NCBI GenBank assembly: GCA_014155875.1
Contig: JACEFZ010017415.1
Coordinates: 1 to 64,000 of the forward strand
Origin: Cepaea nemoralis
Lineage: Eukaryota > Mollusca > Gastropoda > Stylommatophora > Helicidae
Direction of reading: 5' to 3'
Length of the DNA stretch: 64,000 nucleotides
The translations under genes were made by a program, and so were the position numbers. Positions 1-64,000 of the stretch are shown piece after piece. Numbering within the stretch: the stretch's first letter is position 1; every line of letters starts with the position of its first letter. The notes under the pieces were generated by a model that ran no database searches, was not told the DNA's origin, and saw nothing but the letters and a program-made list of their open reading frames with translations.

Positions 1-540
1 CCGCTGACTTGCCAGGGTCAGGACGATGCTAATCAAGGCCTCTCTTCACTTGGACGCGGAAGCTTGCCTGGGAGGATTGACTACGGTGTCCTCAGTGATC
101 AAGCCTGCCGAGGAATGCCGACACGAGACTAAAATAGTCACAGCGATTCTTCGGAGATCCGTAGAGTATGTTGGCAATGGGTGTTGCTTGCCTACCGGGA
201 TGAAACCACGTGATCGTCGGTTTCCAATTGCTCAAGACGTACAGTAGTGAACAACTCGAAGCGACATCACTGAACTGAGGTGTAACGGATATATCAAACA
301 ATATGTCTACTTCTGGTTTGCCTAAGGTGAAGAGACAGACAAGACAGGTAACACGGGCCATTAATATTGAAAGTTAGCCACCTATGCTAAACAAGAGAAA
401 AAGCTCGACCTTGTCCACCTACGTTACCTGTATTGTAGTCTTGGCATGTTTGAGATAAAAGTAAACCAGGACCCATATACAAGTCTTGAGAAATATTTAT
501 TTAACACGTGGCGCTGCCCCGATATTTCTATACACCAATC
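1..540. other. Unassigned non-coding DNA
   Basis: Nothing recognisable is seen here. The short open frames (for example 26-247) have no family-like motif and no codon pattern that stands out. Confidence 0.5.
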
Positions 541-682
541 GGCACTAGATGGCTGACATGGTCAATATCACACCGTGGTCAACACCAGCATCGACTGAGA
601 TTCGAACACAAGACTACCGGTCCGGCGGCCCGGCAGACCAGGATGCCAGCCACTGCGCTACTGCGGCCCCCGAATAAATCCA
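541..682 (-). repeat. tRNA-derived SINE, family 4 (single copy)
   Basis: On the minus strand, about 680 down to 600 reads like a tRNA gene with RNA polymerase III internal promoter boxes: an A-box-like TAGCGCAGTGGCTGG and a B-box-like GTGTTCGAATC about 50 bases later. It is followed by a non-tRNA body down to about 541. No clean cloverleaf is formed, so I read it as a SINE head and not a working tRNA. Only one copy is seen in this window, so the family assignment is weak. Confidence 0.45.
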
Positions 683-1370
683 GCATCCAATCAGAAAGTG
701 TTCTCACATACTGGCCAAATGAGTGCGTTCGTGATGTCCATGTCTCGCAGCCCACGCAGTCGAGGGCGTGTATTGTATGGCAGATGGAAATGATCTTAAT
801 GCTATCCTACACACGTAGCCGGCACATGAAAGAAGCAAAATTAGACTTCCACAACTGTGATTCAATTATATTTGCATGCTTGTCTCGTTGTCCTTCGTCC
901 ATTCTCAAAAGTCGACTCGGTGATTACCATATTCAGATATCAACTGTTGATTAGAGGGTCTGACATCTCATTACATGTTGTTCTGTTAGCGAGCTTGCTA
1001 GGGACCAGAAATCTCTTCAATACAACTCACATTCCTGTGGGACATGGCAGACGTGGCCAATCCTCGCTCCATTTATAACCTTGCACTTTAAATAGGAGTT
1101 TAACTGCTCAGTGCCACTTCGATCTCGCTCCTATCGCAGTTAATCTCAAAAAAGGAAATGTTGTCACTCAGCTGATACTAATTTATTAATTGACTGCAGA
1201 GATAAGAAAATCTATTGTTTTGTTCCTTCGATCTTTAAACGATGTCAATTACAATGCAAAGTGCAATATAATAGACATGCTATGTCGTTTGTGTTTTAAC
1301 AACAATTGAGGTGATTATTTCAATTTACTTGTATGTATGCCTGCTGATATTTGTTGCGTAGACACTTAGA
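683..1370. other. Unassigned non-coding DNA
   Basis: AT-rich sequence without recognisable coding or repeat structure. The open frames at 508-954 and 857-1078 look like chance frames. Confidence 0.5.
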
Positions 1371-1374
1371 ATAG

Positions 1375-1535
1375 CGAAAGGGGGGAGGGGAGACGGGGCA
1401 CTCATCACCGTCTCACTCCTATATTGACTTTGAACATATCTGATATATCTTCTTGTGTTCTTACTTCACTTTGGCTCGATTGATAAATCCTTGTATCCCG
1501 TAGTCTTCAAGGATGGTTATTTACGCGGAATGTGG
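1375..1535 (-). pseudogene. RTE-B LINE reverse transcriptase fragment
   Basis: The minus strand matches two other places in the window, 12571-12735 and 38735-38890. In the last of these the sequence is part of an RTE-type reverse transcriptase, from the stretch around DYGIQG to just past the GVKQ/GVRQ motif. The copy here has stop codons and frame breaks and ends in a G-rich patch (1378-1398 on the plus strand). It is a short decayed fragment. Confidence 0.6.
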
Positions 1536-2259
1536 CGAGTTTCAACCATACCAGCTTTAAGCTGTTCTAACGTTTGCTATTACTCTCCGGAAAAAGGAAA
1601 ACATATCTGTATAGACTAGTCACGCTAGTCAGTTTCTTCATCTAATTAATGCAATGCGTTCTTTGGGCGTTCAAACAGCCGGCTGCATTTCATGTCAATG
1701 TCTACGAATTCCTCAAAGATATTGTTTATTCCCAAATCATTCTCTTTAAGGAGAAAACCCACTCAGGACAATGATTCTACTCTCTGAATAACGCGCAGTT
1801 TCTTCTTCTTGTTATAGTCCATACTGTGTGGCGTTGGTCGTCATGTCTGCCCACAGCCTTCTGTCTCTTGTAGTGCCAGTCATTTCTAATAACGATAGTT
1901 CACGATGCCAGGACTGTTCATACATGATTATACGCTATGTTGTCCGTGGATGTATAGTTGGTTTCTGTCACATAAGGCAAACAGGCGCTGTGGCTTATAG
2001 GGACAGTGAACGCGTCTCACAACTCGCAGTGGCCAACAAACCCAGTGGAGGGTTCGACATCAGCTGTAACCGAAACAGACCGCCTTGCCTTGATTTCGAT
2101 GGTATGAGCGTCAGACGTTCAGATAACAATGGCAAACTACTAAACGTAAAAATTATCTAGTAAATTATAAACAGCCAAAAATGCAGGGTTTTATTGCAAC
2201 GTCCTGGTATGGCGATGTCACTAACTTATAATGTAGCAAATGTTTCTGTTACAAACCAT
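1536..2259. other. Unassigned non-coding DNA
   Basis: No family is recognised. The 110-codon frame at 1828-2160 has no familiar motif and is probably a chance frame. Confidence 0.45.
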
Positions 2260-2269
2260 TTAAAGATAA

Positions 2270-4417
2270 AGAGGAACATAAATGATGGGAACTTGGAGGA
2301 GATGGCTCTTTGTTTCAACCTAAGCATCAACACGGCGGAAATACCCCACGATTGGCTGCATAGCTACCTGGTCCCACTCCCAAAGCCAGGCAAGGATCAC
2401 TCCAGACTTAATGGATACCGAATCATAACCCTGCAAAACACGTATGACAAAGTCCTCAAAAAAATAGTAGCACGCAGGCTCCAGCAACATTTGGAAAGTC
2501 GGAATCTGCTTTCCCCAAGGACTCGGGAGCTACCGGCCGGGAAAGGACACCTGGGCCAATGCTGCAACTTTTGCATTCGATGTCTATGAGGGCTTCCAGG
2601 ATAAACAGGAGACAGTGGCGGTAGCTCTTGACCTGGAGGATGCGTATAACAGGGTTAGGTATGATCGGTTAATACACACACTGTTGGACATGGAGGTCTG
2701 CCCTTGCCTTGTTAGATGGGTTGCGGCAGTCCTTTATGAGCGTAAGGTTGCACTGCGCATGGGTTCCTGGACTTCTGACCCCTGTACTATTACACCTTGG
2801 TTGCCGCAGGGATCTGCCTTGTCCCCAGTGCTCTTTAATGTCTACACCAGCAAAATCGCAGCTATTGAGACACCAGGTGTGGGTAGAATCTTGACATTTG
2901 CAGATGATGTGCTGGTGTACAGACAGGGCAGAGACAGGGCCAGTTTGGCGAAAGACTTACAGGTGGCGGTAAACAGGGTGGCGGAGTGGTGCAGGGACGC
3001 AGGGGCCATTATAAACCCAGACAAGGCATCGGTTGTGTGGTACTCCTTGGATAACCGGATCGTCAAGGCAGACGTCCCAGGTATTATGTTGAATGGATGT
3101 CCTCTTAGTCGAGAGAGTAAATTGAAGTACTTGGGTATCACCTTTGACAGGTGTTTGTCTTTTAAGGATCATGTGGAGGCTTTGGTGGTGAAGGCTGGTA
3201 GGGGACTTAATGCATTGAGGGCTATGGCAGCAACCGGGGTAGATCAGAGGATGCTGTACAGGCTCTTTCAGCAGTTAATAATTTCTGTCATTGAGTATGG
3301 TTTGGGGCTGCTGACAGTATCAAAGAGCCAGCTTGAAAGGTTGGAGCGCATACAGAATGCTGCCATGCGGTTAATCCTGGGGTGCACAAAGGACACACCA
3401 ATTATATGCATGAGGCATATCCTGGCGCTACCAACAATGACGGATAGGCATAGGGTCCTTCAGGCCAAATGGTACCTGAGAGTTGCCGCAGACAGGGATC
3501 ACCCGCTGCATGCAGCAATGGATATGGTTAAGGGTCATAGACTAAGACGAGGCAGGTCCTGGATGGCACAGGCAGAACTTTCTATAAGTCAGGTGTGTGA
3601 TCTAGAGACCATCAATCGTGAAAGAGAGTGGGTTGAAGTTCCGGAAGACATGACGGACTGGCACAATGTAATAATAACACTGGGTCGTGAGTGCAGAGAA
3701 TGGGCAGCGGGCCGCACTGAGTTTGAAGTGCAACAGCTGATCCAGAGCAACACACATCAAGGTGACATAGTCATCTACACCGATGGGTCAGTGGTGAGAA
3801 ACAGACGTAGTGGCTGGGGCTTTATTGCAAAGGCTAATGGGCGAGTCTTGAAGAAGGAGAGTCTGACATATGAGACTACGACCTCCAGAATGAGAATGGA
3901 GGTGGAGGCAGTAACAGCGGCATTCCGGTGGCTACACACGTTGAATTCGTTACGGATTCAAAGAGTATGCTTAGCAAGGTGGAGAAAGGAATGTTTCGTG
4001 TGGAATGGCTCTCGTCGCTTCAGAAGTCACATATCGTGAGAATTGTATGGATATTTTTCCCTGGCCATGCGGGTGTACGAGGGAATGAACAGGCTGATAG
4101 GCTAGCAGGGAAGGCACCTTTTGGTGGAATTTTGCCTATGGACAAGGGGGGAGGTGGTCGTGCGCTTGTGGGACCAGGTGGAGAAGGCGGAGGAACAGAT
4201 TGAGAACCCGTATGTGGAAAGAATGAGATTGCGGGGATCGGCAGGGGTTCTGGAAGAATCTCAAAACTGAGAGGGAAAACCAGGAGAACTTTTAATCAGA
4301 TAGCGGTAGGAACGATTAGTAGTATGACTCTTCGCTGGCTGTTGAACGAGGGTACGGAGCACGTATGGGAATGTCCTGCGTGCAGTGATGTCGGTTCTTA
4401 ACTCAACTCAACTCAAC
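2270..4417 (+). mobile_element. Nimbus-like (I-type) LINE, 5'-truncated, with TSD
   Basis: A 2148-bp non-LTR retrotransposon fragment flanked by a 10-bp direct repeat, TTAAAGATAA, at 2260-2269 and 4418-4427. It starts inside the reverse transcriptase, which is the usual result of incomplete target-primed reverse transcription. It ends directly after the RNase H ORF stop in a short pentamer tail, (TCAAC)n, at about 4399-4417. I-type elements commonly end in short tandem repeats rather than poly(A). The TSD still matches exactly, while the ORF has several frameshifts. Confidence 0.85.
2285..4401 (+). pseudogene. Nimbus-like LINE ORF2 remnant: reverse transcriptase and RNase H
   Basis: The frame starting about 2285 contains fingers-domain motifs (VPLPKPGKDHS, then YRIITLQN). 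A frameshift near 2530 moves the reading to the 2540-4039 frame, with ALDLEDAYNRV (motif A), LPQGSALSPVLFNVY (motif B) and the catalytic FADD (motif C). The RNase H domain follows (VIYTDGSVV). A second frameshift near 3935 moves it to the 3928-4203 frame (VTDSKSM, FPGHAGVRGNEQADRLAG), and further breaks precede the C-terminal end LRWLLNEGTE...CSDVGS at about 4398. The endonuclease and ORF1 are absent. Domain order RT then RNase H places it in the I/nimbus group. It is not functional. Confidence 0.9.
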
Positions 4418-4427
4418 TTAAAGATAA

Positions 4428-5385
4428 CTATACGTTACGTGATAGTTGGTCAGTCTCTACAATATTATTGACATAGATATTTCTCTCGGGATTTCACAAA
4501 CCGCTGAGGCAATACGTTTATAATTTATTTGTGCACGTGAGTGATATTGAGTGTTCATGTTGGATGCTGACGGACTATGAATATGTGATGAAAGATATTC
4601 ACAGTGAAACAATCGATGCTCTACACAAACTCCAGAAATTAAAACCGCCGCGGATGGAACACGCAGACTCACCAGTCACAATTTACAGAGCATGCAACTC
4701 TTCTATGGCAACTGATCGGTGCCAAGCTTGCATGTTGAATAAACCAGCTGAACAAAACGTCTCCGTCTTACAGTAGAGTACGAACAATGCACTTGTGGGA
4801 AGGGATAACAAACATATCTGTCCATTTAAACCCATCTAAGAAAGCTGATCATTTATCATCATCAACATCATCATCATCAGTATCTTCCACTTTATTCGTC
4901 AAGCGTTGTAGGGAGGAATATTTAATGCTCCAGCACCCGATGCATGGCACTGGATAGTGTCATTCTATGTGACTGTACAATGACAGTATATTTATTTATA
5001 TAATAGGTAGATTTGGATATTTCAGTTTGGGTGATAGTTGATATGATGGATGCTTCCGGTAAAATTGGCGACGAAGAAACGCGTTTATTCTTCGGGGGAC
5101 TCTATTTAGTGTTTTCTTTTGGATTATGTTGTGTTATTTCGTATTCGTTTACTGGAAGTGTTCAAAAGAGGCCACGGAAGGCAGGTGGTGGATGAAATTT
5201 GTAGGGCAGCCGACAGATATTTCTTGGTTATGGTCTCAAGTTTCGCGACGGCAGGCAGAGGATCTCTTTCGCGAGACAATGGCTGCGGTTACACGACCAG
5301 TATGGTGAATGCAATAGAGGAAAGCAACGGCGAATTACCTCTTTACAAGTGCCTAGTACATTATGATTCGCCTAAAGATTGATCA
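4428..5385. other. Unassigned DNA, with possible 5' part of the RTE-A element
   Basis: 4860-4880 holds a short (ATC)n run. An open frame at 5013-5195 and overlapping frames at 5119-5382 run directly up to the endonuclease start of RTE-A and may be its 5' leader or ORF1-like region, but no motif supports a function. The 5' end of RTE-A could not be fixed. Confidence 0.35.
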
Positions 5386-5428
5386 TCGCAAGAAAAGGAT
5401 AGAGACATTAAAATTAGCAACATGGAAC

Positions 5429-5452
5429 GTTGATTAATTGACTGATTGATTG

Positions 5453-5487
<35 letters not shown>

Positions 5488-5912
5488 TATGAACCGACAT
5501 CACAGCATTCGGGGCATTCCCATAAGCGCTCCGTCCCCATCCTCAGTAGCCAATGAAGAGTTCCAACACCAATAGTATCAGTAGCAATCTGATTATAATG
5601 TCCGTCTCGCCTATCCTCTGAGCGTCGAGCGTCGGCCAAATCCCCACGTCACTCCTCGCTGTCTCATTCTTGCCAGACCATGGTAATCCATTTGCTCCTC
5701 CGAGGTGTACACGTGCTCCCACAAGGCCGCAACCACGTCTGCCTTATCATGCATCAATACTCCACCAAGTTTTGCAGAGCCAGCCAATCTGTCTGCCTGT
5801 TCATTCCCCAGCACACCAGCATGCCCCGGAGAAAAGATCCAGACGATGTTTGTCACCCGTGACTTCCGAAGCGAAGCAAGCCACTTGGCACAAAGCTTGC
5901 CCGTCCTCACCC
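5429..5912 (-). mobile_element. Nimbus-like LINE 3' fragment with (AATC)n tail
   Basis: Reading the minus strand from 5912, an RNase H C-terminal region is seen (KLCAKWLASLRKSR, then FSPGHAGVLGNEQADRLAG). It continues through a broken frame to the family end motif CDVGS at about 5495, and then an (AATC)n tail occupies 5429-5490. It closely resembles the copy at 39711-40920, which has the same tail unit. The insertion sits inside the endonuclease of RTE-A. No TSD could be seen, and part of the target is missing, so insertion with target deletion is likely. Confidence 0.8.
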
Positions 5913-6491
5913 TTATGGAGGTGAAGATCGACAAAGAGGAGTGGAAATTATTTTGGACCGGAAAACATCAAAATCTGTTCAAGGATATTGGGACGTGTCG
6001 GACAGAGTTCTACTAGTTAAATTAAGTGGCAGACCTTTTAGCATAAATGTTATTCAAGTATATGCCCCAACAGGAGAATCCAGTGAAGATAGTGTAGAGC
6101 AATTTTATAATGACATAGAGTCTGCCTTAAAGAAATGTAAAAATTCAGAAATAAACATCATAATAGGGGACTTCAATGCAAAAGTAGGAAATCAAGGTGA
6201 TATAGTATGTCCCGAAAAGAATGCCTTCATTCACGATCAATTATTTTGAAAATTGTCTGTTGCTTCGGTATGAAATGTTTCATGCCGTCTTATATTTACC
6301 CCCACCCAAGGAATATGTCTTTGATAGGTCCAAAAACAACTTAAATCATCGAAAGCGGCGACATTTCTTTGATGTTTTGCTGAAAAACTAGTGATTTCTC
6401 GCTAACAAATTTATGTTTACAGTAATGAAAGCCCCGCCAATTCAGATGACACACAAGGCGTATCCGGATTCGTATGGGAGTGGGTGCAATG

Positions 6492-6738
6492 AAAGAAGTA
6501 GCTTAAAATCGACAGGGTCGGCTGCATTGCACCGGGTTTTTATCCCATATGGCTCAGTTTCTTTCCGCAGCGCGGAAAGCGTCGCACAAAGCGCGAACTC
6601 CGTACCTCCAGCGACGACCCTCGGGAGTCTCCGAAAAAATGCACTCGTGAAATGAAGGACGCGGCCCGGAATCGAACATACAACCTTCGGAGCCCGAGTC
6701 AGACGGCTTGACCACTTCACCACGGAGAATCCGGAGAG
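6492..6738 (-). repeat. SINE1, full-length copy with 10-bp TSD
   Basis: A 247-bp tRNA-derived SINE in minus orientation, flanked by the direct repeat GGGTGCAATG at 6482-6491 and 6739-6748. The head (right end) has an A-box-like TGGTGAAGTGGTCAAG and a B-box-like TGTTCGATTCC. The anticodon-arm region resembles a tRNA-Arg by eye. The body shares CGGAGTTCGCGCTTTGTGCG and GAGCCATATGGGATAAAA with the copies at 8671, 9972 and 58465. Confidence 0.85.
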
Positions 6739-7349
6739 GGGTGCAATGTGTAATATTAGTAAAGACAGAGAATTTACAGAGGCATGGGGTAAATAATTTG
6801 TAAATTGACAGGAAAGTAGAAGGAATATATTTCTTACCTTATTTTTCATTTCCTTCTTGTTTCTTCAGCTGCTGGTTAATAATGTGTACACAAGTATTCG
6901 TGTTAGCTTTTTATATTGAGTTCGTGAAAGCTTCCAAATAGCTGTGCGTTAATGTGCGTATGGAGTGACCAGAAATGATACCGCAATTTAGTCATCATGT
7001 TTCCATTTTTAAGGATCTGTTCAGCTGTCTGTGTAGTTTGTTCACACGTACACATGGGTGACAGACCCGCTTTGAGTCTTCGTGAAAGATTGTCTACTCT
7101 GCTGTTTACCGTTCAGAGACGGAACATGATTACCTGTTTTGCACTATGAAAATAGTTGTCAGTGTCTCTGTAGTGGGCTTTCTTCTTAACGACCAAGATG
7201 TTGGTCCTCTTTTCATTGAAGTTTATAGATTGATTCGTATGCACGTGTGTTGTCCCCTAATTTGACAACGTGTTTGCTCTCACGTTTCTTGTTATGCCAC
7301 AATATGTCAGTTTCCACCGCAATATTACTCTTCTGTTGGTATTCAATGC

Positions 7350-7354
<5 letters not shown>

Positions 7355-7426
<72 letters not shown>
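7355..7426. repeat. (GT)n microsatellite
   Basis: About 36 uninterrupted GT units. It makes long Val-Cys or Thr-His frames on either strand that are not genes. Confidence 0.95.
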
Positions 7427-7427
<1 letters not shown>

Positions 7428-7706
7428 CAATACAGTTGTTTGTCACCGCTGAGGGCTTGCTGGAATTGAAAATTCATCACTGTGGAATACAAACTGTTGC
7501 CATTGACATTATGCTGATGCTGTAATGTTTAGGGCCTGCAATTCTTCTGAATATTTATAGCAAAATATCCCAGTTGGTGTGCACGTGGATTAAGGTCTGC
7601 GATCTGCTCAGACCTTAATCTGTGTCGGACGATTCCAGTAGGTTGATGACTGCTCTCGGTTGCATAAAATTCAATCCATCCTTTCTCCAATAATCCTCTT
7701 CCTCTT

Positions 7707-8680
7707 TCAACACATGGTCCTCACATTTTTCCAGTAACTTTTATCAGTATTTAATAGCGCGGACTGCATTAGTATCCTGACGTCAGAAAATTTGAATATA
7801 GTATTGTCAGCTGGCACCTGTCCTTTAATTTTAGCCCACACAAGTTCTATAGGGTTAAAATGAGAATGGTACGGCGGAAGTCTCAAGCACCCATGACGAT
7901 GCTCTTCTATCAACTTGTCGATTTGATATTTCTTGCTTTTTGGCGTCTGTTTTACAAGGGACAACAATTCTAGCTAGAAATACGTTTCTGGAAATGGTAT
8001 GTTTTCCATTCGGAGTCATATCTTTATTGCTCCCTTTGTGCTCGATGCTGTACGGTATTTTGTCTTCTTGGGCAACAACATTGATATCATGCATTGTCCA
8101 TAATTGGACTCGACGGTCTATCTAGGGATGGAAGCACAGTATTCTCGAGCCAATCTCTAAATACATTACCATTCATCTTATTATGATAATCCCTATTGTC
8201 TGTATGCTTTGATACGAACACGAGCCCAGCATTCTGTTGTAAGCCATTATGCGTATTACCAGCATGGGCCATGACCAAAAGTTGTCCTATACTACTGGGC
8301 ACATATCGCTTTATCTGTCCATCCACTGACTGCCATTCCTTATCACTTGTGTGGTGTGCATTGATCCACATTTCATCCAAACACACTATGCCATAATTTT
8401 CTTTGCGCATTTCCCTTATTTCACGTAGGTATCTGCTTCTCGTGGCTCCTAAATGCAGTTGCTCGCAAAGATTATTTCTACCGCCCTTGTACTTTCAAAT
8501 AGTGAAGATAATGTCCTTATAATTTTCCACAAAGTTGTTTTGGATAGCTCTATGTTATTGTTCTTTCTGAACCAAACCCTAAGTTTTCTTACAGTCATTG
8601 CTTCTTTGGCATCCAGCGTTTTTATAATGCTGGATAATCCTGGATATAGAATCCAAAATTGTTATAATTTTAGGAGTCTC
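7707..8680 (-). pseudogene. IS630/Tc1-mariner superfamily transposase remnant (DDE_3 type)
   Basis: The minus strand carries a broken DDE transposase. From N to C: a helix-turn-helix-like region (AMTVRKLRVWFRKNN, SKTTLWKIIR) at about 8610-8500; the first catalytic Asp in CLDEMWINAHHTS with SSIGQLLVMAHAG and DYHNKMNGNVFRDWLE in 8410-8087; the second Asp in MDNA at about 8090; then, after frame breaks, RLPPYHSHFNPIELVWAKIK with the third acidic residue at about 7880-7820. The order and motifs match cut-and-paste transposases of the IS630-like group common in animals. Several stops and frameshifts separate the pieces. It is the likely original cargo of the 6208-9568 insertion. Confidence 0.85.
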
Positions 8681-8920
8681 CGTGGCGAAGTGGTCAAGCC
8701 TTTTGACTCGGGCTCCAAAGGTCGTGGGTTCGATTCCGGGCCGCATCCTTCGGTTCACGAGTTAAATTTTTCGGAGACTTCTGTGGGTCGTCGCTAGAGC
8801 TGCGGAGTTCGTGCTTTGTGCGATGCTTTCGGCGCTGCGGAAAGAGACCGAGCCATATGGGATAGAACCCGGTGCAATGAAGTCGACCGTGTTGTATATC
8901 AAGCGACTTTTTAACGCATT
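8671..8920 (+). repeat. SINE1 copy
   Basis: Plus orientation. The head has A-box-like GTGGCGAAGTGGTCAAG and B-box-like GGGTTCGATTCC; the body holds CGGAGTTCGTGCTTTGTGCG and GAGCCATATGGGATAGAA. It ends near GCGACTTTTT. It lies at the 5' side of the transposase remnant. Confidence 0.85.
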
Positions 8921-9971
8921 TTTATAATAGCTCGCCTTATGACATCTTTGTCAAAGCTGTCGACGAAATGACCGTTTACTCAAACCCAATGCATGCATTG
9001 TTCTTTTTTCGGAATTTGTAATAGTATAAAACAGTTTCCTGCGATCAGCTCCTTGACAAAAATATATGTACAACTTCATAGCGATTCTTTGAAGTGTATA
9101 ATTTCGCATTCAATCCGATTGAAAAATATTCACACATGTCAATGTTAGCGATAAGTGGTAAGATTTTTTTTTAAAAAACAAAAAAAAAAAAACATATTAA
9201 TCAGGTTTCATGAAATAACCCACATTTTGAGACACCTCTGAATGAACAGTACTAGTTTAAACAACGCGGGTAGTTGGCATAAGGCCAATCCCGTGTAAAA
9301 AACGAACAATATTCAACACTGAGCGCTGATTGTCTGGCTACGCTGTAATACATTTAAAATTATGAATTTCATCTCAGACCCGTAAATTATATACCGCATA
9401 TAAACAAACTTTGAAATCTGCTGTAAAATCTCCAGAACAAAAAATTTTTTGTTGGGTGGACATAATGATAAGGTTATATACTAAATCTCATAATTTTCCC
9501 TCAATTGGTTACTGAGATATGGATGCTTATATTGGGGCAACAAAAAAAAAAAAACGTACTATAGATACATAGTAGGAAACTATGGTTTAGGAGAGATAAA
9601 TGAAAGAGTATACAGACTCGTAGAGTGGGCAAAAGAACAGGAAATGATTGTAGGAAGCACCTGGTTTAAGCAACACCCTAGAAGATTATGGACATGGAGA
9701 AGTCCTGATAGCAGGATTAGAAACCTGTTTGACTACATTCTGATTAGCGGAAGATTTAGAAACGCGCTAACGATAGCAAAAACAGTTCCCAGTGCTGATT
9801 GTTATAGTGACTCACAGATTACTTACAGGAACATTGAGGATAAAGTTGAAGAAAGTCAAGTATATAACAGGAAACACTAAATATGATTTGTGTACATTGA
9901 GTAATGACAAGGAAATACAAAACAAACTGAACATAGAAGTACAGAACATATCTGATATATTGTCTGATCTA

Positions 9972-10212
9972 GAGATCTGGCGAAGTGGTCAAGCCGTTTG
10001 ACTCGTGCTCCGAAGGTTGTGGGTTCGATTCCGGGCCGCACCCTTCGGTTTACGAGTTAAATGTTACGGAGACTCCTGTGGGTCGTCGCTAAAAGCTACG
10101 GAGTTCGTGCTTTGTGCGACGCTTTCCGTGCTGTGGAAAGAGACCGAGCCATATGGGATAAAACCCGGTGCACTAAAGTCGACCCAGTCGACTTTTAAAC
10201 GACTTTTTATTC
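9972..10212 (+). repeat. SINE1 copy inside RTE-A
   Basis: Plus orientation, with the extreme 5' end missing (it starts at TGGCGAAGTGGTCAAG). B-box-like GGTTCGATTCC and the shared body follow. It separates the endonuclease from the connector and RT of RTE-A, so it inserted after that LINE. No convincing TSD was found. Confidence 0.85.
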
Positions 10213-12061
10213 CAGGATTGGATGATCAATGGGAAATGTTTAAGAATTCAATCAGTTTGGCTGCAGAAACAACTATTCCAAAATTAAAGAGAGAGGGTTA
10301 AAGAAATGGATGACTGAAGAAATTTTACACCTAATGGAAACAAGAAGACTCAACAAAAATAATTCTGCCAAATATGAAGAAATTCACAGACAAGTCAGAA
10401 TATTATGCATGGAGGCAAAAGAAGCATGGCTGGAGGAAAAGTGCTTAGAAATTGAAAAACAACACAACAGTGAACATACTAAATTAATGCACAAAAGAAT
10501 TCTGGAACTTAATAATAAAAAAACAAGTACATCAACAGGCTGTCAAAAAACTAAAGATGGCAAAATCTTAATAGAAACAGATCAGATTTTACATGTATGG
10601 ACAGATTATGTGAAAAACCTTTATGGCGATAACAGAGAGGAACAGTATGATATTAGATTTAAAAATGAAGGACAGCCAATTTTGAAGATGGAGGTTCGAA
10701 ATGTTCTTAAGCATATGAAAGCTGCCAAGGCCCCCGGTGCAGATAACATCACAACAGAAATGATTAAAGCTTTAGATGAATTTGGACTAGAGGAAATCAC
10801 CAGACTGCTGAACACATCATATGATACTGGAGATATACCTTCTGAATTATGTAACTCTGTATTTATTGCAACCCCAAAGAAATCAGGAGCCTTGAAATGT
10901 GATCAACATAGAACAATTAGTATAAATAGTCACATCACAAAGAATTTGCTACGAATTATGATGCAAAGAGTGAGGAAGAAAATACAACCTGAAATAGGGG
11001 AAGAACAATGTGGGGTTTGTAGAAGGAAAGGGTACAATAAATGCTGTGTATATGTTGCGAACAGTTATTGAACGTGTTATAGAAGTAAACACGGATTTAC
11101 ATCTTTGCTTTATTGACTACACAAAGGCTTTTGATAGAGTTAGACATGTCAACATGGTAGATATGCTTGCAGATCTACAAATTGATGGGAAAGACATTAG
11201 ACTTATAAAAAACATATATTGGAAACAACAAGCTGCCATAAGGATTGATAATGAAGTGGGACAATATCAGCCTATTAAGAGAGGTGTTAGGCAGGGATGT
11301 GTAATGTCTCCAGATCTTTTTTCCCTATACAGTGAAAATATTTTCAGAAATGTAGAGGATATAAATGGAATCAGCATTGGAGGACGAAACATCAATAACA
11401 TTAGATATGCAGATGATACAGTATTGATTGCAGACAATGCACAGGATCTGCAAAAATTTGTAGATGTGGTTGCATACACTGTGAGCAACTGGGGTTAGAA
11501 TTAAATTGTAAAAAGACACAGGTTATGGTCGTCACTAGGAAGAACGAAGTACCACAATATAATATACAAGTAAATGGGAATATTCTTCAACAAGTGAATC
11601 GGTACACTTATCTCGGAACAGTCATAGCATTTGATGGTAGATGCCTTGAAGAGATTAGAACAAGAATCTCCATGACGAAAGTAGCCTTTAGCAAGATGAA
11701 AAACATTCTGAGCAATAAGAAGATGTCAACTGAAACGAGAAAAAGAGTGCTGGGGGGATACATAGAGTCTGTTCTTTTGTATGGATGTGAAACTTGGACA
11801 ATGAGCAGTCAAGCTGAAAAACATATGATGGCTGCAGAAATGTGGTTTCTGAGGAAAATGCAAAGAATACCATGGACAGACAGAAAAACCAATGACCAAG
11901 TACTACAGGAGACAAATGAACATCGTAAATTGATTAGAGAAATCAGATGTAGACAGTCAAATTTTTTTGTACATGTTATGAGCAAGGAAATGGATTGGAT
12001 AATCTTAGTGACAAGATCGAAGGGAACAGACCAAGAGGAAGACCGAGAGGAAAATACCTGA
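10213..12061 (+). pseudogene. RTE-A reverse transcriptase remnant
   Basis: Frame 10310-11071 carries the connector and RT start (KAAKAPGADNITTEMI). A frameshift near 11020 leads to frame 11010-11498, with HLCFIDYTKAFDRV (motif A), GVRQGCVMSPDLFSLY (motif B) and the catalytic RYADDTVLIA (motif C). A stop at 11498 is followed by 11525-12061, with TYLGTVI, YGCETWTMSSQAEKHMM and FLRKMQRIPWTDRKTN, typical of the RTE C-terminal region. The remaining C-terminus runs on broken to about 12170. The active site is intact, but the frame is broken at least twice. This copy served as the in-window reference for the other RTE-A copies. Confidence 0.9.
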
Positions 12062-12399
12062 ATGGCTTGGCCACATGGCATGGACGAGACAGGAACACTG
12101 AGCTGATCCACGACTCGGGTGATCGAGCGAAATGGCGAGTCATGACCGCCCACGCTTTCCGGCATGGCACATGATTGATTGATTGATAGTTGATATATAA
12201 GCGCACTTGTTTTTTGACATCTGATTTCTAATCTATCTGTCTAATCTGTCTTTTTCTGTGATCACACAGAAACTTAAATTCTTAACCTGTTTCAATATAT
12301 TTAATATATATCAATATATTTAGTGGACCAGAAGATCTGCTAACTTGCACTTTTTCCGTTTTGGCCGTAATTCATATTGTATCTGCTGCATGTTGAACT

Positions 12400-12890
12400 C
12401 TGCTTATTTATGTCATTTTGAAGTATGCCCTGGTCGTTGTGAAAGAAGCGCTGATCGTCTGCATATTTTCCGGATGGATCTGTTGTGTCTTCTAAAGTAA
12501 GGCGTTCGAAACTTTTTGAATTGTTTCTTTTTTAAGGCTTGCTTCTTATCTATGTAGATTTTAAATAGCTGGGAGAGGGGGCGGGGAAAGAGGCGAGGCA
12601 ATCATCCCTGTCTCACTCCTGCATTAACTTTGAACATATCTGATATACCCTCTTGTGTTCTTACTGCACTTTGGCTCGAGTGATAATTGGTTATGAAGTT
12701 ATCCTTGTATTCCGTACACTTCAAGGATGGTTCATAATCTGTATCTGGCTACTCGGTAGATAACCGTTTCATTTATCAACAAACGCAATATTCTGCTGGC
12801 CACTATGGTTTTGTCACATATTTATTTTAGTGTGAATAGTACGTCAGTACCTTTACTGAAACCAAACTGATTATTAACACCCAAAAATGA
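12400..12890 (-). pseudogene. RTE-B LINE reverse transcriptase fragment
   Basis: On the minus strand: NNQFGFSKGTD, then an eroded motif A region, VYGIQG, YVQS, a stop in place of the Gly-Cys of GVRQGC, and IYIDKKQA. It corresponds to RTE-B motifs 2 to B as seen at 38570-38900. The plus-strand part 12571-12735 also matches 1375-1535. There are several stops, and both ends are missing. Confidence 0.7.
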
Positions 12891-13060
12891 ATAAGCTGAA
12901 CTATTTCGTACATGTCTAGACAAGAAAGTCACGAAAGTCTAGACAAGATACCTGAAAGTGTATCGGGGAGGCGGGGAGATGACTGACCACAGCGTAGACA
13001 GATTCCAGATGTGATAGATAACCTGTACAAGAGAGGCGGTATATCTACCATAATAGATAT

Positions 13061-13435
13061 ACATGTTGAAAGACTAGCCAAGTTAATAGATTGCTGTTCT
13101 GATACTGTCATAAACACATGTTGAAAGACTAGCCAAGTTGATAGATTGCTGTTCTGATACTGTCATAAACACATGTTGAAAGACTATCCAAGTTGATAGA
13201 TTGCTGTTCTGATACTGTTATAAACACATGTTGAAAAACTAGCCAAGTTGATAGATTGCTTTTCTGATACTGTCATAAACACATGTTGAAAAACTAGCCA
13301 AGTTGATAGATTGCTGTTCTGATACTGTCATAAACACATGTTGAAAGCCTAGCCAAGTTGATAGACTGCTGTTCTGATACTGTCATACTAGCCAGGTTGA
13401 TAGGTTACTGCTCTGGTACTGTCATAAACACGGTG
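13061..13435. repeat. 55-bp minisatellite, about 6.5 copies
   Basis: Units start at 13061, 13116, 13171, 13226, 13281 and 13336, each beginning ACATGTTGAAAGACTAGCCA with few substitutions. The last unit is deleted internally. Confidence 0.95.
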
Positions 13436-13588
13436 GAACCCGGCTCGCCACTTGCCAAAGTGAGCGAAAGACTGGCCATCTATTCCTCCTTGCTCTCTGA
13501 CTACAAAATGTGATTGCACTATCACCTCACAGACTCATAGTAGGAAACTGATTCGGGACCAAATAAGACAAGAAACATGCTTGATGTG

Positions 13589-13736
13589 CCTCTTTGTGTT
13601 TCCTTCCTGTCATCTTTATGCATGATATCTGCACCTCTTTGTGTCTCCTTCCTGTCATCTTTATGCATGATATGTGCACCTCGTTGTGTTTCCTTCCTGT
13701 CATCTTTATGCATAATATCTTCGCCTCGTTGTATTT
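13589..13736. repeat. 45-bp minisatellite, about 3.3 copies
   Basis: Units start at 13589, 13634, 13679 and 13724. The period is a multiple of three, so the minus strand shows a repeated 15-residue peptide (MHKDDRKETQRGA...) in overlapping open frames. I see no reason to call it a gene. Confidence 0.9.
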
Positions 13737-13879
13737 AGCTCTCCGTGTCAAGAATAAATCCTCACATTGCGTTTAGATCTATTGTGTATGTTGCACTTAC
13801 TCCAGCCCTTTTATTATTTATGTACACTAGTCTTTGACACCACAATGTTGCATCATAGTTAGGGGAGACGTCATGGTGT

Positions 13880-14558
13880 CTAGTGCAGATATTATCTCAG
13901 AGGTATTTATCATATCGTCTATGGTATTATCTCAGAGATATCATACCGTCTAGTGCAAGTATTATCTCAAATGCATCATATCGTCTAGTGGAGATATTAT
14001 CTTCGAGATATTATATCATCTAGTGGAGATATTATCTTCGAGATATTATATCATCTAGTGGAGATATTATCTTCGAGATATTATATCGTCTAGTGGAGAT
14101 ATTATCTTCGAGATATTATATCGTCTAGTGGAGATATTATCTTCGAGATATTATATCGTCTAGTGGAGATATTATCTTCGAGATATTATATCGTCTAGTG
14201 GAGATATTATCTTCGAGATATTATATCGTCTAGTGGAGATACTATCTTCGAGATATTATATCATCTAGTGGAGATATTATCTTCGAGATATTATATCGTC
14301 TAGTGGAGATATTATCTTCGAGATATTATATCGTCTAGTGGGGATATTATCTTCGAGATATTATATCGTCTAGTGGAGATATTATCTTCGAGATATTATA
14401 TCGTCTAGTGGAGATATTATCTTCGAGATATTATATCGTCTAGTGGAGATATTATCTTCGAGATATTATATCGTCTAGTGGAGATATTATCTTCGAGATA
14501 TTATATCGTCTAGTGGAGATATTATCTTCGAGATATTATATCGTCTAGTGGAGATATT
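13880..14558. repeat. 35-bp satellite array
   Basis: Seventeen near-identical 35-bp units start every 35 bases from 13984 to 14544, each beginning TCTAGTGGAGATATTATCTT. Degenerate units occupy 13880-13983. The unit contains a near-palindrome, TATCTTCGAGATA. The array is interrupted at 14559 by a SINE and resumes at 14799. Confidence 0.95.
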
Positions 14559-14798
14559 GTCGGTATCCCTGGTGAAGAGGTTAACGACTGTCCCCGTAAT
14601 CCCATATATCCACGTGGGGAACGCACGAGATTCGGTAGCGGATCGCGTCAAGTTGGTTACTTACTGGGGTGTGTGAGCCGGTCGCTCAGAAAGCAATGGC
14701 AAACTACTGACTTAATCTTGCCAAGACATCAATAGCAGTTTAAAAAATGCTGGTGTTGACTGCAATGTCATGTAAAAGGGCATGCAACAACAAAAAAA
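14559..14798 (+). repeat. SINE2, full-length copy inserted in the satellite
   Basis: A 240-bp element flanked by AGTGGAGATATT at 14547-14558 and 14799-14810, which is satellite sequence duplicated on insertion. It has a tRNA-like 5' part, the shared body GGTAGCGGATCGC, GTGAGCCGGTCGCTCAGAAAG and CAAACTACTGA, and an A-rich 3' end. Other copies: 31453-31703, 60953-61193 and a rearranged one at 62398. Confidence 0.85.
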
Positions 14799-15135
14799 AG
14801 TGGAGATATTATCTTCGAGATATTATATCGTCTAATGTACTGTATCAAACAATATCTCAGAGACAATTATCATATCATCTATTTCAAACAGTATTGCATA
14901 GGTACTTATCATATCATCTATTTCAAACGGTATCTCAGAAACACTTATCATAGTCGTCTATTTCAAACGGTATCGCAGAGACACTTACCATATCATATAA
15001 TTCAAACAGTATCTCAGAGACATTTATCATATCGTCTATAGACGATAGATAGGCGATATGATAAATGTCTCTGATATACTGTATCAAACAGTACCTCAGA
15101 GACATTTATCATAGTCGTCTATTTCAAAAAGTATC
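14799..15135. repeat. Degenerate satellite remainder
   Basis: One intact satellite unit remains at 14799-14833. It is followed by five or six diverged copies of a related motif (TTTATCATATCRTCTATTTC with AACAGTATCTCAGAGACA), one of them inverted around 15035-15075. Confidence 0.75.
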
Positions 15136-15337
15136 TCATGTATCATCGTTTTGTTATTGTAGTTGTTATAATTGCTGTTGTCGTGCTGTGACGTTTATGT
15201 TTTTACCTTGTCAGGCAGTGGTATATGTTTTAATGGAAGCTTTTTGTTTTTTTCTTTTCTACCGTTTTTCTGTGCCTGGATAACTGGTTTTCTAACTGGA
15301 TAGTCTGTTGTTAGTGGCATCCGGTCACTTACATGGT
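15136..15337. other. Unassigned non-coding DNA
   Basis: T-rich spacer with nothing recognisable. Confidence 0.4.
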
Positions 15338-15377
15338 AACTTCGAGAGTTTCGATCATTTATATCGGTTATATATTC

Positions 15378-15953
15378 TTAAACAAGTGAATCGGTACAAT
15401 TCTCTTGGAACAGTCATAATATCTGATGGGGGATGCTTTGAGGAGGTTAGAACAAGAATCGCCAAGGCGAAGGTAGCCTTTTGCAAAACATACTGACCAA
15501 TAAAAGGATGTCATTTGCAACGAGATAAGAGTTTTTAAATGCTGCATAGAATGTGTAATTTTGTATGGATGTGAGGCGTAGATAATTAGCAGACAAGCTG
15601 AAAGCATGTGATGGGTTTTGAAATGTAGTTTCTGAGAAAAAACGCAAAGAATACTATGGACAGACAGAAAATCCAATGACCAAGTCCCACAAGAAAAAAA
15701 AAAGAAAACCGTTAATTGATTGGAGAAATTAAACGTAGACAGCCACACATTTTTGGACGCGTTATGAGAAGAAATAAATTGGAGGTTGAGGGGAAAAGAA
15801 CAAGGAAAAGGCAGATAAGTAAATACTTGGATGGCTTGGCGACGTGGCATGGTCGAGACAAGAACACAGAGCTGATCCACGACTCTGATGATCCCGTGAG
15901 ATGGCGAAATTTGAGCGCCAACTTTTATTGGCATGCACATGATCATGATGATA

Positions 15954-16027
<74 letters not shown>

Positions 16028-16028
16028 A
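15378..16028 (+). mobile_element. RTE-A LINE, copy 2, 5'-truncated, (GAT)n tail
   Basis: It begins in the thumb region (KQVNRYNSLGTVI, aligned with TYLGTVI of copy 1) and runs through broken frames to HGRDKNTELIHDS and the 3' end near 15940. A perfect (GAT)n run of about 27 units (15946-16026) forms the tail. Imperfect direct repeats of about 37 bp containing ATATCGGTTA stand at about 15333-15371 and 16030-16067. These may be an unusually long target duplication or an older tandem repeat. Confidence 0.8.
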
Positions 16029-16070
16029 TCAGTTAACTTTGAGAGTTAAGGTCACTTATATCGGTTAACC

Positions 16071-16347
16071 GCAGGTCCGTATGGCCGAATGGGTACGAAC
16101 TGGTGTTCTTAAATATCCGGTGTGCTGATGCCGAGGTAAGCATTCAACCCCTACACCGGACAGCTGGACTAAAATGTTGACCTGTCGTCCTTGACTTGGG
16201 GACGTAAATTACAAGTACCTCTGAAGTCAGAGTTTGTTCGCCTGATGGCGAGGGATACTGTTAATAGGGAAAGCTAATGCACAAGCAAAATGAATAGTGT
16301 GTATGGCCTACGCTTGAGTTTAAAGCGAGCGAGCGCAAAACAAAATA
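16071..16347 (+). repeat. SINE3, full-length copy with 11-bp TSD
   Basis: A 277-bp tRNA-derived SINE flanked by ATCGGTTAACC at 16060-16070 and 16348-16358. The head has A-box-like TGGCCGAATGGGTA and B-box-like GCATTCAACCCC, as in tRNA-Leu/Ser genes, with GTCCGTATGGCC at the start. The 3' end is GCGAGCGAGCGC plus an A-rich tail. A second copy is at 32344-32638 on the minus strand. Confidence 0.9.
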
Positions 16348-16458
16348 ATCGGTTAACCTGGAGAAGCTGCCGAGGACGTGAGCTCAGTCGGCACTCTGGT
16401 CTGTGTTGGGTTCAGTTATGTTCAAATGCACACATTGTAAAGGAACAGACATAAATAC

Positions 16459-16558
16459 CTGCATGGCCACGTTGTTTGTGTCCAAGAGGCAGTCTGAGAT
16501 CTTCACATTTCCCACCTCAATCAGCTCCTGCAGAACCATGCGGAATGTGCCCACCAGC
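16459..16558 (-). CDS. Ferlin (otoferlin-like) exon, C-terminal half of C2A
   Basis: A 100-bp exon encoding, after one base that completes an Arg codon, LVGTFRMVLQELIEVG then NVKISDCLLDTNNVAMQ. Ferlins are large tail-anchored proteins with several Ca2+/lipid-binding C2 domains that act in vesicle fusion and membrane repair; otoferlin acts at hair-cell synapses. From memory, vertebrate otoferlin C2A contains the same GTFRMVLQ followed by a similar segment ending in DxLxDxNNA. The acceptor CTGCAG is at 16564-16559 and the donor GTATTT at 16458-16453 on the minus strand. The exon joins 17714-17802 in phase. Downstream exons were looked for between 1 and 16458 and not found. The intronic side of the acceptor abuts a minisatellite. 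Confidence 0.88.
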
Positions 16559-17118
16559 CTGCAGACAATACACAGGGACAGATCAGAGGCAGAGAGTAGG
16601 GACAGCGGGTAGAGACAATACACAGGGACAGATCAGAGTTAGACAGTAGGGACATCCAGTAAATACAATACACAGGGACAGATAAGAGGCGCATAGTGGG
16701 GACAGCCAGAGGAGACAATACACAGGGACATATAGGAGGCATATAGTGGGGACAGCCAGTAGAGACAATACACAGGGACATATAGAAGGTAGACAGTAGG
16801 GACATCGAGTAGAGACAACACACAGGGACAGATATGAGGCATACAATGCGGACAGACAGTAGAGACAATACACAGGGACAGATAGGAGGCATATAGTGGG
16901 GACAGTCAGTAGAGACAATACACAGGGACAGATAGGAGCTAGACAGTGTGGACAGACAGTAGAGACAATACACAGGGACAGATAGGAGCTAGACGGTGCG
17001 GACAGACAGTAGAGACAAAATGCAGGGACAGATAGGAGCTAGACAGTCGGGACAGACAGTAGAGACAATACACAGGGACAGATAGGAGACAGACAGTAGG
17101 GACACCCAGTGGAGACAA
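16559..17118. repeat. 50-bp minisatellite built on a splice-acceptor region
   Basis: About eleven units with a 50-bp period (ACAATACACAGGG at 16565, 16615, 16665, 16715 and so on). The first unit on the exon side includes the polypyrimidine tract and acceptor of the ferlin exon: minus-strand TGTATTGTCTGCAG at the exon against TGTATTGTCTCTAC in the repeats. The array therefore looks like an expansion of the 3' end of the intron. Long Cys/Leu/Ser-rich minus-strand frames here are repeat artefacts. Confidence 0.9.
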
Positions 17119-17713
17119 AAGTCAATGACCCCGTTCATACACCTTGAGGCGTATCCGTTATATGATGCTATCCCCATATTTCTATAGATCAACGCGCACT
17201 TAAGGGTTGCTGTGGCCAAGATCACACTGGAGTAATTCATTCCCAGGATATTTACTGCTACCCAATTTTAGGCTCAGGTAAATTTTAACAATGGCCCTTG
17301 ATTTCACTCCATGATCTGTAATGCCTGTCTATGCATATTTGAACGCATACACACAAATGCACACCAGTATCCACAGTATGGTCATCATCATGCATTATGC
17401 CACAAAACTCAGATTATTATGTTCCATGACCGTGTTTTGTGACCCTGACCAATTCGTCCGCTGGTTGTCCTCCATGTCACTTTGCAAGCTCTTCAATTCT
17501 ATCGGCTTGTGTGTTCTAACATTCTTGAAAATCCCGCTTCACGCAACTGTCTCCAGACCATCTCATCTCATCACGTGACAAAAAGATGACGATTGCCTTG
17601 TCCTGACAGGGGTAATCAAACACATACACATACACACTATATATATATACATAGTGTGTGTGTGTGTCTGTGAGAGAGAGAGAGAGAGAGAGGGGTTGTT
17701 ACGAAGGCCCCAC
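17119..17713. other. Ferlin intron, unique part with microsatellites
   Basis: Intron between the exons at 17714 and 16558. It is mostly unassigned, with short (TA)n, (GT)n and (GA)n runs at 17639-17691 close to the donor side. Confidence 0.7.
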
Positions 17714-17802
17714 CTGTTGTTAAGGTACTTATTGCGGTTGTAGATGTGTATATCTATCACTTCATCTACTTCTATAGGGCGAGCCACTGGCCACTGGAAA
17801 CT
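17714..17802 (-). CDS. Ferlin (otoferlin-like) exon, middle of C2A
   Basis: An 89-bp exon encoding SFQWPVARPIEVDEV then IDIHIYNRNKYLNNR; the last codon is split AG/G with the next exon. The sequence matches the ferlin C2A pattern of F-x-W-P-V-A followed by an acidic stretch and a strand ending NK/NR before (L/M)(V/I)GTFRMVLQ. On the minus strand the acceptor is ATCATCAACAG before 17802 and the donor is GTGGGG after 17714, a weaker but GT-type donor. It follows exon 23501-23559 in phase 0 (FDE then SFQW). The three exons read through without a stop, the best evidence that they are real. Confidence 0.9.
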
Positions 17803-18619
17803 CTGTTGATGATAAAAGACAAAAAGAAACTCGTACATCAGCAGCGAGCATCATCAGATAGTGCATTGTTTGTAATGTGAGAGAGTGAAGTTGTGCCAAA
17901 CATGAACGTGGACAAGAGAGTGTAGAGCCGGATTCTGCACTGTGTTTTGTTACATAGCCACTTAGCGTGGCCGCTTAAGTCCCCCATTTTCTAATCTATA
18001 TTCATTTCTCCAATAGTCTTGAATCGGGGGGTGGGGGGGGGGGGGGGGTGTTTGCTTGAGTCAGTTTAATGGCACCATAATAATGTGAACGAGTGTTCTA
18101 CAGTCTAGTGGCATGTGTATGCTACAGTCTGGAGAGCTACAGAGTTGGTGATGGGGAGGGTGTGTCGGGAGAGGGAGGAAGGATGGAATGGAAAAAGAGC
18201 TGTATCAAGTTCAGTCAATGTTGCCCCTCTGCCGTGTTTCCATCTCACCGAGGTAGAGGGGTTTGAGTGTTCCAATGACCTCAAGTGCTCAAGCCGACAG
18301 TAGAGCAGATACTGATAGGGTCTCCCATGTCGGACACTCAAGGGATGGGCATCAGACGAAGAGAATCACAAACCTGCTGCCTTGTGAATATAATGGGGAT
18401 AATCAAAGACTAAGGAGAGCAATCCCGAAAAATGCTTGCCGAAGTCGGATGTACTGAGCCACAGGCTTGGCGAAACAATGCAGGGTAATTCGATCAGTCA
18501 ATAAGCCATAAACTAAAAGAAATAGAATGGTGCTAATTACATGGAGTACTGCTAGGCGGAGATAGTTCGGTGGAGTCAAGGCACAGACAGAGAGATTAAG
18601 AGCTTTTGACCAGACGTCC
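17803..18619. other. Ferlin intron, unassigned
   Basis: A poly(G) run at about 18027-18049; otherwise nothing recognised. Short open frames at 18105-18341 and 18403-18666 are unsupported. Confidence 0.6.
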
Positions 18620-19175
18620 TGGACACTCAACATACTACAGTGGACTGCTAAAGGAGTTCTCAACAAGAAAGTCCCCCTAACAAATCGTCTTCATTAAGAT
18701 ACCATTGATGTGGCATGTATCAAAGAGACACACCTCAATGCCAATCACATTTTTCTCAGTCAGTGGATATCAGGCCACATCAGAATACAAAGTAGGAACT
18801 CCAATACTTACACGAAACACGATATCTTCTGTGATCTCTGACCACAAAACGGAAATTATAGGCGTGGTTATAATGATAAAGGACATGAAAATTAGAATTC
18901 TCAATCTATATGGTCCAGCAGATAAGTACCTAACACTTTCAAACATGAAAATAACAGACACAAACTGCAATATAGTCGGAGAGTTTAATAGCCGCTCAAA
19001 AAGAAGGGGATAACTAGATATTGACACCAGAGAAGATGAAGTGGGGGAAGGGGAATAGACTCTAATCTCCATCTACTTAACAAAGCGGACGACACACCGA
19101 GCTTCTACTCTAGAAGATGGTTTACTACTTCAGACTTAGCTTTCTGCACAGGAGACATCCTCCACAAAATCGATC
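18620..19175 (+). pseudogene. Nimbus-like LINE endonuclease fragment
   Basis: A broken endonuclease domain: LNILQWTAKGVLNKK (first metal-binding strand) at about 18627-18672, then CIKETHLNANHIF at about 18716, VRILNLYGPADK-like sequence at 18890-18930, and IVGEFNSRS (family: GDFNSHS) near 18975. After a frame break comes NKADDTPSFYSRRW and a diverged DLAFCTGDI up to about 19160. The order and spacing fit an I/nimbus-type endonuclease. It lies in a ferlin intron, antisense to the gene, and is not functional. Confidence 0.75.
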
Positions 19176-19462
19176 GACTACAACAATAGATTACAAACTA
19201 TACTAGACATGATTGATACAGGCATTGATAATGCACATTGGGAGCAAGTCGCCGCTGAACGTGTTGCATGGAGGGCAAACATCAGAAATGGAATAAAGAC
19301 ACAGGAGAAAATTATTGCAGATAAGTCACACACCGAGCGTTTGAGACGTAAGATGGTGCATGATGGTGGAAATGACCACGTGTTCACATGCACCCACTGT
19401 GAACAGACATTTACAGCGCAAATTGGCCTTATCAGTCACATTCGCTACCGCCATAGGTAAAA
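19160..19462 (+). pseudogene. LINE C-terminal tail with C2H2 zinc finger
   Basis: The frame ending at 19460 reads DNAHWEQVAAERVAWRANI, then a Lys/Arg-rich helix, then CTHCEQTFTAQIGLISH and a terminal RYRH, giving Cys-x2-Cys-x12-His-x4-His. This Arg-Trp block followed by one zinc finger and a stop is the usual C-terminus of RTE/CR1-like animal LINE polyproteins. The RT is not present beside it, so this is a 3' remnant joined to the unrelated endonuclease fragment at about 19170. A host zinc-finger gene is unlikely. Confidence 0.65.
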
Positions 19463-19588
19463 GTTATTATGTCTTTTTAAAGCACAAACTATCGTCTGTC
19501 AAGACGGTAAGGTGCCAATGATATACTAGACTGAAGAACTACAAATTTGAGGACAAGGATAAAGATGCCAGGAAGACAGCAGAGAGAG

Positions 19589-21275
19589 AATTTGTAGAAC
19601 TGCGAGAAATCTCTATCATGTTGACATGTCTTATGCTATCGAAAGTCTTTGTGTAGTCAATAAAGCAAAGATGTATATCCATATTTACCTCTATAGAACG
19701 TTCAGTTACTGTTCTCAGTATAACACAGCATGTACTGTGCCCTTACCGTCTACAAACCCACATTGTTCTTCTCCTATTTCTGGTTGTATTTTCTTCCTGA
19801 CTCTTTGCATAATAATTCTCAGCAAAATCATCGTGATGTGGCTCATTATACTAACGACTAACTACTATATGTTGACCGCATTCCATGGCTCCTGATGTCT
19901 TCGAGATCGCAATAAATATAGAATTACATCATTCAGGAGGTATATCTCCAGTAACATATATTGCGTTCAGCAGTCTGGTGACTTGGTCTATTCCATATTC
20001 TTCTAAGGCATTGATCATCACGTTGTGATGTTATCTGTACCCGGGGTCTTGCTAGTTTTCATATGGTTAAGAATACCATGGACAGATAGAATTAATGAAA
20101 TCACTAACAAAAGAACACACACATCAACGTGTTGCCTAAAAACCAAAGATGGCAAAATCATAATAGAAAAAGATCAGATTTTACATGCGTGGTCAGATTA
20201 TGTGAAAGACCTTTATGATGATACAAGAGAAGAACAGTATGATCACTGGAATAATAATGAAGGACCATCAATTTTGAAGACGGAAGTTCAGAATGCTCTT
20301 AACCATATTATTTGCATTTTCCTCAGAAACCACATATATTGGAAACAACAAGTCTGTCAGAATTGATAATGAAGTAGGTCAATATCAGCCTATTAAAAGA
20401 GGTGTTAGACAGGGATGTGAAATGTCTCCAGATCTTTTATTTTCACTGTAGAGTGAAAATATTTTCATAAATATAGAATATATGGAAGAAATCAACATTG
20501 GGAGAACGATACATCAATAACATTAGATATGCAGATGAATTAACAGGACCTGCAACATTTAGTAGATGCGGTTGTTGCACACAGTGAACAACTAGGGTTA
20601 GAATCAAATTATAAGAGGACACAGACTATGGTCGTCACTGGGAAGAAGGAAATACCACAATGTTATATGCGAGTAAATGGGCATATTCTTAAGCAAGTGA
20701 ATCGGTACAGTTATCTCGGAGCAGTAATAACATTTGATGGGAGATGAATTGAAGAGATTAGAACAAGAATTGCCATAGAAAGGTAGCCTTTTGGAAGATG
20801 AAAAACATACTGACCAATAAAAAGATGTCAAATGAACCGAGAAAAAAAGTGTTGAAGTGCTACATAGAACTTGTACTTTGGTATGGATGTCAAGTGTGGA
20901 CAAATAGCAGATAAATTAAAATACATCTGATGGCTGTGGAAATGTGGTTTCTGAGGAAAATGCAAAGAATACCATGGACAGCCAGAAAGACCAATGAACA
21001 AGTCCTTCAAGAAACAAATGAAGATCGGAAACTGATTAGATACATTAGACGTAGACAGTCACAATTTTTTGGACATATTATAAGAAGGAATTACTTATAG
21101 AAACTGGTGACAACTGGCAAGATCGTAGAGGGGAGATCAAGGGGAATACCGAGAAGTAAATACCTGGATGGCTTGGCCACGTGGATGGTCGAGACAAACA
21201 CGGAGCTGATCCCTGACCCTGATGATCGAGTGAGATGGCAAAACATGACCGCCAACGCTTATCAGCATGGCATAT
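19589..21275. mobile_element. RTE-A LINE, copy 3, twin-primed with a secondary inversion
   Basis: The left part (19589-20334) is antisense to RTE-A, covering the connector to just past motif A (KTFDSIRHVNMI on the minus strand). The right part (20335-21275, plus strand) begins at IYWKQQ, about 27 source bases further on, and runs to the 3' end with a short (GATG)n tail. This is the product expected from twin priming. Within the inverted part, 20061-20308 is flipped back and bounded by an 11-bp inverted repeat (ATATGGTTAAG / CTTAACCATAT). A piece of the C-terminal region (WFLRKMQR-IPWTDR) is split across that inversion. All frames are broken. Confidence 0.8.
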
Positions 21276-21324
21276 GATGGATGGATATACTAACAAATGA
21301 ATAAAACCACGCAAAAGAACTATT

Positions 21325-21784
21325 CAGGGCTCCCAGGTCGAGTCAGTCTACAATATTTACAATAAGCCAGGGCTCCCAGGTCGAGTCAGTCTACAATATT
21401 TACAATAAGCCAGGGCTCCCAGATCGAGTCAGTCTATAATATTTACAATAACCCAGCGCTCCCAGGTCGAGTCAGTCTACAATATTTACAATAAGCCAGC
21501 ACTCCCAGGTTGAGTCAGTCTACAATATTTACACTAAGCCAGGGCTCCCAGGTCGAGTCAGTCTACAATATTTACAATAAGCCAGCGCTCCCAGGTCGAG
21601 TCAGTCTACAATATTTACACTAAGCCAGGGCTCCCAGGTCGAGTCAGTCTACAATATTTACACTAAGCCAGGGCTCCCAGGTAGAGTCAGTCTACAATAT
21701 TTACAATAAGCCAGCGCTCCCAGGTCGAGTCAGTCTACAATATTTACAATAAGCCACGGCTCCCAGGTCGAGTCAGTCTACAAT
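21325..21784. repeat. 43-bp minisatellite, about 10.7 copies
   Basis: Units start at 21325, 21368 and so on, each beginning CAGGGCTCCCAGGTCGAGTC, with few substitutions. Confidence 0.95.
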
Positions 21785-21895
21785 GGGTACCAGGTAATAT
21801 CTAGGGAAGGAAAGGCGACTGCTGTGATGTCGACTATATGACCCTTGCAGTCTCGACTCGTCTATACACAACATGGGTCTAGCACCACATACCCA

Positions 21896-22040
21896 TTTAT
21901 TTACTGACTTTGAGAAAAATATCAGATTGTAATCACAGCTTTACAGGAAGACATGCATACACATTATTTTATTTACTGACTTAGAGCAGAAGGTCAGATT
22001 GCAATCACAGCTTGACAGGAAGACATGCATACACATTATT
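21896..22040. repeat. 72-bp tandem duplication
   Basis: Two copies, at 21896-21967 and 21968-22039, sharing TTTATTTACTGACTT at the start and ACATGCATACACATTATT at the end. Confidence 0.85.
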
Positions 22041-22264
22041 GTAAGAGAGGGCTTCAAATGAAAACCTTACATTTTTAGTGATTATATTCTGAAAAAGTAC
22101 AGAACAATTGTATCATTTTTCAATATGGTCACCACTGCGTTCAATGCAAGACCCCCAGCGCGGAAAAATGCTTGGATTCTTGTAAACGAATCGACTCTAG
22201 GGTGCCTGACCTGGTCGTGTCACAGAAGTCAAGCCGTTTTGACACATTTGTTGTGTACTGCCAA

Positions 22265-22560
22265 ATGGCGTAGGCGTTCATGTCTCTCCACGGATTTCGG
22301 TCCTTAGTGTTATGGATCAACTTTGCTGATATTTCTCCATGTCACCGTCTCAGTCCATCCAGCATATTTTCTATCGGTCTGCCTCTCTTTTTTCCCACTG
22401 ATCCTTCCGGTCATCACGAAATTTTCCAGTGTTTCTCCTCTCATTGCAAAACCAAAGAAAGATGTTTGTCTCTTTCCTATAGTTATGTTTCCTTTCACTA
22501 ACCTCTCCCAGGCAATCGCTGTTAGCTGCTCGTAACAGTCGTTTCATGAACAACATTATC
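22265..22560 (-). pseudogene. RTE-C LINE 3' fragment
   Basis: The minus strand encodes an RTE C-terminal stretch: RLLRAANSD, then FFGFAMRGETLENFVMTGRI, then a basic stretch and WTETVTWRNIS. Family copies read GHATRREALENIVTTGKIEG and MLDGLRRWHGRIS (46425-46745), and a third is at 52178-52525. It is 5'-truncated and lies in a ferlin intron. Confidence 0.7.
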
Positions 22561-23500
22561 GTTGCTTTCAAGCTCTTCTTATTTTCTTTATTCACGCTCT
22601 CCGATTCATTGTCATACACCAAATCAAATTATATATAGAATATTCGTACTCTTTTACTGACATTTAATTATAGTGACTTATTCCAGAAGATGCTTTTCAT
22701 TTTCCAAATAAAGCTTTCGTTTGTCCTATTTTTCTTATAATCTCTCCATAAGTAGCCGTGATACATGTATCTCGTGTCCATTGTGTGATTCTCCAGGTAC
22801 TGACGCTTCTGAAACCAACAGATCCGTTCTCTCACTATCATCGTGACCCGGACATTTATCGACATGTGTTTTTGTAAGAGTCAGGAGTCTATTGGCGGCA
22901 CCCATTCATGGCACAACAGTCCGTTTTGAACTTTACGCGATACGGACTGAGGGTCACATCTATGGTTGCTCTGGTGACTCGAGTTACTGTTGACCACCTC
23001 AAATCCGCAGTGATCAAAGCCATCTTATCTTCATCCCTGAGGTTTCAGACCTGTAGGCTCGACTCTAGCTAGCGCAAGTCTATACATCACCCTTACTGCT
23101 TGAGAATCCCCTTCCAAACGCCTCTCCACGATACACGTGGCAGTCCGGTGCACACCATTTGAGTTATCTTTGTCGACATTTTCACATCTCAGTTGTTAGA
23201 CCTCCGTTTCTGTCAACCTATTTCACCGAACACTATACTCTTTGCCCAGAGGTACTCCCATGAATTTTACTCAGTTACAGGAGTTAATGTCTATGTAACA
23301 CTGAACACATTCATGAAGCATTTTATTAATTTGCCATCAGAACAACAATTTTCAGACAATAAATATTACCAATTGCTGATTAAGCAGCAACACGCTACAC
23401 TCAACTATAATATTTTCAGTTGACACAAAAGACAAGTTGTTTAAACGAGAAAAACTCTGCTACGTGCTACCTTCACGTGTTATAGTGTAACGGCACATAC
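22561..23500. other. Ferlin intron, unassigned, with one dispersed repeat segment
   Basis: 22672-22732 resembles 45247-45302 over about 55 bp (ATAGTGACTTATT... CTTTTCATTTTC). The rest shows nothing recognisable. Confidence 0.5.
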
Positions 23501-23559
23501 CTCATCAAAGATCACAGAGTTCTCCGTGTTCTCCACCGTCTTGGTGTAGCGGGACAAAC
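23501..23559 (-). CDS. Ferlin (otoferlin-like) exon, N-terminal part of C2A
   Basis: A 59-bp exon. After two bases of a split codon it encodes LSRYTKTVENTENSVIFDE, which leads in phase into SFQWPV of the next exon. Known otoferlin has a similar sequence here, a VLEN-like strand followed by FDETFxWPV. On the minus strand the acceptor GCCCAG lies before 23559 and the donor GTATGT follows 23501. The intron to the next exon (17803-23500) is 5.7 kb and full of LINE debris. The exon encoding the extreme N-terminus was not found at higher coordinates and may be outside the window. Confidence 0.88.
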
Positions 23560-23719
23560 CTGGGCACAGAACAAAACATGTGCTTTATACACGTGCTACA
23601 CATGCACATTTAATCAGACATTTATTTTACACACACACCTGGATCACATGTGTTCACTGCTTCATTGAAGTCTCAACATTTCACATATACATGTGAAACA
23701 AGTATATGTTGAGCTTCAT
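23560..23719. other. Ferlin intron, unassigned
   Basis: Contains a short (AC)n-like stretch near 23628 and nothing else of note. Confidence 0.5.
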
Positions 23720-23963
23720 CATGAGGAGGGGGGGGGGGGGAGAGATAGAGAGGAGAAGGGCAGAGAGAAAGAAAGAGGGAGATAGATTTAGAAAATGAGA
23801 GTGTGGGAGAAAGAGGCGGGGGAAGTGATAGAACGAGGGAGACAGAATAAGAGGAAGAGGATTAGATAGAGAGGGAGGCGTGAGAGAGATAAAGAAAGTG
23901 GGGGAGGTAGAAAGTGGGCAGGAGATCGAGAGAAATAGGGAAAGAGAGAGAGAGGGAGAGAGA

Positions 23964-24035
<72 letters not shown>

Positions 24036-24066
24036 GAGGGAGAGTTAGAGAGAGAGAGAGAGATTT
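23720..24066. repeat. (GA)-rich microsatellite block 1
   Basis: Purine-rich on the plus strand throughout, with a long (GA)n core at about 23944-24064. The Arg-Glu or Ser-Leu open frames are artefacts. Confidence 0.95.
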
Positions 24067-24303
24067 AAAGTGGAGAAAACAAAGTTAATTACATAACCAT
24101 GAAAATACAAGTCACAGTTGGTTTAGAAGACAACAAATATCGCATTTGTTGTGATGAATTTACGCTCCAGCAGTGGATTGTCTATAAAATAACACCCTCT
24201 AAGTGAATGGAATTGTTGGGCACACTCTTGGCGCCTTCTGTTTCGCCTGAGTGAGGATCACTGGAACATTTCATAATAACAAGCATGATGGGTGAAGAAT
24301 ATT

Positions 24304-25707
<1,404 letters not shown>

Positions 25708-26830
25708 TAGACGTTCAATGTCACACAAATGCAGTTTATAGACGTTCAATGACTCACAATTACTGTTTATAGACGTCCAATGCCCCACAACTGCAGTTTA
25801 TAGACGTTAAATATCCCACAATTGCAGTTTATAGAAGTTCAATATCCCACACTTACAGTTTATAGATGTTCAATGTCTCACAATTGCAGTTTATAGACAT
25901 TAAATATCCCACAATTGAAGTTTATAGAAGTTCAATATCCCACACTTACAGTTTATAGATGTTCAATGTCTCACAATTGCAGTTTATAGACATTAAATAT
26001 CCCACAATTGCAGTTTACAGACGTACAACGTCACACAAATGCAGTTTATAGATGTTCAATGACTCACAATTGCCGTTTACAGACGTACAACGTCACACAA
26101 ATGCAGTTTACAGACGTTCAATGACTCACAATTGCCGTTTATAGACGTACAATGTCACACAAATGCAGTTTATAGATATTCAATGACTCACAAATGCCGT
26201 TTATAGACGTACAACGTCACACAAATGCAGTTTATAGATGTTCAATGACTCACAATTGCCGTTTATAGACGTACAATGTCACACAAATGCAGTTTATAGA
26301 TGTTCAATGACTCACAATTGCCGTTCATAGACGTACAATGTCACACAAATGCAGTTTATAGATGTTCAATGACTCACAATTGCCGTTTATAGACGTACAA
26401 TGTCATACAAATGCAGTTTAGAGACGTTCAATGCCCTACAATTACAGTTTATAGACGTACAATGTCCCACAATTGCAGTTTATAGACGTTCGATATCTAA
26501 CAATTGCAGTTTATAGACGTACAATGTCACACAAATGCAGTTTATAGACGTTCAATATCCCACAATTTCAGTTTATAAACGTTCAATGTCCCACAATTGC
26601 AGTTTGTAGACGTTAGATGTCCCACTATTGCCGTTTATAGACTACAATGTCACACAATTGCAGTTTATAGACGTTCAATGTCTCACAATTGCCGTGTATA
26701 GACGTTCAATTGCACACATTTGCAGTTTATAGATCTTCAATGTACCACAATTGCAGCTTGTAGACGTTCAGTGTTCCACAATTGTAGTTTGTAGAAGTTT
26801 AATGTTCCACAATTGTAATATTATGTTTGC
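25708..26830. repeat. 31-bp minisatellite, about 36 units, with a 62-bp higher-order unit
   Basis: The basic unit is close to GCAGTTTATAGACGTTCAAT plus GTCCCACAATT. In 26000-26410 two unit types alternate (ACGTACAATGTCACACAAAT and ATGTTCAATGACTCACAATT), forming a 62-bp higher-order repeat, while the flanks are less ordered. This suggests recent unequal exchange in the centre of an older array. Confidence 0.93.
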
Positions 26831-27560
26831 AAATAATGACTAATATAGACAGACCTGTTAATTCACGGGGATAGACAAAAGGCTAACGAGTAATAAGCAG
26901 ACTTATTGACCTACGTGTCCAGCAGGCCAGCTGTCGGAAGACTGGACAGACAGAGTAACAGGCAGACAAACATAGCTGTGATATCACAGTGCCTGATTTG
27001 GGAACTGGTGTGTGGCTCTTGCTTAAGAATCACTTTCATTGCACACAAATCTCCATATGTTTTCGAGTCCTCTCCCACGCCAGTGCTAGTAAAACCCTCT
27101 CCCAGGTCAGAATTAGTAAACTCCTCTCTGTTATGAGTCAAAGTATAGACTCATTTTGTACAGACAACATTGTCTGTAGTTACTGAAGATGAAAATTCTT
27201 TGCACACGACGCAGGAAGAAACCCCTAGCATCTTTATAGCTGAATTTATCAGGGAATCCCAGCTAACGGAACCTGTAGTAAAACAAGCCACGAGAGGTTG
27301 GGAACCGATACTCTTAGAACTTTATATACTCTTCAATCCCGAGGATGTGATAGGATTGGATCAGCTATTTATGGATAATGTACTAATAAATAACACAATT
27401 TTACAGACCTCAAAAAACATATTGGTTTCTCAGGGTTGGACAACTCGGCACAGTAATTTACCCATTTCTAGCACGGATTCCACAAGGGACTATAATGCAG
27501 AGAAACCCAGCACGTTGAGGAATTATCAAGGGAAGAAACCGCGACACCAAGGAGAGAAGA
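26831..27560. other. Unassigned DNA before a nimbus element
   Basis: An open frame at 27170-27625 (151 codons) runs up to the RT of the next element. It could be a diverged RT N-terminus, but I see no matching motif. Confidence 0.35.
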
Positions 27561-27564
27561 TTAT

Positions 27565-29440
27565 TGCACCCGACACAGAAAGAGGAACACGCCAGTTGTA
27601 TTTGCATCATGGGACCATGGTGTAAACAGTATTCCTTTTGACAGGAGGATATTGTTGGATCAGTTATGGATTTACATAGGACGGAGGGAAATCACGAAGA
27701 ACAAGCTTGCTGTGGCCATATTATGCAAGATTTCACTACTGCACCCCATCAGCTGAAAGGATTATGCCTGTGGACTTCGGAACCAACAACAATATATCCT
27801 GGCCTACCACAGGGATCACCATTATCTCCGGTACTGTTCAACGCCTACACAGTGAGAATCACCAGTGAGCAGATCATTGGACCTGGTAGGACACTGTCAT
27901 ATGCCGATGATGTGTTAGTGTATCGTCAGGGTAAGGATAGAGATCAGGTTGCTGTGGAACTACAAACCGAACTCAATCACATAAGTACTTGGTGTGTTGA
28001 AGCTGGGGCAATGGTCAACCCAACAAAGGCAACAGTGACTTGGTTCTCGCTGAATAATCATATTGTCAACACTCCAACACCAACTGTAAAGCTGTGTTCA
28101 GAGACGGTGGAAAGAACGCAGGCAATGAATTAACTGGGGATACGGTTTGATCAAAGCCTTGCTTATAATGAGCACATAGACCAGGTGATAACAAAGGCCA
28201 AGCGGGGTTTGGCTGCGATGCGGGTGATGGCGGCAGCAAACTGTGAGCAGCGCCATCTATGTCTTCTGTACAAGGGGCTAGTCATGTCTGTTTTTGAGTA
28301 TGCAATGGCAATCCTGACTCTCAGCCGTAAGCAGATAAAAAGGATGGAAGGGATACAGAATGAAGCTATGCGCATTATTCTTGGATGTACAAGAGATACA
28401 GCATGCAGGGCGATACGCTACCTTCTTGATTTTCCAACCATTGAAGACAGAATACAAGTTTGCTGAACACGCGCCTACCTCAGAGTTAACGCAAACACAC
28501 AACATCCACTGAATAGTGAAATTATGAAGGTGAAGGGCAGCAGGTTAAAAAGAGGACGGTCGTGGATGGGGCAAGCCGAAGACATTCTTCAATAGGTGTG
28601 TTCACTTGAGGACTTAGAACCTGGCGAGGAGTGGGTACGAGTGCCAACAGATTTCTGCACATCCTTTTCAGTTTTCATCCAACTAGATAGAAAATGCATA
28701 CTAGAAAATCCGGCTTCTGTGGAGGCAAGCGCTGATTTTCGAGATATCGCTAGACGGTGATGCTGTCATCTACACAGATGGGTCGGTCGTCCGACATGTG
28801 AGAAGCTCATGAGCCTTTACGGCTCGGGCCGGAGGGAGAATTGTGAAGGAGGACTCTGGTGCTTTCACTGAAACCACAAGTAGCCTGACTATGGAAGTCA
28901 TGGCAGTAAGTAAAGCAATAACATGGCTAGCGACACAGACATTCACTAGGGCATGTTTCCTTAGTGACTCAATGAACATGATCAAGAGGATAGAGGTGGG
29001 GTGGATCCGAAGAGAATGGTTGCTGTCTCTGGAGCGGTCTCGCCTGGCAAAGATTAGTTTTATCTTCGTGCCAGGGCATGCGGGAGTACAAGGAAATGAG
29101 CGGGCTGACAAGCTCGCAGGTGAGGCTACGGTGGAGGGCGGACGCGCTATGGACCAGGCTGACATTCTGAATGCTCTACGAGAAGTAAGACTTTTGCGTG
29201 AACCAAGTGATGACTGTGAATCTACAACCATGGCCAGACTGTGAGAACAGCAAATTAAAAGAGGGATGGCCAAACAAGAACACTATGCAGGAAGCCAAAG
29301 AAGATTGATAAACCAACACAGAACTGGCGTCGTTAGCCGCTACACGCTGCGGGATTTGCCGAGGAGGGGATCCGAGCACTTATGGACTGAATGGTTCGAT
29401 GTGCAATGAGGATGATCTGTCGACTAACTAACTAACTAAC
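27565..29440 (+). mobile_element. Nimbus-like LINE, subfamily 2, (CTAA)n tail
   Basis: RT and RNase H remnants on the plus strand. TPVVFAS and IPFDRRILLDQLW (diverged motif A region) occupy 27590-27670, then LPQGSPLSPVLFNAY (motif B) and SYADDVLVYRQG (motif C) by 27930. The frame 28185-28466 carries the RT thumb (IILGCTRDT). A gap with stops leads to RNase H at 28760-29240 (VIYTDGSVV, LTMEVMAVSKAITW, FVPGHAGVQGNERADKLAG). The end RGSEHLWTEWFDVQ precedes a (CTAA)n tail at 29424-29440. At least five stops or frameshifts are present. It is closely related to 42219-43274. Confidence 0.88.
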
Positions 29441-29741
29441 TACTCTATGATAGACCAACAGAGAACAAAGCTGCAACTACACTCTATCAAAGACCAACAA
29501 AGAACAAAGCTACAACCATATGGACAAGAAATTTGAGAAGAATAAAATCACGCAGATGTCACAAGTTATGGCAACCTGACACAGAGATTACAAATAACCA
29601 AATCCCAACAAAGGGTCACACGATGAACTAATTTGAAGAGGACACTGACTGGTTCTGACTGCGGAACTGATGAAACAACACATATATCTGTTCACAACTG
29701 TGTGACCATCTCGACGTCAGTTCTTCCAAGCAGTCAGTTTC
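29441..29741. other. Unassigned, short direct repeat
   Basis: Two imperfect copies of an approximately 45-bp stretch (CTCTATGATAGACCAACAGAG / CTCTATCAAAGACCAACAAAG) at 29443-29515; the rest is unassigned. Confidence 0.5.
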
Positions 29742-29749
29742 AACTAGAC

Positions 29750-30173
29750 CAGTGGTTCTCAACCTTTTTTGGCCCGTGCCCCCCTTCATCATATTTTTAG
29801 AAAGTCATTCCCCCCCCCCCCTCACCATATTTTCAGAACATCATCCCCCCCCCCTTTCGTATTTCCTCCCTAAAAATTTCCCCCTGCCCCTACACAGTAT
29901 ACGTAATAATTGAAGCTAAATTTAATAGCACATACTAAAACAAGTTAAGACATCTACATAAAACGTGATTTGCGGATCTGCTTATGTTATAATATGAATT
30001 TCAGAAGGGTGAGACATAGAGGACCGTAAAGTATGAAGGGAAAAACAAACAATATCAAGCAATCGGTTCTTGTATTAACGCAATCTAGAAATAATCTTAA
30101 TTTACCCCCCCCCCCCCCGGAAACCCTAAAATTGGGGGGGGGGCGGAAATTCCCCACCGGTTGAGAACCACTG
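29750..30173. mobile_element. hAT-type MITE (424 bp)
   Basis: Perfect 15-bp terminal inverted repeats, CAGTGGTTCTCAACC at the left and its complement at the right, of the type shared by many hAT transposons. The 8-bp flanks are AACTAGAC (29742-29749) and ATCTAGAC (30174-30181), with 7 of 8 matching. The right one fits the hAT target preference nTCTAGAn. There is no coding capacity. Poly(C) tracts (29814-29855, 30106-30118) and a poly(G) tract (30134-30143) lie near the ends and could pair as an extended hairpin. Confidence 0.93.
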
Positions 30174-30437
30174 ATCTAGACTAATGTTGTCTGGTCTAGG
30201 TAAACAGCACAGGAAACTTGTTCACGCACTGAGGCCTGCCAATAGCATGCCCGCTGTCTGTACTTTATAGACAACGTCCATGGTAGCAACTTGTAGGCGG
30301 GGGCCATCTGGCAGGCTAGGTATTTTTTTTTCACTGCCCGCCTTGATGGCTGTTTTAGTCCATGAGCACTGGGCCTGTACGATAGCCACTACATTACTGC
30401 ATCTGGTCCCGGGTGCTTTCACTTGATTGGTGTTATG
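30174..30437. other. Unassigned DNA
   Basis: A minus-strand open frame (30222-30422) has no recognised motif. Confidence 0.4.
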
Positions 30438-30605
30438 CGGGGGATCGGCAGGGGTTCTGTAAGAATCTCAAAACTGAGAGGGAAGACAAGAACTTTCAAT
30501 CAGATAGCGGTGGGAACGATTAGTAGTATGACTCTTCGCTGGCTGTTGAACGAGGGGACGGAGCGCGTATGGGAATGTCATGAGTGCAGTGATGTCGGTT
30601 CTTAG
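30438..30605 (+). pseudogene. Nimbus-like LINE subfamily 1, 3' fragment
   Basis: Matches the last 170 bp of the element at 2270-4417 closely: the FNQIAVGTISSMTLRWLLNE stretch and the end CSDVGS with its stop at 30603. It is heavily 5'-truncated and followed by a poorly repeated GC-rich tail. Confidence 0.85.
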
Positions 30606-30784
30606 TCCAGTTCGGCTCGGCTCATGTAAATCAGGGTGATGTTTTTAGTCGCATTAAATAAAATGCGCATACAAGAAATGGTAGATATAAATGCAACAGA
30701 AAGGACTTAGTCCTTAGAACTTAGAATTAAAGGACTTAGTCTGAATAACACAAATAATAGTTACTACAAAGAAAACGTGAATAC

Positions 30785-31370
30785 CAATATGCAACATCAA
30801 AGTGGATGGAACCAGACTGAAACACGTCAATATATTTAAATAGTTGGGTACTTTAACAATAGCAGATGAATGATGTATTCAGAAAGTTGTATGTAGAATA
30901 ATAGCACAAGCAACAGCAGCATTTCATAAGATGAAGAATGTTCTGTGCAATTTATCTTTGTCATTTCAGGAGAAGAAACGAGTTCTTAAGAGCTATAATG
31001 AACCAACCCTAATATACGGAAGCGAATCGTGGACAATAGCAGACAAATGAGGAATTATGTGGAGGCTGCAGAGAAGAACGGTGAAAACAATGTGGACGGA
31101 AAAAAAGAGCAATACAGATGTCTTAAAAAAGGTTAACTCAATAAGAATACTGTCTACAGTAGAAGACACACTCTTTGGGCATGTCACGGGAAGAGCATTA
31201 TGTCATCACAACGGGAAAGTTGGAGGAGAAGGGAGGCAGGGAGAGACCAAGAGAGAGAATGCTGGACAGTCTGACATCATGTCATGGAGGAGCATCAGTA
31301 TCAGAATTGATTAGCATCATGTGAGACAGAGGGTAGTCAGCAGACATGATCACCAGCGCCACTTAGCACC
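30785..31370 (+). pseudogene. RTE-C LINE RT C-terminal fragment
   Basis: Plus strand: GTRLKHVNIFK, a stop, then AAFHKMKNVLCNLS, IYGSESWTIADK and a stop. The frame 31057-31314 follows (LQRRTVKTMWTEKKSN, FGHVTGRAL, GGEGRQGETKRENAGQ). This corresponds to the thumb and C-terminal region of an RTE-type RT. The 3' end GATCACCAGCG is near 31350. Two in-frame stops at least. Confidence 0.75.
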
Positions 31371-31452
31371 GATTATAGGAAGAATGAACTTATTGCAGCA
31401 AGGTTCAAGGTTTGTGGTTCTTCACCATGATCTTCAATGTTTGTGACTACTT

Positions 31453-31703
31453 TTGTTTTTTAAATGTGCATATCCTATTTACAGAACATCGCTGTCAACG
31501 CCAGCATTTTACTGCTGTTGTTGATGTCTTGGCAAGTTTACGTTCAGTAGTTTTCCATTGCCTTCTGAACAAACGGCTCCCATGTCAACACGTTATAACC
31601 CAGCGCGACGCAGTCTGCTGCCAAATCGCTCGCAGCTGCGTTTCGAACGCTGGTAAGCAGGCTCACGGATTGTGTCCGCAAGACCTTAGCCTCGGGGACC
31701 GGC
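31453..31703 (-). repeat. SINE2 copy with 11-bp TSD
   Basis: Minus orientation, flanked by TTGTGACTACT at 31442-31452 and 31704-31714. The body includes the complement of AGGACATCGCTGTCAAC-type sequence and the CAGTAGTTT box. The head end is at the right. Confidence 0.85.
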
Positions 31704-31714
31704 TTGTGACTACT

Positions 31715-32343
31715 ATTACATCATAATACAGTTCTTCCGTATGTTATGTTTTCTATTAATTATAATTGCTTGAATTGGTTCACTAATATTGTTCTTTTCT
31801 TTGTGAACATTCACTAGTTGTTCATATGTTTCTACACTGTGCATTCTTCGAAAATAAGAAAAAGAGTGGTATATACACGGGGTGTCATGGTTTGCCATCT
31901 CACACGATGGACCACCGGCGTCATGGATCACGTCTGTGTTCCTCTCTCGATGATGTCATAAAATAAGGAAGACAATGGCAGGGTACAGGTGCTTAGAATA
32001 ACATGATGGTCAATGCACACTCAGTTTGCTGCAGTGACTCTTTAAACCGATATGGCCATGCAATATGAATCCAATTTCTGGTTCTGGTTCTGTTCTGTTT
32101 TATTTATGTTTGGTGTATCACCTCTTTTATATCAAATAATTATTCGATGTATTCTGACTATCTACATGAGATTTACATATATATCTACATAAAGCCACCT
32201 ACATAATATGTACATATACATCTACATAAAACTATCGACAGAAGATTTACATATATATCTACATCAGATTTACATATACCTTTACATTAAACCATCTACA
32301 TAAGATTTACATATACATCTACTTACAACCGTGTACATCAGAT
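31715..32343. other. Unassigned; (ACAT)-rich segment
   Basis: 32160-32335 is a degenerate repeat of ATATACATCTACATAA and AAGATTTACATAT. The remainder is unassigned. Confidence 0.55.
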
Positions 32344-32638
32344 ATTTTTTTTTTGCGCTCGCTCGCTTTCAACTCGAGCGTAGTCAATACACACAATTTA
32401 TAGTAGTGATTGACTGAATTTTGCGTGTGGATTAGATTTCCCTGCTAACAGAGTCCCTCGCCATCAGGCGAACCCACTCCGACTTCAGAGGTACTTGTAA
32501 TTTACGTCCCCAAGTCAAGGACAACAGGTCAACATTTTAGTCCAGCTGTCCGGTGTAGGGGTTGAACCGCTTACCTTGGCATCAGCACAACGGATGTTTA
32601 AAAACATGCGTTCTTACCCATTCGGCCATGCGGACCTG
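32344..32638 (-). repeat. SINE3 copy
   Basis: Minus orientation. The T-rich left end is the complement of the A-rich tail, then GCGCTCGCTCGC. The head at the right end (complement GGTCCGCATGGCCGAATGGG) has the A-box, and GGTTGAACC (complement) lies in the B-box position. A weak TSD, ATCAGAT/ATAAGAT, may flank it. Confidence 0.85.
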
Positions 32639-33640
32639 CCATAAGATTCTACATCTACAAAACAAAAAATAACATCTACAATTTGTTCATTAGAATATGT
32701 TTGTTCTGTGACTTGATACACCCTGGTAATATTGTGTTTTCCCGATCAGCCCCTTATTTTCTTGTACGCAGCTTTATGATCGTTGTTCCTGATGTTTTCA
32801 ATTTTCAGCTTCTTTCCATTGCTCTTTGGGCGATCTCTTAAGCCTCATTCAGTTTCTTCTTGATTAAATTGAATTTCATTTGTGATATTTCTTGTCATCA
32901 CACTTTTCTATCCTTCTTGATTCTATGATATCTAAACTTTCTTGTGCGATTCGTGTTTTTGTTTGTTTTGTTTGTTTGTTTTTTTTTTTTTTCCAATGCT
33001 CCATTTTGTTTTAGTTTGGGGAGTGTTGTTCCATTAATATCTCAAAAAGTATTGAATTTATGACATCGCTCTTCTATTGGTCTGGGTCATTCAAGCATAT
33101 CACATTTATTTCTCGCAGATATACTGAACGGTGTCCGAATGTTCTCGAGAGTTATTAATATTTATCTGAATATGTGGCATTGATTTTGATCTCTTAAGCA
33201 TTTTCAACGACACTCTCGACATCACACGGCCGGAATAACGATCACTACCACAGTCTGCCTCTGGCATTGATTTTGATTATCTGAAAGATTTCTGAAAGCG
33301 ATGTTACATCAATATATAATCGATCTGATTTCTGGTTCCGTCGCCTAGATTATTCCTCGTCAAGCTCGGACGATGTTGAATCCATGTGTTTGATTGAGGT
33401 GTTTTTAAGCTCATGTTTCTTCCACCATCCTATCTATTTCCCTCCATATTTGTTTAGTTCGTTTAATTCGGACGTACCGTCGATGTTATCTATTGTTTCT
33501 CAACAACTTGTGTATGTTCTGTAGTTTTAGTTGTCTTTGTCAGTTCGTGGAATTTATGTATTTCTTAATCTTCCTGTTATCTTCTTGTTATGCAGTTAGG
33601 GCTCAAGAGAAAGGCGTTCCATGCAGTTTAACTTTTACTA
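32639..33640. other. Unassigned, T-rich
   Basis: Poly(T) and (GTTT)n runs around 32955-32992. No gene is recognised. Confidence 0.5.
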
Positions 33641-34232
33641 CTCTGTCTACGTCTACTCTGTCTGGGTATACTCTGTCTGGGTCTTCTCTGGGTCTATCTG
33701 CCTGGGTCTGCTCTGTCTGGTTCTACTCTGTCTGGGTCTACACTCTCAGTGTCGACTCTGTCTGGGTCTACTCTGTCTGGATCTACTCTGTCAGGGTCGA
33801 CTCTGTCTGTGTCTACTCTGTCTGGATCTACTCTGTCTGGGTCTTCTCTGGGTCTATCTGCCTGGGTCTGCTCTGTCTGGTTCTACTCTGTCTGGGTCTA
33901 CACTCTCAGTGTCGACTCTGTCTGGTTCTACTCTGTCTGGGTCTACTATGACTAGGTCTACTCTGTCTGGGTCTACTCTGTCTGGATCTACTCTGCCTGG
34001 GTCTTCTCTGGGTCTATTTGCCTGGGTCTGCTCTGTCTTGTTCTACTTTGTCTGGTCCTCTCTGTCAGTGTCTACTCTGTCTTTGTCTATTCTGTCTGGA
34101 TCTACTCTGTCAGGGTCGACTCTTCTGGGTCTACTCTGTCTGGATCTACTCTGTCTGGGTCTACTATGACTAGGTCTACTCTGTCTGGGTCTATTCTGTC
34201 TGGGTCTATTCTGCCTTGGGTCTACTCTGTAT
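33641..34232. repeat. 15-bp minisatellite with 160-bp higher-order spacing
   Basis: Tandem copies of TCTGTCTGGGTCTAC-like units. A distinctive segment, GTCTTCTCTGGGTCTAT, recurs at 33681, 33841 and 34001, exactly 160 bp apart. The unit contains no stop in any plus frame, so overlapping frames of up to 182 codons arise (Ser-Thr-Leu-Ser-Gly and Leu-Cys-Leu-Gly-Leu types). These are not credible genes. Confidence 0.92.
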
Positions 34233-34334
34233 GATGCCTCTGAAAGTACCGGGGAGTTTGAGAAATGCCACCTTTGTCTTATAACTCGTTGAAGGGAAAA
34301 TCCCAACTTGGCATGGTAGAGGATGAAGTACACA

Positions 34335-36165
34335 CTCATTCATTCATTTATTCAGTAGCATGTCCTTTGCAGAACCTCGCTCCCATAACAACCTTCCGGA
34401 AAGCTTCTCGATCACAAGCAAGATGTCCCGCGTCTGATACACCCATCTGGAGATCATCCGCCACATCCTGCACCCATCTTCTCTTTGGCCTTCCTCTTCC
34501 TCTCTTCCCAGGCATATACCCTTCCATTATTGTTCTCTCCAAACCTTCGTGACGTTTCAAGTGACCAAAATACTTCAATTTTCTTTGTTTTATCGTCTTT
34601 AATAGCCATCCCTCCTCAATATTCAACTCTTGAAGTATGGATGCATTTGTTCTTTTCTTTACCCAAGATATTCTTAGAACTCGTCTATAACATTTATATT
34701 CAAAGGCGTTTATGCGCTGTTCAGCTTGTTTAGTAAGTGTCCATGTCTCACAGGCGTATGTTGCAATGGGAAAGATGCATGCTCTTAAAAATCTAATTTT
34801 TGTAGTTCTGTCTGTCCCACTCCATAATTTATTCATCTGTTTTAGTCTTTGAAGAGCAATGGATAGTCGCCGTTTAATTTCTTTCATTGTGTCACCGTTA
34901 TTGGTAATCAATGACCCAAGATATTCAAAGTTTTCCACCACCTCCAATTTTTCCCCATTAATGTATATTTCTTTCTCCATGGTAGTTTTATCTGTATGCA
35001 TTATCTTTGTTTTTGCTATATTAAGATATAAGTTGTGATTTTCACTATTCAATTGGGTTGAGGCTATTAGGTTTTCTATGCCATTCTGTGTTGTGGATAG
35101 TAATACTGTATCATCAGCATATCGAATCTCTGGTATGTCATGACCGCCGATATTTAGGGCATCATATAGCTCCCTGTTTATATCATCTCTTACATTTCTC
35201 ATTATATTTTCGGCGTACAGGTTAAACAAATAGGGTGACAGCACGCAGCCCTGACGGACTCCTTGCTTGATGTCAAACCAATCTGATGCCTCGCCATCTA
35301 TTCTAACTGCTGCTTGTTGGTCTAGATAGAGCATTTTTATGAGTTGTACTACATGTGATGGAAAGCCCATAGTCCTCATGATTTCCCAAAGTTTCTGATG
35401 CTGTACACAGTCAAATGCCTTTGAATAATCCACAGAACATGAGTATAGGTTTACATTAAATTCTCTGCACTTCTCTATTATTAAACGCATGTTGAATATG
35501 TGATCTCTTGTTCCTCTTCCTAGTCTAAATCCAGCTTGAACTACGTTAATCTCTTCTTCCATTTTCTTACGAAGTCTTGCCATTATGACTTTTAGTAGGA
35601 TTTTACTTGCATGACTGATCAGGGCAACAGTTCTATAGTTGGTGCATAATTTCAGGTTGCCCTTTTTTGGTATTGGAATGAAGATAGTTCTCTTCCAATC
35701 TTTTGGCCATATACCATATTTCCAAATCTTTGTACATAATGCATGATATATGTGTATGCTTTCTTCTCCTCCCGCTTTAATTAGTTCAGCTGGTATCTCA
35801 TCACATCTAGGAGATTTACCATTCTTCAGGTGCTTTATAGCCCAAGCAATTTCATCTAATGAGGGTTCAGGTTCTGTCTCTGCTGTCGTTGGCTCAAGTA
35901 TCTCATTCATATCCTCACTGTCACTCATATCATACATTCCACTGCACTACTCCTGCCATCTTTCTAGAATTTGTCTAGATTCTGTTAAGGTATTTCCCAT
36001 CTTGTCACAGATAACATTCAATTGAGGTTGAACATTTCTTGTCAATAACTTCATTTCTTTGAACATTTCATAATCTCTTCCAGCCTTATGATATTGCTCT
36101 ATTCTGGTACAGCAATCTTGTATATATTGATTTTTAGTCCTTTCTTGTGTTCTTTCTTATTAGTA
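34335..36165 (-). mobile_element. RTE-D LINE, 5'-truncated, least damaged RT in the window
   Basis: The minus-strand element begins in the connector before the RT at about 36160 and ends just after the ORF with an (AATG)n tail at 34335-34346. The endonuclease is absent. No clear TSD was found. Downstream of the start the RT frame is open for 529 codons, so this is likely the youngest LINE copy here. Confidence 0.85.
34348..35937 (-). pseudogene. RTE-D reverse transcriptase, one nonsense codon upstream
   Basis: A 529-codon frame containing SVDYSKAFDCVQ (motif A Asp at about residue 170), GVRQGCVLSPYLFNLY (226-241), the catalytic RYADDTVLL (YADD at 273-276), FEYLGSLITNN, YACETWTLTKQAEQR, KCYRRVLRISWVKKRTN and a basic GKRGRGRPKRRW near the end. 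All catalytic residues are present. The Met start is not real: the same frame continues upstream with RTKNQYIQDCC and LERWQE, then a TAG where family members have Tyr (EYCSG), then CSGMYDMS. So one substitution, plus 5' truncation, disables it. Confidence 0.9.
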
Positions 36166-36843
36166 AACACCACCATCAGTATTTAGCCAGATTAAATACT
36201 CCCTTAGTTTTACGAGAATCCTTTAATATTTAAGATCTTTCAAAGAAATTATTTGTAAGTAGTACTCATTTCTTTTAATTTAAACACTTTTATTTGTCGT
36301 TAAACAAGATGTTGAGTTTACTGGCTGACTAGGCTGCAACAATTGAAATATCATGTGTTTATTGCTGCCTCCTTAGAAAGTCATAGTTAGAAATACTTGT
36401 AACTTTCATGTTAGGTTTGGCCACTGCAGAATGTGGATGTGTCCTTTCTTCCTGGAAAGTTATACATCAACTATTCCATTACACATTAAATGGGTTACTT
36501 ATTCAATAATATTCATGAGATGTTGGCAAAGCATCTATATGGGCTGTCTTTAGAAAGTCTTTGCTGTTAGGGGCACTTTTTGTGCATGTCCCGTGTCTTA
36601 GTGAAATTGATTTCCCTCCTTAGTTTTAGGGTGTGAGGAAAATCAACATTAGGAGGAAAGTGAGGAAAATAATCAGACCAGGACAACTATCGCTGTTGGC
36701 ATACTTATTATTTCCACGGTGTGTGTCATATCCTCTTATCATCATCCTGCGCTGTGCCTAACAACATCGGTTCATTTGATTCAGAATTCATATTCTTGTA
36801 ATTCTGTCTTAAGGTGACCGATGTAAAATTTAAAAAAGACACT
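36166..36843. other. Unassigned, AT-rich
   Basis: No recognisable gene or repeat. Confidence 0.5.
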
Positions 36844-37019
36844 GCTATAGATAATTCCATCGTTTACAAAAAACAAATTTGCTATAGATAATTCCATCGT
36901 TTACAAAAAACAAATTTGCTATAGATAATTCCATCGTTTACAAAAAACAAATTTGCTATAGATAATTCCATCGTTTACAAAAAACAAATTTGCTATAGAT
37001 AATTCCATCGTTTACAAAA
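36844..37019. repeat. 37-bp minisatellite, 5 copies
   Basis: Units start at 36844, 36881, 36918, 36955 and 36992 (GCTATAGATAATTCCATCGT), nearly identical. Confidence 0.95.
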
Positions 37020-37139
37020 CGAACACATGAAAATAACTTCTAATATGGAGTGGTGTCGAGCAGCGAGCAAAGGCTAAACATGGAGTAGGTTTTTTTTTTT
37101 ATTACATCCCGAAAATGCGAAATCCATTTTCAATACTAA

Positions 37140-38900
37140 ATGTATATCCGAAAGAACAATATTAATGCGATCAAAGAAGGCAGTAAAACAACGACTGTTA
37201 TACAAAGATGCGCCCCATATAACGATACTTACAGCGATGAAGACAAAGACGAATATTTTGACAACCTTGCAGATACGTTAAACAATGTCAGTGAAACAGA
37301 TGAAGTTATCGTGATGGGTGATTTCAACGGACATATAGACACAGAAGAATGGGATGAATTCATGGGGTAATTCAGCGACACGGAGACAAAATGAATAGCA
37401 ATGGTGAACACCTACTCAACATATGCTCTGAACAAGGACTAATAATAGCAAATAGCTTTTTTCAACACAGTCGTGGCCACACCAAAACGTGGTATAAATG
37501 GAACAACATAGATCAAGCTTCTCAACATGACTTTATTCTACTTAGGAAATCAGACAGAAGACTATTTATGGATTGAAAAGCACTCCCAAATACAGACATT
37601 GATATTGATCACAAACCAGTCATAATAACAAAAATATTCAACATGCATTCAAGTAAACAACAAAAAGGTAACAACAAATGTCATCAATTATGGGAGGCTT
37701 CAGGAAAATACGGTTAAAGACGAATTCAAACAAGAAATCACAAAGCTACATAAGAACATCCCCGATGATTACTAAAGTGTAGATAAGGAATGGATCATTT
37801 TTAAGGTTGCCATGCTCGATACACTGGAAACTAAATGTGGAACCAAGAAAGTAGGGCAGGACAAAAGATTCAGAACCGCTTGGTGGAAAACGAAGTAAAG
37901 ATAGCGTATTCAGGAAGAAGAAAGCGTTCAAAAAATGGATCACAACTAAATCTGAATAAGACTATGTTACTGACAGAATAGCAAGACGGAATACCAAACG
38001 AACAATTAGAGCATCTAAAGATGAATCCTGGAGAGTATATTGTGAATAAATGGCGACTCTTAGCAATGACTACTCATGACAATTTTATAAACGTGTCAAT
38101 AATATCAGAAACAGATGAATGCTACACCCCAACAACCATCATAAAAGTCAAAAGAGGTATACCATTATTGAATCCACAACAAATCCCACACATAATAGCA
38201 TAGAATGCCTAACTTTTGTGCCTAAAGGCTGTGGACAACAATATCCAAACTTCAACACTGCAGAAGTCAAATCAGTTTTACAAAAAGTCCTAAAGACAAC
38301 GCACCGGGTCTAGATGGAATAACCACAGAAGCTATTCAGGTATGTGGGAAAACAGGAGTTACACGACTGACAAGACTTTTTACTACAGCGTGGGAAGAAA
38401 GAAAGGTCCTAGACGATTGGCAACAGGCAGTAATAGTACCATTATAGACAAAGAAAGGCAATATGAGAGAGTCCGAAACACACAAAGGTTTATCACTCCT
38501 GGGTCATATAGGGAAAATGTACGCAAAACTATTGGAACAAAGAGCTATACCTATAGTTGAACAACAGTTAAGTGAAGTACAATTTGGTTTCAGGAAAGGT
38601 TAAAATAAGTTGCATTGATGCACTTTTCATACTAAGACAACTATGTGAAAAAACCATCGAATATAGTGACCAGCTGAATAATGTGTTTATAGATCAGGAA
38701 AAAGCTTTCGATAGAGTAGACAGATACAGATTATTGACCATCCCTGAAGACTACGGGATACAAGGACAATTCCTAGAAAACAAAATAGCGATACACCACT
38801 CGATCCATAGTGCAATAAGAACACACGAAGGTATATCATGCTCAAAGTCAATAAAGGGGTGAAACAGTGATGTGTGCTCTTTCCTCTGATCTTTAATATC
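37140..38900 (+). pseudogene. RTE-B endonuclease and first part of reverse transcriptase
   Basis: 37140-37370 holds an endonuclease segment (IQRCAPYNDTYSDEDKD, EVIVMGDFNGHID); after a break, 37391-37576 has NGEHLLNICSEQGLIIANS and HDFILLRKSDRR. The connector (37580-38210) has many stops. RT sequence follows: SVLQK, a frameshift, DNAPGLDGITTEAIQ at about 38297-38340, ERKVLDDWQQAVIVP, VQFGFRKG, DQEKAFDRVDR (motif A) at about 38690-38725, and GVKQ-stop-CVLFPLIFNI at 38860-38900, where a Gly codon has become TGA. Confidence 0.85.
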
Positions 38901-39086
38901 TCCATCCATCATATACCATGCTGGTAAGTGTGGGCGGCCATGATTCGCCTTTCATTCGATCACCAGAGTCGTGGATCAGTTCATTGTTCTTGTCTCGACC
39001 ATACCAAGTGGTCAAGTCATCCATATATTTACTTCTCTGTCGTTCCCTTTATTCTCTTCCCCTTGAACTTGATAGTTGTCACCAAG

Positions 39087-39532
39087 AGTAGTACGTGATG
39101 TTCTATTTGACGCTGAAATCAGGAGCGATCCTTTGCAGTGACGTCATATTTTTAACAATATAATAAGTATAGCTCCTACGCCGTGACGTCAAAAAGCGGC
39201 TCCTGATTTGACCTACTTATTCAATCTCGCGCGGTGTTTTTGGTACTTCCGGTCCACTGAGTCACCCGGGCTACAAGGGCAGGTGAGGCTGTGGCCGGGC
39301 AGCGTGGGGTGAGGTGAACCGGACGTCGGCACACGAACCGGCGCGTAGAGTGGTGATCGAACTCAATACGATTGAAATATCGAACCCGAGATGATGATAT
39401 TTCGATTTCACCATTACCCCAATACCATTCAAGGAGAAGTCTCCACCGGCTCTGAATGATAGTCCTGTGACTAGGACAATCACCAAAGCACCTTCCATGG
39501 TTTTACCATGGTCTTCTCAGTCTTATCGATCC
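39087..39532 (+). repeat. Left terminal inverted repeat of the 8.3-kb element
   Basis: Thirty-two of the first 34 bases match the right repeat in reverse complement, and similarity continues to about 39532 (CAGTCTTATCGATCC). It contains two perfect TGACGTCA palindromes (39139-39146 and 39184-39191), the CREB/ATF-type site; the right copy has each one mutated at one or two positions. The interior of the repeat is GC-rich (about 39240-39350). Confidence 0.9.
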
Positions 39533-39707
39533 GAAGGTGATTGTTGTCCATATTGGGTAATGAACGGATACAGTAATGGTAAATTGGACGTGTTACAACG
39601 TCAATAAATTTAGTAAAATCATATAATGGTTTAAAATAGTATCACGGATGTAGATTATCACACACAAATAAGCTTAAAAAATAGAAAATTCTCTTATTCC
39701 AAGAGAA

Positions 39708-39710
<3 letters not shown>

Positions 39711-39752
<42 letters not shown>

Positions 39753-40920
39753 TAGGAACCGACATCACAGCATTCGGGGCATTCCCATAAGCGCTCTGTC
39801 CCCATTCTCAGCAGCCAGCGAAGAGTTCCAACACCAATAGTACCAGTAGCAATCTGATTATATGTCCGTCTCTCATTTCCTCTGAGCGTCGAGCGTCGGA
39901 CAGATCCCCTTGTCACTCCTCGCTGTCTCATTCTTGTCAGACCATGGTGATCCATTTGCTCCTCCGAGGTGTACACGTACTCTCACAAGGCCGCAATCAC
40001 GTCTTCATTGTCATACATCAATACTCCACCGCGTTTTGCCAAGCGAGCCAATCTGTCCGACTGTTCATTCCTCAGCACACCAGCATGCCCCAGAGACAAG
40101 ATCCAGGCGATACTTGCCACCCGTGACCTCCTAAAAGAAGCAAGCCACTCAGCACGAAGCTTGCCTGAACTCACTCTCCTTAGCATGCTTTCTGAATCAG
40201 TTACAATCACGATTTGTATGTGTTGTGTATCGTATTCTCCATCCAGAGGAAAACTGCACTTACCGCCTCCACCTCCATTCTTAAGCTAGATGTTGTGCTA
40301 TCATATGCCAGGCTCTCCTGCACCAAACGTCGACCATTAGCTTTTGCTAAGAACCCCAAGGCACTTCTCCTACCTCTCAACACCGAACCATCTGTGTAGA
40401 TAATCACATCACCCGAGCGAGCATTATCCTCAATTAGTTGCTGGATTTCCACTTCCGTGGCCCCTGCTGGCCACTTCCTGCACTCTCGGCTCAATGTGAT
40501 TATAACTCTGAACAAGTCTGACTGCTCCGCTGGCGCTCTGACCCACTCCTCTCCTCGCCTAATGTTCTCCAAGGGGCATACCTGTCTGATCGTATCCTCC
40601 GCCTGAGCCATCCATGATTTCCATCTTAATTGTCGCTGACCCTTAACTGCGTCCAGCGCCTCATGCAGCGGCTGATCTGTGTCTGCAGCTACTCTGAGGT
40701 ATGCCTTCGCCTGCATCATCTTGAGCCTACCAGCAACAGTCGGCAAACCAAGGATGTAACGCATACACACTACTGGGGTGTCTCTGGTGCATCCCAGAAT
40801 GACCCGCATAGCTTCGTCCTGTATGCGCTCTAATTTCACTAGCTGACTCTTTGAGACAGTGAGCAGTCCTAGTCCATAATTAATCACTGAGAGGATCAAT
40901 TGCTGGTATAGCAGAGTCCA
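39711..40920 (-). mobile_element. Nimbus-like LINE, (AATC)n tail, inside the 8.3-kb element
   Basis: 5'-truncated in the RT thumb (LYQQLILSVINYGLG at about 40910). The minus-strand frame 40207-40962 continues through LERIQDEAMRVILGCTRDTP, RSWMAQAEDTIRQVC and RNase H (DVIIYTDGSVLRGRRS). A frameshift leads to VTDSESMLRRVSSGKLRAEW and GHAGVLRNEQSDRLA (39983-40210), and then 39752-39976 gives the end LRWLLRMGTERLWECPECCDVGS. The tail is (AATC)n at 39711-39750. A diverged TSD, TCCAAGAGAA / TCCATAGGAA, may flank it. Confidence 0.88.
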
Positions 40921-41689
40921 TAGGAATATCGATATATGAAGCCCATAATCGGGCACTCTCACGAAGTTTATACTTCACCTCGACACCGCAAGGTATAATA
41001 ATAATGCGGTTAATTCCATTTTGCTTTATAGAATAAATTGTCTCTTCTTGATATTTCCTCTGGTATTTACACGCGCACAACCGAACAGGGTTAATAATAG
41101 GTCATTCATCTCACGATTTAACGATAAACACAACCAGGCGAAAAGGTAAGAGGGGTGGATGGACCAGCGAACCATATCGACGGATTCTAACCCGTTAAAA
41201 CACGTGACGTGGGTAGGTACGTGAGAAAGTACTCTGAAATAATACACGTTTACAAATGTAACACTTTCATCAAAACTCAGGAATGTGCTAGCCGTTACTA
41301 ACGGATGGATTATGTTTCATTCATCACAATAAAGATAACAATAAATACACATCGTTGGTGGTCTGACCATGGATAAGTACTTGTCGGACTATTTATTGTG
41401 TGTGTGTGGGTGTGTGCCTGCTGCTTATCTGACTCGCTAGCTATCTAGATGCATATATTTCTCCACGCTCCCACACTCACCCACTCTCTCATTCACAACT
41501 TTCTTTTCTTGTTCTGATAAAATTAGTTACCTTGCTTAAGAGTGTCTGTATGCGTGCGTGCGTGCGTGCGTGCGCGCGCGTGTGTGTGCGCGCGCGTGTT
41601 AAGCTAGACTTCTGTCAATCTAACTCGCTCGCTATCTAGCTTCATGTATGAATGGTTCTTTGACATGCTCTCTCTCATTCTCGCTCTCT

Positions 41690-41702
41690 CTAACTCTCTC
41701 TT

Positions 41703-41772
<70 letters not shown>

Positions 41773-41791
41773 TCTCTCTCTTTCTCCACAC
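41690..41791. repeat. (CT)n microsatellite
   Basis: About 34 or more CT units with TTTC interruptions at the right end. Confidence 0.95.
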
Positions 41792-41925
41792 TCCCTCACT
41801 CGCCCGCTCTTTAATTAATCTCTTTCTTTTTCTCATTCTGTTAAATCAGGTGTTACTTTACAGATGTCCTGTGTAAGTATGTAACGCGCTCCATGGATTT
41901 TCATATATCACGCATTCGCTTCCGT

Positions 41926-41978
41926 TTTTTTTTTTTTTTTTTTTTTTTGGGGGGGGGGGGGGAGAGGGGGGGGGGGTT
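41926..41978. repeat. Poly(T)-poly(G) tract
   Basis: About 22 T followed by a G-rich run of about 30 bases with one A interruption. Such tracts are prone to sequencing and assembly error. Confidence 0.9.
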
Positions 41979-42218
41979 TAAAACGGTAAACTGTACATAG
42001 CTTCTTCTTTCTTTCGCTTGAAAAATGTTTATAACTGCAAGGTTGTCTCTTTTTTAGTTCACTCATGGTCCATAGAGTTTATCTTCCACTGTTATCTCTC
42101 TAGACCAGAAGGTTTGCCTAGATATAGTGTATTTTTCTCAGTCTTGGCGTATGTGCCGGTTGTCTGCGACTCCAATCCACATGTGCATCATGGCTGAGCC
42201 ACCAATTTTGAATTTGTA

Positions 42219-43274
42219 TTAGTTAGTTAGTTAGTTAGTTAGTCGACAGATCATCCTCATTGCACATCGAACCATTCAGTCCATAAGTGCTCGGATCCCC
42301 TCCTCAGCAAATCCCGCAACGTGTAGCGGCTAACGACGCCAGTTCTGTGTTGGTTTATCAATCTTCTTTGGCTTCCTGCGTAGTGTTCTTGTTTGGCCAC
42401 CCCTCTTTTAATTTGCTGCTCTCGCAGTCTGGCCATTGTTGTAGATTCACAGTCATCACTTGGTTCTCGCAAAAGTCTTACTTCTCGTAGAGCATTCAGA
42501 ATGTCGGCCTGGTCCATGGTGCGTCCGCCCTCCACAGTAGCCTCACCTGCGAGCTTGTCAGCCCGCTCATTTCCTTGTACTCCCGCATGCCCTGGCACGA
42601 AGATGAAACTAATCTTTGCCAGTCGAGACCGCTCCAGAGGCAGCAACCATTCTCTTCGGATCGACCCCTCCTCTATCCTCTTGATCATGTTCATTGAGTC
42701 GCTAAGGAAACAAGCCCTAGTGAATGTCTGTGTCTCGAGCCATGTTATTGCTTTACTTACTGCCATGACTTCCATGGTCAGGCTACTTGTGGTTTCAGTA
42801 AAAGCACCAGAGCCCTCCTTCACAATTCTCCCTCCGGTCCGAGCTGTAAAGGCCCATGAGCTTCTCACATGTCGGACGACCGACCCATCTGTGTAGATGA
42901 CCGCGTCACCGTCTAGCGAATTCTCGAAAATCAACGCTTGTACTTCAGCCTCAACAGCAGCCGGATTTTCTTGTCTGCATTTTCTATCTAGTTGGATGCA
43001 AACTGAAAAGGATGTGCAGATGTCTGTTGGCACTTACACCCTACTCCTCGCCAGGTTCTAAGTCCTCAGGTGAACACACCTGTTGAAGAATGTCTTCGGC
43101 TTGACCCATCCACGACCGTCCTCTTTTTAACCTGCTGCCCGTCACCTTCCTAATTTCACTATGCAGTGGATGTTGTGTGTTTGCGTTAATTCTGAGGTAG
43201 GCGCGTGCCATGCAACCTTGTATTCTCTCTTCAATGGTTGGAGAATCAAGAAGGTAGCGCATCGCCCTGCATGC
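42219..43274 (-). mobile_element. Nimbus-like LINE, subfamily 2, with TSD
   Basis: A 1056-bp 5'-truncated copy flanked by TTGAATTTGTA (42208-42218) and TTGAATTTTGTA (43275-43286), a target duplication with one base difference. The minus strand begins at RYLLDSPTIEERIQ, continues to RSWMGQAEDILQQVC, and after a frame break gives an open 258-codon frame (42257-43033) covering RNase H: VIYTDGSVVRHVRSSW, LTMEVMAVSKAITWLETQ, FVPGHAGVQGNERADKLAG, ending EHLWTEWFDVQ. The tail is (CTAA)n at 42219-42242. The RNase H frame is intact, so this copy is younger than 27565-29440. Confidence 0.92.
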
Positions 43275-43286
43275 TTGAATTTTGTA

Positions 43287-43957
43287 TACATGTTGTTGCG
43301 TAATCTATTGTGTCCTGTTCAGAGGCGCATGATAAAGACTTGTTCTGGTTTGTTCATAACGTGGTAATCATCGTTTTGGTGGCTTCCTGGCTCATTTCAT
43401 CATTCTTTCCTTTTGGTGGTATGTAACGGTCACAACAGACTGTTCTTTATTTGCTCCTTCCTTATCCAATCAAACAGCTCTGTTGTTTCCGGGTACTCAA
43501 AGTTGGGATGGTATCCACTGTGTAATGGCCTTATGCTGACTACTAAGTTCAGAAAGTAGTGTCCTTAGAACTGGCAATTTCTTGGACAGGAGCGCCTCTA
43601 GCACTGATTTTTCATCTGTCAATGGCACCACAGGTTGTGTACCATGGCTGGTATTTAGTAATTTCAAATAAATACTAAAAGTAATAGTATATACGAGGTA
43701 ATATTAAAAATAGTAGTCTAAAGTAAAAGATGGCAGCACGAGTTAGGACGTCGACTATCGACAACTTCAACGCATATATGAGAATCGGATCGTCAGAAGC
43801 CCTTGAGGTTTTCTATTATATAACTAATAAAAAGTGACCAACTGTGAATTGTAATGGCGGTTAGTACTATCTGTAATGGATGTGACATAAACACTAGCAT
43901 CGTATCAAGGGCGATGTGTTAGAGACACAAGACTCTTCATTGGTTGTGTTATTTTAA
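43287..43957. other. Interior of the 8.3-kb element: unassigned
   Basis: Nothing recognisable. Confidence 0.5.
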
Positions 43958-44290
43958 TGTCTACCACCAGACCACGTGGGTAATGGTAACATCCGGTCAA
44001 AGATGGTGCTGCATCCAATCACATGTCGTTAATGGCTACAACCAGACCATGTGGGTAATGGTCACATCCGGTGAAAGATGACGCTGCATCCGGCCACACG
44101 TGGATAATGGCTAAAGCCGAGACACGTGATTAATGTCTACAAACGGACCAAGAGTAGGAGCTGCTTCCGGTCACATGTGTAAGGGTACAGCCGGACACGT
44201 GGGTGATGGTTACATCCAGTCAAAGATGGCGTCGCATCCGGTTACATGTGTAATGGTACAGTCGAGACACGTGGACACGAGACAGAGGGT
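43958..44290. repeat. Degenerate minisatellite, about 60-70 bp unit
   Basis: Repeated elements ACCACGTGGGTAATGG, ACATCCGGTCAAAGATGG and GCATCCGGTCACATG in the same order four to five times, with many substitutions and deletions. Confidence 0.8.
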
Positions 44291-44524
44291 TACATCAGAA
44301 AAAGTGTGGCGAAACGGTTGTAGAATCAGGGGACTTAACTCATGATGATCGCCATGTATGGGAGTGATTCCACTACCTCGTCAACAGAGCATCGGAAGTT
44401 TAGCATGGTCTCTCTCTCTCTCTTTTCTATAGCCGTTAGGGTGGCCCACCGAGTAAAACCAATGAACATCCCGGCAGCTATTATCTACATATTTCTTGAT
44501 GATGGACTGTGGAGCACACTTTTA

Positions 44525-44554
44525 TGACGTACGTCAGCAGACATCATATATAAA
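44525..44554 (+). promoter_or_regulatory. Promoter-like sequence: 12-bp palindrome plus TATA box
   Basis: TGACGTACGTCA, a perfect 12-bp palindrome related to CRE/ATF sites, at 44525-44536, followed 10 bases later by TATATAAA (44547-44554). About 58 bases after the TATA box there is an ATG and then a consensus splice donor. The spacing fits an RNA polymerase II core promoter. This is inference from motifs only. Confidence 0.4.
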
Positions 44555-44611
44555 TCGTCCAGCATTGGCCGTATAGAAGTAACATTCTCTGACAACAGCA
44601 GCCAGATCAAC

Positions 44612-45305
44612 ATGTGGCACGTTGCTAATGGTAAGTTGGACTTTGATATATCTTTCACATTTTAGTTGTGTTTCTCCAATTCGGTACGCGGTTAACCTAA
44701 CAATACTAGTATAATACAAGGGATATAGGATGCTAGCCGCATTTAACTGAAGAAACAAGACATTTCTTCATATATTATGGTAGGTTGGGGTGAACTGGAA
44801 TAGAGCTGGCATTCGAACTAGCTATTATCGATAGTAATATATGGACTGTTTTAACCGAAGTGTACATGACAGATACAGAGCTATTATTCACAATATGTAG
44901 TTCTATAACTCTGCTATGCTACCTTATTATTATCTATGTTTTACAGATGCGGATGCTCACTACAAACTAATTAAGAAAATGTGGATCATACTAAGAGCGG
45001 AACCATACAGCCATTGCATGGCGGGTCTTAATATCCCACACAATCAAGAAGTAGAGAATCCATTCATACATTCTTGTGATAAAGGTGATGGTGGTAGATT
45101 TATGGACCCAGTAACGGTTAGATTGCAGGATGTACTACAACATAAATTCATCTTTATTGTTTCCAATCTGAATATTTCATGTAGAAATTTAATTTTTAAT
45201 TTGTGTGCAATTTTGTTGTTTAAATTTTATGTTTTTCATTCAACGATAGTGACTTATTGCATAAGATACTTTTCATTTTCTGAAATACAGCTGTTGTTTC
45301 GATAA
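44612..45305 (+). CDS. Candidate two-exon gene in the 8.3-kb element, unknown function
   Basis: Exon 1 (44612-44630) encodes MWHVAN plus one base and ends at a strong donor, ATG|GTAAGT. The intron is 44631-44946, with a T-rich acceptor CTATGTTTTACAG. Exon 2 (44947-45305) continues in frame: DADAHYKLIKKMWIILRAEP, then SHCMAGLNIPHNQEVENPF, HSCDKGDGGRFMDPVTV and a hydrophobic, Phe/Tyr-rich C-terminus to a stop; 125 residues in total. It resembles no family I know. The last 60 bp overlap a dispersed repeat also at 22672, so the true gene, if any, may end earlier. No poly(A) signal is seen nearby. Confidence 0.3.
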
Positions 45306-45539
45306 GGGACAGACGATTATCTCCCGCAGGTTGGGAAATTTGCCCAGTCAGCAGAAAAACCAGTTGTGTTTTAATCAAAGAGAATGTTAGTGTTAAGTGG
45401 TATGAAATGTTGAAAGTCGGTTAGAAGATGTAGTAGATGGTATTCAAGGGATCTATAAGGTAGACGTGGTTTTAAGAAAGGCCGACTTCATAACACACAC
45501 TGCTAGTTGGTTGTCAACTTGACGGTATTTAGGGTGTGA

Positions 45540-46930
45540 AATGACAAAGTGAGATATTTTTCCCATTTGGATAACAAATTTTCGTGCTTTTCATAAGTTT
45601 CGATGAGATATTTAAAAACTTGGTTGCAATATGTTTTTACTTGGCCAATATTTTCCACATTTGGTTAAAAAAGTTTCCTACTTTTTTCTATACTTGGCAA
45701 ATATTTATTTTACTCATTTATTTAACAAAATTTCATAATTTTATAAGTTTCCTTGAGATATTAGCAAGTTTGGTTGGAATACGTTTTTACTTGGCAAATA
45801 TTATTCACATTTGGTTAACAAAGTTTCCTACTTTTTTCTTTACTTGGAAAATATTTTTTACATGTGGTTAACAAAGTTTCATACTTTTTATAAGTTTCGC
45901 TGAGATATTTGCAAGTTTGGTTAAAATATATTTTTACTTGGTAAATATTTTTCACATTTGGTTTACAAAGTTTAATACGTTTTGTTCTTTAATTGGCAAC
46001 TATTTTTCACATGTTGATTGATAAAGTTTCCTATATTTTATAAGTTTGGCTGAGATATTTTCAAGTTTGATTGAAATATGTTTTTACCTGGCTAATATGT
46101 TTTCCCATTTGGTTAACATGATTTCCCACTTTTTCATAAGTTTGGATGAGATATGTTGTTACTTGAAATATTTTTTCACCTTTGGTTAACAAAGTTACCA
46201 ACTTTTCCTAAGGTTGTGCGAGATTTGTATACGTCTGGTCGAGATATTTCTGTACTTGGCCAATGTTTTTTTCCATTTGGTCAACAAATTTCCTACTTTG
46301 TTTAAGTTTTTCTGAGATATTTATAAGTTTGACAAATATTTTTCTCTTTTGGCCAACAACGTTTCCAACGATTTAATACGTTTGGCAGAGTATTTACAAG
46401 TTTGGTTGAAATAAATTTTTACTTTATCATCATCAAGTGCCGTGCAGACTGGCCTGGGTGTTCATGACTCTCCACGATCTCGGTCTTTGGTTTTCTGGAT
46501 CAACTCTGCCGTTGATATTCTTCCATGCCACCGTCGCAATCCATCCAGCATCATTTCTCGTGGTCTGCTTCTGCCTCTCTTCCCTTCGATCTTTCCAGTT
46601 GTCACGATGTTCTCCAGCGCCTCTCTTCTCGTCGCATGACCCAAAAAAGCTCTTTGTCTCTTTCTTATTGTTGTATATAATGTTCTAGTTTCATTAGCCT
46701 CTTAAAGGCATTTCTTGTTAGTTACTTTAGCAGTCCAAGATATTTCCACCTTTTTTTTTTTTACTTGGCCAATATTTTTCACATTTGGTTAACAAATTTT
46801 CCTACTTTTAATAAGTTTGGTCGAAATATATCTGTATTTGGCCAACGTTTTTCCCATTTGGTTAACAAGGTTTCCTACTTTTCATAAGTTTGGATGATAA
46901 ATGTCTTTACCTGGCCAATATTTTTCCGGA
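45540..46930. repeat. AT-rich degenerate tandem array
   Basis: Two motifs alternate irregularly: TTTTTACTTGGCCAATATTT with CACATTTGGTTAACAAAGTTTCC, and CATAAGTTTGGATGAGATATTT. Spacing varies between about 50 and 150 bp. The array is interrupted at 46425-46745 by an RTE-C fragment and resumes afterwards up to the right terminal repeat. Confidence 0.85.
46425..46745 (-). pseudogene. RTE-C LINE 3' fragment inserted in the AT-rich array
   Basis: Minus strand: GHATRREALENIVTTGKIEG, RGRSRPREMMLDGLRRWHGR and ISTAELIQKTKDRD, the RTE C-terminal region with an open 60-codon frame (46462-46644). The 3' end carries (GAT)n at 46425-46432. Array sequence TTTTTACTT stands on both sides, consistent with a target duplication. 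Confidence 0.8.
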
Positions 46931-46933
46931 TTT

Positions 46934-47393
46934 TCCGGATTGATAAGACTGTGATGGTAAAACCATGAAAGATGCTTTAGTGATTGCCAAGTCACCGGAC
47001 TATCATTCTGAGCCGGTGGTGACTTCTCCTTGAATGGGGTCTGGGTAATGGTAATATCGAAAAACCATCATCTCGGGTTAGATCTGTCAATCGTATTAGG
47101 TTCGATCACAATACACCGGCGCCTGTTCTTGTGCCCTGTACCGACGTCCGGTTCGCCTCACCCAGCGCGCCCGTCCACCGCTTCACCCGCCTTTTCGCTT
47201 CGCCCGCTCTGGTCACCTGGAAGATCCATTAGACCGGAAGTACCAAAACACCGCGCAAGATTCTCATAAGTCTATCAAATCAAAAGCCGCTTTTTGACGT
47301 TAAGGCGTAGGAGCTATACATTTTATATAGTAAAATATTACGTCACCGCGTATGATTCTGATTTCAGCGTCAAATACAGCATCACGTACTACT
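46934..47393 (-). repeat. Right terminal inverted repeat of the 8.3-kb element
   Basis: Reverse complement of 39087-39532 with substitutions and small indels; ends ACGTACTACT just before the second ACCAAG. Confidence 0.9.
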
Positions 47394-48623
47394 ACCAAGT
47401 TCTCCCATTTGTTTCCTCTCATAAAATGTTCGAAAAAATGTGACTGTCCACGTATAATTTCTCTAATCAGTTTACGATTTTCATTTGTTTCTTGTAGGAC
47501 TACGTAGTTGGTTTTTCTGTCTGTCCATGGTATTCTTTGCATTCTCCTAGGGAACCACATTTCCACAGCCATCAGATGTTTTTCAGCTTGACTGCTCATT
47601 GTCCATGCTTCACATCCATACAAAACTCTCTAACAGGCTCTATATAGCACCTCAACACTCTTTTTCTCGTAGCAATTGACATCTTTTTATTGGTCAGTAT
47701 GTTTTTCATCTTGCAATAGGCTGCCTTCGCCATGGCGATTTTTGTTCTAATCTCATTAAAGCATCTCCCATCAGCTGTTATGACTGTTCCGAGATAATTA
47801 TACTGCTTCACTTGTTTAAGAATGTTCCCATTTACCTGTATATTACATTGTGGTATTTCGTTCTTCCTAGTGACGATCATAAGCTGTGTCTTTTATAAAT
47901 TAATTCTAACCCTAGTCGTGTACTGTGTGCAACAACCGTATCTACTAAATGTTGCAGATCCTGCTCATTGTCTGCAGTCAATGCATCATCATCATCTGCA
48001 TATCTAATGTTGTTGATGTTTCTACCTCCAAAGATGATTCCTTTCATATCTTGTACTTTTCTGAAAATAGTTTTACTATACAGGGAAAACAGATCTGGAG
48101 ACATTACACATCCCTGTCTCACACCTCTCTTAATAGGCTGATATTGACCTACTTCATTATCAATTATTATGGCAGCTTGTTGTTTCCAATATATGGTTGC
48201 TGTTTTTGTTTTTTTTTTATCTAAGGTTTCTCCCATCAATTTGTAGATTTGAAAGCATCTCTATCATGTTGACTTGATTTACTCTATCGAAAGCCTTTGT
48301 GTAGTCTATAAAGCAAAGATGTATATCTTTATTTACATTCAATTACTGTTCTCTGCATATACACAGCATTTACTGTACCCACACTGTTCTTCTCCTATTT
48401 CCGGTTGTATCTTCTTCCTCACTCTTTGCATGATAATTCTTAGCAAAGTCTCCATGATGTGGCACATTATACTAATTGTTCTATGTTGATCACATTCCAA
48501 GGCTCCTAATTTAATATCAGAATATCCAAAAAGGTAATCCTTGACAGAACAGATTTAGACAATTTTGAACACTTTACTTCAGATGAAACAGCAGATCCAT
48601 ATGCAATAAATGAACTTCTCTTT

Positions 48624-49911
48624 AGTCATTAGTCGCGGTTCCAACATTACAGCAAAAAGTCGTCCCCATTATACTCCATTTCCGTGTCAGTGAATACCAC
48701 ATAAAATGTTCCCCACTGCCCCATGTGAAAAGTGGAAAAGACAGGAGTCTCGACAAACAACGGCCCGCTCAGGCACACTGTGCATAATGCCGCCGCCAGA
48801 ATGTCACCACAAAAGTCCTCTACGAAACATACAGTTCATCCTTGATGGAATTGACAGTCACTTTCCCAACCAGATGTTCACCTACAAAGTCTCGATGTTT
48901 CTAGATGTTGTTGTTCCGTTTCTAGATGTTTCCTAGCCAGCCACGCCATTTTTCCTCCGAAATGCAGTTCACGCAACAAAACAACCTCGGACAGATGTAA
49001 AAACAATTCACTGTACATAATACCGTCGCCAGAATGCCACACAAAAGTCCTCTACGAAACATACAGTTCATCCTTGATGGAAGCGGCAGTCACTTTCCCA
49101 ACCAGATGTTCGCCTACAAAGTCTCGATATTTCTAGATGTTGTTGTTCCGTTTCTAGATGTTTTCTAGCCAGCCACGCCATTTTGTCTCCGAAATGTAGT
49201 TCACGCAACAAAACAACCTCGAACAGATGTAAAGAAACATTTCACTGTACATAATGCCGTCGCCAGAATGCCAACACAAAAGTCCTCATCGAAAACACAG
49301 TTCATCATCGATGGAAACGGCAGTCACTAGAAAATCAGCAGCCACACATTTCTGCATAAGGCAAGAAAAACCGGTCGCTTCTGCGACACACCAGCCGCCA
49401 TACATGCAGATATTTCTAGATGTTGTTGTTCCGTTTCTAGATGTTATCTAGCCAGCTACGCCATTTTTCGAGCATGCAGTTCACGCCACAACACCTCGGA
49501 CAGATGTTAAAAACATTTCACTGTACATAATGCCGTCTCCAGAATGCCAAAACAACAGTCCTCCACGAAAGCACAGTTCATCGTCAAAGGAAGCGGCAGT
49601 CAACCAGAAGACCAGCAGCCACACATTTCTGCATAAGGCACAAAAACCGGTCAGTTCTGGGACATAGCCAGCCGACATTGCTCTGAACATGCAGTTCACG
49701 CTCCACAACCTCGGGCAGATTTAAAAGCATTTCACACGAAATTCACAGCTCACAGCGTCGCGCCACGCACTCAACTCAGTAGCAGGGCGACGGAACCACA
49801 AACTACCAGTCCAACATGAGGAAAATGCGAATGCAACGGTAGCCACGAGCATAAACACCCAGAGGCCTTAACCGTTTCACTGCCTATCCTCCATGTTCGT
49901 GACCGGAAGTG
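48624..49911. mobile_element. 1.29-kb element of unknown class with 12-bp TSD
   Basis: Inserted in the RT of RTE-B between LLF and ADDQ. GAACTTCTCTTT flanks it at 48612-48623 and 49912-49923. Four internal copies of an approximately 234-bp unit start near 48795, 49029, 49262 and 49538, with shared blocks CCAGAATGCC, AAAGTCCTC, TAGATGTTGTTGTTCCGTTT and CAGTTCACGC. There is no poly(A), no clear terminal inverted repeat and no ORF. A 12-bp duplication suits retroposition or a MULE-like transposon, but I cannot assign it. Confidence 0.7.
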
Positions 49912-50695
49912 GAACTTCTCTTTGCAGACGATCAGTGCCTGTTTTATAGCGACGAGGGCAGATTGCAAAATCCTTTTATTAATCTGCGTTCAGCATGCAG
50001 CAGATACAGTAAGAGTGTAAATACAGCGAAAACCGAAGTAATGCAAGTTAGCAGATCGCCTGGTCCACTAAGTATACAGATAAATGGCACATCTCTGACA
50101 CAAGTTAAAGAATTCAAATATCTTGGAAGTATGATCACAGAAGATTGCAGATCAGATAGAGAAATTGAGATCAGATGTCAAAAAGCAAGTGCACTTACAT
50201 ATTAACTATCACCCATAATGAAACATTCAAAATACCTATGTATTCACACCAACCCTATGCTACCAATCTCAAAATTGGACATTATCCAAATCATACTTAC
50301 GCAAAATAAATACCTGTGAGATGAGATGCCTCATGAGAGCTGCCAATTTAACAATCCGAGACCGAGTAAGAAATGTTGTTATAAGACAGACAGTGGGATC
50401 AACATCTTCTGCAACATTTATCGAAAGACAGAAGATCAAATGGTTTGGCCATCTCGTTAGAATGCAATACCATCAACTACCAGCACTGGCTCTACATCAA
50501 AGATCATCTGCGACGAGAAAAAGATGACACCCGAGAAGAAAATGGATTGACGACATCAAAGACAGTCTACAATCACACGGAATGACACTATCCAGTGCCA
50601 CCCTTCGGACGCTGGAACGCCAATTATTCCTCTTCACGACGCTTGGCGGAAAAGTGAAAGATGACGATGGTGATGATGATGACGACGACGAAAAT
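49912..50695 (+). pseudogene. RTE-B reverse transcriptase, C-terminal part
   Basis: It opens with the catalytic motif LLFADDQCLFY, then NTAKTEVMQVSRSPGPLSIQ, QVKEFKYLGSMITEDCRSDREIEIR and a stop near 50205. After frame breaks: the thumb, MRCLMRAANLTIRDRVRNVVIR and KIKWFGHLVRMQYHQLPALA (50321-50527). The 3' terminus is acidic and repeat-like (50650-50695). Confidence 0.85.
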
Positions 50696-52177
50696 GTGTG
50701 ACTTCTATTGACCCAAAACCGTATCAAGGTGTTTGTCGCCAAAATACTTCTGACTCCAAGTTCTATGGATAGAACATTCCCTCACAAAGACAGTGTTATC
50801 TTGAAACAGTCACTTGCAAACATAATGTGTTCTCGGGCTCACCATGGCATCCTATTCGAGTTGACAAAAGAGTTCACAGATATCACAGTTAAAGCACAAT
50901 TGGTCTGACCAAAATTGGCCGAATTTGAATTTGAGAAGGGCTAGATTACCACCAAGAAATCAAGCTCACGGTTACACTAGTGGGGAACAATAGTTCTGTG
51001 CTTTGTATTGTGTTCTTCGTGGCGATCAACTACACCACGCAGGGTAATTGTCTCACAAAATCTCCAAGTCCTTCACTCAGTTGGCATCCAGTGCCCTACC
51101 TTTGAATATCCCCAACAGATGATTATTCCAATTCTACACTGCATGGCCAGTTATGCCTAAGAAATCACCACAGACTGGTTGCACATCCCACATCTAGTCA
51201 ACGGGAAGTTCCTGTGAAAAGCATCATGCAATAGGAGGCGTTACTGTAGCAGTAACTGAATGACGCTAGGACGATTGGCTACACAACCGACCGTATAGAA
51301 TCCTAACACCTGTTAGATTCTATACAAAAGGTCATCTAACTTATGTTAGTTGTGAGGGATGTGAGCGAGAAAACCAAAGATTATCTGTGCGACAAATCCT
51401 GAATGATGATGAGAGTAACGTTATGTTTGTTTCTTGTCTCTTGTGCTCCATTCTTATTTATTGTTACTTCTGTCCATTGAACAGTTCCGACAATCAAAAA
51501 TAAGAAATTATTAAAGTTATTTCATGTGGATAAGATGTGGTTACTGTAATAGACAATTTCAGTTTCAGAATCGAAATTTTAACGTATTTTTATTTATTTA
51601 ATTACCTTAACTTGAATGTGAGTTGACCGTTTTGAATAGCTTAATTACTCAACGACAACTAAAATTACATAAACTAGACAGCGGAGAATATTGCTGGGGA
51701 TAACTAATGACCCCTAACTTTCATGTAATAGTGGGGATTGTTTATTTTCTCATGTCCCCACTGATTGCTTTTTCTATAACTTTTTTTCCTTAATAAATCT
51801 GACAGACCACTAGCACGACTTATAAAAGAAAGCAGCACAAGATTGATGGAAATAGAAAAAAAGCTAGTAGCAGTTAATAACTGACACACTAAATTCTACG
51901 ATAATCCATCAGTCAGCGCCAAGCATGCTCAATCTATCTCATGAACACCACCCGGCTCTCGCCTTACTTTTGATATGTCAATTAATATTCATTCTTTTGA
52001 TTTCCATTTATATTTTTTATTTTCATGTCTGTAACATTGTTCGGATGTTCTTTATTCTAAATCATTTTTGTTACGTACGATTGAAGACAACAGCTTGATT
52101 ACAGCCTGGTTGCGTCTGTCGCACATGGAAATTGCTACCCAGCAATGAGTTCCGATTCCCATTAACGCTGTTCTCTA
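50696..52177. other. Unassigned non-coding DNA
   Basis: A short imperfect hairpin is at 51294-51324 (TATAGAATC...GATTCTATA). Otherwise AT-rich, with no recognisable gene. Confidence 0.5.
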
Positions 52178-52525
52178 TCATCATCATCACCAAGTGCCCT
52201 GCCATCTGGCGTAGGCGTTCATGGCTATCCTCAGACCTCGGTCTTTGGTGTTCTGGATAAAGTCTGCTGATAATATTTCACCATGCCACTGTCTCAGTCC
52301 ATCCAGCATCATTTCTCTTGGTCTGTCTCTGTCTCTCTTCTCCTCGAACTTTCCAGTTGTCACGATGTTTCCAACGCCTCTCCTCTCATCACATGGCAGA
52401 GGAAAGCTGTCTGTCTCTTATTTTGTTGTATATAATGTTCTAGTTTCATTAGCCTGTTTCAGGCAATCGTTTTTAGTTACTCTGGCAGTCCAAGGAATTT
52501 GCAACATTCGTCTCAGGAACATCTC
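52178..52525 (-). pseudogene. RTE-C LINE 3' fragment
   Basis: Same C-terminal region as 46425-46745 and 22265-22560, with (ATC)n at the left end (52178-52190, the tail of the minus-strand element). The frame is broken. Confidence 0.75.
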
Positions 52526-52894
52526 CGCAGTTTTCCAGGCTACCCTATGAAGAACAGATTTAAAAACTTAGCTATGGGCGGTTGAAAAGAAGTAGTTTTA
52601 TCCACCAGGCCAAACGACTCTGCAGAGAAACCACCGATATGCCCACAGTTGGTATCCCCCTAACAACTTTTCCAGAGCGAACTCCATGGAACGATGAATG
52701 TAGACTATCACTACAAATCCAGACAAAAGTGAGAGGAGTATTTTACAAGGAAGAAAAGAACAGTGTACAGTGCAGAACAGTCACTGTCAGCTTCCTTGAT
52801 GAAGAATATCCACAGGACCTCTGGGATCCGAGTCTACACAGATGGGTCAGCAAATTTTTTTTTTTCAAAATAGAGGAGCTGTAGTGTACATAGA

Positions 52895-52897
<3 letters not shown>
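52526..52897. other. Unassigned DNA between LINE fragments
   Basis: An open plus-strand frame of 100 codons (52582-52884) has no recognised motif. Confidence 0.4.
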
Positions 52898-52978
<81 letters not shown>

Positions 52979-53141
52979 CGTTCCGAACCATTGAGGTTCT
53001 TTGCTGCAGATACAATTCTCCATTCGTCTTTCTGGTTGACCTTTCTTGCCAGTTGTTGATTCCAAGTGCTTGTAGGTCTGTATATATATTATCTCTCCAC
53101 TGTCTTCTTGGTCTACCTCGGGGTCTACGGTCATTTATTTC

Positions 53142-53459
53142 CTGAGTGTTAGCGAGTTTTGTTTCCCTATTATCTTCCATTCTTTCTATATGCCCCAGCC
53201 ATTGTAGTCTATTAGCCTTCATGATACCAGTGATTAGCGGGGACTTAAACAGATCATGTCTTTGTTACTTCTTCTTTTCCACTCTCCACTTTGTGTATCC
53301 CTGAGTGTTAGCGAGTTTTGTTTCCCTATTATCTTCCATTCTTTCTATATGCCCCAGCCATTGTAGTCTATTAGCCTTCATGATACCAGTGATTAGCGGG
53401 GACTTAAACAGATCATGTCTTTGTTACTTCTTCTTTTCCACTCTCCACTTTGTGTATCC
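53142..53459. repeat. Perfect 159-bp tandem duplication
   Basis: 53142-53300 and 53301-53459 appear identical. The length is a multiple of three, within the LINE C-terminal region. It is either a recent duplication or an assembly artefact. Confidence 0.9.
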
Positions 53460-54335
53460 CTAATGGGTCCAAAGATGCGTCTTAAAACTTTGCTCTCAAA
53501 GGTTTGTAACATGGCTTCGTTTCCTTTCGTTGTACTCCAGGTTTCAGAGCCATACAGCACAACTGGTCTGATCAGTGTTTTGTATTTTGTGATTTTGGTG
53601 TTACGAGATAGCGCATTTGATTTTAGTAGATGTTGTAGTGCATAGTATATCTTATTTCCAGAATTGATTCTAGTTTGTATTTCTGCCCTTAGGATGTTGG
53701 AGCAGTTGAAGATTGTACCCAGGTATTTGTATGTTTCCCTTCTTTTAATAGTCATATTATCTATTTGTATGTGGCCAGAGTTTTTAGCCATTCCTTCTCT
53801 TGAAATTACCATATATTCTGTCATATCTTGGTTGATAACCAGCCCCATCTGTTGGGCTTTTTCCTTTAAGTGAGTCAATATTTCCAATGTCTTTTGTTCA
53901 TTTGCCCCTATAATATCTATATAATCTGCATAACCAAGCAGCTTGGATGTTCCTTCAATATCACATTCCTCCTTTACCTTCCTTACAACTTTCTCTAGAG
54001 CCAGATTGAAGAGTAGCGGCGATAGTGCATCACCCTGTTTCAAGTGAGATGTTATTTGGAAAGGGTCTGATTTCCTACCTTTATATGTTACTATATTATA
54101 AGTATCTTCCATGCATAGTCTGGTCATGTTGATTAACTTCCTTGGTATTCCAAATTCCTGCATAGCATTCCATAGACTATTCCTATGGACACTATCATAA
54201 GCCTTTTTAAAATCCACAAAAATGTTATGGAGATCTCTTTTATATTCCCAATTTTTCTCGGCTATTTGTCGTAAGATAAATATCTGATCTATTGTTGACC
54301 TGTTTTGTCTAAAACCCGCCTCTGAAATACTACCT
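53393..54335 (-). pseudogene. RTE-E reverse transcriptase with altered catalytic motif
   Basis: A 274-codon frame from a Met at 54217, extended upstream without a stop to about 54330. Motif A is FVDFKKAYDSVHR, motif B is KQGDALSPLLFNLALEK, and the catalytic motif reads GYADYIDI (residues 96-99 YADY) where relatives have YADDI, a Gat-to-Tat change of the second metal-binding Asp. Thumb and C-terminal motifs follow (YKYLGTIF, LYGSETWSTTKGNE, RRIFGPI). The frame ends in the duplicated segment. Confidence 0.88.
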
Positions 54336-54349
54336 CTGAAATATGTTTT

Positions 54350-56600
54350 GCTATGAAGTTTTGGAAAGATAATGTGGTGGTTTCCCCTTGCCTTGGTGTT
54401 CTTTTAACTCTGCCTTTGACAGCCATTCCGACTGTGAGGACAAGTGGGTGCCCTGCTCTGTTCAGCTGCAGAGTTGTCCACTTATTCCGGTGGATACTCG
54501 GTCCCCAAGGCTGCGTTTGCCACACCGTGGTGTATTTCCCATCCTCTACCACCACGGGGAGGTGCAGTTGGGTTTTTCCCTTCCTAAAGTTATGTCCAAT
54601 GGTGGCCAAAACCCCCAGTACTTTAAGAGGACTAGTCTTGGTAAACTCGCTAGCGACATTCGCAACTGCGAGTGCTAACACGACAAGTCACCCGAACAAG
54701 CCAAGCAACCTGATACGGGTGAAAATGGCACGGTGCAAGAACATCAAAAGACACGTGGCATCCAAGATGTGCAGCGTCAGCCGACAAGAAGACGAGCGGA
54801 GAGAATCTACCTGCGAGCTACAGCAAACAACAAGAACCTCAAGCAAACTCTAATGAAGCTACCACGAGGAAGGACGACGATAACTCACCACAAACAAGAG
54901 CCAAACCTAATGAGAAGCAGAGAGAGGAGACAGACACCAGAGTCGGAAACACCGACTTACCGACAATCAAGTGGGTTGTCAAGCGTATCCAAGCGGAGAT
55001 GACAAATGAACGAATCCTGAAGCAGCTGCAAGAAGAGAATCTCCACATCCGATTCTTGAAAGCGGAGTGACTCTTCACCTACTACAAGGTTAATACAACC
55101 TTGGCGATGGTGACGACAGAGGGCAGCGAGATGCCGACCACAGTATCAATCAACAAGAAAATACAACAGCCAGAGAGATTCATCCCAAGAGTCAATCAAT
55201 GTTCAAGATGCCAGAAGGCTGGCCACAGCAGAGCAACATGTCGCAGTAAGACGGAAATCTGCCGGTACTGAGCCGATCACCACGCCTTCAAGGGGTGTCC
55301 GCTGGCCAAGCTGGACACGGACTTCCGAGCACCCAACAACAAAAGAAAGTGCGCCAACTGCCTGGGCAAGCATGGAGCAAGATACTTGGGCTGTCCGTAC
55401 CTCCAAAGACACAGAGACGTCTTAAAGTTCGCCATCACCACAAAGACTCCATATAAGGACGCAATGCGGAGGTGCGAGACAGCCACGTGCATCTCACAAG
55501 CGGAAAAAGCTCAACTGCAAGACCAGATAGATGAGCTAAAGAAGCAAATCAAGCTGCTTCAAACACCGGCACCGACCAGCGACAATGAAAAGCTGCTTGC
55601 TGAAATAAAGGAGATCCAGCAAAACATCAAGCAAGAAGTGGAACATATGGCCGAGATGAAGAAGGAAAACGAAGAAATGCTACGCACCATTAAAGCGGAG
55701 AGAGAGCTGCTGAAAGCTGAAATGGAATTAATCCAAAACAAACCAACAGAAGCCATACAAGAGAACACAGACAAGCCGCAAGGCGAAACCCAACAAAAGA
55801 CTGAAGCGAAGCCGCAAGATAAAGACAGCAGCTCAACCACGACGCCCGAGAAACTCAAAGGGAAACTAATATCCCGCCAAGAGGAGTACCCTGACGACGG
55901 CATGGAGTGGCCCCGGGCACCTATCTTGGAGGAATGCATAGAATCGGCAAGGAGAGAGGGTATTAAAGATGAACTCAGGCGCAAGGAATTCAGAAGGCGT
56001 TGGAAAGAAAAAGAAAAGAAGAAGCCCAAGAAACTCAGGGGGAATACCATGAGGTACAATATTACAGTGAGGCCGACCTCGAGTACTATATAGATGACGG
56101 AGAGATCGTCCCATGGCTAACCACAGGGGAAGAAATCGAAAGACAGCAAGAACTCAAACGTGAAAGTGGAAAAAGGTGCAAGGATGAAAATAACATCGAA
56201 AAACTCCTAAAGGCAATACACAAAAAAGTGGCAAAAAAAAAATTAAAAAATAAAAAGTCCTTATAAGGATTTCAACCAGTCAAGCCAGACTAGTCACAAG
56301 AAAAGTCACAACAAAACAAAACCACCTGAGGAGACGGGCACAAAAGATAGCCGGCGACCAACCCCCCCCCCCCCCCTTCCCCCCCCCCCCCTCACCCTCA
56401 GCTGACGTCACAGACACAAAAGCCGATATAACCAGTCCGGGTCAGGCCCAACTCGCAAGAGCGCACAAGACAGAAATAGGGCTAAGAACCCACATAAACC
56501 ACGGATCTCAACAATAACCATCGCTGAGGAAGCAGGCTGAACGAGACCGAATTTGGAATTTTTGTTTTTGAAAATTGGAATTGGAATTGGAAACTCGCGA
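54350..56600 (+). mobile_element. ORF1-only LINE-like element with (TTGGAA)n tail
   Basis: A region with a gag-like ORF1 (see next entry), a C-rich 3' untranslated region including poly(C) at 56361-56391, and a hexamer tail (TTGGAA)n at about 56574-56595. No endonuclease or RT lies downstream. It therefore looks like a non-autonomous LINE derivative mobilised in trans, comparable in concept to ORF1-only half-LINEs. The 5' limit at about 54350 is approximate. Confidence 0.6.
54690..56266 (+). pseudogene. Gag-like ORF1 with zinc knuckles and coiled coil
   Basis: The basic N-terminal part is in broken frames (54733-55002 and neighbours). IKWVVKRIQAEMTNERILKQ, seen from about 54970, and RIRFLKAE-like sequence precede a stop near 55068. 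Zinc knuckle 1, CSRCQKAGHSRATC, is at 55200-55241; knuckle 2 (CRYC...HHAFKGC, 55261-55300) has a stop in it; knuckle 3, CANCLGKHGARYLGC, is at 55350-55394. The open frame 55386-56093 adds a predicted coiled coil (KAQLQDQIDELKKQIKLLQ, then heptads to about 55750), an acidic linker and a Lys/Glu-rich end. Such proteins bind LINE RNA. Retroviral gag is excluded by the absence of LTRs or pol. Confidence 0.75.
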
Positions 56601-57515
56601 ATGTGAAGTGTGTATATTCTGTCTTATTTTGAAATATAGACTGCTGTGAAGTATTTGTCCATTCAACAATATGGTAGCTGAAGTTAAGTTTAGAATAGTC
56701 CCATCAAAAGCATCATTTCACAAGGTGAAGAATATGGCCTACAATTTAATTTGTCCGGTGTGTTTTATTTGAGAGGAGAACACCGGACATGTTGTTTTCT
56801 CCTCATTGATCTTCACTAGCATTAATTTTGAATGCTTCTCAAACACTGATATGGTGTTAAAACTGTATTAATTGTAATATAGATATGTTCTTTATAATGC
56901 CATATAAAAGGTCATCTGCAAAGATTTAGATTGGAAAATGTTATGTGATATCATTGTGACATATTGTTCAGACATCAGCAATTTACCGACACAAATTGAA
57001 TAAATAATAAAACGGGATACCATAGGATTCTGATGAAATAAGAAAAAGTGTGGGCGTTGAGCGAACGACTTCGATTGGTTGGATTTGAAATGCCCACGCA
57101 AGTCGTCAAGACCGAAATTGGCGGAACCTTCCAGCTCAGGCTGGGTCAAGCTTTCAATGTGTCAACATTAACTTTCTGTAGAAGGTGAGGTGACCAGTGT
57201 TCTGGCTATTCCCAGGATGGGCTCACATACCAGAAGTCCTTAAATGACGTTCCTAACCAAAAAGATTATCTGTCTATAGTAGCTGATGCTCACATATTCT
57301 GGTGAAGGGGAACCCTGACCGTGCAGAGATGCCAGCCCTCGGCCTCATTAAGACGGTATACTCTTAACTTTGGAACCGTAGGCATCAGGAAGAACTATAC
57401 AATTTTGTTATGATCCCTGGGGACCTTATGGCTATTCTCGACACTCCGGCAGATATTCTTACCTACCAGCTCATACCTTAACATTCTAATTCTTACCCCC
57501 AAGTCTTTCATCCTG
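56601..57515. other. Unassigned non-coding DNA
   Basis: AT-rich; no gene recognised. Confidence 0.5.
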
Positions 57516-57519
57516 GACA

Positions 57520-57690
57520 GCGATGTGGCCAGACACGAGAGGTACATCGGGAAAACGAGGTGCCTCGTTAACCAACACAAAACTGGCACTATTAGCCACC
57601 GAACGCTGATTCTTATGCGGGGGGGGGGGGGGTCTGAGCACCTATGGACCTGTCCGGAGTGCAATGAAGATACCCCAACTGATAACTGAT
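57520..57690 (+). pseudogene. Nimbus-like LINE 3' fragment, third subfamily
   Basis: Encodes RHERYIGKTRCLVNQHKTGT, then an approximately 12-base G run at 57620 that breaks the frame, and SEHLWTCPECNEDTP followed by an AACTGAT-type repeat tail (57675-57690). Compared with the subfamily-2 end EHLWTEWFDVQ, it keeps a CxxC that subfamily 1 also has. The 5' limit is uncertain. Confidence 0.75.
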
Positions 57691-58305
57691 AACCTTAATA
57701 TCCTAAACCCTTTGTGAGACCTGGAAACCAAGTTGCAGTACCACTGGGGAAATCCATGAGATGGGGACCTCCCAGACGACTTTTGCTTAGCTTGACCAGC
57801 ACTAACAAGAACCACTCTCTGCTGTGTTTGACCATGTCATGTGATTGAAATTGATTTAACGCAATACCACCTGCCAGGCATTGTTGAATGTTATTGGATA
57901 TACCAATAAATCCAAAGACTGATTGATTCTTTGTTCACACAATGTTCTGTGGCAAATATGTTTGTTATGTATACAAAGTGCACATTGTTATGTGACAACC
58001 TTGTTTGTTATGTGCATACAGTGGTTGTTCAATAATGTCCATGGATGTCCTGTCAGTCCCTAGATGTCTGGTGCATACATGATATACTGATAGACTGTGG
58101 AGATTATGTGAGTACGGAGACCTACATACTGGCCCACCTTTATCTATATTACAGAGGGTACCTCATTCCCGGGGTCAGTAGTAAAATTCCGTGATCCCCA
58201 CGCCTTCCAAGGGAACCTACATTCCTTATCTTTATTATCATTTTTCGTGAAGGGAACTTCACGTGGAGACAACGAGCCATTTAAAAGCTTCCCAACGAAG
58301 GCATA
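57691..58305. other. Unassigned non-coding DNA
   Basis: No recognisable features. Confidence 0.45.
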
Positions 58306-58309
58306 TGAG

Positions 58310-58625
58310 GTTGATAGCGTCACAATGGGGATGCTGGAGGGAAAGGATAGACAGGGGGAAATCAAGAGAGAAGATGCTGGACAGTTTGCCGTCATGGCAT
58401 GGAGGAACATCAGTATCAGAAATTATTGGCAGTTCACGAGACAGACGGCTACTTTCAGAGATGATTAGTCGCTTGAGCTACGGAGTTCGTGCTCTGTGCG
58501 AAGCTGTCGGCAGGGAGCTCTGCGGAAAGAGATCGAGCCATAAGGGATAAAACCTGGTGCAATGAGGCTGATCATCTGGCCTGTAAACTCCGCACGATCA
58601 CCAGCGTCATCCGGCATGGACTATA
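58310..58625 (+). pseudogene. RTE-C LINE 3' end with SINE1 piece inside
   Basis: 58330-58430 encodes MLEGKDRQGEIKREDAGQ and AWRNISIRN, matching 31210-31310. The extreme 3' end (CGATCACCAGCGTCATCC) is at 58597-58614. Between them, 58465-58575 matches the SINE1 body (CGGAGTTCGTGCTCTGTGCG ... GATAAAACCTGGTGCAATGA). Confidence 0.7.
58465..58575 (+). repeat. SINE1 fragment
   Basis: Only the non-tRNA body is present; the head with the promoter boxes is missing. Confidence 0.75.
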
Positions 58626-60525
58626 AGAAGAAGACATTATGTTAACATGAACATTCAATATTGTTACTCTCTCATGTGTGATACAAGGTGATCTTCCATT
58701 CACACCAGCCTGTTGAAGTATAGATGGTGGTTTTATCTGGAGAAACCACACTTGCCAAACCCAGCCTTACGTCGTCATGCCACTGCCTAGACACAAGCAG
58801 GAAGTGCACTAACGGACTTGTATCAACTTAAACAGACACTACTTGACTAGTCGCTGGGATAGATATTACTGAGATACAAAAATAGGTCAACACATATAAA
58901 ACGAAGACGTTGGACATGAAAATGTAATGATAAATAATAAGCTGTAAATAAATGAAGAATTATACAGACATCCTGGTCAGGACTTCAGAATTCGTGCACT
59001 GAGATCAGATTGATCTTGTGTCGCTCTAGAGAAGACTTGAATACTTATGAGGGTAACCGTGTGCAATGAAGGTTGAAATTCACAAACGGCAACCTCCATC
59101 TTTCTATCTTGATTTGTCAACACGTGCTCGCCTTTCGTTGCAACACACTTTACATAAATCGCTTTAGGAGTACCTAGCTGATCCTGTCTGTACCTCGGTT
59201 CTTGTAAGAGTTGTCTTACCTTGTGATGATTTTGCTGGGTATTCTCAAAGACATCTTTTCCAGTAAAGTAGAGTTGTCATAAATAATATGACTCACACAG
59301 GATAGACATACAATCAGATTACTAAAGAATTCGTTCGTTGTCTATTTATTTATTTTATGCTATAATCTGGTTCTTTGTACTGTCACTCATGGGGGATTTA
59401 GACAACTGGAATGTTGGACATTTATGCTGTGATGCTCCTTTATGTTTGTTGCATTCTGTTCTTATGTGTGTTTATATAATATGTATCTATTTTTAATATT
59501 TCTGCCTATTTGTAATACTGTTGTGTATTTGTAATATGTTTATATTTGTAACATTTTGAAGTGTTATCTGTTTGTCACTTTTATGTTGATTTGCAGTATA
59601 TGTGTGCAAACTAGCATTTCCTCCTGCAGTGAAGATCGCTCTTTTTTTACGATAATGATATATGTGTTGCTGGGAACATTAAGTGCAATATACGATATTT
59701 GTGAAGAACAACAGACGTTATTTTGTACTTTTATCTCCGTAATGTATTCTTTGTACTACTACTTCTTGTGGTGCCGGGTCTAGGGCAGGTATCGGCGACC
59801 ATGGCGTGCCAACAATCCCTGTCACTTGATATATTGATAATCTTGGTGTTGCTTTAATTATTATTTGTTGCCCAGCTGTTTCGGCTGTATGCGTGTCTGT
59901 CTTCCTCTAATTCTCTTGCCTAGTATTTTCCCATATGCGGCTTATTTCTTTACTCCACTTTTCCTTCCTCCTCTTTCTTTTCTTCCTCTTTTTTTTCTAC
60001 AACGTCTTCTTTTTTCTGACTTGCTACTGTATATCTAACTTTTAGAGACTAGTTCACTGTTATTTTGCAGCTAAAGGTTTCTTCAGGATGGAGTAGCCAG
60101 TCTCAGGCCAGCGACATACATCAGGGGAAGTAATGGCAGAAATCAAGAAGACTAGAAGACGTGGATGACAAAGGAAATTCTACAATTGATGGCTATTAGA
60201 CGAAACAGTAAACAAAATCTACCGATGTACATGCTGTGTCAGAACAATACTGTATCTTATCCACGAGGGAAAGTCATTACGTAACATGAATTTTAATATA
60301 AAGTGAATGTAAGAGTTTGGACAAATCGTATTTCACAGCACAGGCTGGCTTTCAGCAGTACCCCGTGTAGGGATAGTGAGGATTTAGAAGTTTCCAGATG
60401 AGCAGTAGCTATTACACAATCTCTGCCCTACTTCACTTGCACGGTGGAAGAATAACAAGCCGGTTTTTTTTATTGTCAATGAGTGTGAAATTTCGTGAAA
60501 TCAACAGAGGAATAATATTTCGATG
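58626..60525. other. Unassigned non-coding DNA
   Basis: AT-rich spacer. 59785-59815 (GGGCAGGTATCGGCGACCAT) resembles one end of some hAT elements, but no partner end was found. No gene is seen. Confidence 0.5.
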
Positions 60526-60529
60526 TGGG

Positions 60530-61680
60530 GACCACGTTTTTCGGTCAGAGGAGAGTGTATGAATAGGTAGAAAAATGTCAGACTGGAAGACAAAACATTA
60601 TTGATGAACTGCGTAGTGAGATACTTGCAAGTCTGGCAGCCGACAGAGTGAACGACCAGCTAGTCCATGACATCAGGCCATTGACTACTGAAGAAATAGC
60701 CATGGATTTTAACATGACTGGCTACTGCGCTGTGTACAAAAAATGTCCACAATGACCTCGGTTATAGGGACGTGTGTAGCAGATGGGTTTAAGACGGTGT
60801 TCCGAAAATCACGACAGATGATTTGTCACCAGCAAATGGACCGTCACGATCGAGATGATTTCCTACATCTAATTGTAACAGAAGGCGAGTCCATTGTGCA
60901 ACACTGCCAGCCAGAGAGGCAGTCGATGCAGTGGAAACACCCGTTGACTCTATTTTTTTCGCATATCCTTTACAGGACATCGCTGTCAACATCAGAATCT
61001 TTCAGCTGTCTGTTGATTTCTTGGCAAGATTACGCTCAGTAGTTTGCAATTGCTTTCTGAGCGACCGGCTCACATACCCCTAGGTTACCGACGCGAAGAG
61101 AACCGCTGCCGATTCTCGCGCACGTCACGTTACTCACAAGAGTATACGGGATTACGGAGAAAGTTGTGTAACCCCTAGACCATAGAGACCGGCCCCGTTG
61201 GCTATAGTTAAGAAAAGACTCAAGACGCAGGAATTCGCTGGCGAACATTATCTGAGATATCAAGAGCTCTATATTGATGCATTTCCTGGAAAAGGATAAG
61301 ACTGTGATAAGTGTTCTGTACAGTGACATACTAGTTACCAAACTGAAGCCCGCGATACGATCAAAACGCCAGGGAATTCTCTCAATTGAGTACTGTTACT
61401 GCATGACAACACGCACGCTCATACGGATGCCCATACAGTGAATACATTGCGTGCACTGAAATATCCAGTATACAGTCCTGACTGGCGCCATTGGACTTTC
61501 ATTTGTTTGGACCAATGGATGAACATTGTCAGGGTCAGAGGTTTAAAGATAATAACGAGGTAATGGAGGTGGTGCAAAACTGGTTTAATGACACACCCAA
61601 AAACGTGGACCTAGAAGGCACCAAGGAGCTAGTGGACAGGCAGCCAAAGTGTGTTACCAGGTAGGGGAACTATGTTGACA
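60530..61680 (+). pseudogene. Mariner transposase remnant, split by a SINE
   Basis: Plus-strand remnants in order: GRQNIIDELRSEI and LTTEEIAMDFNMTG (DNA-binding helix-turn-helix region) at 60590-60720; after a frameshift, DLGYRDVCSRWV at about 60754; EGESIVQHCQPERQSMQWKHP (the region after the first Asp) at about 60880-60945. The 241-bp SINE follows. The rest is KKRLKTQEFAGEH, LLLHDNTRTHTDAHTV (the second Asp, in the HDN motif) at about 61395, YSPDW near 61470 and NEVMEVVQNWFNDTPKN with DLEGTKELVDRQPKCV at the C-terminus. Several stops make it dead. Confidence 0.88.
60953..61193 (-). repeat. SINE2 copy inserted in mariner, with 13-bp TSD
   Basis: Minus orientation. CCCGTTGACTCTA (60940-60952) and CCCGTTGGCTATA (61194-61206) flank it, 11 of 13 matching. 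The complement shows an A-box-like TGGTCTAGGGGTTA, a CGGCAGCGGTTC-type stretch, TGTGAGCCGGTCGCTCAGAAAG, GCAAACTACTGAGC and an A-rich end. Confidence 0.88.
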
Positions 61681-61687
61681 AATATAA

Positions 61688-61998
61688 CACACACACATAC
61701 ACACACACACACACACACACATAAATACACACACACACATACATACACACACACATAAATACACATACACACACATACATATATACACACACAGAGACAC
61801 ACATACATACATACATACATACATACATACATACATACATACATACATACATACATACATACATACATACATACATACATACATACATACATACATACAT
61901 ACATACATACATACATACATACATACATACACACAGACACGCATACATACATACACACAAACACACACACACATACATATACACACACACACACAATT
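61688..61998. repeat. (CA)n and (CATA)n microsatellite
   Basis: (CA)n with ATA interruptions at 61688-61800, a (CATA)n core of about 30 units at 61802-61930, then (CA)n again. Long Cys-Val-Tyr-Met frames on the minus strand are artefacts. Confidence 0.95.
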
Positions 61999-62134
61999 TC
62001 TGGTTCTTATTGTTGTAAAAATGTTATATTCGTAAAATGATGATTTGCCTTCGTATTTGTTACGCTACAGAGTAGCAAGGGATCTTGTCTGTTTGTCATA
62101 CAACACGGCAAAATTTGACTCTACCTTATTACAG

Positions 62135-62312
62135 AGCTGAGGTTATGTTGAGAAAGCGTGTCAATCAATTCCCCCATCCGAAACGTATTCGAGGTAAAAA
62201 GAATGATGTCCCTCCAACTAAACAGAGTCGGACAATGAAGCACATACAAGAAGTGCTGAAGCATATACAAGAAATGCTGGAGAACAAACAAGAGCATCTA
62301 CGAAATATGTCA
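62135..62312 (+). other. Candidate internal exon, unknown gene
   Basis: An open stretch of 178 bp between an acceptor-like CTCTACCTTATTACAG and a donor-like TCA|GTAAGG. It encodes a basic segment (MLRKRVNQFPHPKRIRGKKN) and then an amphipathic helix (MKHIQEVLKHIQEMLENKQE). It matches no family I know, and no partner exon is evident; it may be a chance open stretch. Confidence 0.25.
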
Positions 62313-62397
62313 GTAAGGTTCATTTAGTTGCATGCCCTTTACCGAGGGCCGCAATCAACCCTAACATTTATTGACATTGTTTATTTAGTAGGCCATT

Positions 62398-62650
62398 TAC
62401 CGTCAGTAGTTTGCCATACAAACTACTGAACGTAAACTTGTCAAAATATCAACAAACGCAGTAAATTGCTGGTATTGACGGCGATGTCCTGTAAATAGGA
62501 TATGCAAAAAAAAAGGTGTGCCATACCATGTGAAAATCAACGTATAGCGATCCGCTACCAAATCGTCTGAGCTTGATATCGAACCCGGCACCTCGGGAAT
62601 GTGAAATTACGATTAAGACTCCTAGGCCACAGACGCCAACTGAATTTGAG
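62398..62650. repeat. Rearranged SINE2: tail plus inverted head
   Basis: 62398-62512 matches the SINE2 3' half in plus orientation (CAGTAGTTTGCC, GGCGATGTCCTGTAAATAGG, A-run). 62515-62645 is, on the minus strand, a tRNA-like head (GTGGCCTAGGAGTC, GCCGGGTTCGATATC) followed by the SINE2 block GGTAGCGGATCGC. The head is thus inverted relative to the tail. Confidence 0.65.
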
Positions 62651-62735
62651 GGCCTCTTCTCCAATTTGGAGGAGGGGGGGGAAGGGGGGGGGGAGAGAAT
62701 AGTCACAGAAGACGAAGCGACAACATGGGTGCGGC

Positions 62736-62880
62736 AGTAGAGCAATGATTAGCACGCTACCTGCAGGCGCGGTTGACATGTATTCAAATCCCCATGTGGC
62801 GGAATCTATGTTCATGACTTGGGCTGCAGGTGGACCCAGAATAACATTACAACAGGAGAGGTTCTGGGAAGTAAAGGTAG
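62736..62880 (+). repeat. tRNA-like SINE head, family 5
   Basis: A-box-like AGTAGAGCAATGATTAGC and B-box-like TGTATTCAAATCCCC about 38 bases apart, followed by unrelated sequence. A single copy. Confidence 0.4.
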
Positions 62881-62889
62881 CCGCAGTGA

Positions 62890-63150
62890 GCTTGCTCACG
62901 TGACCCATCCAGTGAGAGTGCCCACATCACCCATCTAGTGAGAGTGCCAACATACCCATCTAGTAAAAGTGCTCACATCACCCACCTTGTGAGTGTTTAC
63001 ATCGCCCATCTAGTGAGCGTGCCCACATCACCCACCCAGTGCGAGTGCCCACATCACTCACACAGTGCGAGTGCCCACATCACCCACCCAGTGCGAGTGC
63101 CCACATCACCCACCCAGTGCGAGTGCCCATATCACTCATCTCGTGCCGAA
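62890..63150. repeat. 26-bp minisatellite
   Basis: Units of GCGAGTGCCCACATCACCCA plus CCCAGT repeated about nine times, regular at 63040-63140 and degenerate to the left. Confidence 0.9.
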
Positions 63151-63231
63151 ATGGCTTTAGAAATGTGTAGCTATCACCACATACCAGACACGAATCCATG
63201 TGAAGAAAAGGGTGCTATGTTGTTGCAGACC

Positions 63232-63420
63232 GATAACATGGCAACACTGATTAAGTGCAATCATTTCACAGTGAAACCGATAAAATAGCAGCACTGATTA
63301 AGTACAATCATTTCACAGTGAAACCGATAAAATAGCAACACTGATTAAAGTACTGTCATTTCACAGTGAAACAGATAACAAGGCAACACTAATTAAAGTA
63401 CAGTCATTTCACAGTAAAAT
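63232..63420. repeat. 47-bp minisatellite, 4 copies
   Basis: Units share CAATCATTTCACAGTGAAAC and GCAACACTGATTAA. Confidence 0.9.
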
Positions 63421-64000
63421 CGAGGAAACATGACAACAATCTGTGAGATTAGCATTCGCGTGTTTTCATGATGACAATGATGTTGTTTTCTTCGACTGAT
63501 GCCGTTCAGGCGTTCATGGCGAGGGTTAATTGAAGTTTCAGCGCCTGTTACTAGCGCATTTCCTAGTATTTCCTCCTGTATTGTCTAGGATCGAGTACAT
63601 TCCCTACCTGTTTGCTAGACTTGTCATAGCTTCCTTACCTACTTAACACTTGTATATTTACAACCACCATGTCCCACTTGGTAGCAGACACCTCGTTACG
63701 ACTTAGAGGCTTTTAGCCATAACACGTTGTTCAATCAAACCGATCCCGTTGTTAAATTGTATATTGTTATAATGGGTCGGGGTGGGTGGTGCGAAGTCCC
63801 TGTCACATGACTTGAACGTCAATGGAATGTGTTGACACACTGATAGAATGGCATATGGCGCTACACTTATTTGGCAGCATGGTTGCACTAAGTCCTTCTC
63901 TGGAACTCTTAACTCAGCCACGCATGGTCAAACGGTCACTCACATACACCAAACTCAGTCCACCCAATTTGCCAAATCTACTAGCAGCAGCCTTGACACT
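63421..64000. other. Unassigned non-coding DNA
   Basis: No gene or repeat recognised. Confidence 0.5.

Follow-up and report, generated by a model that had tools for sequence, protein, structure and literature searches.

A repeated element family with Polinton/Maverick-type ends, probably non-autonomous, in the genome of Cepaea nemoralis

Introduction

Polintons are thought to replicate from their ends by protein priming, and to our knowledge the action of their machinery in trans has hardly been explored. The window analysed here, a stretch of 64,000 nucleotides from Cepaea nemoralis (contig JACEFZ010017415.1), holds an element of 8307 bp (39087-47393; ~5.7 kb without nested insertions) that interrupts a LINE. 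The original prediction, made from the letters alone, offered two readings: a gutted or non-autonomous Polinton/Maverick, or a new foldback family. What kind of element is it, and how could it move?

Results

The element is bounded by inverted repeats and a 6-bp duplication

The facing inverted repeats, predicted at 39087-39532 and 46934-47393, proved real by self-alignment, with coordinates off by at most 2 bp. The two arms (39087-39533 and 46936-47393; 447 and 458 bp) are 78% identical over 473 aligned columns (E ~1e-101). They are 0.17 substitutions per site apart, indicating that the window copy is old. The near-identity claimed for the first bases was borne out, the outermost 36 bases being 94% identical; slower decay at the tips than elsewhere was considered and rejected (2 of 36 versus 65 of 396 sites, Fisher p 0.095). 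The termini read 5'-AGTAGT...ACTACT-3'.

39081-39086, unstranded: left target-site duplication (TSD), ACCAAG (sequence; LINE junction; TSD comparison)
39087-39533, + strand: left terminal inverted repeat (TIR), starting AGTAGTACG (self-alignment; related ends at 16 independent loci)
46936-47393, - strand: right TIR, ACTACT at its end (self-alignment)
47394-47399, unstranded: right TSD, ACCAAG (sequence; LINE junction; TSD comparison)

The predicted hexamer ACCAAG is present on both sides, matching at 6/6 positions. Removal of the element and one hexamer restores the LINE, as had been claimed: the rejoined sequence was tested against three LINE copies from the window and aligns to each of them through the junction. 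LINE copy B reads GTTGTCACCAGTTTC at the junction and the rejoined site reads GTTGTCACCAAGTTC, while in the two remaining copies short gaps of 7 and 20 bases fall at the insertion site or close to it. The element inserted into the LINE with a 6-bp duplication.

Ends of the Maverick type recur in a repeated family

The prediction also called for other copies to be sought through the TIR, and this search of the 3.47-Gb genome uncovered a repeated family, with 40 scored TIR matches among 308 candidates. It had further held that TIRs occurring singly, lacking the 6-bp TSD or the partner repeat, would speak against it, and here the outcome is mixed; among the 16 independent loci fetched, both ends are present at nine, whereas at seven no partner end was reached (9.5-15.6 kb inward, one stretch being covered partly). 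Comparison of the flanking hexamers in the nine independent pairs gave a 6/6 match in one pair, 5/6 in five, and 4/6, 3/6 and 2/6 in one each, where the chance of a match of at least 5/6 is, by arithmetic, 19/4096 per pair. No other TSD length stands out among these nine pairs; a convincing TSD is absent from two of them, C613 and C12470. The AGTAGT motif is exact at 18/24 aligned family ends and one base off at the other six.

In vertebrate Mavericks the commonest end motif is (AGT)2//(ACT)2, the TSD is 6 bp and the mean TIR is 402 bp (PMC8097293). The element is alike in its (AGT)2//(ACT)2 ends, its 6-bp TSD and its TIR of hundreds of bp, the motif compared being that of vertebrate Mavericks rather than of a Polinton from this host (PMC8097293). 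Its arms fall within the range of intact vertebrate Mavericks (46-1447 bp), whereas the longest TIR of the family (3.1 kb) lies beyond it; intact vertebrate elements span 12.7-24.6 kb, in contrast to 8307 bp here. As to the ends, then, the Polinton/Maverick guess is well supported: AGTAGT...ACTACT termini, TSDs of 6 bp and long TIRs are seen again in other copies.

Known Polinton genes are absent from the window copy

To survey gene content we translated the interior in six frames, with stops read as X, and searched it with Pfam. No match was found in the interior to protein-primed DNA polymerase B, P-type transposase, packaging ATPase, protease or capsid genes (Pfam may lack Polinton-specific models of the capsid), and none in the window element to a retrovirus-like integrase. 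The gene set of Polintons/Mavericks was therefore not found in the window element, and its predicted absence is borne out by the six-frame search. The sole Pfam match above the cut-off is an RNase H. It was rejected as the element's own and assigned to nested LINEs, because copies of these lie elsewhere in the window: the LINE at 39709-40960 is 89% identical to window positions 5444-5913 and 65% to 3269-4416, and that at 42219-43275 is 94% identical to 28400-29442. The description "gutted" hence holds for known Polinton genes, but the interior is not empty; it carries nested repeats (~2.6 kb) and a small spliced gene.

39709-40960, - strand: nested LINE 3' end with RNase H remains and a (GATT)n tail, a secondary insertion (inner limit approximate)
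42219-43275, - strand: nested LINE 3' end with RNase H and a (TTAG)n tail, a secondary insertion (self-alignment)
43954-44274, + strand: tandem array of ~75-bp units, common to other copies (repeat analysis, copy alignment)
45554-46424, + strand: array of ~150-bp (73-bp) units, common to other copies (repeat analysis, copy alignment)
46426-46748, unstranded: nested 0.3-kb dispersed repeat within the array (81% to window 52183-52503)
46756-46933, + strand: remainder of the ~150-bp-unit array (repeat analysis)

Other copies were scanned in part, by Pfam on pieces L029 and L030 of copy C6307 and on 10 of 98 ORFs (stop-to-stop, at least 130 aa, in L010-L032 excluding L029/L030). Family members with a different transposase had been named as evidence that would count against the prediction. 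The scanned parts showed no transposase of the family; what they did contain was nested LINE and Gypsy sequence and a weak piggyBac-like fragment. Likewise, the loci fetched, whose interiors were scanned in part, included no larger copy in which Polinton genes were seen. Copy C6307 spans 21.3 kb, including a nested Gypsy and LINE. It was rejected as a full-length Polinton, since the six-frame search of L029 and L030 gave only a Gypsy-type element and a LINE above the cut-off; its integrase zinc-binding domain sits with Gypsy-type RT domains and is accordingly read as nested Gypsy.

We consider it probable that the element belongs to a non-autonomous family with Polinton/Maverick-type ends, replicated and integrated in trans. 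With no known Polinton genes and only one small gene, it probably moves with borrowed machinery. It is the ends that suggest the link to Polintons; neither a Polinton gene nor a remnant of one was seen in the sequence.

Among the alternatives, a cut-and-paste DNA transposon fares best, although we regard it as unlikely. It would represent an undescribed superfamily with a 6-bp TSD, its transposase residing in other copies and its AGTAGT ends convergent with those of Mavericks. The lack of any Polinton gene in the scanned sequence fits this reading, and single ends whose partners were not reached could be those of larger copies. IS3EU and GingerRoot likewise make 6-bp TSDs, but IS3EU ends in TA..TA and GingerRoot mostly in TA..TA, occasionally TG..CA (PMC10045372), which the AG..CT (AGTAGT..ACTACT) termini do not match. 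The element also matches neither the TGT ends nor the 4-5 bp TSD of Ginger1/Ginger2 (PMC2836005, PMC10045372). Against a cut-and-paste transposon stand, in addition, the specific Maverick combination of doubled AGT, 6-bp TSD and long TIR, and the failure to see any transposase besides the nested LINE and Gypsy sequences and the piggyBac-like fragment.

Copies share a gene-poor interior and include a miniature

The arrays and other interior stretches are common to copies C25047, C25723, C9135, C26385 and C6307. TIR lengths range from 88 bp to 3.1 kb, the longest in C25047, whose inverted arms make it a near-complete fold-back, and a miniature copy of 703 bp has its own 5/6 TSD. The element is thus a member of a family rather than an isolated gutted copy: interior sequence is common to its copies, some carry the gene and one is the miniature. 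Gene-poor interiors, ends of an autonomous class and the miniature recall MITE-like non-autonomous derivatives of DNA transposons; here, in contrast, the ends belong to a class that replicates itself, a gene is common to some copies, and the TIRs are long and variable.

These copies bear on a second alternative, in which the element is the relic of an autonomous Polinton, its genes gone through decay and deletion, with no separately propagating non-autonomous family. The age of the copy, its nested insertions and its truncated small gene would suit a relic. However, independent copies have the same non-Polinton interior, indicating that it was already gene-poor when it was copied; the common interior points to such a form arising once and then spreading, and the 703-bp copy has a TSD of its own. 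We thus find a relic quite improbable.

The other half of the original prediction, a new foldback family, is borne out in part by one copy, C25047, with its 3.1-kb inverted arms. Foldback and Galileo elements are alike in their long inverted arms of variable length and repetitive interior, but differ in that we found here a 6-bp TSD, AGTAGT ends and no P-type transposase. The TSD of Galileo is 7 bp. That the element is a foldback or Galileo-like member of the P superfamily, its TIRs long and internally repeated, is very improbable and disfavoured: TIR length varies, one copy is a near-complete fold-back and arrays lie close to the right TIR, but the TSD is 6 bp, Pfam detects no P-type transposase and the conserved core of the TIR is not built as a tandem array.

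A small gene, predicted to be spliced, is present in some copies

Overlooked in the original prediction, a small gene with a predicted splice (44612-45149) is seen at 4/16 loci, the other copies being C25723, C26172 and C6307.

44547-44554, + strand: TATA-like box upstream of the gene (sequence; aligned stretch)
44612-44630, + strand: predicted exon 1, MWHVAN (copy alignment)
44631-44946, + strand: predicted 316-bp intron, GTAAG...TTTTACAG (copy alignment)
44947-45149, + strand: exon 2, homologous to P0001 and P0002

No homology extends past 45149, so the window copy is missing the gene's 3' part. The element's one gene has a predicted intron, whereas intact vertebrate Mavericks are reported to be intronless. 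The protein gave no credible match in Pfam or PDB, and pattern searches for it in viral contigs gave 39 and 111 stretches, none confirmed. AlphaFold returned a mean pLDDT of 38 with 3 rows and 59 with 6 rows. The model of the 142-aa protein is helical and too weak for naming a fold; a Foldseek comparison with PDB gave 16 matches (best E 2.7), none usable. The gene may be an accessory gene inherited from a helper, or a captured host gene. Omega in ten gene pairs was 0.34-0.57 in eight, 0.95 between the window and L013, and undefined in one because dS was saturated. Proof of selection from these values was rejected, given the few sites, the saturated pair and L020, which is unreliable after rearrangement.

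Discussion

The reading we favour, a non-autonomous family served in trans, can be set out as a sequence of steps. A helper Polinton would supply protein-primed polymerase B, and this would replicate the linear element, starting at the ends. With AGT doubled, the polymerase could restore the tip through a jump back, as the end repeats of Mavericks are expected to permit (PMC8097293). The helper's DDE integrase would then join the ends to the target at positions staggered by 6 bp. TIR growth and near-complete fold-back copies may arise when end-initiated strand displacement switches template.

A candidate control site lies just inside the ends, where a dyad encloses two CRE-like sites.

39118-39129, + strand: subterminal dyad arm 1, ATCAGGAGCGAT
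39139-39146, unstranded: first TGACGTCA, a CRE-like palindrome in the left TIR (sequence and end alignment)
39184-39191, unstranded: second TGACGTCA in the left TIR (sequence and end alignment)
39195-39207, + strand: subterminal dyad arm 2, AGCGGCTCCTGAT

Over 24 ends, 232/299 cells of the dyad are paired and two positions covary; a covarying dyad that encloses TGACGTCA sites in the TIR is new here. It could serve as an origin or enhancer, bound by a factor of the helper or the host. Searches of viral contigs with the 36-bp end and with two patterns from the TIR core gave 0 matches each.

In open PMC papers, "non-autonomous/nonautonomous Polinton or Maverick" was not found, whereas "Polinton-derived" was, in three. 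Such a family may be described in related literature, and Repbase may list some non-autonomous Polinton entries. New here are the small spliced gene, the covarying dyad, TIRs from 88 bp to 3.1 kb and the 703-bp miniature.

If the favoured reading is true, the family, which retains doubled AGT ends, 6-bp TSDs and a covarying origin-like dyad, would show which end sequences suffice when no known Polinton gene is found. It would also provide a minimal substrate, taken from nature, on which protein-primed transposition could be tested, and would extend the parasite-of-a-parasite pattern to Polintons. Only tentatively do we go further and suggest a Polinton satellite, a separately evolving element that would keep a protein-primed origin, integrase ends and one spliced gene while yielding snap-back (fold-back) genomes and miniatures. 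The fold-back and miniature copies of such a satellite can be likened to the satellite and defective genomes of linear DNA viruses.

Insertion of the element into a LINE

The element at 39087..47393 of the window was inserted with duplication of 6 bp, and a chance inverted repeat is excluded. The facing inverted repeats, flanking hexamer and interrupted LINE of the original prediction were all borne out. Self-comparison aligned 39087-39533 with 46936-47393 (78% over 473 columns, with the tips at 94% over the first 36 bases), ACCAAG flanks the element on both sides, and removal of the element and one hexamer let the LINE align through the junction to all three other copies tested. One of these, copy B, is a near base-for-base match to the unoccupied target; the other two are gapped at the insertion site or close to it, by 7 and 20 bases. 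The arms of the terminal inverted repeat (TIR) diverge by 0.174 substitutions per site, or ~0.09 per arm if they were alike at insertion. Just past the interrupted LINE come tandem repeats (232 and 276 bp; 48776-49678).

47412-48512 and about 38893-39086, minus strand: interrupted LINE
about 39709-40960: nested LINE 3' end with RNase H
42219-43275: nested LINE 3' end with RNase H, 94% identical to window 28400-29442
46426-46748: nested 0.3-kb repeat
44547-44554: TATA-like box of the small gene
44612-44630: predicted exon 1
between exon 1 and 44947: predicted intron, GTAAG...ACAG
from 44947: predicted exon 2

A family with conserved ends

Other copies were sought, and found, with the first 200 bp of the TIR in the genome of 3.47 Gb (26,579 contigs), giving 40 scored matches among 308 candidates. 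Stretches were fetched for 28 of the 40, at 19 places including the window, leaving out the other 12. Identical flanks marked three places as repeats (C2402 with C26172, C25812 with C20390, C3886 with the window), hence 16 independent loci. A facing partner end is present at nine (the window and contigs C613, C25047, C25723, C12470, C26385, C9135, C6307 and C13456, the last a 703-bp pair). At the other seven no partner was found within 9.5-15.6 kb inward, one stretch being covered in part; C26172 was traced furthest. The flanking hexamers of the nine pairs match at 6/6 positions once, 5/6 five times, 4/6 at C25723, 3/6 at C12470, where the left end is decayed, and 2/6 at C613; the chance of reaching at least 5/6 is 19/4096 per pair, and among duplication lengths of 3 to 10 none but 6 stands out.

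We aligned 24 ends, leaving out the decayed C12470 end and those of the three repeat places. Their first bases are strongly conserved (AGTAGT exact in 18, one base off in 6), followed by ~25 more variable bases and a core whose conservation extends to about base 165. Of the 24 ends, 17 have TGACGTCA in their first 110 bases, surrounded by a dyad, ATCAGGAGCCGCT...AGCGGCTCCTGAT. Counting Watson-Crick pairs only, 232/299 dyad cells pair over the 24 ends, matched by 0/2000 shuffles, and 15 cells are changed on both sides, reached by 1/2000; kinship alone can beat shuffles without structure, and the slid controls nonetheless agree with the dyad, paired cells falling to 62-99 when the partner is slid by 1-3 bases. 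At two positions an A-T pair is replaced by T-A, in four ends at one and in five at the other. The dyad may act as a hairpin or as paired sites for protein.

TIR length varies by copy.

TIR length by copy
C13456, 703-bp element: 88 bp
C26385: about 240 bp
C9135: about 310 bp
Window: about 450 bp
C12470: about 490 bp
C25723: about 1.1 kb
C25047: about 3.1 kb, several aligned pieces

With less than 1 kb between ~3.1-kb arms, the C25047 copy (fetched stretch L012, 501-7716; 5/6 hexamer) is a nearly complete fold-back. The 703-bp miniature (L019, 8849-9551; 5/6 hexamer) retains both ends, its inverted repeat spanning only about 88 bp. We infer that this variation in TIR length arose when the template was switched during end-initiated copying of a linear molecule.

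Interior and small gene

Later insertions make up about 2.6 kb of the interior, leaving by arithmetic about 5.7 kb, and part of the right half consists of arrays of 75-bp and 73/150-bp units. As predicted, a Pfam scan of all six frames, with stops read as X, found no Polinton gene; the sole match above cut-off is RNase H, from a nested LINE. A partial scan of the other copies also showed no Polinton gene: the C6307 interior (L029, L030; six frames) gave Gypsy and LINE domains only, and 10 ORFs from elsewhere, out of 98 with 130 aa or more, gave a weak match to DDE_Tnp_1_7 alongside LINE domains. This piggyBac-type match (L020, 6457-6945, minus strand; E 0.0013, below cut-off), near the small gene in C26172, is probably a nested insertion.

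The ORF at 44901-45305 matches the protein P0001, encoded on a 908-bp contig (59% over 82 residues, E 1.2e-22). A profile search picked up a second relative, P0002, and searches of the protein collection gave none beyond these two. The predicted gene model looks spliced. As far as covered, the gene occurs at four of the 16 loci (window, C25723, C26172 with its repeat C2402, and C6307, which has an additional partial copy in opposite orientation). Copies are often damaged, that of the window lacking the 3' part. Omega of 0.34-0.57 in 8 of 10 pairs suggests past constraint, short of proof. Foldseek comparison of an AlphaFold model with the PDB named no fold.

Relation to Polintons

PMC8097293 describes doubled AGT ends, a 6-bp duplication and long TIRs in vertebrate Mavericks, all shared by the window element, and expects the end repeats to permit jumping back during protein-primed replication; PMC3480470 gives general background on sliding and jumping back. 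Unlike a Polinton proper, the element has no Polinton gene that we found, is of the wrong size and carries a predicted intron, and because of these differences it fails as one. The predicted non-autonomous Polinton is supported by the ends, duplication and TIRs, which pass the end-based tests available here; judged from these sequence features, the element would work like a non-autonomous Polinton. The simplest account, whose every enzymatic step we infer, is that the polymerase of a helper Polinton would act in trans on the element's ends, and its integrase on the same ends.

Elsewhere in the window, an unbroken 532-aa reverse-transcriptase ORF (34348-35946, minus strand; RVT_1, E 1.4e-36) lies among several LINE copies that are more broken, and arrays occur of a 35-bp unit (13878-14558), a 50-bp unit (16563-17118), a 43-bp unit (21325-21784) and a 31-bp unit in ~36 copies (25708-26815).
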